From: a virus | Virus record (IMG/VR): IMGVR_UViG_3300042464_000712 | Coordinates: 1-31,531 of that record | DNA length: 31,531 bases | Strand: one strand, 5' to 3' | Position numbers and translations under genes: made by a program | Notes under the pieces: generated by a model | The model's input: only the letters and a program-made list of their open reading frames with translations | Databases searched by the model: none | What the model was told of the DNA's origin: nothing | In this document: positions 1 through 31,531 of the stretch, piece after piece | How positions within the stretch are numbered: position 1 is the stretch's first letter | Layout of the letters: every line of letters begins with the position of its first letter

Positions 1-556
1 GTAATCCTTTCCAGTCAATAATTTCTAGAGTATTATCGTTCACTTTTGTAATAAGGTCTATAGTTCCCTTAATAGCCAAGTTACCCTGAAGTTTTTCATC
101 ACCAAGATCATATTTATATTTCGCCCACTCCTTTTTAATCTCAATATCAAATCTTTGTTCAGACTGCACTATTGTTCTGTTTCTAGGATCAAACATGGCA
201 TTATTGTCAGTAATAGCTTTATATGCCCATTTATGACAGTCTTTATAGTCTTTAACTGCCCAAGCATGGTGAGCAAATTGACTAGTATAGTATTGATATA
301 CTTTCTCAATGATTGTATCAAAACTATAATTGTTGAGGTCTATTTTGCCCATAATATCACTATCTACAACAGACTGCTCTTGTTGTTGTGCTAGCTTTAT
401 GTCTGCTAGGATTTCTAGAGCCTTATGCACAATTGTACCCTTATCAGCCTTAATCCCACTTGGACTCTTCATTCCTAATACATATTCAATAAAGTATTGC
501 TGCTCACACATACTGTGTGTACCATAAGATGAACTGCGTAGATATGTAATTATAAT
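1..556 (-). CDS. PD-(D/E)XK (RecB/Cas4-like) nuclease, 3' end cut by window edge
   Basis: The C-terminus lies beyond base 1. The visible part follows the RecB/Cas4-like nuclease pattern: an N-terminal SSSYGTHSMCEQQYF stretch, then GTIVHKALEIL (the conserved His motif), then GTIDLI followed by LEIIDWKG, matching the GxxD...(D/E)xK metal-binding core. Such nucleases act in recombination or DNA processing. The conserved N-terminal stretch lies upstream of the first ATG (509-511), and that ATG has no ribosome binding site. The frame opens after a stop at 569-571 and contains ATT (554-556), ATA and ATT (548-550) codons downstream of AAAGGA at 565-570. I therefore place the start at the ATT at 554-556, which is unusual and uncertain. 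It overlaps the end of the dNMP kinase gene by a few bases. The family call is fairly sure; the start is not. Confidence 0.75.
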   Translation of the reverse strand, partial: MIITYLRSSSYGTHSMCEQQYFIEYVLGMKSPSGIKADKGTIVHKALEILADIKLAQQQEQSVVDSDIMGKIDLNNYSFDTIIEKVYQYYTSQFAHHAWAVKDYKDCHKWAYKAITDNNAMFDPRNRTIVQSEQRFDIEIKKEWAKYKYDLGDEKLQGNLAIKGTIDLITKVNDNTLEIIDWKGL

Positions 557-1143
557 ATTAGTATTCCTTTATCAGATAAGAAGCGAAGTATAGATTGGTG
601 TTTTTTATCCAGATCCATTCCAGAATTTCGAATAATGCAGTCAAAATTATTCCAGTCGTATAGGTGTTTGTCCAAAGCACACTCGCTTGGTGATTCAGAA
701 TGGTAGGGGTCTAGATCGAGCCTAATAATAAATCCGCCTGCATTTTTAATAGATTCGACTTCGTTCGGGAATCGACAGTCTGCTATGATAGCTAAGTCTA
801 GATTGTCTCTTTTGATTTTATTTATTGTGGCATCTACCCAAACACTATTTTTAAGTGAACGGAAAATATCTGTGCCAATAATCTCCATAGCTGCTCTTGC
901 GGTTAGCTGGTTATTATTCCAAGTTAAGTCTGTGGTAGTATTTTTATCGTCATCAGTACCATAACATTGTTCATATGTCATACCTAAAATATTCATACAA
1001 ATATCTTGTTTCAATGGATCAGCAAAGCTATAGATCCTATGAGATATCTTTAGATTATGCCTATCAATAACAGATTTGATATAATCTGCTGCTGTACTTT
1101 TACCAGATTGTTTCCTGCCAGAAAAAGCAATAATTTTTGTCAT
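550..1143 (-). CDS. Deoxynucleoside monophosphate kinase-like P-loop protein
   Basis: This 197-residue protein is a likely phage dNMP kinase, which phosphorylates dNMPs to dNDPs for DNA synthesis in the cytoplasm. A Walker A motif GRKQSGKST sits at residues 9-17 right after a hydrophobic strand (KIIAF). FADPLKQ near residue 40 and IIADCRFPNEVE near residue 118 fit the T4 gp1-type dNMP kinase family, in which DxRFxxE-like segments are common. It is shorter than T4 gp1 (about 240 residues). Its ATG overlaps the primase stop by ATGA (1140-1143), suggesting translational coupling. It sits with the replication genes and complements dut, nrdAB and dCMP deaminase elsewhere in the window. Substrate range cannot be read from sequence. 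Confidence 0.82.
   Translation of the reverse strand: MTKIIAFSGRKQSGKSTAADYIKSVIDRHNLKISHRIYSFADPLKQDICMNILGMTYEQCYGTDDDKNTTTDLTWNNNQLTARAAMEIIGTDIFRSLKNSVWVDATINKIKRDNLDLAIIADCRFPNEVESIKNAGGFIIRLDLDPYHSESPSECALDKHLYDWNNFDCIIRNSGMDLDKKHQSILRFLSDKGILIL
565..570 (-). promoter_or_regulatory. Ribosome binding site AAAGGA before a non-ATG start
   Basis: AAAGGA on the minus strand ends eight bases before the ATT codon at 554-556. It argues that the nuclease gene starts there and not at the ATG 45 bases downstream. Confidence 0.4.
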
Positions 1144-2330
1144 ATAATTTTCTCTAATGGTATCCTGATTTCGTTATTAATTTCTTCGCTATTCATATCC
1201 GCTACGTCATTTTTGGAAATCTTAAAATGAAATACCCTATAGGTATTTTGACATTTAGCTTTGATTTGTTCGGCCGCTTTATGACCAGCTTCGTCGTTGT
1301 CTGTTAATATAACCACAACCATAGCACCAGACGAGTCTAGTAATATTTTCTGTCGATCACTTAGCGAAGATCCGAAAATAGCTAAGCTATTGTGTATACC
1401 GTTTTCTTCTAGCTTCCAAACATTACCTGGACTCTCTACTAAGATAGCCACACTGGAGTCGGCAATAAACTTTTTAGCATACCAGAAATTATAAAGGTAG
1501 TGATTGATGCTAACGTTTGTGCTGTGTTTCCATTTTGAAAATTTCCACAGATCTTCATCTCTGGGACATTCTATTTTTGGATCATGAAAATGTTTACAAC
1601 TATCGCACTTTTCAAAAATGCTACGACCACTACATCCTATCATATGGGTATGATCATTATTATAAATAGGAGCTACCGCTCGATTAAACATCTCCTTATT
1701 AGGCTTGTCGCATATGCCAATATCATACTTATCTAGTATTTCTGGTGCGAATCCCCTACCAACAAAATAGTCACAAGGCATAGTTAGTGAATTTCTAACA
1801 GTGTCTCTGGTTGGTAACGATATTGTTTGTTGATTATTGTCTTTGGATCTTCTGTCTAATATGTGCTCTATGATAGCGGAGAATTGTTTCTTTTCCTTGT
1901 CGGTTTTAGAGATTTTGATATCTTTGTAGTTCTTATTTAAGAAGTCTAGACAGAAATTTACTGCTTCTTCAAATGAGCACATTTTATCGCCATCTTTAAC
2001 CCAATTATATTTTCTGCTAGATATTACTCCTCTAATAAAACCAATAATAGACCCCTTAAAAAACTTATCACATCCGTGAGTCCTACATTTCCAATTACCT
2101 CTATAATAGTCTCCAGTATGGTAGATATTTATAGCGGATAGATTATCCCCATTGTGAATAGGACACGCCATACTAACCATTTTACTGCTATAGCTATAGT
2201 CTAAATCTAAGACACTTAAAAGTTCTTCGATATTATCACACAGATCGTCACAAACGACCTTAAGTTTATCTTGATCATTCAAATGGGATTTGTGCTTCGT
2301 CTGCATCGTTGTGTTCAATGTTTGACTCAT
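1140..2330 (-). CDS. DNA primase (zinc finger plus TOPRIM)
   Basis: This 396-residue DnaG-type primase would make RNA primers for lagging-strand synthesis with the adjacent helicase. The N-terminal zinc-binding part has CPIH (C56, H59) and CRTHGC (C82, C87). The catalytic TOPRIM part has ILVESPGNV (E299) and LTDNDEAG (D344, D346). Between them is a second Cys/His cluster (CDSC at 242-245, HFH near 248-250, C255) that could hold another metal ion and is not standard in DnaG. It is shorter than bacterial DnaG and lacks an obvious C-terminal helicase-binding domain. The chosen ATG overlaps the helicase end by 56 bases. An ATG at residue 9 or a TTG at residue 17 (eight bases before the helicase stop) are alternative starts, so the first 16 residues are uncertain. 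Confidence 0.88.
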   Translation of the reverse strand: MSQTLNTTMQTKHKSHLNDQDKLKVVCDDLCDNIEELLSVLDLDYSYSSKMVSMACPIHNGDNLSAINIYHTGDYYRGNWKCRTHGCDKFFKGSIIGFIRGVISSRKYNWVKDGDKMCSFEEAVNFCLDFLNKNYKDIKISKTDKEKKQFSAIIEHILDRRSKDNNQQTISLPTRDTVRNSLTMPCDYFVGRGFAPEILDKYDIGICDKPNKEMFNRAVAPIYNNDHTHMIGCSGRSIFEKCDSCKHFHDPKIECPRDEDLWKFSKWKHSTNVSINHYLYNFWYAKKFIADSSVAILVESPGNVWKLEENGIHNSLAIFGSSLSDRQKILLDSSGAMVVVILTDNDEAGHKAAEQIKAKCQNTYRVFHFKISKNDVADMNSEEINNEIRIPLEKII

Positions 2331-3756
2331 CGTTAATTATAAATCCTTTGTCTCTGGGGCTATTATTGTTTAATAGTTCCAGTCTTGTTTGTCCCTCAAT
2401 AATTTTAGCACACCAGCCCTTCATGGTGCAGTTAATGTAATCGTTATCGTCTAGCCCACCACCATGCCTACTTACTAGGGGGAGTAGTTTTCTATTACCA
2501 TTATCTGGGCCATCTTCTGCGATTTCTTCATCAGACTTTCTCTTAAAGATGGAAAAATTACTACACAACCAGATAATACGGTCTGAACCGCTAGCGGTAT
2601 CCGTGCTTTCTTTTGTTATGCCGTCTCTGTTCAGCTGAATAAATGATAAAATGGGTATTTGGTATCTAACAGCAAAATTATGTAGTGCGGTCATCATGAA
2701 TCCAAGAACTTGATATTCTTTCATGTCTTGAGATATACCAGCACTATCCATCAGCTTTAGATAGTCATAAACAATAACACACTGCTTTGCTGTACCATCA
2801 TCGTTTAATCCTACTTCTTTACAGATCCATCTACGCATAATCGCTAGCTGTTCTTCAAACGGCTTTCCTGCGATTGATTTATAGAATAGAGGAGTCTCTT
2901 TTAGTCTATTTGAAGCCTCTATTATTTTCATCTTTTTATCTGGTGACTCTGCAAATTTACCAGTTTCAATAGCGTTAATCTCAATTTCCGTATTCATGGC
3001 CAAAACTCTATTAATATGGTCTACAGTATTCATTTCTGTATCCATGTTTAATACTGGTATTTTTAACTTATTGGCAATATGAAAACCTATATTATCTGCA
3101 AGCAGGGTTTTACCAGTTTTTGGTCTGGCCGCAATAACATTAACGGTGCCTTTTCTAAAGCCCCCACCTATAGCCTTATCATAAACCGGAAAGCCTGTTG
3201 GTATACCAATTTGATCAATAGGACTATCTTCCAAGCTTTTAATATAAGAGTCAATATCTTTGCCAACATGAACAGGATTATTATCGCTATCATTAAGCAG
3301 AGATGAGAAGTTGAAGATAGCGTCCTCTGCTATACCAAGGATAGCAGCTATGGGTTCGCTACCATTAATGTCTAGTATTTTATCCTGAGCAGTCTCTAAC
3401 TGTTTGCGTAAGAGTCTTGCTATTTCTAGCTTTCTAATTTTAGCCGCAAATTTCCTAACATTCTCAAGACTAACAGGAAAATCTGCAATAGCTTTTAAAT
3501 GCTGCGCCTCATCTTTTTTAGATAGAATATTTGCAAAACCTAGTTCTTGTGCCGTAGAATAGATAAAAGCAAGATCTATTTTTGGACGGCTAGAATCTTC
3601 ACAAATCTTTTTTAAGCATTGATATATGATGCTATTACTATCAATAGTAAAGGTCGTATCTTGTATAATATCAGCAATATCCAAGTAAGCATCGTCACCA
3701 TAAGTAATGATACCAGCCAATACTGCTCTTTCAGCTGCAGGGTCACACAGAATCAT
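2275..3756 (-). CDS. Replicative DNA helicase, DnaB family
   Basis: This 493-residue protein is a hexameric 5'-3' replicative helicase. Residues 1-110 match the DnaB N-terminal helical domain (DPAAERAVLAGII, IYQCLKKI). The RecA-like motor follows: Walker A AARPKTGKT at 209-217, NMDTEM at 238-242, Walker B VIVYDYLKL with D331, SFIQLNRDG at 371-379 (motif H3) and SGSDRIIWL near 389-397. The ATG follows AAGGATAAAT, a good ribosome binding site. It directly precedes the primase gene, the usual helicase-primase pair. The tail after about residue 465 is acidic and Asn/Asp-rich and probably disordered. Confidence 0.93.
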   Translation of the reverse strand: MILCDPAAERAVLAGIITYGDDAYLDIADIIQDTTFTIDSNSIIYQCLKKICEDSSRPKIDLAFIYSTAQELGFANILSKKDEAQHLKAIADFPVSLENVRKFAAKIRKLEIARLLRKQLETAQDKILDINGSEPIAAILGIAEDAIFNFSSLLNDSDNNPVHVGKDIDSYIKSLEDSPIDQIGIPTGFPVYDKAIGGGFRKGTVNVIAARPKTGKTLLADNIGFHIANKLKIPVLNMDTEMNTVDHINRVLAMNTEIEINAIETGKFAESPDKKMKIIEASNRLKETPLFYKSIAGKPFEEQLAIMRRWICKEVGLNDDGTAKQCVIVYDYLKLMDSAGISQDMKEYQVLGFMMTALHNFAVRYQIPILSFIQLNRDGITKESTDTASGSDRIIWLCSNFSIFKRKSDEEIAEDGPDNGNRKLLPLVSRHGGGLDDNDYINCTMKGWCAKIIEGQTRLELLNNNSPRDKGFIINDESNIEHNDADEAQIPFE

Positions 3757-3768
3757 ATTTATCCTTAA

Positions 3769-4188
3769 TTAGCCAGCTTGTGTTGAACATTGATTACATT
3801 TATATCTTTGTATAGATTCTACAAGAGATGGGTTGATCTTCTCGCTTTTACCACATACTCTACAGGTTACCTTGATTGGTTCAAAAGTACGATTCCTTGG
3901 AACAGGAGAATGCTTTGATACTTTTTTATCAAACTCAATGTCCTCTTTGTGCATATTCTTTTCTGGCATAGTCAAGAACTTATTCTTAAAAGGCTTCTTG
4001 CCCTTGCTATTACCATTAAGCTTTCTCGACCGAGTTTTCATAGCACTTGAAGATTCGTCTTCGTCAGCATCCTGTTCAGTACTATGATCTTCAGTTGTAT
4101 TAGCCGTGTCAACCATACTTTGTAAAAGAGCGATCAGCTTCTTGATTTCGTTTGGGTTTGACCCCTGTAGAATGTCTTCAATTCCCAT
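3769..4188 (-). CDS. Small protein with C-terminal zinc ribbon, function unknown
   Basis: This 139-residue protein is not recognised. The N-terminal third is helical (IKKLIALLQSMV), the middle is charged and low-complexity (acidic 34-48, then Lys/Arg-rich 51-70), and the C-terminus has a zinc ribbon with CRVC (C109, C112) and CNQC (C131, C134). A good ribosome binding site (AAAGGTG) precedes the ATG, and the gene overlaps the preceding ORF by 11 bases. Its position just before the helicase gene suggests a role in replication or loading, but that is inference from neighbourhood only. Confidence 0.72.
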   Translation of the reverse strand: MGIEDILQGSNPNEIKKLIALLQSMVDTANTTEDHSTEQDADEDESSSAMKTRSRKLNGNSKGKKPFKNKFLTMPEKNMHKEDIEFDKKVSKHSPVPRNRTFEPIKVTCRVCGKSEKINPSLVESIQRYKCNQCSTQAG

Positions 4189-4699
4189 GTTTCACCTTTG
4201 TCTTTTGAACTGCTAAAATGATATCGGATAAGTTTTTAATATTATTCGCTATATATGATAGTCTATCGATTCTTTGTTTTGCATATTTTTTGATATTGTT
4301 TAATGATTGTGCCTTATCATTATGCTTAATCGCCTGATAAGATTTTTCTATATAGCCATAGCCTTTATAGTTATTAATTTCATCAGATATTGTTTCTTTA
4401 ATTTTCTCTTCAGACCAATTATGTCTTGCGATCTCTCTATTAATAGACCTTTGTAAATGGAATGAGAATTGGGCTAATCTATATGCTATCTGGGCGCAGT
4501 CTTCTGGAGATAATTTTTCTATAGAGTCTCTGTTCATGGTCAAATAGGTATTGATCTCGTCTGAAGCAAAAGATACGGCATACTCTGGTAATCCTAAATT
4601 TTGTTCATACTGATCTAGAATATCATCCCAGTACTGTAGCTCTTCTTTAGATGTTTTAGCCTTGGATTCTTTGTCGCCAGTCGTCAATTGATTCGTCAT
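4178..4699 (-). CDS. Helical protein between recombinase/nuclease and helicase genes, function unknown
   Basis: This 173-residue protein has no motif I can name. It looks all-helical and charged. The C-terminal part (AKQRIDRLSYIANNIKNL, about residues 139-156) and the middle (AQFSFHLQRSINREIAR, about 76-92) could form helical bundles or coiled coils. The size, helical character and location beside the RecA-like gene loosely recall recombination mediators of the UvsY type, but no signature confirms it. The assigned ATG overlaps the upstream nuclease gene by 44 bases and has no clear ribosome binding site, so a start further inside is possible. Confidence 0.68.
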   Translation of the reverse strand: MTNQLTTGDKESKAKTSKEELQYWDDILDQYEQNLGLPEYAVSFASDEINTYLTMNRDSIEKLSPEDCAQIAYRLAQFSFHLQRSINREIARHNWSEEKIKETISDEINNYKGYGYIEKSYQAIKHNDKAQSLNNIKKYAKQRIDRLSYIANNIKNLSDIILAVQKTKVKHGN

Positions 4700-5060
4700 A
4701 TGGTAACTCTATAAATTGGATATTGTTAATGCTACACCACTCTTGCTTCTCTTTATCTCTCTTTTGAGCCTTTAAAAATCCCAACATATTGGAATGATAA
4801 AAGGCTACAAACTTATAATGCTGTTCACCATGAATTTCTAGACAGAGTTTCTTTAAAGGTAAATAAAAGTCTAAAAATAAGGTTTCTGATCGTCGTAAGG
4901 GGATTGGTACCTCTTCTAAGATTTGTAGCGTTGGAAACAAATCAGTTAATAGTTCTCTAGCCTTTAAATGATAAGAAGACTTATTCTCCAAAGACCCCTT
5001 TGACATATTACCAGTTAGTTGCCAATTATGATTATTATTGTCTAGATCTTTTACTAGCAT
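4656..5060 (-). CDS. Small endonuclease-like protein (DUF559/Vsr-like fold)
   Basis: This 134-residue protein has the arrangement of small PD-(D/E)XK-type nucleases of the Vsr/DUF559 kind: LFLDFYLP with D64, then CLEIHGEQHY with E75, H77 and H81, then QKRDKEKQEWC (100-109) and INNIQFIELPY, the usual 'rDkeKq.wc...gi..i.l.y' ending. It probably cuts branched, nicked or mismatched DNA, or acts with the recombinase whose gene it overlaps by 7 bases. GGGGA five bases before the ATG supports the start. The exact substrate is unknown. Confidence 0.7.
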   Translation of the reverse strand: MLVKDLDNNNHNWQLTGNMSKGSLENKSSYHLKARELLTDLFPTLQILEEVPIPLRRSETLFLDFYLPLKKLCLEIHGEQHYKFVAFYHSNMLGFLKAQKRDKEKQEWCSINNIQFIELPYDESIDDWRQRIQG

Positions 5061-6070
5061 TTAATCCCCATAGTAGTTTTAATCGACTTTACCAATTCTT
5101 CATAAACTTCTGGATGCTCCATTAGATAGGCTCTGATTTTTTCAGTCCCCTGAAACTTGGGCTTATCCTCTAAGGATATTAATGTATACCAAGCACCACC
5201 CTTGTGGATTAGACCCATATCAGAAGCTAAATTAATAGCCTCCATTTGCTTATCAACACCACTACCATATCTAATATAGCTGGTAATAGTACCACCCGGA
5301 GGCCCAAGTGCAGAACAAAGAACTTGCCACTCAATCTCTTGTCCTATTTGAGTACTATCGCTACTGAGAACCCACGGTTTAAAAGTTTTGGCTCGTAGCT
5401 TGATGTCTGTTTGATAGGCAATAGCCTGACCAGACTTTTCTTTAAATTCTGCTCCATATCCTGTGGGATTACCCATTAAGTGAGTAATACCAATAACAAT
5501 ATTTTTATTGACAGGAATAACATTAGCTACCTTTCGACAAAACTTAGCTAATAGTTTGGCCCCGTCTGCTCGTTGCATCTTATCCATATCTGTTGTAATT
5601 TCAGCTTCAGTACATAATGCAGAATAGGAGTCAATGATAACTACTGATCCTGGAACTTCATTAATAAGTTTTTCTGCTATTTGAAGATATTCTTCTGCAT
5701 GAAGAATCTTTCCTAATTGAGACCCGATAACATGAAATCTATCTAGGTCTAGACCGGGTATTCCTTCTAAGTCTCGCTTTTTTAATCTACCTTCGATGTT
5801 TAGGTAGTACACTTGGCGACCATCTTTAAAGGTTCCGTGAGCATATTCCATCTTCTGAGCGGTTGCACAAAAGTCTAGCGATGTTGTGGTTTTACCGCAC
5901 TTAGGCTGGCCCGTTAAAACAACAAAGCTTCCTTCTGGAATTCCACCATTAAGAATAATATCCAATGATGGACTAACTGGAATTGTCATAACTTTCCTGT
6001 CTACAATAGCGTTGCCAGACAGAATAATATCATCCCCAAAGCTTTTAATCACATCGTCTTTAACTGTCAT
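5054..6070 (-). CDS. RecA-like recombinase
   Basis: This 338-residue protein forms filaments on single-stranded DNA and catalyses strand exchange in phage recombination and repair. It has Walker A GQPKCGKT (54-61), a putative catalytic Glu at E93 (NIEGR), Walker B VVIID with D147, and GITHLMGNPTGYG (194-206) in the place of the L2 region. The C-terminal part IDLA/GAWY of bacterial RecA is recognisable as AINLASDMGLI and GGAWYTL near 278-297. In L2 a THL sequence replaces the bacterial NQ sensor, as in phage-type members. It is slightly shorter than bacterial RecA. The gene overlaps the upstream ORF by 11 bases and the nuclease by 7. Confidence 0.92.
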   Translation of the reverse strand: MTVKDDVIKSFGDDIILSGNAIVDRKVMTIPVSPSLDIILNGGIPEGSFVVLTGQPKCGKTTTSLDFCATAQKMEYAHGTFKDGRQVYYLNIEGRLKKRDLEGIPGLDLDRFHVIGSQLGKILHAEEYLQIAEKLINEVPGSVVIIDSYSALCTEAEITTDMDKMQRADGAKLLAKFCRKVANVIPVNKNIVIGITHLMGNPTGYGAEFKEKSGQAIAYQTDIKLRAKTFKPWVLSSDSTQIGQEIEWQVLCSALGPPGGTITSYIRYGSGVDKQMEAINLASDMGLIHKGGAWYTLISLEDKPKFQGTEKIRAYLMEHPEVYEELVKSIKTTMGIKC

Positions 6071-6485
6071 TATTATCTATGTCCTTTAGTTTTGATAAGA
6101 TGCTTTTATTGATATTGTTTTTTGTCCCAAATACTGGCTCAGCTTTCCTCTCTATCTCTAGAGATAAAACTTGGTTTTGGGACTCTAGAATCTTTTGTTC
6201 TCGTTCTATCATAGGGATAAGATGGGGCGCTCGCAGAGAATAAATTCTTGATGCTTCTGGATTTTTCAACGCCTTAACTATGGCCGTATCAGTATATTGT
6301 TCTAGAAGCTTATTCGCTGATCCTATTTGATTCCTATAGTACTTACTCCATTCTTTACTTAACCAAAATCTATAATGAAGATCCTTTTTTAGCATTTTTG
6401 CCCTATTTTCACAAATAGTTTCTGTGATGTATTGGGCGGCAGTTACATCTTTGCCATTTGAATACTTGGATGGATATTTTTTCAT
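6060..6485 (-). CDS. Conserved-looking phage protein of unknown function
   Basis: This 141-residue, basic, mostly helical protein is not recognised. Visible segments are AAQYITETICENRAKML (16-32), an aromatic-rich patch LHYRFWLSKEWSKYYR (37-52) and a long helix near 90-115. It ends in an Asp/Asn-rich tail. It lies immediately before the RecA-like gene and overlaps it, so it may belong to the same transcript and DNA-handling group. There is no clear ribosome binding site. Confidence 0.65.
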   Translation of the reverse strand: MKKYPSKYSNGKDVTAAQYITETICENRAKMLKKDLHYRFWLSKEWSKYYRNQIGSANKLLEQYTDTAIVKALKNPEASRIYSLRAPHLIPMIEREQKILESQNQVLSLEIERKAEPVFGTKNNINKSILSKLKDIDNNDS

Positions 6486-6501
6486 ACTATGCTAGTTTAT
6501 A

Positions 6502-6849
6502 CTATCTGCTGTTCGGCCTATAGATAGCATTATTTGTTCTTTTGACAGATGATTGCTCGGCCTTCTTTTGTAGCTCATCGTGTATCGCACTAGCTTCTTT
6601 GGTCATGATAGAAACACTATTGGTTTTCTTAACCGCTGTTTCATTAACCATAAAGTTTTTGGGCTTGTTTGACACAGGAGAGCTTTTAGTTTCAATCTTA
6701 TTTTCTTCACCAGTTTTCGACTGTTTTTCTAGAACATTAGAAACCTGTTTTAGGGTTAGCTTTAATTCGTCTGCTATCTTTATAGCAGCAAAATTTTGAT
6801 AGTCTAACCACCTAATAGCATAAATTTGTGTCTTGTTTAGTCTGCTCAT
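6502..6849 (-). CDS. Small protein with N-terminal helix-turn-helix
   Basis: In this 115-residue protein, residues 1-42 (NKTQIYAIRWLDYQNF, KIADELKLTLKQVSNVL) have the spacing of a helix-turn-helix of the sigma-region-4 or MarR/LuxR kind: a helix, a turn around ADEL, and a recognition helix LKQVSNVLEKQ. The rest is Ser/Lys/Asn-rich and probably disordered. It may bind DNA as a small regulator or sigma-like accessory factor; this is inference. GGGAG lies eight bases before the ATG, and the ATG shares one base with the upstream stop (TGATG). Confidence 0.65.
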   Translation of the reverse strand: MSRLNKTQIYAIRWLDYQNFAAIKIADELKLTLKQVSNVLEKQSKTGEENKIETKSSPVSNKPKNFMVNETAVKKTNSVSIMTKEASAIHDELQKKAEQSSVKRTNNAIYRPNSR

Positions 6850-7223
6850 CAGATTGACTCCCTTTCGGCATTAATAAAATAGGCAATATTTTTGGTCTTA
6901 AGAAAATTTAGATAATGATCAAAACACTTAAAGTTAACATCCTTAAACTTTGTAGCATTTGGATTATTATCATACAGAGTATACTTCTTTTCTTCTCCGT
7001 ATAATGACAGTGGGTTATATAGTCTGCCGTCTTTAGACAACTTAATACTATACCTAACAGACGAATCATCTCTGACTGTTTTTTTAGCTAGAGTATTTTG
7101 ATTGGGCTTTTCTGTTCTAGGATTATTATTATCATCTAGAAAATCTTCAAGACCCACAACACAGTAAAATTCTGTTGTTGCAGCAGCCTTGTTGATATTT
7201 TGTTCAAAAATAAACTCCGACAT
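6849..7223 (-). CDS. Small protein, paralogue A of a flanking pair, function unknown
   Basis: The start is taken at the ATG at 7221-7223 because AAAGGAG lies seven bases before it. An upstream ATG at 7247 has no such site and would overlap the FmdB-like gene. The 124-residue product is not recognised, but it clearly resembles the product of 7594-7998: both have YxVVG/YTIVG followed by EDFLD(D/E)N and a PR, then LAK, a YSIK/YYVK strand, LYNP, and a C-terminal F..Y..FLKTK...A..E. It looks like a compact alpha/beta domain. The pair arose by duplication. Confidence 0.75.
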   Translation of the reverse strand: MSEFIFEQNINKAAATTEFYCVVGLEDFLDDNNNPRTEKPNQNTLAKKTVRDDSSVRYSIKLSKDGRLYNPLSLYGEEKKYTLYDNNPNATKFKDVNFKCFDHYLNFLKTKNIAYFINAERESI

Positions 7224-7229
7224 ACTTTT

Positions 7230-7236
7230 CTCCTTT
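7230..7236 (-). promoter_or_regulatory. Strong ribosome binding site AAAGGAG
   Basis: AAAGGAG seven bases before the ATG at 7223 fixes the start of the paralogue-A gene. Confidence 0.7.
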
Positions 7237-7594
7237 ATGTGGGCCACTTTGTTTTGGGTTGTTTTTTCATCCTAGACATACCAGAAGGTAGAGGCTTTCT
7301 TTCCGCCCCATCTTCTTTATAGTCATTGTGCTTTTTGTTTAAGTGAACCTTTTGATCATCACTAAATCTATCGCTATTTCTTTTTGCTAAATCCCCTATA
7401 GTTTTTAGTTCAGAGTCGGCTTTCTTGACAGACGCATTTAAACTTGATAGGTCGTTGTGATAGTCCCTTGATAAGCTTTTAGATCCGCAGCTTTCACAAC
7501 GCAAGTTTTTTTGCATTTTGTCATATTCTCTAATAGAACATACGACTTCCATGTGTGAAGAACACTTATCGCAAACATACGAATATTCTGGCAT
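7235..7594 (-). CDS. FmdB-type zinc-ribbon protein
   Basis: In this 119-residue protein, the first 40 residues match the FmdB-type putative regulatory zinc ribbon: MPEYSYVCDKC with C8 and C11, and LRCESCGS with C33 and C36. The rest is charged, helical and then basic, ending in KKQPKTKWPT. Members of this family are common in phages, often with no known role, and may bind nucleic acid or protein. The ATG shares one base with the upstream gene stop (TAATG), so the two are translationally coupled. It sits between two paralogous genes. Confidence 0.78.
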   Translation of the reverse strand: MPEYSYVCDKCSSHMEVVCSIREYDKMQKNLRCESCGSKSLSRDYHNDLSSLNASVKKADSELKTIGDLAKRNSDRFSDDQKVHLNKKHNDYKEDGAERKPLPSGMSRMKKQPKTKWPT

Positions 7595-7998
7595 TATGCT
7601 ATTTCCTGTTGTGCTGCCTTTAACCAGTTTAGACTTTTAGTTTTAAGGAATTCCTTGTATTTATTGAATACGCTCTCTGTAACTTCTGTTAATATCCATT
7701 CGTTTTTATAAGTTTTATGTAGGTGAGAGTATTCGTGTTTATTATTATCTTGTACTGAATGTATCTCAATAGGATTATAAAGAATCTTAAGAGGATTAGT
7801 TTTTACATAATATCGATATTGAAAATTTTTATTAGTTAATTGCCTAGGTTTTTTATTTTGAATAGCTTTTGCTAGTACAAACCCAGTTTCATTATTGATT
7901 CTAGGATCACCATTTTCATCTAAAAAATCTTCATTTCCGACAATAGTATAAAACTTGTTAGCTATAGCACTATTATTTATGACAAAATTATCTGGCAT
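7594..7998 (-). CDS. Small protein, paralogue B of a flanking pair, function unknown
   Basis: This 134-residue protein shares a pattern with the product of 6849-7223: FYTIVGNEDFLDENGDPR (about 16-33), LAKAIQNK, a YRYYVK strand, LYNP and KEFLKTKSLNWLKAAQQE near the end. No catalytic motif is visible. It is the first gene after the two large Cys-rich proteins and after an inverted-repeat region, so it may head the small-gene transcript. Confidence 0.75.
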   Translation of the reverse strand: MPDNFVINNSAIANKFYTIVGNEDFLDENGDPRINNETGFVLAKAIQNKKPRQLTNKNFQYRYYVKTNPLKILYNPIEIHSVQDNNKHEYSHLHKTYKNEWILTEVTESVFNKYKEFLKTKSLNWLKAAQQEIA

Positions 7999-8010
7999 TG
8001 ATTGGTACCT

Positions 8011-8097
8011 GTTCTAGGAAAATGCTTTCTGTATAGTAGTTCTTTCCCTAGAACTTGCCAACCCACTTTTTTATAGAGTTTCTACTACGGAAGCATT
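8011..8097. repeat. Nested inverted repeats between the large-protein gene and the small-gene operon
   Basis: GTTCTAGG at 8011-8018 pairs with CCTAGAAC at 8047-8054. In addition AATGCTT at 8021-8027 pairs with AAGCATT at 8091-8097, and TAGTAG at 8034-8039 with CTACTA at 8082-8087. The two pairings overlap, so they would be alternative RNA folds. The outer arm includes the end of the 8085-9959 gene. No T-run typical of a rho-independent terminator follows. It may be an RNA-processing, attenuation or protein-binding site; that role is inference. Confidence 0.5.
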
Positions 8098-9959
8098 GTA
8101 TACCATTGACCACCTAACGTATTATAGCTGGATGTTGGCGTTGGAGTTGCTGTGGCGTTTGGCGTTGAGCTTACGCTAACTGTGGGAGTAGGTGTAGCGG
8201 TTGACGTTGCTGTAACAGTAGAAGTATTAGTTGGCGTAGCGGTTGGAGTTTTTGTTGGTGTGGAAGTTGGAGTATTCGTTATGGTACAAGTTGGTGATGG
8301 GTCGATAGAACACTGAATATCAGCACAAGTTTTTCCTAGGTTAAATCCTTGTGCGGTGTCCGATGTGTCGGCGCTTATCCAATTTTCTAGAGTGCCTTCA
8401 CTACATCCAGTGACATAAAAGTTGTCATTGCATTCAGATACATAACCAGAGCACCAAGCTCCGTGATTTTCTACACATTTGCATTCGGTGGAATCAAATA
8501 ATTTACCCCCTCTATTTGCGCAATATTCTGTGACATTAGTTGGAGGATCGCATACGCAATCACAATTATCATTATATGATTTTAGACTATCGAAATTAGA
8601 TAACCCTTCGCACGGAGGATTAATATCAGGGTCGCATTCGCAACTTTGTAGAGCTGTATCGTATCTCTTTTTTGGGTTTGAACATACGCAATCGCAAAAA
8701 TTTTCTGCGCTTAATGCTACTCCTAAATTACCACCAGCTACCGTTCTAATGCCATCGTATCCTCGATCCAAACAATATATTTGCCCATTAGCCTCATCAT
8801 AGTCTCCAGCAAAACAGAATTTGTCACAATATTCACAACTAGGATTAAAAGGAGCGTTGTTTTCTGTGAATGTTATATCGAAAGATATTCCAGTCAAGGG
8901 GCTATAGTTATATCTTGGGTTAACTTGTTCTATAATTGGTACTGGATCACCATCACCATCTAGCAAAGTTGTTATAGAGACATTAGAAACATCATCTCCC
9001 CAAGTATTTGATATAGAAAAAGTATATCTACCTAATTGATCGGGCCCAGAAGCGCCGGTAATAGTGACTAAATGAGTATTTCCGGGTTCATATGCGGGAT
9101 TAAATTGACGTATATTATTGGTTAAGGTTTCTTGATTCATTGTGGCAGTATCTTCCCAAGATATCGAACCGTTAGAAGCATCCGTTAAAACCAGTCTTGA
9201 AGTGTATAAAGAACCAAAAGATAAAGACACTGGACGACCGCTATTTATTTCGTTCAAAATATTTTCATTACTTAATAATCCTGATCGAAAATTTGGACAA
9301 GAAATATTTGTAAGTCTAATATATCCTTTTATACAACTATTGGTGCCACAAAGACTATCATTATCGACCAAAGCATCCTGTTGATTACCTATACATCTAT
9401 TTAAGTTGCTTAGTTCGCTAACTGGAATCGAAATGTTATCAAATAATAATTTTCCTACTTTTCTATAGGCTTTGCTAACCTCTCTTTCTTCTTCGTCGGC
9501 TTGTTGTGACTCTCTAAACAAACTAGTAGGAAAGCCTTCAGGATAATTAAGAGGCTCAGAAGACGGTATACAGTTAATTAAACGATTGATATCTGCAGAA
9601 AAATTTAATTGACTTGTTATACATAATGCTAGGCTAGATATGCTACACCACCCTAAGTTTCCTTGACTAAAAGTTGGAGCATCAATAGTTCCTTGATAAG
9701 TAAAATTATTATTTTGATTTGATTTTTTAACATAAAAGTTGTTGATTCTTACGTCTTCACTAGCTATTGCAGAGTGGGGGGCTGTATTTTTTTCTTGAAT
9801 GTAAAGCCTTACCGGCTTATCAAAGTCTAAAGATCCGAATGTTGTATTAATAGTAAAATTTGGCGGACCTGGCTGTCTGAGAAAGTCTTTAGACGGAGTA
9901 TTCCTAAAAGGCTTTATATCATTATTTAACTTATTAGGATCAATAATAAATTCTGCCAT
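8085..9959 (-). CDS. Large Cys-rich, Thr/Pro-linker protein with papain/calpain-like protease domain
   Basis: This 624-residue protein is probably a virion or surface protein. Residues about 95-335 carry a cysteine-peptidase pattern: SQGNLGWCS with Q99 and C105 (spacing of six, as in papain and calpain), GNTHLVTITG with H296, and SISNTWGDD with N318 and W320, corresponding to oxyanion Gln, nucleophile Cys, His and Asn of clan CA. Residues 375-557 are Cys-rich, with two CDCVC units (422-426 and 466-470). Residues 557-610 are a Thr/Pro/Ser linker, and the last 15 residues end in GGQWYTMLP. There is no signal peptide or membrane segment. The start has an AT-rich leader without a Shine-Dalgarno site. 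The protease fold is inferred from motifs only; the segment could also be an inactive homologue. Confidence 0.8.
   Translation of the reverse strand: MAEFIIDPNKLNNDIKPFRNTPSKDFLRQPGPPNFTINTTFGSLDFDKPVRLYIQEKNTAPHSAIASEDVRINNFYVKKSNQNNNFTYQGTIDAPTFSQGNLGWCSISSLALCITSQLNFSADINRLINCIPSSEPLNYPEGFPTSLFRESQQADEEEREVSKAYRKVGKLLFDNISIPVSELSNLNRCIGNQQDALVDNDSLCGTNSCIKGYIRLTNISCPNFRSGLLSNENILNEINSGRPVSLSFGSLYTSRLVLTDASNGSISWEDTATMNQETLTNNIRQFNPAYEPGNTHLVTITGASGPDQLGRYTFSISNTWGDDVSNVSITTLLDGDGDPVPIIEQVNPRYNYSPLTGISFDITFTENNAPFNPSCEYCDKFCFAGDYDEANGQIYCLDRGYDGIRTVAGGNLGVALSAENFCDCVCSNPKKRYDTALQSCECDPDINPPCEGLSNFDSLKSYNDNCDCVCDPPTNVTEYCANRGGKLFDSTECKCVENHGAWCSGYVSECNDNFYVTGCSEGTLENWISADTSDTAQGFNLGKTCADIQCSIDPSPTCTITNTPTSTPTKTPTATPTNTSTVTATSTATPTPTVSVSSTPNATATPTPTSSYNTLGGQWYTMLP
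8130..8291 (-). repeat. Coding repeat: Thr/Pro/Ser linker of the protease-like protein
   Basis: This encodes residues 557-610, a run of TPT, TAT and TST units with almost no charged residues. It separates the Cys-rich part from the conserved GQWY tail and is probably extended and disordered. Confidence 0.8.
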
Positions 9960-9997
9960 AAAAATTTTGAATTTCTATATTTTAATAGGTAATTATG

Positions 9998-12025
9998 CTA
10001 TGGTATATAATGATACCACTGTCCAGACCCTGTAGTATAGCTTGATGATGGAGTGGGGGTTGCCGTAGCGGTACTGGTAGAGGTTGGGGTGGGAGTTGGT
10101 GTGGGAGTTAAGCCCCTAGTGGAAGTCCTAGTCGCTGTGGGAGTTCTTGTGGGGGTTCTTGTTCGTGTTGGGGTTTTTGATTGAGTAGGGGTGGGGCAGG
10201 GGCACGATAGCTCATTCAAGCCAGCTGCTGAATACTCATTGCCTAACGACGCCATTTGCATTGCGCATGTAAATCCAGCATAAAATTCTGGTGCTCCGGG
10301 CTTCATATTTTTACTACCGTCTGGACCAACATTAAACCAAGTATTTACATACTCAAAATAATAACCATTTACACAACAAGATCCATTAAGAGGAGCAGGC
10401 AAACAATATGCGCCTGGGCACATATCACTACACTTAGGATCAGAACAGATCGCTATTAATGACCTACAATTAAGATCACAAGACTTACTAGCTGGCGAAT
10501 ATTTACCGTTAGATTGTAAACAGCAATCAAGATCTACTAAGTTTTGAACACCCGGCACTTTTCGTCTAGAACATTCGGCTATGGTTTTTGGGCCTATATT
10601 ATGTGGGCCATCGCTCCAGCATACCCAACAATCATACTTGATTGCCGCTGTTGGAGTTGGTGTGGGAGTAGCCGTAGCACTAGATGTTAAGGTCGGAGTA
10701 GGGGTTCTGGTTCTAGTAAGCGTTCTAGTTGGAGTTAAAGTTTTAGTTGGTGTTCGTGTTTGTGTAGGAGTAGCAGTAGTAGTAGAAGTGGGAGTAGGAG
10801 TTTTAGTTGTAGTACGTGTTGGAGTAGGGGTTCTAGTTTGAGTACGTGTTTGAGTAGGGGTTCTGGTTGTAGTACGAGTTGGCGTTGGAGTTTTGGTTGT
10901 GGTGCGTGTGGGAGTAGGGCTTGGTCCATTAATAACGACACTAGTCAAAGTTGTTGGTGTAAAGTTAAGATTAATAGGATCCCCATCTTTTGCACCAAAC
11001 ATTGAAGCGCCATTCAAAACTATCGGAGAGTTTACTGTAACCGAAAATGGCGGATTAGGATCTCCTGATGTTAGGGTATACTTAAAAATAAGGCTTTTCC
11101 CATTATTCTGTTTAGAATCATAAAAGGCTTGACGCTCATTATTAGCGGTTAAAATGGAGACATCTTGATTCAAGCCTTGAGAAGATGCCGAATAAATAGC
11201 CTCAATAAATACTATATTGAGATATGGTACGCTTGGTGTTCCTTGAATCTCTATTGACTTCTCAAAATCTACCCTAAAAAAAATGGTGTTTTGATCCATG
11301 AAGCCTGGAGCGGGTTGACTAATTTGTACAGGACTTAATGGGGATGGACAAGTACAACTTAATTTTTGCAGAGAATCGTCATATGCCGAATCCGAGGGGC
11401 TTATAGGCGATCCGTATCTATTCCCCACTGGGCCGTCACATCGAGCATGTTTTACAAATGCTGCTAGTGTGGGACTACCCAATTGTTTGCGTTGTGCATT
11501 TATTTGCAAATATGATCCCCAACTACCTTCCTGGCAACAAGAATCATTAGTAGCCATAGGATCACAATATGCTCCCAGACAACCCAAAACACAATGTGAG
11601 TTTCGACACCTACTCTCATCAGTTCTACAAGAACCACAATCCCGTGACTGGTCACAGCAACTTAGTTGCCAGTGATATCGTGTCAAACGCCTAGCCGGGG
11701 TGTCAATACAGTATGCAGAATGTTGAGGCTCATTGTATAGTAATGGTCTGTCAGGATGGCTGGCACCGCCGCCAAATAGAACTTGGTCCTCACATCTCCA
11801 GCAATCAACACAGCTTAATTCTGCAAGACTACTCACACCCCAATTGGCTATACAATTTTGTGGTGTATAGCTATTAAAGCTCCATGGCTCATCTCCTGGC
11901 TCTAAACCACATTTCCAGCACTCATAATTAGAAGGCGCGCTTTGAATCTCAGAATCTGTCGCGCTTAAAGAACTACACACTAAAGGCTTTGGAATAAACT
12001 GATCATTATTATCATTATTAGACAT
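9998..12025 (-). CDS. Large modular Cys-rich protein with Thr/Pro linkers, probable virion/surface protein
   Basis: In this 675-residue protein, three CWxC units start near residues 36, 75 and 466. Two copies of a longer Cys module (about 136-228 and 522-613) share C...GAYC, a CC pair, a GNxY segment and an ending L..LSC(T/P)CP(S/T)P. Between them lies a beta-rich segment (about 240-365: [31 protein letters not shown]-like strands) resembling bacterial Ig-like surface domains. Thr/Pro/Arg linkers run 369-459 and 611-660. The C-terminus SGQWYHYIP matches that of the next gene. No signal peptide or membrane helix is seen. No Shine-Dalgarno site precedes the ATG. It may be a tail-fibre or decoration protein, but no standard phage structural domain is recognised. 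Confidence 0.8.
10040..10195 (-). repeat. Coding repeat: second Thr/Pro/Arg linker
   Basis: This encodes about residues 611-662 of the 675-residue protein. It changes from an Arg-containing TPTRT pattern to an uncharged TPTPT/TAT pattern just before the C-terminal tail. Confidence 0.8.
10646..10921 (-). repeat. Coding repeat: main Thr/Pro linker with regular Arg/Lys
   Basis: This encodes about residues 369-460, built on [10 protein letters not shown] and TQTRT units with a basic residue about every four positions. Long plus-strand ORFs across this stretch (Val/Gly-rich) are only its antisense image. Confidence 0.85.
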
Positions 12026-12053
12026 GGTATGTAGTAGTGTCTCATTAGTGTTT

Positions 12054-12093
12054 AAATGGCGATTAATAACTAATTAATACACTACAGCCATTT
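12054..12093. repeat. Inverted repeat between the HNH nuclease and the large Cys-rich gene
   Basis: AAATGGC at 12054-12060 pairs with GCCATTT at 12087-12093, with a 26-base AT-rich spacer that itself contains ATTAAT repeats. It spans the HNH stop codon and lies just upstream of the 675-residue protein gene. It could be a terminator-like or processing hairpin; a long loop and no T-run make it weak. Confidence 0.35.
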
Positions 12094-12671
12094 TATTTTA
12101 CATATATTTGCCATTCTTTTGGTATTGATAGGGCTGAGTTTGATATGTGTAAAATATACTCATTAATATAGAAAAATTTATAGCTTTTATTTGGGGCAGA
12201 CGGGGTGATTTTAAGATTCATATTGGCCTGTTGAGGCGTTTTGTTGGACTTTTTTCTATTACAGGCTACGCAAGCTGTAACTATATTCGTCCAGCATGTT
12301 GGGCTGCCGTGTTTTCTATCCCATACTGATTTCGGAATAACATGATCGTATGTTAAATTATTGATCTCTTTTTGAGAATGGCAATATTGACATGTATAAT
12401 TATCTCTAATAAATAAATTTTTACGAGAGAAATTTACAGTCTGATGATGGAATTTAAAATATCTATTAGTTTTTACTACTGCTGGTATCTGATATTGCTT
12501 ACCATTAGCTCCAGCTATAAAGTCATCCTTATAGAAATCTATAATTTCAATAGACATAGGAGAGCGATGGTCGTATTGAACCGACCAGATCATCGCCCTC
12601 TTCCAGCTAATGATACCAAGAGGAGAATAGTCAGCATTAAGAACTAAGCACTTACTGTTGTGATCTTTCAT
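12093..12671 (-). CDS. HNH endonuclease
   Basis: This 192-residue protein has a full HNH core: CQYC (C94, C97), YDHVIPKS with D109 and H110, the Asn of TNIVTAC (N129), and CVACNRKKSNKT with C134 and C137. The N-terminal 80 residues (CLVLNADYSPLGIISWKRA) match stand-alone HNH proteins found in phages and bacteria. It cuts DNA with a metal ion. It could be a homing-type or genome-processing nuclease. The gene overlaps the PhoH-like gene by 20 bases, suggesting it is stably integrated in the operon and not a recent invader. Confidence 0.88.
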   Translation of the reverse strand: MKDHNSKCLVLNADYSPLGIISWKRAMIWSVQYDHRSPMSIEIIDFYKDDFIAGANGKQYQIPAVVKTNRYFKFHHQTVNFSRKNLFIRDNYTCQYCHSQKEINNLTYDHVIPKSVWDRKHGSPTCWTNIVTACVACNRKKSNKTPQQANMNLKITPSAPNKSYKFFYINEYILHISNSALSIPKEWQIYVK

Positions 12672-13377
12672 GTTCGTAATTATCTAAACGAGATATGATT
12701 TTCCCAATAATTGGATTTCTAACAATATCTGAATGGTCTAGTCTTGAGACACCGATACCATCAGTTCCTTCTAAAGCACTGATCATATCATAAAAACCGC
12801 CCTGCATGTGCCTATGAAGATCTGACTGACTAGTATCGCCAGTCAATATCATTTTACTCTCACGACCTATTCTTGTCAAAAGCATTTTTAATTGATCATA
12901 CGATGCGTTCTGACACTCATCAGCTACAATAAATGCATTATGAAAATTACGGCCTCTCATTAAGCCTAGTGGTACTATTTCTATCTTATTATTTGTCTTA
13001 AGGCTAGTATAATAAGAAGATGGTATAAAATGATTAACTTCATCTAGTAATGGCAAAAGGTAAGGATGTAATTTCTCTTCTGCTGTTCCTGGCAAATATC
13101 CGATTTTTTCACCAGATTCAACAACAGGACGAGTAATAATAATCTTCTTTACTTTATCTTCTAAAAGATATTCCAGAGCCATACCAATAGCAATGTGTGT
13201 TTTACCACTACCAGCAACTCCTTGACAGAACGTAACAGTATTTTCTGCTAAAGTTCTAATATACTCTTTTTGATTATCTGTTCTAGGTTTTAATCTATTC
13301 CTATAAACACTGGGTATATTAAGTTCGTTTGTTGCATCAATTACCTTGGGCTTTTTTTTGGAGTTTCTTTTTCTCAA
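12652..13377 (-). CDS. PhoH-like ATPase
   Basis: This 241-residue protein is a single-domain PhoH-type P-loop ATPase, common in marine and other phages. Walker A GVAGSGKT is at 53-60, RPVVESGEKIGYLPG at 83-97 is the family signature, Walker B IVADECQN is at 150-157 and LTGDTSQSD at 178-186. An RNA-related role is suspected but unproven. The start is a TTG (13375-13377) preceded by AAAAGGG. No ATG occurs before the Walker A motif, which supports TTG. An inverted repeat lies just upstream. Confidence 0.92.
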   Translation of the reverse strand: MRKRNSKKKPKVIDATNELNIPSVYRNRLKPRTDNQKEYIRTLAENTVTFCQGVAGSGKTHIAIGMALEYLLEDKVKKIIITRPVVESGEKIGYLPGTAEEKLHPYLLPLLDEVNHFIPSSYYTSLKTNNKIEIVPLGLMRGRNFHNAFIVADECQNASYDQLKMLLTRIGRESKMILTGDTSQSDLHRHMQGGFYDMISALEGTDGIGVSRLDHSDIVRNPIIGKIISRLDNYEHERSQQ

Positions 13378-13391
13378 GGAATACCCTTTTA

Positions 13392-13436
13392 CTATAGAGT
13401 GGTATATTGCAATCCGATATTAATATACACCTATAG
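13392..13436. repeat. Inverted repeat upstream of the PhoH-like gene
   Basis: CTATAG (13392-13397) plus TATATT (13403-13408) pair with AATATA (13422-13427) plus CTATAG (13431-13436), with a 13-base loop and a small internal mismatch. It fills the 70-base gap between dut and the PhoH-like gene. It may be a hairpin in the transcript or a protein operator. No T-run is present. Confidence 0.5.
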
Positions 13437-13447
13437 TGTTAGTTATG

Positions 13448-13873
13448 TTATTTAATTCCGGTAGATCCAAAACCATTAATTGACCGTTCACTATCAACCA
13501 GATCGTCGGCTTCTTTAAAGCTAAAGTTCCAATGCTGCTCAAAAATAATCTGAGCAATTCTATCTCCGACCTTAACCTCAAAACTTTTTTCTTTATCTGT
13601 ATTATATAGAACCACACCAACGGTTCCCCTATAACCACTATCTATTACTCCTGCCAAAACATCAATTCCATTTTTAACAGCCAATCCCGATCTTGGTGCT
13701 ACTCGACCATAATAACCATCTGGTATCTGTAAGCTGATCCCCGTACTAACTAATGCTCTTGATTGAGGAGCTATAACCATATTTTCTACGGAACATAAAT
13801 CCGCACCAGCATCAGTTGGATTAGCTCGACAAGGTATCTTTGCTTCAGGATGTACTTTTTTAATTCTAATCAT
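13448..13873 (-). CDS. dut: dUTPase
   Basis: This 141-residue trimeric dUTP diphosphatase hydrolyses dUTP to dUMP, supplying the dTMP pathway and keeping uracil out of DNA. All five family motifs are visible: TDAGADL (20-26), APRSGLA (59-65), GVIDSGYRG (75-83) with the catalytic Asp, GDRIAQIIF (103-111) and the C-terminal RSINGFGSTG (130-139). GAGG ten bases before the ATG is the ribosome site. It follows nrdA directly. Length and motif order are normal. Confidence 0.96.
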   Translation of the reverse strand: MIRIKKVHPEAKIPCRANPTDAGADLCSVENMVIAPQSRALVSTGISLQIPDGYYGRVAPRSGLAVKNGIDVLAGVIDSGYRGTVGVVLYNTDKEKSFEVKVGDRIAQIIFEQHWNFSFKEADDLVDSERSINGFGSTGIK

Positions 13874-13878
13874 TACTA

Positions 13879-15528
13879 TTAAGCCTCACATGATGAACAG
13901 GTTAAAATGCTACGAGCCAATTCTTGTGCAGGATTCGATGATCGTTGGTAGTAGAAGGTTTTTATACCATTCTCCCAGCCATAAATTAGTAGTTCACTAA
14001 CCTCTTTTGCTGCACAATTTGGTGGAATCATAAGATTTAAAGAGATAGCCTGATCAACATACTTTTGTCTTTGAATATTTTGTATGACTATTTCCTTCTG
14101 ACTAATCTCACCAAAGGTCTTGAATATGTCTTTCTCTTCTTTGGTTAAAAAGGCAAGATGCTGTACGGATCCTCCTCTAACTAAAATATCTTTCCATACT
14201 TCTTCTTTGTCTTGATCTTTATCTTTTAGCAACTTTTTTAAGTATGGGTTCTTGTATGTAAAATTACCTTTAGCCAGTTTTTTCACAAAGTAGTTAGAAT
14301 TTAAAGGCTCTATCGAAGGACTCACCTGTCCTAAAATAAAAGAACTGGACGTTGTGGGCGCTACAGCGAGCGTGGTGACGTTCCTGCGGCCATACCCCTT
14401 GAGTAGTTCTGGCTCTCCAAATAAAGAGGCTAATTCGGCAGAGGCTTTATCTGCTTTTGACCGTATTGTTTTCCAAACCTCAGTATTCAGCATCTTAGAC
14501 CCCATAGACTCAAAAGATATCATTTTGGACTGAAGCAAAGAGTGCCAGCCTAGAACCCCCATACCCAAAGCTCTCTGGCTCTTGGCGAAGTTGTGTGCTG
14601 TTCCCATAAAATTGATATTCTTGGTTTTTCTGATGAATTCTTCATTAACAGCGTCTAAGAAATATACTAAAGTTTCTATCGCGTCTGTTTCTTTAATTTC
14701 ATCCCAATGTAATAAATTCAGTGACGATAATACGCATACAAAAGAATTCTTTTCATCAGAGAATAAGGTGATCTCAGAACATAGATTAGAGTTCTTGATT
14801 TTTAGCTTTTGGTCTTTGTAGACCTGTGGAGAATTATTGTTTACATTGTCTATAAAAACAATATACGGATATCCTGTTTCAAATCTTTTTTGTATGATCT
14901 TTGCCCATATTTTTCTTTTCTCTTTATCTCCATCAATCATATTTTGCATCCACTCATTAGTAATAGTAATACCAATGCTCATATTCTGGATACTATGACC
15001 TTCAGATCTGATCTGTAAGAATTCTTCAACGTCTTCATGTTCTACTGGTAGATATGCTGCAAATGATCCTCGTCGTGCTGATCCTTGTGATACTACTTCT
15101 GCTACCTTATCAAATAGTTCCATAAAATGTACTGGCCCACTTGATTCTCCTCCAACACTAATCTTTGTGCCTCTTGGTCTTAAATCTCCAAAAAAGCCAG
15201 AAGTACCACCTCCTAATTTACTCATCATGCCAACTTCTGCAACCTTATCTAGAATACCATCCATAGTATCTGATATATAGCTAGAGAAACAACTTACTGG
15301 CAATCCCCTATCATTACCAAAATTTGTCCACACAGGAGTAGCAAGAGAATAAAATCCCCTGCTCATATAGTCTTCAAACTTATCGGCAAAACCAGAAATA
15401 CCTAAAATGGTTTCTGCTGTTTCGGCTATCTGTCTGATTCTAGCTTCTGGCGTAACGTTTTCCTTTAGATATCCTCTCTCTAGGAAAATACGGCTATGGG
15501 AATTAAGCCAATAGTACTTCTTATTCAT
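13879..15528 (-). CDS. nrdA: Ribonucleoside-diphosphate reductase, large (alpha) subunit, class I
   Basis: This 549-residue protein reduces ribonucleotides to deoxyribonucleotides with the NrdB partner. Visible residues are redox Cys C80 (PVSCF) and C265 (FVCVLSS), the active-site NxCxE triad N248-C250-E252 (SNLCSEI), TyrTyr at 526-527 (FYYQRSS) for radical transfer and the C-terminal CSSC pair (544, 547). At 549 residues it is about 200 shorter than E. coli NrdA and begins close to the catalytic barrel, so the N-terminal ATP-cone for dATP inhibition is absent. That would allow continued dNTP production in infected cells. It lies just after nrdB. Confidence 0.95.
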   Translation of the reverse strand: MNKKYYWLNSHSRIFLERGYLKENVTPEARIRQIAETAETILGISGFADKFEDYMSRGFYSLATPVWTNFGNDRGLPVSCFSSYISDTMDGILDKVAEVGMMSKLGGGTSGFFGDLRPRGTKISVGGESSGPVHFMELFDKVAEVVSQGSARRGSFAAYLPVEHEDVEEFLQIRSEGHSIQNMSIGITITNEWMQNMIDGDKEKRKIWAKIIQKRFETGYPYIVFIDNVNNNSPQVYKDQKLKIKNSNLCSEITLFSDEKNSFVCVLSSLNLLHWDEIKETDAIETLVYFLDAVNEEFIRKTKNINFMGTAHNFAKSQRALGMGVLGWHSLLQSKMISFESMGSKMLNTEVWKTIRSKADKASAELASLFGEPELLKGYGRRNVTTLAVAPTTSSSFILGQVSPSIEPLNSNYFVKKLAKGNFTYKNPYLKKLLKDKDQDKEEVWKDILVRGGSVQHLAFLTKEEKDIFKTFGEISQKEIVIQNIQRQKYVDQAISLNLMIPPNCAAKEVSELLIYGWENGIKTFYYQRSSNPAQELARSILTCSSCEA

Positions 15529-15574
15529 TTATCCACTTACTTTCTATCCTTTATTGTAATATGATTATGACTAA

Positions 15575-16546
15575 CTAAAATAGGTCTTCAGCATCAAAAC
15601 TCTGAGAACACTTGGCATATTCAACCGGTCTGCTATGAAAGAAGTCAGTCATATTATTGCCTAGTATTTGTTCCTCAAACCAACGAGTTTCGGAAATGAT
15701 AGACTCATCAACCTCAAATATTTTATCGTAACCAATTTGCTTCAAAGACTCATTCATTCTATTCTTGATGAACTCTTTGAGCAAGTCGGAATTTAGTTTC
15801 TCGTGCTGATAACCATTGACGATCCATTCAATGATTTGGCATTCATACTTTATAGCGTCTTTGGCCTCGTGCATAATTTTCTTTTTTAGTTCTTCATCGA
15901 ATAGTTCTGGGTGTTCTTCTTTGATAGTATTGATAATTTTAATACCAATCATAGCATGAAGATTTTCTTCTCTAGAAGTATATTCAACTTGCTTATTAGT
16001 ATCTTTTAGTAGGTTCTTATATCTACCAAACCAACTAATAGTATAGAACTGAGAAAACAAGGCTATATTTTCTACAAACAATGTAAAAAGTATTAGCGAG
16101 TAGATGAATTGCTTCTTATTGTTGTCATGGAATTTATGTAAGTGTTTTCTTAGATAGTTAACACGACCCTGTATAATATCTAGCTTTAGGATCTCATCAA
16201 AACTATCATCTATGCCTAGTACCTCAAGAAGTCTTTCATAAGCATCACCATGAATTACTTCTGTATTAGCCATCACATAACCCATATCATTAATTGATGG
16301 GTGTGGTAGATTATCTCCTAATTTGGCCCAAAATTTCTTAACAGATATTTCAAGTTGACCAATAGTTGATAGCGCTCTAACAATGATCTCTTTTTCTTGA
16401 TCTGTTAAGCTAACCTTGAAGTCCTGAATATCACTTTGAAAATTAAATTCTCTGTCTGTCCAAAAACCATTGTGCATAGCTTCTATGAAGTTTTGTGTCC
16501 AAGGATAATTGTCTGGTTTCCTAGTAATTTGTTCATCGAATATCAT
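15575..16546 (-). CDS. nrdB: Ribonucleoside-diphosphate reductase, small (beta) subunit
   Basis: This 323-residue ferritin-like protein holds the dimetal site and radical. TEVIHGDAY gives E96, H99 and Y103, the ExxHxxxY pattern with the radical Tyr. FVENIALF gives E159, and SREENLHAM gives E194 and H197. In the place of the usual first ligand Asp, a Glu (E66, QLEISVKKFW) is the best candidate, as in one clade of phage and bacterial beta subunits. The last part (FDAEDLF) is the conserved peptide tail that docks on the alpha subunit. AAGAGAA precedes the ATG. Confidence 0.95.
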   Translation of the reverse strand: MIFDEQITRKPDNYPWTQNFIEAMHNGFWTDREFNFQSDIQDFKVSLTDQEKEIIVRALSTIGQLEISVKKFWAKLGDNLPHPSINDMGYVMANTEVIHGDAYERLLEVLGIDDSFDEILKLDIIQGRVNYLRKHLHKFHDNNKKQFIYSLILFTLFVENIALFSQFYTISWFGRYKNLLKDTNKQVEYTSREENLHAMIGIKIINTIKEEHPELFDEELKKKIMHEAKDAIKYECQIIEWIVNGYQHEKLNSDLLKEFIKNRMNESLKQIGYDKIFEVDESIISETRWFEEQILGNNMTDFFHSRPVEYAKCSQSFDAEDLF

Positions 16547-16685
16547 TATTTTGTTCTCTTATTTTTTGTGCAAATTTGCCAATAAACCCATTATCACTAG
16601 GCCAACAAATTGTTGTCCAATTATATTGAAATTTTCTACAAAACAATAACCAAAAAAATAGTTCAGTATACTTAGATAAAAACAT
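16533..16685 (-). CDS. Possible small ORF between dCMP deaminase and nrdB
   Basis: This 50-residue frame starts at an ATG and ends inside the nrdB start region (13-base overlap). Its product is aromatic and protein-like (KYTELFFWLLFCRKF, then WPSDNGFIGKFAQKIREQ). It has no ribosome binding site. A competing 45-residue frame starts at 16696 with an ATG overlapping the deaminase stop by ATGA and ends at 16559. At most one is real, and neither is recognised. The 150-base gap is unusually long for this operon, which is the main reason to suspect a gene here. Confidence 0.35.
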   Translation of the reverse strand: MFLSKYTELFFWLLFCRKFQYNWTTICWPSDNGFIGKFAQKIREQNNDIR

Positions 16686-16692
16686 AGTAGCA

Positions 16693-17160
16693 TCATAATA
16701 CACCACTCAAAGTCTTAAGCCATGTTAAATCAGGATCTATTTTAAAAATTTTTATGTTGCTCATGCTAACAAATAAATCAAATCTTTTTTGTGCTTCTTC
16801 ATCGAATAAATGAGTTCCATGATCATTGATCATATAAATAGTTTTGATTCCTTCTTGCCATAGAGCTATGGTACAGTCGTTACAGCATTGACCAGTAACA
16901 TATGCTATTCCATCATCAGGACGAACAACACAATTAGAAAGAGCATTTCTTTCACTGTGGACCATCCAGGGATATTTATCTGGCCGATGCGTTGGAAGCT
17001 TAGAATCATCTAAGCCTCTTGGAAATCCATTATAGCCAACTCCTAAAATCCTGTTGTTCTGATCCGTGATAACACACCCGTGTTGAGTATGAATATCGTG
17101 ACTGCGTTGAGAAACTACTTTTGCCAGTCCTAAAAAATAGTCCGTCCAATTGGGTCTCAT
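16693..17160 (-). CDS. dCMP deaminase
   Basis: This 155-residue zinc enzyme converts dCMP to dUMP for thymidylate synthesis. It has the zinc and catalytic motif VHSERNAL (H68, E70) and GQCCNDCT with C93 and C96, plus the N-terminal GVGYNGFPRG (40-49) typical of dCMP deaminases and ComE-like proteins. AAAGGACAAA before the ATG is a good ribosome binding site. It heads the nrdB-nrdA-dut group, so all four would be made together. Confidence 0.92.
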   Translation of the reverse strand: MRPNWTDYFLGLAKVVSQRSHDIHTQHGCVITDQNNRILGVGYNGFPRGLDDSKLPTHRPDKYPWMVHSERNALSNCVVRPDDGIAYVTGQCCNDCTIALWQEGIKTIYMINDHGTHLFDEEAQKRFDLFVSMSNIKIFKIDPDLTWLKTLSGVL

Positions 17161-17246
17161 TTTGTCCTTTAGTAGAGATGTTGTTCTTCGTGTTTGGCTA
17201 TGATACTATCCGTCCTGTGATCAGTCAAGATCGCCGCACAAGCCGA

Positions 17247-17537
17247 TTAATCTCTGTATGGTATGATGCGTCTTCTTACAAAAAAGAGATTAATGAAGAA
17301 TCCACAAAATGCACTAAGCACATTACTTACATATAAAGGAGAATAATCAGATAAGGGGTTTAGTACAAACGTTATTGCTAAGCTGATCCAAAAACTAGAA
17401 CATTCATGACATAATAGTGGCTTATGAAGATACGGAATTTTTGCTATCCTGTTCCTTAAAGGAACCGATACTTCAGTATCGCTCCAAGCATAACAAACCC
17501 CTAGACACACCATCAGATAGCTCAATAAAGACATCAT
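17247..17537 (-). CDS. Small membrane protein, DUF1360-like
   Basis: In this 96-residue protein, a hydrophobic N-terminal segment (SLLSYLMVCLGVCYAW), a central CHECSSFWISLA motif (C43, C46) and further hydrophobic segments around 49-58 and 68-86 match the small DUF1360 membrane proteins found in phages and Gram-positive bacteria. It ends in a basic cytoplasmic-type tail (VRRRIIPYRD). Function is unknown. Its ATG overlaps the stop of the upstream gene by ATGA. Confidence 0.75.
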   Translation of the reverse strand: MMSLLSYLMVCLGVCYAWSDTEVSVPLRNRIAKIPYLHKPLLCHECSSFWISLAITFVLNPLSDYSPLYVSNVLSAFCGFFINLFFVRRRIIPYRD

Positions 17538-17941
17538 AGAAAGTATACCACCAAGGAGTCGTCTCTTTCTACAACACTAAAGCCGCGAAACATTTTTCCC
17601 ATAAGAGTAGCAGAAAAGCTCTGCCAAGATTCTTCGCCCTTAGGAATAACGAATACCTTACCGGTATATGTATTAGCAATTCTGCTAGAGATAATAGCCT
17701 GAATCTCTTGGTTGAGAACGTTTGCATCCTTTACATACTTGTCAAGTAGATCGGGATTTTGGTTGAGTTGATCTCCAAAAAACTTCATTACTCTACCACG
17801 ACAAGAACAATTAGGATTGCTCTTAAAGGTAACTAGATCGGCCAGGATATCTGGGAAATCAGTCTTGAGCTTTTCAAAGGTATCGTCATCTCTAACTATG
17901 ATTGGAAGAGCGTCATTAAAATTAGAAAGATTGATAATCAT
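17534..17941 (-). CDS. Phage protein of unknown function with CxC motif
   Basis: This 135-residue protein is not recognised. It shows NPNCSCRGRVMKFF (about 42-55) with a CSC pair, a helical middle with PDLLDKYVKDANVLNQEI, and a C-terminal beta-like half (GKVFVIPKGEESW, FSVVERDDSLVVYFL). A sigma-70-like promoter lies about 50 bases upstream, so it may be the first gene of the nucleotide-metabolism transcript. Confidence 0.68.
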   Translation of the reverse strand: MIINLSNFNDALPIIVRDDDTFEKLKTDFPDILADLVTFKSNPNCSCRGRVMKFFGDQLNQNPDLLDKYVKDANVLNQEIQAIISSRIANTYTGKVFVIPKGEESWQSFSATLMGKMFRGFSVVERDDSLVVYFL

Positions 17942-17989
17942 AAACGAACTTTCGTGTTAAAGAATGAAGTAATTGTGAAGCGTTGATAT

Positions 17990-18017
17990 ATTGTATTTGA
18001 GCGTCCGCCGTCAGCAA
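17990..18017 (-). promoter_or_regulatory. Candidate sigma-70-type promoter at the module boundary
   Basis: On the minus strand a -35-like TTGCTG (18012-18017) and a -10-like TACAAT (17990-17995) are 16 bases apart. They sit in the 99-base gap between the sugar genes and the nucleotide genes. The spacer is unusually GC-rich for this window. The -35 matches only three of six bases, so confidence is modest. Confidence 0.4.
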
Positions 18018-18040
18018 GATTCCACTTTTTATTTTTGAGA

Positions 18041-18853
18041 CTATAGCAAAGAATCTAGGGTTTGTTTGTAGATTTGGTCATATTCCATTTTCATATGCTC
18101 TTTAAAGTCTTTGGTGTTATGCTTCTGAAGAAACGCCCCATATAAATCAGCGTTATTATGAGAAGCCAATTGTTGATGCTGCGAGCAGTGGAGATTATAT
18201 TTAATTTCAAACCCATTAATCATGCAGTAGATAAAAAGGGCTCTCTCGTGAACGTAAGAACCTAGAGGATCACTCTTAAAGAGTTTTGCCATAGGGGTGA
18301 ACCAGTCCACAAAAGAGTCTAGAGTCTTAGAGCTTAGTAATATGTTGGTAGATATTGGCCAATACATACTGTGTTTTAATTGGGTCTCTAATAAGTTTTC
18401 TAAGTCGATATTATGGATTTTTTTAAGAGCAATTTCTAACCATGGTGTGCTTTTATGAAAAACATAATGGTGAACTAAGGTATGAGCATATCCTACTACG
18501 CTAGTGTTGAGTGGACAATAGCACAGATTAGATGAGTGAAAATTATCAAAGATATCAAGATCATATTCTAATAAGCAAATATTATTATTTTGATAAAGAC
18601 CGTTTTTTACTACAGCATACCAAGCAGTAAAGCTGCATAGATAAGGATATTCTTCTAAATTATATATTAAATTTCGACAAATAATAGTTTCATAATCTAA
18701 GAGATTAAGCTTATTGGTTTTTCCATTTCCAACAAATAAGAACTTATAATTAGGAAGAGCCCCAAAAATATTTCTATCTATTTGTTGATTAATAATGTCT
18801 TGGTCATGACAAACTATAAAATAATCTATCTTATTACTACCAATAAGATCCAT
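18041..18853 (-). CDS. Glycosyltransferase-like protein, family uncertain
   Basis: The start is placed at the ATG at 18851-18853, which follows AGGAAT by nine bases. An upstream ATG at 18913 would overlap the previous gene by 77 bases with no such site. The 270-residue product starts with a strand YFIVCHDQDIIN, has LFVGNG, then CLLEYDLDIFDN, which resembles a GT-A metal-binding DxD region. Later parts are Tyr/His-rich. No family was confirmed. It is the last of four genes (21690-18041) that overlap or abut and probably act on the same sugar or lipid. Confidence 0.6.
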   Translation of the reverse strand: MDLIGSNKIDYFIVCHDQDIINQQIDRNIFGALPNYKFLFVGNGKTNKLNLLDYETIICRNLIYNLEEYPYLCSFTAWYAVVKNGLYQNNNICLLEYDLDIFDNFHSSNLCYCPLNTSVVGYAHTLVHHYVFHKSTPWLEIALKKIHNIDLENLLETQLKHSMYWPISTNILLSSKTLDSFVDWFTPMAKLFKSDPLGSYVHERALFIYCMINGFEIKYNLHCSQHQQLASHNNADLYGAFLQKHNTKDFKEHMKMEYDQIYKQTLDSLL

Positions 18854-19682
18854 TTTCAATATTCCTATATGACTCTGGTGTTTCTTCTGGGAGTGGCCTA
18901 GTCCAGTATTCATTAATAAAGTTTTTAGAGCCGTGTCTATTATATTGCGCCCATCTATTTCCCATTATGCCAAATAATAATTGGAGTGCTCCGCCCATAT
19001 GAATAGCTGTTTTATTCAAATGTTTTTTAATGTGGGCCCCTAACGGAAGACCAAATGCCCCACACCCAATGAGAGCAACATCAAAATCTATATTATTAAT
19101 TTCATCTTGCATTGTATATAAACTATCAAACCAGTCATAATTCATATTATTGCCAATATTTTGAATGGCCTTCATTGTTATTAATTCAAATTCTGGTAAA
19201 ATATTAGTGCCAACAAATAAGTGTTCTCTATTCTTATAGTTCTGCTCTATGCTTTTTTGAAATGGATGTATAACTAATACTTTTTTGTCTTTTAGTGCTT
19301 CGCTCCAAGGGTTTTGAGGAAAATGATATGATTCTAATCCCCATAAATAAAAGGGTATAGCATTAGGACAATAGTTAGCAATAAGACGACTATAATTAGG
19401 AGTACAACCAATAAACGCCACGAGATCTAATGACTTAATACAGTCGCTATATTTTTTACTAAAAGCATAAAGATAATCCTGATCATTAGGATAAATCCCA
19501 GCAGGAGAACGAGAGTTTTGCACCATCTGATTGGTACAGGCTTTATTGTCTAGCAACATAGTACATACAATATCACACTCTGTTACGCCCGATCTGCCAA
19601 CAAAAAATATTTCTTTTTTCTCAAGACGTTCTTTAATTAAATTATTGCCCTCTATTTCTCTTAAAATATTGATAGTAGTCAT
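18837..19682 (-). CDS. Possible GT-D-fold glycosyltransferase
   Basis: In this 281-residue protein, an N-terminal FFVGRSGVTECDIV segment (26-39) and a late segment with GCGAFGLPLGAHI followed by AIHMGGALQLLFG (about 207-235) resemble GT-D-fold glycosyltransferase domains, which carry an R.G..E segment near the start and a Gly-rich 'GA.G..la..i...gk.aih.Gg' segment near the end. If right, it would transfer a sugar during glycan assembly. Its ATG overlaps the upstream stop by ATGA. The assignment is from memory of motifs only. Confidence 0.6.
   Translation of the reverse strand: MTTINILREIEGNNLIKERLEKKEIFFVGRSGVTECDIVCTMLLDNKACTNQMVQNSRSPAGIYPNDQDYLYAFSKKYSDCIKSLDLVAFIGCTPNYSRLIANYCPNAIPFYLWGLESYHFPQNPWSEALKDKKVLVIHPFQKSIEQNYKNREHLFVGTNILPEFELITMKAIQNIGNNMNYDWFDSLYTMQDEINNIDFDVALIGCGAFGLPLGAHIKKHLNKTAIHMGGALQLLFGIMGNRWAQYNRHGSKNFINEYWTRPLPEETPESYRNIENGSYW
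18861..18866 (-). promoter_or_regulatory. Ribosome binding site AGGAAT deciding the start
   Basis: It lies about seven bases before the ATG at 18853, inside the end of the preceding gene, and supports the downstream start. Confidence 0.5.
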
Positions 19683-21007
19683 AATATGGTTTTATTTTGA
19701 TTGTTTATTAAAAGAGTTATCCAATTAAAGAACTCATCCTGTACATTCATAATACTTGTTGGTTGAGAGGGGTCAATTGGTATTTCTATAACATTTGTTG
19801 GCTTAGTTAGCTTGCCAAAAAAAGCCTCTTTACAGTCATATGTAGAAAGCAATCTTCCCATAGAATAAAAATCATCCGGGAATACTCTTCCTTTAGCCAT
19901 AGTAAATAATGGTATATTATACAAGCATGGTATATTACATCCAGAACAATTAGTTCCAACAACGCCCATACAATAGTTTTGATAAAAACAAGCCTGTTTT
20001 TCAACTGAATATGCTATTAATACTTCTTCTCCATCAACAGATTTAGCCATATTAATTTCACTATCTGTACATGCTACAATAATAGGATATAGTCCTCTTT
20101 TTTTAATTAGAGCACAAACATCTTTTAATTGTGCCGCAGAAGCCAAACCCGCCCTACGAGTATTATCTGAGTGTATTAAGACCGCAATATATTTTTTATT
20201 TAAAACTATACCATTAGAATTTTTAAGTAAGATTTTATTGTTTTGAAATAAATCTTTAATAATGTCTGTACCATAGATACTTGGAAATGTATTTTTAGAA
20301 ATGCATCTGGTTAATGATTGATATTTATCAAGTTCGATATTTATACTATTATTGAGGATTACTGATTTTGAGATATGGCGTATATTATGCATCCCATGGT
20401 TCCATGTGAATATTGGGGACCAATCAACATACCATATTTCATCAAGACCCATAATTTTATTAAAAGGCTTGACAAAAAATTTGGTCTTTTGATCTAATAT
20501 TAAAATGTTATAGGTATCTTTAGATATTTCTTTTTGTGTATGTTCTTTAATTCTTACTATCGCTCTTAAGCAGTCTTGGAAGTGCTCCGTGCAGATAGCA
20601 TTAGCGATATAGATTGTTTGTGGCTGTTTATTGGATAGTTTTATTTTTTCTAATCTAGTAATATCGTGATTTGTTTTCATGCTCTCTATACTATGACGAA
20701 AAAACTCACGAGCTTTAATTCTAACTTCTGATACATAGTCCCCTTTAGCACTTGGGGCGAGTTGTTCGTTTCCTGTCCAGGCCCCTTCTGAATTAATAGT
20801 TCCAATATATCTATTAAGGGACCACTTATAATTACCACAGCCATGTCTATTAAAATTGTCTGTAAAATCCCAAAATAGATTTTCTAAAAAGCAATGTACG
20901 GAATCACAATGAACGCACTTATAAGAGAATTCTGATCCTATAAATAGAATTTTTTGATGATCTTCCTTTTGGCAATTAGGGCATTTAAAGGTGGTTAAAG
21001 TTAACAT
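19679..21007 (-). CDS. Zinc-ribbon plus putative GT-B-like protein, function uncertain
   Basis: This 442-residue protein has an N-terminal zinc ribbon with CPNC (9-12) and CVHC (31-34). The rest resembles a two-domain GT-B fold: ILILDQKTKFFVKPFNKIMGLDEIW and, in the second half, AVLIHSDNTRRAGLASAAQLKDVCALIKKR with a following IIVACTDSE, a GT9/fucosyltransferase-like arrangement in which a donor-binding half follows a short strand. A CSGCNIPC segment and NIPLFTM follow. It could transfer a sugar. The zinc ribbon at the start is unusual for a glycosyltransferase. Confidence 0.55.
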   Translation of the reverse strand: MLTLTTFKCPNCQKEDHQKILFIGSEFSYKCVHCDSVHCFLENLFWDFTDNFNRHGCGNYKWSLNRYIGTINSEGAWTGNEQLAPSAKGDYVSEVRIKAREFFRHSIESMKTNHDITRLEKIKLSNKQPQTIYIANAICTEHFQDCLRAIVRIKEHTQKEISKDTYNILILDQKTKFFVKPFNKIMGLDEIWYVDWSPIFTWNHGMHNIRHISKSVILNNSINIELDKYQSLTRCISKNTFPSIYGTDIIKDLFQNNKILLKNSNGIVLNKKYIAVLIHSDNTRRAGLASAAQLKDVCALIKKRGLYPIIVACTDSEINMAKSVDGEEVLIAYSVEKQACFYQNYCMGVVGTNCSGCNIPCLYNIPLFTMAKGRVFPDDFYSMGRLLSTYDCKEAFFGKLTKPTNVIEIPIDPSQPTSIMNVQDEFFNWITLLINNQNKTIL

Positions 21008-21690
21008 TTATTTTTAGCAGCAAACTCTAAACTTTTAATAGTGTCTGATAAGTTTTGTGTTGAGGAGTTATTATTGGTGTCTATAAAGTATTGAGCAATA
21101 GCTTCTAGAGTATTTTTTGATAAGTGCCAAGGGCTAGATATGGACTTTATATTATTAGTATTTTCAGTTATACAAAGAGACTCTTCTGATATAATTGTGT
21201 TTAAATCAATATATTGGGTCTTATTGTTTATTAGAGAAGGCTGAACCACCTCATCAAAATACATTTTTTTTCTCTCTTGAATTCTAGATCTCATGGATGT
21301 AGCACCTATATTGTGGTACATTTCTGATCTATGCCAAGCCGCAGGAGTATCAAAAATCATCATATTCACATTTAGAGAAGATAAATTAAGTAGAATTTCT
21401 CTCCATATTTTAAATAGAATAGAAGTTTTTTCGCATAATACTGCCGAGTTTGACCAAGCTGTTAGTACTATTATGTTGGATGGTCTTAAAGCAGAGAATA
21501 GGTAGGTGGTTCCGCACCTTCCCCATTTAACATCAAAAAAGTGATAGTTTTTATGGTTTTTCTTGAAAATCTCTTTTATCTCTAGAAGATAACAATATCC
21601 AACACCCAGAGTAAAATTACCTTCTAGTCCAACAACCTCATCCCAGTCTGAAGATGTTTTAAATTCATTGGTTAAGCTGTCATATTTCAT
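21001..21690 (-). CDS. Possible SGNH-type hydrolase/acyl-modifying protein
   Basis: This 229-residue protein is weakly reminiscent of SGNH hydrolases: a mid strand VLTAWSNSA, IFDTPAAWH and a C-terminal SPWHLSKNTLEAIAQYF that fits the 'DxxH' catalytic block position, though Asp is replaced by Pro-Trp. The GDS-like nucleophile is not clear (GNFTLGVGY at about 24-32 is a candidate). It may add or remove acyl groups on a sugar. It overlaps the next gene. Low confidence in function, higher that it is a real gene. Confidence 0.5.
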   Translation of the reverse strand: MKYDSLTNEFKTSSDWDEVVGLEGNFTLGVGYCYLLEIKEIFKKNHKNYHFFDVKWGRCGTTYLFSALRPSNIIVLTAWSNSAVLCEKTSILFKIWREILLNLSSLNVNMMIFDTPAAWHRSEMYHNIGATSMRSRIQERKKMYFDEVVQPSLINNKTQYIDLNTIISEESLCITENTNNIKSISSPWHLSKNTLEAIAQYFIDTNNNSSTQNLSDTIKSLEFAAKNKC

Positions 21691-21776
21691 GTGATATTCT
21701 CTATGTAGTTTTTAATATAGTGATTATTAAAATCGGACGATAAAGTTACGAAACTTTCCATTTTTACCTCTTTTTC

Positions 21777-22355
21777 TTAAATATGTACATACCAGCAAGA
21801 TATTGATTTTTCAAAAACTTGGGCAGAATGACCGAAAATCTCTTCAACCGCAGTTGAAACCCCTTTTTCTTGATAATCATGTCCTGAGACGATTCCTCCT
21901 TTTTTAATTTTAGGCAACCATGCTTCTATATCTTTTTTTACATAATCGTACCAGTGGTTTCCGTCTATAAAAACAAAATCTAATGATTCGTTTTCAAACA
22001 ATGATGCGGCAGCAGAACTATCACTTTTTATAAGTTCAACAAAATGATTACATCCAACTTTATTTAATCTATTGACAACGAAATTATACTTGTATTCACC
22101 AAGTTTTTTTAATCTATCTTCGTCAGACAAACCTTTTGTGTCATACAAAGATTCAATTTCTTCTTTGCCTGCCCAGGTGTCAAATAAATCTACTCCGTAA
22201 ATTTTTACACCATCTTTGCTTTTGATTTTTTGCGCTAAAAAACTAATTGACAAGCCAAAAAACACACCAACTTCAACAAAAGTTTTAAAATTTTGTTTTG
22301 ATATGAATTCGTAAAAGCTAGAATAGTTGAAATAATTAGGTTCATTTTTTACCAT
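21777..22355 (-). CDS. SAM-dependent methyltransferase (Methyltransf_24-like)
   Basis: The start is at the ATG at 22353-22355 because AGAGG (22364-22368) lies eight bases before it; the GTG nine bases upstream is less likely. The 192-residue product has motif I VEVGVFFGLS, an acidic strand-end VYGVDLF-like region (IYGVDLFDTW) and FVFIDGNHWYDYVKKD followed by KKGGIVSGHDY, all typical of the small class I methyltransferases of phage sugar clusters. The target could be a sugar or amino acid. Confidence 0.85.
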   Translation of the reverse strand: MVKNEPNYFNYSSFYEFISKQNFKTFVEVGVFFGLSISFLAQKIKSKDGVKIYGVDLFDTWAGKEEIESLYDTKGLSDEDRLKKLGEYKYNFVVNRLNKVGCNHFVELIKSDSSAAASLFENESLDFVFIDGNHWYDYVKKDIEAWLPKIKKGGIVSGHDYQEKGVSTAVEEIFGHSAQVFEKSISCWYVHI

Positions 22356-22363
22356 TGGCAACA

Positions 22364-22368
22364 CCTCT
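22364..22368 (-). promoter_or_regulatory. Ribosome binding site AGAGG deciding the start
   Basis: It lies eight bases before the ATG at 22355 and argues for that ATG over the GTG at 22364. Confidence 0.6.
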
Positions 22369-22404
22369 TTTCTTGATTTATATATTAAGCCTACTTTTAT
22401 TATC

Positions 22405-23235
22405 CTATACTTCCTTGTAGTTTTTAATCACACCGTTACAGAAATCATTTAAATGCGTATTTATATCAAGAACTTTAGAGCCTCCGCCATAATGAACCCA
22501 ATAAAAATCTTCCGGTGCGGAGTTTGGGTCATGTGGATTTTTCAAATAAAATAGGAGAGAAGAGTCAATACCTTTAACTATCAGATTACTATTTTTGGAT
22601 GGAAGATATTCGGTCTTTATTAGTTTTGATAATGCAAAAGCCAATAATTCATCATATGAATTCCTATCCATTTGCTTTTCGTAGTTAATTAGCGATTGAG
22701 ATTTTAGAGCATATACTACTCCCAAACACCATTTTTTTTGTTTTTCAACAGACCATTCTATAAGTTCTTCAATAGTAAAACCCCAAACTTTGTAAAAGTC
22801 ATTTGGATCCCATTGTTTTGTGCTTTTTATAATTTTTTCTTTAGCATCGAAGGAGCCACCGTCTCCGACCAACATTTCCGATTCTCCCAACATATCTTTT
22901 ACAGCTGAGTTAAAATCAACTTTGCCAAACAAATACATGTCGGAATCAACCCAGCAAATAATTTCTTCTGGATGTTCTTTTGCAACTTCAATGCACTTCG
23001 TAAATTTTTGCAAGTTTGAACTTGTTCTCCAAACTTTTACTCCTATATTATTCAAAAAATCCAAGTATTTAGATTCTTGTATATCTGATATTACATAGAT
23101 ATCTTGTGGAAGCAGCCCGCCATTTTTAATCAGTGAAACAGCGTGGGCCGCCGCAAACATCGGATAACGATATTGTCTTTCAAAGGGCGGTTCTTGGATC
23201 CACCCGGTCCATCTTGCAATCATCACTATTTTCAT
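22405..23235 (-). CDS. GT-A-type glycosyltransferase
   Basis: This 276-residue protein contains a WVDSDMYLF segment (95-103) carrying the D97-S98-D99 metal-binding motif of GT-A enzymes, preceded by YVISDI and followed by LVGDGGSFDAKE. The start KIVMIARWTGW is a beta strand. It transfers a sugar from a nucleotide donor. A clean AAGGAATAAAT precedes its ATG. It lies among methyltransferases and glycosyltransferases of the cassette. Confidence 0.75.
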   Translation of the reverse strand: MKIVMIARWTGWIQEPPFERQYRYPMFAAAHAVSLIKNGGLLPQDIYVISDIQESKYLDFLNNIGVKVWRTSSNLQKFTKCIEVAKEHPEEIICWVDSDMYLFGKVDFNSAVKDMLGESEMLVGDGGSFDAKEKIIKSTKQWDPNDFYKVWGFTIEELIEWSVEKQKKWCLGVVYALKSQSLINYEKQMDRNSYDELLAFALSKLIKTEYLPSKNSNLIVKGIDSSLLFYLKNPHDPNSAPEDFYWVHYGGGSKVLDINTHLNDFCNGVIKNYKEV

Positions 23236-23244
23236 ATTTATTCC

Positions 23245-23358
23245 TTAATTAAACCTATCAATTAGCCATTTTTCAGACCTACTATTACTTGAGGGACCAA
23301 TTAAATTACACCTAACTAAACTCTTTTTTCCAGCACATATCTGTGTATTAGTTCTCAT
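23245..23358 (-). pseudogene. Short ORF, possible C-terminal remnant of an SDR (RmlD-like) gene
   Basis: In this 37-residue frame, SLVRCNLIGP followed by SEKWLIDRF resembles the C-terminal region of dTDP-4-dehydrorhamnose reductase-type SDRs (xxRxSxIGP...WL). There is no upstream Rossmann part, so it looks like the tail of a deleted gene whose first ATG (23358) overlaps the end of the preceding glycosyltransferase gene. It could also be a chance small ORF. Confidence 0.35.
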
Positions 23359-23977
23359 AAGAACGATAAGGGCTTTGAGTATATTTTTTGTTTTGTCTCC
23401 AGTCAACATGTATTAAATCTATATGTTCAAACAAATTAACGATAACAACGCCAGATTTTTCGGCATTTTTTCTAAAATGATTTTCGCAATGAAGAACTCC
23501 CAAGTTCCAATCTTTGTTAAAATCATAACTTATTTTTTTGTACACCCAAGCATCTTGTGAACAAATAGTAGATATGTGTTTTTTATTGTCTGGGTTGTGA
23601 TCTGCTGCTGATGGCACTATATTACCATCTTTGGTCAAATCTTTTCTTGTCAATAAGTACAGTGTTTCTTCCCATTCGTTTATTTTATCCAAAAAACACA
23701 ATGATTCATCAAAATAAACATCAGAATTAGATAGTATTTTTATATCTTCTGGATATTCTTTATCAGCATAGTCCATCCACATTTTATAAGAAAGTCTTGT
23801 TTGTATTGGAACAACAATCAACTTTTTATTGAAAATTGTGTCAAATTCGCAATTATCAGTAAATAGAACTAGTTTGTCTATTCTTTCATTAGAAAGGTTT
23901 TGATATAAACAGTAAAGATTGTAAGTTAGAATTTCGGGTGTGGCTTTGAACCACTGGGTGAATAGTATTTTATTCAT
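23348..23977 (-). CDS. Putative GT-A glycosyltransferase
   Basis: The start is at the ATG at 23975-23977 with GAGG (23983-23986) five bases before it; an upstream ATG at 23992 has none. The 209-residue product starts with KILFTQWF and has LFTDNCEFD and ILSNSDVYFDESL (about 81-93), a metal-binding DxD-like NSDVYFD. Later CSQDAWVYKK and WNLGVLHCEN are found in related polysaccharide enzymes. Its start sits on the remains of a broken methyltransferase gene. Confidence 0.68.
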   Translation of the reverse strand: MNKILFTQWFKATPEILTYNLYCLYQNLSNERIDKLVLFTDNCEFDTIFNKKLIVVPIQTRLSYKMWMDYADKEYPEDIKILSNSDVYFDESLCFLDKINEWEETLYLLTRKDLTKDGNIVPSAADHNPDNKKHISTICSQDAWVYKKISYDFNKDWNLGVLHCENHFRKNAEKSGVVIVNLFEHIDLIHVDWRQNKKYTQSPYRSYEN

Positions 23978-24103
23978 TAAGTCCTCGTGCATACAACTAT
24001 GTCAGCAGGTTCGGGGATGGTTTCTTTTCCGGGCATTCCTGGGTCGTACTCGCATATAGGGAACGGCTTTTCTAACCATTTCTATATTCTGTGTGTTGCT
24101 CAT
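23977..24103 (-). pseudogene. Remnant of a methyltransferase gene, frameshifted and truncated
   Basis: Reading the minus strand from the ATG at 24103 gives MSNTQNIE. After a one-base shift near 24080 the frame continues as WLEKPFPICEYDPGMPGK, then EPADIVVCT, and stops at 23977. The second part closely resembles phage methyltransferases with 'CEYDPxxPGK...EPADLVVCTDVLEH'. The rest (DVLEH and everything downstream) is missing. Thus a one-base insertion plus a C-terminal deletion has killed the gene. Recognition is from pattern memory; a database search would settle it. Confidence 0.55.
23983..23986 (-). promoter_or_regulatory. Ribosome binding site GAGG
   Basis: GAGG five bases before the ATG at 23977 decides that start. 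It lies inside the broken methyltransferase frame, so gene debris is reused as a translation leader. Confidence 0.6.
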
Positions 24104-24183
24104 GCTTACTCTCTATAAAATTCAGATGTAGATAAACCACGTTTCACATCTACTCCTTTGACTTTGGTCTAATTTAAATTTTT

Positions 24184-24816
24184 TCACAATAATCTGCGCA
24201 TCAATTCTAAATCCTCTAGTGTATCTAGTTGAAAACTTCTATATATAGGCATATTTACTATGCCCATTTTCCCGCTATATCTCAAACCGGATTTTATTAA
24301 GCATTCTCTTTTAGTTATATAAATAGCACCATTTTCTACCCATTTTGCCTCCACATCTTGTCTCATTGGACGAGAAGTTGTGTCCCAATTGTCTGGACTT
24401 GTATTTAAATCCCACCTAGGATTCCAGTGTTCCTCATATGCACTAAAAATTGAATCATATTCGTTTATCATATCTAAACCACGATTAATATCATCTGGCA
24501 AAATTAATGGAGATGTTGGCTGAATAAAAACCAAGATGTCAAAATCTTGAAGACTAGCAAAGTGCAACAATGCTTCTTCGCTTTTGGATTTGTCTCCTGA
24601 AATATTTTCTGGTCGTTTAACTACATTAGATCCTAATTGCATGGCAACGCTAGCAATTTTATCGCAATTAGTGCTAACCCATACATCATTGGCTTTGGAT
24701 GCTTTGGCTGCGTCTATTGTATACTGGATTAAAGGCTTGCCATTAATATCAATGATATTTTTACCTGGTATGCCTTTGCTTCCTCCTCTAGCTAATATAA
24801 GTGTTTTTATATTCAT
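24184..24816 (-). CDS. neuA: CMP-nonulosonate (acylneuraminate) cytidylyltransferase
   Basis: This 210-residue enzyme would activate a sialic-type acid with CTP. It has the diagnostic nucleotide-binding ARGGSKGIPGKN (9-20), then NGKPLIQYTIDAA, VSTNCDKIA, RPENISGDKSKSEEAL and QPTSPLI, all conserved in the NeuA family. The C-terminal WVENGAIYI and FQLDTLEDLEL are also typical. It is slightly short but complete. It may act on Neu5Ac, legionaminic or pseudaminic acid; sequence alone does not decide. It lies downstream of the NeuB-like and pyruvyl-transferase genes, forming a pathway. Confidence 0.87.
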   Translation of the reverse strand: MNIKTLILARGGSKGIPGKNIIDINGKPLIQYTIDAAKASKANDVWVSTNCDKIASVAMQLGSNVVKRPENISGDKSKSEEALLHFASLQDFDILVFIQPTSPLILPDDINRGLDMINEYDSIFSAYEEHWNPRWDLNTSPDNWDTTSRPMRQDVEAKWVENGAIYITKRECLIKSGLRYSGKMGIVNMPIYRSFQLDTLEDLELMRRLL

Positions 24817-24873
24817 AATGTTTTATTTTATTTCTTTTACTCCCCAAATGTGTAGTACTTTTTTCATTTATTT

Positions 24874-25908
24874 TTAAGCCACTTTATATTTTTTAAATAT
24901 ACTTGTATAACCAGATAAAGACTGCTTGCTTAAAATCTGGCATGTTTTTATTATGTTTTCACGCACGCTTTCGTTATTTTCTAAATAGTATTTAGTTAAA
25001 TTATAAATTTCGTTAATTTGTTCATCTAATAATGGAAATGTAAAAACGACAGGGTTTTTATACTCTAGTATTTTTTGGATGTGCATAGTTTTATCACTAT
25101 TACTTTCAAAAAATATACAAGGAGTTCCATTGAGAGATGCCATTATTGATGGATGAAATCGTCCAGAAATATAAACCTGAGCCATTTGTAGTTCTTTCAT
25201 TCCCTGGTCTATATCACATTCTTTCGGTATTAATTCAAAGCCATGATCTTTAGCCAATTGTTCCATCCAATAATCTCCACCGCAGTTTTGCACTAATTTT
25301 ACTTTTGCTAGTCCAGAAATCTTATCTATTAATTTTAAATATGATAATTTTTTATTTTCTATTTGATCATGATTAGGAGGAGATGATCCCCCGCCCAGCA
25401 AAATATAATCTCCTGTTTTTATTCTGTGAGATTGCCAAGTAAACAACGCATCCGGGATATATGAATAGTCTAATTTGCTATCAATTAAATAACCCGAAAT
25501 CGGATCTCTAATCACCAATTCACAACACTTAGACCAAGCTTTAAGTGCCCTATTATACGTTTCGTTATCAAAAGGAGTCTTTGGGCATTTTGAAATCATT
25601 GCATTGACATATAAACATTTTTTGTTTATTTTGCCACAATATTCAATAACCATTAGATGTTTATCAAAATCATTCCTAATAGGAGATCTAAATATTGGAC
25701 TTCCTTCTCCATTAATTATTACTATGTCACATTCTTTTATATTTTTTTCTATTTTTGTAAAATCAGTTTTTATCAGTTCATTATTGCCAATCTTTAAAAT
25801 TTTATCGGGTTTTAAAGCAGATTGTATTATTTGTAACAATGCTTTTGGAGTGGATCGACACCCCCAATTAAGCTGGTCTACATTATACCCTATATATAAA
25901 ATTTTCAT
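24874..25908 (-). CDS. Polysaccharide pyruvyl transferase-like protein
   Basis: In this 344-residue protein, the start (KILYIGYNVDQLNWGCRST) and VIINGEGSP (about 64-72), then ILLGGGSSPPN and the C-terminal SGRFHPSIMASLNGTP, match the polysaccharide pyruvyl-transferase (CsaB/WcaK) family, a GT-B-like fold. It may add pyruvyl groups from PEP to sugars, or transfer glycosyl groups, as this family has both kinds. Its ATG overlaps the neuB-like stop by ATGA. Confidence 0.82.
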   Translation of the reverse strand: MKILYIGYNVDQLNWGCRSTPKALLQIIQSALKPDKILKIGNNELIKTDFTKIEKNIKECDIVIINGEGSPIFRSPIRNDFDKHLMVIEYCGKINKKCLYVNAMISKCPKTPFDNETYNRALKAWSKCCELVIRDPISGYLIDSKLDYSYIPDALFTWQSHRIKTGDYILLGGGSSPPNHDQIENKKLSYLKLIDKISGLAKVKLVQNCGGDYWMEQLAKDHGFELIPKECDIDQGMKELQMAQVYISGRFHPSIMASLNGTPCIFFESNSDKTMHIQKILEYKNPVVFTFPLLDEQINEIYNLTKYYLENNESVRENIIKTCQILSKQSLSGYTSIFKKYKVA

Positions 25909-26729
25909 TTTCTTAAACTACCCCTCTTTATTTTTTCATTTTCAAATAATATTCTTGGACCAATAGGATATTTTGTAGAATTTTCTATATCCCTAATGCC
26001 TTTTACTAACTTAAATACACCAGCAGGCTCCAAACTACTTAAATGGTCACTACCCCACATATTATGATTCAATGTAATGTGCCTCTCGATCCATTCTGCT
26101 CCTATTGCTACGGCAGCAAAAGTAGAAACTAATCCATATTCATGGCCACTATAACCTATTTCTTTATTTTTCCATTTATTTTTAAGCCATTTGATATAGT
26201 TTAAGTTTATTTCTTCTACCGGACAAGGATATGTACTATTAGTATGCATTATAATGTCTGGATTGCATTCGTTTATACATCTACTTATTTCTTCTTCAGT
26301 GCTCATGCCCGTAGAGATTATAAGTGTTTTGAATTTATTTCTAACATATTTACACAAATCTAAGTCTGTGATAGAAGCAGATGCTATCTTAGTAATGTCT
26401 GAGTATTTGCTCATGATTTCAGCGCTGGGTTTGTCCCATACACTAGCAAAAAAAATAATATTTTTATTGTCAGCGTATTCTTTAATTTCTTTAATTTGTG
26501 CTTCTTCAAACTCTATCTTTTTTTTGTAGTCTAGATAAGACATGTCTCCCCAAGTAGTAGATCTAATTTTATTTTTTTGATTTTCTGGAACACAAAGCTC
26601 TGGAGTTCGTTTTTGAATTTTTACAAAATCACACCCAGCAATAGACGCTATGTCTATTAATTGTTTGCATATATTAGCATCGCCATTATGATTAATGCCT
26701 ATCTCGGCTATGATTTTAGTTTTAAACAA
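25905..26729 (-). CDS. neuB: Sialic-acid-type (nonulosonate) synthase, lacking the SAF domain
   Basis: This 274-residue TIM-barrel protein would condense PEP with a six-carbon sugar such as ManNAc or its 2,4-diacetamido relatives. It has AEIGINHNGD (8-17), FVKIQ with K37, FFASVWD, ASAS, LIISTGMS, HTNSTYPCP, GYSGHE (192-197), ERHITL with H217, and SDHLSSLEP (227-235). Family members are about 340-350 residues, with a C-terminal SAF (antifreeze-like) domain; this one stops at the point where it would begin. The start is a TTG (26727-26729), as an in-frame stop lies just upstream and no ATG fits. It might act with altered specificity or be weakened. Confidence 0.87.
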   Translation of the reverse strand: MFKTKIIAEIGINHNGDANICKQLIDIASIAGCDFVKIQKRTPELCVPENQKNKIRSTTWGDMSYLDYKKKIEFEEAQIKEIKEYADNKNIIFFASVWDKPSAEIMSKYSDITKIASASITDLDLCKYVRNKFKTLIISTGMSTEEEISRCINECNPDIIMHTNSTYPCPVEEINLNYIKWLKNKWKNKEIGYSGHEYGLVSTFAAVAIGAEWIERHITLNHNMWGSDHLSSLEPAGVFKLVKGIRDIENSTKYPIGPRILFENEKIKRGSLRK

Positions 26730-27009
26730 GGGTATTGTCCCGTTCTGTCTCTATGGGTTCTAAAAATATTACTCCGCGCCTTGCTCCTGCGGCTTCTTCA
26801 TTGTATCTGTAGACGTATTTGTCTTTGCCATATACTATATCAAAAAATTGGATGACTGGTGGGCCGAATCTACACATATACTCTGTTGTTATTCCTTCAA
26901 AACTTCCAGTTTCTAATAGTAAATCAGGCTTATGCTTTTCAATTAGTTTACTATATTCTGCTTGTAAGAAGTAATCTCCATTAAAAGGATTTAACCCTAA
27001 TGTATTCAT
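26722..27009 (-). CDS. Short methyltransferase-like ORF, perhaps internally deleted
   Basis: In this 95-residue product, residues 28-46 (PDLLLETGSFEGITTEYM) resemble motif I of class I methyltransferases. The rest (FFDIVYGKDKYVY, EEAAGARRGVIFLEP) looks like a different part of such a protein, with the central strands missing. It is therefore probably the product of an in-frame deletion and may not be active. AAGGA precedes the ATG, and its end overlaps the neuB-like start. Confidence 0.55.
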   Translation of the reverse strand: MNTLGLNPFNGDYFLQAEYSKLIEKHKPDLLLETGSFEGITTEYMCRFGPPVIQFFDIVYGKDKYVYRYNEEAAGARRGVIFLEPIETERDNTLV

Positions 27010-27029
27010 GTGTTTAATTCCTTATTATT

Positions 27030-27749
27030 TTACTGTACTGTGTTTTTGAAAAATTTTAAACCTGTTATTAAACTATTTGGTGTGCCGTTATATACCGATA
27101 CGCCTCTTTTTTCACACAATTCGCCATACTCACGGTATGAATTATTCATTTGATTCAGTATATTTTTTTGTCTTTCAAGATCTGAATCGTTACAAACGCC
27201 TCCACGGCCCGTAAACCAAAACCACTCATTATACCCCATCCTAGACAAAACACTCTGAGATTCATCATAAAAATGTTTTGTTTCACCAATATGGTTTACC
27301 CAACTATGATCTATTCCCATAACAAGTACTTGGTCAATGCTCTCTTGCTTAGCAACATAATAACCCATTTGCAAACCAATCTGAGCTATAGTTTCATAAT
27401 GTCCCATGCGGTTTGGTATAGTTTCTGGGAATTGTCCATCATTATCCCAATAAATAACTTCATTATTTACAAATAAATTGTTATTTGTAACAATATGCTT
27501 ATCCTTGATATGAATTAATACTTTTGTTTTTTTGTTTACACAAGTTTCACACTCTTTAAACCACGCAACTCCCATTTCATAAGTAATAGGATGGTGCAAA
27601 TGTCCAAAAATATGATACTTTACATTCATATTCTGAAATTCTGGGTGAACAAAAAAATTACTAATTGTAACACAAGGATTATCTTTTATTTTTTTTAAAT
27701 CTTGGTCCTTAATAGATGGGCCGCAAGCAAATACATAGCAAGTTTTCAT
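27030..27749 (-). CDS. DUF115/MptE-like or GT42-like sugar protein
   Basis: In this 239-residue protein, the start VFACGPSIKDQDLKKI (7-21) with ISNFF (29-33), IAQIGLQMGYY (121-131) and VLVMGIDHSW (141-150) recall the Rossmann-like domain of DUF115 proteins (flagellin glycosylation, Maf-type) and the first half of GT42 sialyltransferases ('GNGPSLK', 'CNQF', 'CGIDFY'). It lacks the His-containing segment of GT42, so it may not be a true member. It could be the transferase for the CMP-sugar made by the neuB/neuA products; this is inference from context. It has no Shine-Dalgarno site and its ATG overlaps the stop of a 37-residue ORF. Confidence 0.62.
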   Translation of the reverse strand: MKTCYVFACGPSIKDQDLKKIKDNPCVTISNFFVHPEFQNMNVKYHIFGHLHHPITYEMGVAWFKECETCVNKKTKVLIHIKDKHIVTNNNLFVNNEVIYWDNDGQFPETIPNRMGHYETIAQIGLQMGYYVAKQESIDQVLVMGIDHSWVNHIGETKHFYDESQSVLSRMGYNEWFWFTGRGGVCNDSDLERQKNILNQMNNSYREYGELCEKRGVSVYNGTPNSLITGLKFFKNTVQ

Positions 27750-27859
27750 ATATAATATTTTTTATAAGTTTTTATTGTTTCGTTAAAGTAATCATCATAT
27801 ATTGTTTTTAATGGTAATATTTCATTATACATACTCAATGATGTATACTCTTGATGCAT
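27746..27859 (-). pseudogene. Short ORF, probable remnant of a larger gene
   Basis: In this 37-residue frame, MYNEILPLKTIYDDYF and TIKTYKKYY are like the C-terminus of a sugar-nucleotide enzyme. It runs into the next gene by ATGA. A second tiny frame of 23 codons, overlapping the SDR gene stop (ATGA at 27896), lies upstream. Together they fill the 143-base gap between two intact genes and look like debris of a deleted gene, although an intact small gene cannot be excluded. Confidence 0.32.
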
Positions 27860-27892
27860 TACAACATTTCGCAATTATCAACAAATAGTACT

Positions 27893-28744
27893 TCATTTAT
27901 GCCTCATGTGAAACTTAATTGTTTTGGACAGCCCATAATCCATATCAGTGTAATCAAATTTAAAGTTAGTATTTTTTGGAGAGTTAGCCGAAACAATTTG
28001 TTTTGAATTGTTGTATTTTATATCTATGCTCCTATTCATCTTATCCATAATAAGTTCATGTAGATTTTTTATTGTTATTGTATTCTTTGTATTAAAAACT
28101 ATCTTATTACAATACACATTATTGTTTAAAAGGTGTTCTACTATTTTCAATATGTCATCTATGTATAATAAGTTAACTTGAGTTTTTTCATTACAATCAA
28201 CAAATACTTTATCGTAGTTAGAAATCTTAAATATGGAAGCAGGAACAATCCTACTTTGTTCGCTAAATAAATCGTGCTCTCCATAGGCATTAGTCAAAAA
28301 AAGACACAATATCTTTATTTGTTCGGAGTAAGCTTTGATATAATAGTCTAAAACTTTCTTTGATAACAAATACCCAGAGTTGTTTTTTATCTCTGATAGA
28401 TGAACATCACTTTCACTATATTGTTCGGCATCTCCGAAAACTCTGTATGTTGAAAATACTACTAATTTTGTTTTGAATTTTGAGCACACAGAAAAAACAT
28501 TGTGTAGAATTTTGTTGTTTCTTTCAAATATTTCTAAGTCATCAATATTACCTATGGAACTGCCGACCACTCCAGCACAGTTGATAACGACTGTTGGCCT
28601 TATGCTATTAAGGTAAACAAACAATTCTTCATAATTTTCTAAGTTCAGATTGTCATTATAAAATACTTGGGAGTTGAATTTGCTTATGAAATTCTTGCCA
28701 AAAAAGCCCCTTGATCCCAATATTAAAACTTTTTCTGCGTTCAT
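27893..28744 (-). CDS. Extended SDR, NAD-dependent sugar epimerase/reductase
   Basis: This 283-residue protein has a Rossmann nucleotide motif GSRGFFG (10-16), INCAGVVG (54-61), VVFSTYRVFG with the catalytic Ser/Thr (98-99) and GYLLSK with Y125 and K129 (YxxxK). This is the arrangement of RmlD/GDP-fucose-synthase-like enzymes. It probably modifies a nucleotide sugar. The ATG overlaps the upstream methyltransferase stop by ATGA. Confidence 0.83.
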   Translation of the reverse strand: MNAEKVLILGSRGFFGKNFISKFNSQVFYNDNLNLENYEELFVYLNSIRPTVVINCAGVVGSSIGNIDDLEIFERNNKILHNVFSVCSKFKTKLVVFSTYRVFGDAEQYSESDVHLSEIKNNSGYLLSKKVLDYYIKAYSEQIKILCLFLTNAYGEHDLFSEQSRIVPASIFKISNYDKVFVDCNEKTQVNLLYIDDILKIVEHLLNNNVYCNKIVFNTKNTITIKNLHELIMDKMNRSIDIKYNNSKQIVSANSPKNTNFKFDYTDMDYGLSKTIKFHMRHK

Positions 28745-29454
28745 GTCTTTATAGCAAAAGCTACTCCGTAACCAATCTCAGTAAAACAATAATCAGTTAA
28801 GTTATTATGTTTGCTTATTACAGATTTCCATACATCTAATAAATAGCGGTGTTGAGGATGAGATATGTCATCAAAAACAAGAACTCCACCCACAGAAAGA
28901 TAAGGTATAACATCTTCTAAATCTTTGGTTGCCCCCTCCGCAGAGTGATCTCCGTCTACGGTAATTAAATCAAATTTCAAATCTGAATTTGTATTAAAAA
29001 AAGACGGTAATGTTTCATGACTGTTGCCGTTGATAAAATGAACTTTGCCACAATGTTCATGACGAGATAATTCTTGTTGTACAAAATTTGATCCGGGATT
29101 ATCCATATTGGCATAATTAGACACCCACATATCAAAAGCACAAATATCAACCGAAGGACATCCTCTTACAACAGTGCACGCAGACCGACCACGACGAACC
29201 CCTATTTCTAAATAATTTTTTGGCTTTAAAACTTTAGAAGCAGAGTATAATACATTGATAATATCCAAATAGAACCAATTTTTTCCATAAAGATTAATAC
29301 ATTTGTTATACCATCTGTCAAGATATTTAACATAATCGTCTGTTGCTAATTGACGATGAAAAGATAGAATCTCTTGCCATGTTTCATGGCTAGATGCTAT
29401 ATTAACCAAAGTAGCAGGATTCAAAAAAGCTTCACCGTAAAATTTTTTAGTCAT
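28741..29454 (-). CDS. SAM-dependent methyltransferase (Methyltransf_24-like)
   Basis: The start is taken at the ATG at 29452-29454, seven bases after AAAGGA (29462-29467); the ATG six bases upstream is too close to it. The 237-residue product has motif I NYLEIGVRRGRSA, an FDMWVSN segment, LITVDGDHSAEGATKDLED and GGVLVFDDISHP. It is a class I fold with acidic pocket residues. It lies between another methyltransferase and the SDR gene and may methylate a sugar hydroxyl. Confidence 0.85.
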   Translation of the reverse strand: MTKKFYGEAFLNPATLVNIASSHETWQEILSFHRQLATDDYVKYLDRWYNKCINLYGKNWFYLDIINVLYSASKVLKPKNYLEIGVRRGRSACTVVRGCPSVDICAFDMWVSNYANMDNPGSNFVQQELSRHEHCGKVHFINGNSHETLPSFFNTNSDLKFDLITVDGDHSAEGATKDLEDVIPYLSVGGVLVFDDISHPQHRYLLDVWKSVISKHNNLTDYCFTEIGYGVAFAIKT

Positions 29455-29496
29455 ATTCATTTCCTTTAAGAAATCTTCTATCGTTCCAAGAACTCA

Positions 29497-30192
29497 TCAA
29501 CATTTCTCCTTTGTCAAAAATTCTTCAATTGTAATCAAATTCAAGTAATAATTTCTTTTTGCGGCAAATTTATTGAACTCATAAAAAGGATTATCAAATT
29601 CGCAACACTTTTGACTTCCTTTTTTTATTATGCCCACCCCCATATCTTCGGTGTTCACAGAGTACATCTCTAAATCTGGTCTTGTTACTCTCATCTTGTA
29701 GAAAGTTTTCCAAACAGTTCCATTCCAATATCCCAAATTAAAACCATAAGTGACTTTGTCAAATTGATTTGTTGAGACTTTGTACTGATAATCTTCTCGG
29801 GCAGTATGAATAGTTGCTGGATTTATGTCGTGAACTACAATTATCCCAGACGGACTCAGGTGGTTTAAGGAATTTAGTATGTCTTTTTCAACTTGCTCAG
29901 CAAGATGCAAGCCGTCAATAAATATTATGTCCCACTTATAATCTTTGTTTAAGTCCAAAGAACCCATATCAAGTAATTCAAAGAATTTATCTGATGTAAA
30001 TTTGTATGTTATTTTGTGATATTCTTCTGCAATTTTAGGATCATAATATTTTTCGTGTCCAGGGTCCACGGAATGTTTTGTGGGACATTCTATTTTATTA
30101 AAACATTCATCCGGTATTCTGACCCCTATTTCTAGATAGTTTTTGAATTTTTTGGTTTTTATCAAGTAATTTATTATATCATTTCTCCACAT
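29497..30192 (-). CDS. SAM-dependent methyltransferase-like protein
   Basis: The start is taken at the ATG at 30190-30192 because GGAGG (30201-30205) lies eight bases before it; a TTG 15 bases upstream overlaps this site and is unlikely. The 231-residue product has NYLEIGVRIPDECF, VDPGHEKYY, IIFIDGLHLAEQVEKDI and SPSGIIVVHDINP, a class I methyltransferase arrangement related to the neighbouring gene. The C-terminal half differs (VTYGFNLGYWNG). Confidence 0.82.
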   Translation of the reverse strand: MWRNDIINYLIKTKKFKNYLEIGVRIPDECFNKIECPTKHSVDPGHEKYYDPKIAEEYHKITYKFTSDKFFELLDMGSLDLNKDYKWDIIFIDGLHLAEQVEKDILNSLNHLSPSGIIVVHDINPATIHTAREDYQYKVSTNQFDKVTYGFNLGYWNGTVWKTFYKMRVTRPDLEMYSVNTEDMGVGIIKKGSQKCCEFDNPFYEFNKFAAKRNYYLNLITIEEFLTKEKC

Positions 30193-31102
30193 CACAATTG
30201 CCTCCAAAGATATTGTAGAACATAGTTCCTGGTTTTATTTTTAACTTCATATCAGTATTAATGTATAATTTTGCATTGTTCTTATCCATCATCTCTCTGT
30301 GTAGGTTTATATGGTCATTATCGTCTGTTGGTTCTGAAAAATTTCTGGCATCAACACCTACATTGCATTTGCTGTCTTGACAAATTCCACACTTGTGCAA
30401 GCCCAAGTAGCTGCAACCCTTCATGCTCTTTAATCTGTATAGTCCCATGCCATTGAAACAAGACTGAACTGGTACTAGTTTGTCATTTGATCTAGACGCT
30501 TCAAATATAATTTTACTGAATGTCTTTGTGTGTTGTCTGTAGTCCTGCTTCGGATAATAGCAAGTAGAAAAAACATTATTGGCAAAATACGAGTCTTTGT
30601 GTCTTAATGCCCAGTAATCAAAGTAGTAAAAATCTTCATTGATACAACCCATCATGTCCCATTCATCAAGATCGTATTGAAAGCATGTTAAAATTCCATC
30701 AATGCTTATCTCCCAAAAAACTTCATCTAAATCACAGTGCAAAGCATACTCATAAGTATTTTCTAGGCTGTTTTCAAATATGTATTTTAGAATAGAGTTT
30801 CTACAATAAGCTAATCTTTGTGTTCTAGAAGGCATTGTGTTTGCTAGACCATCTTCCAAGATGATGTGTTTTTTTATTTTGCTGCTACTTTTTTTCCAAT
30901 CTTTTAGTAGATTTCTTGTTTTGTCTGATGAATCATTTTCAAAAATAATGCACAGTACATTATCAAAAACATCAGATATCTTGTCAATATTTGAAAAAGA
31001 CTTTGCGAAATGTTCTTCTATGTTCCTTATTGAACCATAGATGATCAAGTTTGTTTTTTTAACCTTGTTTTTAGCTTCGTCTGGAGATGATATTTTTTTC
31101 AT
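30179..31102 (-). CDS. GT69/CAP59-like glycosyltransferase
   Basis: This 307-residue protein has the pattern of alpha-mannosyltransferases of the CAP59/CMT1 kind: IYGSIRNIEE (21-30), IIFENDSSDKT (52-62), PSRTQRLAYCRN (91-102), and CDLDEVFW (123-130) with the DxD-like metal site, followed by WDMMGCINEDFYYFDYWA. It has a C-terminal cluster of Cys (CGICQDSKC). It likely adds a sugar from a nucleotide donor. No Shine-Dalgarno site is visible. It overlaps the next gene by 14 bases. Confidence 0.7.
   Translation of the reverse strand: MKKISSPDEAKNKVKKTNLIIYGSIRNIEEHFAKSFSNIDKISDVFDNVLCIIFENDSSDKTRNLLKDWKKSSSKIKKHIILEDGLANTMPSRTQRLAYCRNSILKYIFENSLENTYEYALHCDLDEVFWEISIDGILTCFQYDLDEWDMMGCINEDFYYFDYWALRHKDSYFANNVFSTCYYPKQDYRQHTKTFSKIIFEASRSNDKLVPVQSCFNGMGLYRLKSMKGCSYLGLHKCGICQDSKCNVGVDARNFSEPTDDNDHINLHREMMDKNNAKLYINTDMKLKIKPGTMFYNIFGGNCDVEK
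30201..30205 (-). promoter_or_regulatory. Strong ribosome binding site GGAGG
   Basis: GGAGG eight bases before the ATG at 30192 decides that start. It lies within the end of the upstream gene. Confidence 0.7.
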
Positions 31103-31133
31103 ATTTGTAGATTAGAAACCCATGTTTTTCTGC

Positions 31134-31531
31134 TTATGTTGAGAAATATTGGATTACTTTATTGTTAAAACTTTCTTTTCTATTGTACTGATGAATAATT
31201 GAATACACCTTATTCAGATTGTCTGTGATTTTGATTCCGTCAATATTAATTCCATGACTATTGATTAGCTTATCAGAAAAACCAAAACCAGCAGCTAACA
31301 TCAGGCTAAAATTACTAGGAGCAAATTGATAGTTATAAGGATAAGGATATTGTTTAGAATAGATTATTTTCATTAATATTCCTTGGTCTGATCCGGTAAA
31401 ACAACGATGTGTCTTATCGTGTTCAGAAACAATTAGACTACAAATAATATCTAAAGAAGTTTTGTCTCCTGCAATTATACCACTATTAATTATTGGCTCT
31501 TCTATAAAACGATCTGCTATCTCATAACCAT
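31134..31531 (-). CDS. Partial glycosyltransferase-like protein, 5' end beyond window
   Basis: The open frame runs to the right window edge, so an internal ATG at 31373 is not the true start. The visible 132 residues contain INSGIIAGDKTSLDIICSLI and TGSDQGILMKIIY, a pattern of nucleotide-sugar transferases ('NSGxxAG...DQ..l'). The rest (KQYPYPYNYQFAPSNF) is aromatic-rich. Assignment to a family is not possible. Confidence 0.6.
   Translation of the reverse strand, partial: GYEIADRFIEEPIINSGIIAGDKTSLDIICSLIVSEHDKTHRCFTGSDQGILMKIIYSKQYPYPYNYQFAPSNFSLMLAAGFGFSDKLINSHGINIDGIKITDNLNKVYSIIHQYNRKESFNNKVIQYFST

What the first reader, a model, noticed from the sequence alone, without database searches (positions are those of the whole stretch)
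8085..9959. Complete Cys-His-Asn protease set in a Cys-rich, Thr/Pro-linker phage protein
Q99, C105, H296 and N318 with flanking SQGNLGWC, NTHLVTITG and ISNTWGDD match clan CA (papain/calpain) catalysis, with the Q-to-C spacing of six and a Trp after the Asn as in calpain. A protease domain fused to a long Thr/Pro linker and a Cys-rich region is unusual for a phage. It may process virion proteins, digest host surface proteins or act on host glycoproteins.
Basis: partly seen in the sequence, partly recalled or inferred. Interest (0 to 1): 0.8.

Follow-up and report, generated by a model that had tools for sequence, protein, structure and literature searches.

The report
Stalked papain-like protease in lake phage
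An uncultivated large phage carries an extra two-gene insert, one gene of which appears to join a papain-type protein-cutting domain to a long Thr/Pro stalk ending in a short shared tag, as if phages of this group could mount different enzymes or binders on their surface; the tag and the insert are clear, while the enzyme's fold and its place in the particle are not yet shown.

Summary
The ORF (minus strand, 8085-9959, 624 aa) and all four residues are as described. The Q-G-x-x-G-x-C / H / N-[ST]-W-G set in order and spacing occurred in 0 of 200,000 shuffles. Scanning 84,980 genomes for QGN[hydrophobic]GWC DNA recovered a Bdellovibrionota family of papain-like (C1) proteases with exactly this motif at the catalytic Cys. 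P0001's His-Asn block, not used in that search, aligns to them by hhalign (P=0.0018). Support is motif-level: no Pfam C1 or C2 hit, C39_2 only at E=0.0027 below cutoff, both structure models useless (pLDDT 34), and the His-Asn block also resembles an Ig strand pair. So: probably papain-like rather than calpain.

The protein is half of a two-gene insert absent from all 63 relatives with this junction readable. Both genes end in a Thr/Pro stalk plus SSYxTxxGQWYxxxP; the same tag occurs in a related phage beside terminase and portal genes. Best reading: an accessory, surface-displayed papain-like peptidase anchored by its C-terminal tag; display and substrate are inferred. The phage lineage also carries a separate conserved papain-like gene that had no annotation in the libraries searched.

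The parts
8085..9959 (-). P0001, 624 aa: papain-like domain + Cys-rich region + Thr/Pro stalk + C-terminal tag
8850..9707 (-). Protease-like domain, residues ~85-370
   Evidence: motifs; PF13529 E=0.0027 below cutoff on residues ~85-365; hhalign to Bdellovibrionota C1-like family
9645..9665 (-). QGNLGWC: predicted oxyanion-hole Gln99 and nucleophile Cys105
   Evidence: same motif at catalytic Cys of papain-like proteins L204, L217, L218, L269, L274, L306
9216..9260 (-). ILNEINSGRPVSLSF: third block, helix + strand preceding the His as in papain-like proteins
   Evidence: similar block in 13 of 34 Bdellovibrionota members, e.g. IGAQLAKGKPVGVSY; pattern chosen after seeing the sequence
8997..9074 (-). 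HLVTITG...FSISNTWG: predicted catalytic His296 and Asn318
   Evidence: hhalign P=0.0018 against the family
8286..8837 (-). Cys-rich region, residues 375-558, 22 Cys incl. two CDCVC clusters; no Pfam match
8133..8285 (-). Thr/Pro-rich stalk, residues ~559-609
   Evidence: sequence; 12-nt-period repeats
8088..8132 (-). C-terminal tag SSYNTLGGQWYTMLP
   Evidence: shared with the neighbour and with L031
9998..12025 (-). Partner protein, 675 aa: two homologous Cys-rich domains (37 Cys), Thr/Pro stalks, same tag
10001..10045 (-). C-terminal tag [15 protein letters not shown] of the partner
7999..12092 (.). Two-gene insertion between HNH gene (12093-12671) and g7594 (7594-7998); junction is -96 to +78 nt in 63 relatives, 4083 nt here

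Best explanation
P0001 is an accessory papain-like (clan CA-type) cysteine peptidase carried by a large uncultivated phage. Shown: the ordered Q-C-H-N motif set, its match to a papain-like bacterial family, the Cys-rich region, the Thr/Pro stalk, a C-terminal tag shared with the neighbour gene and with a related phage, and the two-gene insertion. Inferred: Cys105 attacks the peptide bond with His296 and Asn318 as partners and Gln99 in the oxyanion hole; the protein has no evident signal peptide, so it leaves the cell with the particle or on lysis; the tag docks on the virion (or on a common partner) and the stalk holds the disulfide-rich, enzymatic head away from it; there it trims a protein on the host surface to aid adsorption or entry. 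The partner 675-aa protein is probably a binding module mounted by the same tag.
For: Motif set absent from 200,000 shuffles. Genome-wide motif scan recovers papain-like proteases with the motif at the catalytic Cys; two score above the Pfam C1 cutoff. His-Asn block, not used in that scan, aligns by hhalign P=0.0018; against the deeper 34-member family P=0.0073, score among the lineage's real papain-like proteins, with 2 of 917 other queries as high. Weak Pfam C39_2 match over the Gln-Cys half (E=0.0027). 28 non-catalytic Cys, an even number. Shared tag in two adjacent genes and in L031, 4294-4494, beside ERCC4-type nuclease, terminase and portal genes of the same lineage, terminase 72-80% identical. 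Thr/Pro-stalk proteins recur in relatives, some ~5 kb from terminase and some with FGE-sulfatase, DUF285 or IgGFc-binding domains. Insert absent from 63 of 63 relatives.
Against: No Pfam C1 or C2 match; the C39_2 match is below its cutoff and falls to E=0.15 on a shorter fragment. No homologue of P0001 other than the same virus, so conservation of the four residues cannot be tested. Structure models failed; fold search on the second gave only unrelated short matches. The His-Asn block also fits an Ig I-set pattern. P0001 lies among DNA-metabolism genes, not structural genes, and virion display has no direct evidence. The deeper plain HMM does not single P0001 out (rank 33).
Confidence: 0.5

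Rival explanations
1. Papain-like and displayed, but not a protease: a degenerate or repurposed papain-like fold used as a binding module.
For: The 539-aa Cys-rich papain-like paralogue in a relative (L184:9978-11594:-) has SGT where the core family has GDC, i.e. no catalytic Cys, so the lineage does keep apparently inactive copies. Fast divergence: no homologue found.
Against: P0001 keeps all four residues; a dead copy would not be expected to.
Confidence: 0.17
2. Papain-fold peptidoglycan or peptide amidase (CHAP or NlpC/P60-like tail lysin) rather than a protein-cutting enzyme.
For: Papain-fold enzymes known in phages are mostly such lysins (general knowledge).
Against: No CHAP or NlpC/P60 match in Pfam or PHROGs. 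N-[ST]-W-G after the His block is a C1/C2-type feature.
Confidence: 0.08
3. Not papain-like: the His-Asn block is part of an Ig-like domain and QGNLGWC is coincidental; the protein is a multi-domain adhesin on a stalk.
For: ITGASGPDQLGRYTFSISNTWGDDVSNVSIT fits the I-set pattern (L.I....D..G.Y.F...N..G); weak phmmer matches to myomesin and DSCAM Ig domains, E 0.3-1. Ig-like domains are common in phage virion proteins (general knowledge).
Against: No I-set match in the window. Does not explain QGNLGWC at the right distance, the PVSLSF block, or Gly at His+6. The Ig Cys is Phe and the D-x-G has one extra residue.
Confidence: 0.13
4. Active papain-like enzyme that works inside the cell or during assembly (prohead or virion protein maturation), the stalk being incidental.
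For: Sits among DNA-metabolism genes; no evident signal peptide (sequence).
Against: Accessory insertion missing from all 63 relatives, so not needed for assembly; Cys-rich region and stalk fit an extracellular place; the lineage already has a conserved papain-like gene.
Confidence: 0.08

Closest known systems
Bdellovibrionota papain-like proteases with QGNxGWC (L204, L217, L218 Bdellovibrio bacteriovorus kdesi, L269, L274, L306), PF00112-related
   Same: Identical QGN[LIV]GWC at the catalytic Cys; H-x-x-x-I-x-G; N-[ST]-W-G; similar Cys-Asn distance; PV-S block
   Different: 16-23% identity in the A1 alignment; family has RNSWG-x-x-C and hydrophobic N-termini, no Thr/Pro stalk or Cys-rich C-terminus
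Peptidase family C1 (papain, cathepsins; PF00112)
   Same: Order and spacing of Gln, Cys, His, Asn; HxVxIxG; N-[ST]-WG
   Different: No profile match; Ser in place of Trp after Cys; fold not shown
Peptidase family C2 (calpain; PF00648)
   Same: QGxLGxC and N-x-WG; His-Asn distance 22 (calpain ~24, from memory)
   Different: No profile match; no calpain accessory domains
Peptidase_C39_2 (PF13529)
   Same: Weak match across the Gln-Cys half, E=0.0027
   Different: Below curated cutoff; C39 uses Asp as third residue (from memory), here Asn
Conserved papain-like gene of this phage lineage (e.g. L136:14653-15591:-)
   Same: Cys, His, QNSWG set; same phage group
   Different: hhalign shows no relation to P0001 (P=0.34); Gln to Cys spacing five; no stalk, tag or Cys-rich region; core rather than accessory
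Tail-associated phage lysins (CHAP, NlpC/P60)
   Same: Cys-His papain-fold enzymes mounted on virions
   Different: No match; different motif after the His

Membership tests
Peptidase C1 (papain) | Ordered Gln-Cys-His-Asn with Gln at Cys-6 | tested here: met
   Q99, C105, H296, N318
Peptidase C1 (papain) | N-S/T-W-G after the catalytic Asn | tested here: met
   N318-T-W-G
Peptidase C1 (papain) | Significant match to PF00112 | tested here: not met
   No match
Peptidase C1 (papain) | Papain fold with residues in one pocket | tested here: inconclusive
   pLDDT 34, no usable model
Peptidase C1 (papain) | Conservation of the four residues among homologues | not testable with these tools
   Only the same virus found
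Peptidase C1 (papain) | Thiol-dependent proteolysis | not testable with these tools
   needs bench work
Bdellovibrionota QGNxGWC C1-like family | QGN-x-GWC at catalytic Cys | tested here: met
Bdellovibrionota QGNxGWC C1-like family | Significant full-length profile match | tested here: not met
   HMM rank 33 of ~3000, 3.9 bits; only the His-Asn block aligns by hhalign
Peptidase C2 (calpain) | Match to PF00648 | tested here: not met
Peptidase C39_2 | PF13529 match above cutoff | tested here: not met
   18.7 bits vs cutoff 24
Ig I-set domain | Match to PF07679 | tested here: not met

The most novel reading that the evidence does not exclude
This phage lineage uses a plug-in display system: a short C-terminal docking tag (SSYxTxxGQWYxxxP) after a Thr/Pro stalk lets accessory heads be mounted on the particle, and here one head is a papain-type protease acting on host surface proteins.
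Probability: 0.25. Interest if true: 0.75.

Novelty: new variant of a known kind. Interest (0 to 1): 0.52.

Why it matters
If right, phages can mount a papain-type protease on a stalk, a way of attacking host surface proteins that differs from the polysaccharide and peptidoglycan enzymes usually found on virions. The shared tag gives a direct test for which proteins are displayed and how accessory modules are swapped. It also points to a conserved papain-like gene in a widespread group of large phages that had no annotation in the libraries searched.

Tried and rejected
AlphaFold on residues 58-370 alone and with six Bdellovibrionota relatives: pLDDT 34 both times; Foldseek on the second gave only short spurious pyruvate carboxylase matches. 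tblastn against 50,697 phages: nothing meaningful for P0001, its partner or the tag. PHROGs: only a match to the Thr/Pro stalk. Direct relation of P0001 to the lineage's conserved papain-like protein: no support by hhalign. Relation of P0001's Cys-rich region to the partner's, or of the partner's to the L184 insert: none. T4-type late promoter TATAAATA: no enrichment and none near the cassette. Sigma-70 and terminator scans: no excess. Flanking repeats marking the insertion boundary: none convincing. Literature searches found no matching system. The motif regexes were written after seeing the sequence, so their zero counts overstate significance.

Full report
What is there. The window is a 31.5-kb fragment of an uncultivated phage. 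The ORF is on the minus strand, 8085-9959, 624 aa. Layout: residues 1-84 without a match; 85-370 protease-like; 375-558 with 22 Cys, including two CDCVC clusters; ~559-609 Thr/Pro stalk; 610-624 SSYNTLGGQWYTMLP. The N-terminus (MAEFIIDPNKLNNDI) does not look like a signal peptide (read directly from the sequence).

Is the motif chance? In 200,000 shuffles of the protein, the ordered set QG..G.C, His and N[ST]WG with spacing limits did not occur; H + N[ST]WG alone occurred in 46 shuffles of residues 1-372. These patterns were written after seeing the sequence, so independent evidence matters more.

Independent evidence. Among the ~29 open frames of 120 aa or more bearing the motif, seven from Bdellovibrionaceae and Bacteriovoracaceae carry it where a papain catalytic Cys would be (DQGNIGWCYANVAADL); one (L247) is partly masked. 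Five of the other six end in RNSWG and the sixth (L217) has RNSHG at that place. Two score above the Pfam C1 cutoff. The family is widespread: 105 of 192 genomes drawn from that phylum have a match. Comparing P0001 residues 58-370, as a single sequence, with this family by hhalign aligned the His-Asn block, which played no part in the search, at P=0.0018. Against a deeper 34-member alignment the P-value is 0.0073 and the score falls among those of the lineage's own papain-like proteins; 2 of 917 other queries (one real ORF, one shuffle) score as high. A plain HMM of the same family does not single P0001 out. A third block, ILNEINSGRPVSLSF, resembles the family's IGAQLAKGKPVGVSY-type block that precedes the His. 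Pfam C39_2 matches the Gln-Cys half at E=0.0027, below cutoff. Pfam C1 and C2 give no match. I therefore call it papain-like by motif, not a member of C1.

A rival for the His-Asn block. The same stretch fits an Ig I-set strand pair, with weak matches to myomesin and DSCAM. Pfam I-set does not match, and an Ig reading leaves QGNLGWC unexplained, but only a structure can settle it. Both AlphaFold runs failed, pLDDT 34.

Context. UvsX relatives define a group of large phages on contigs up to 197 kb. No isolate matches closely: the best isolate match to the recombinase is about 30% identical and to the terminase about 24%. The nearest relative, G001 (56 kb; UvsX 99% identical), is syntenic with the window from the dNMP kinase to gene 17534, without the two genes. 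In 63 of 63 relatives where the junction can be read, HNH and the next conserved gene are adjacent (-96 to +78 nt); only two contigs of the same virus have the 4.1-kb insert (identity 99.97-100% over the shared DNA). The insert has 37% and 43% GC against 34% overall.

The tag. The partner gene (9998-12025) has two homologous Cys-rich domains (E=1e-9), Thr/Pro stalks and the tag [15 protein letters not shown]. Both tags match one DNA pattern that never appears in shuffles of the window. In 2.9 million viral contigs the pattern found one further true case, L031...[18 protein letters not shown], preceded by a Thr/Pro repeat and followed by an ERCC4-type nuclease, terminase and portal (these three names are read from the sequences, not from a profile search). 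That terminase is 72-80% identical to those of four members of this phage group, with a fifth matching in two pieces at 68-76%, so L031 belongs to the same group and carries a tagged protein next to packaging genes. The pattern is absent from 17 other records of the group. Thr/Pro-stalk proteins without this tag are common in the group, some ~5 kb from terminase, with FGE-sulfatase, DUF285 or IgGFc-binding domains.

Mechanism. The most economical reading is a displayed accessory: tag docks, stalk extends, head acts outside the cell where disulfides form. Catalysis by Cys105-His296 follows from established papain chemistry. Display, substrate and timing are inferred. I give about 0.5 to an active, displayed papain-like peptidase, 0.17 to an inactive papain-like head, 0.13 to a non-papain adhesin, and the rest to lysin or assembly roles.

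A side finding. The group has a conserved ~309-aa papain-like gene (ERQTTGDC...SH, WAHAMAW, QNSWGKWNDGG), found in 27 ORFs including the nearest relative, with no Pfam family above cutoff and no informative PHROG; its profile meets cathepsins only at E=0.06 or worse, but it aligns to the Bdellovibrionota family at P=2e-5. In the window's own virus it is probably beyond the window's end, past a glycan-gene island (inferred from synteny). P0001 is not a recent copy of it.

Noticed in passing
L136:14653-15591:-, L089:2323-3252:+, L184:12756-13676:- and others (27 ORFs): Conserved papain-like protein (~309 aa), not annotated by Pfam or PHROGs, across this phage group, ~7 kb upstream of UvsX; Gln, Cys, His and Asn nearly invariant.
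   Followed up: partly
L184:9978-11594:-: 539-aa Cys-rich elaborated version of that papain-like protein, close to it in the same genome, with the catalytic Cys replaced (SGT for GDC): apparent inactive paralogue.
   Followed up: partly
L132:15914-17623:-; L141:13861-18408:+; L195:18785-19999:+: Thr/Pro-stalk proteins of related phages bearing IgGFc-binding, DUF285 and FGE-sulfatase domains.
   Followed up: partly
window 18041-31102: Glycan island with NeuB-like, CMP-sugar synthetase-like, epimerase, methyltransferase and glycosyltransferase-like genes, placed where G004 also has sugar-type genes and G001 has none. Functions read from sequence, not searched.
   Followed up: no
window 6849-7247 and 7594-7998: Two neighbouring small genes look like paralogues (YCVVGLEDFLDDNNNPR / YTIVGNEDFLDENGDPR), conserved in the group, function unknown.
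   Followed up: no
genomes of the phylum of L218: Papain-like family with QGNxGWC in 105 of 192 genomes, up to ten matches in one genome: an expansion in the Bdellovibrio phylum.
   Followed up: partly
window ~8010-8055: 12-nt near-perfect inverted repeat (GTTCTAGGGAAA / TTTTCCTAGAAC) just downstream of P0001, at the edge of the insert.
   Followed up: no
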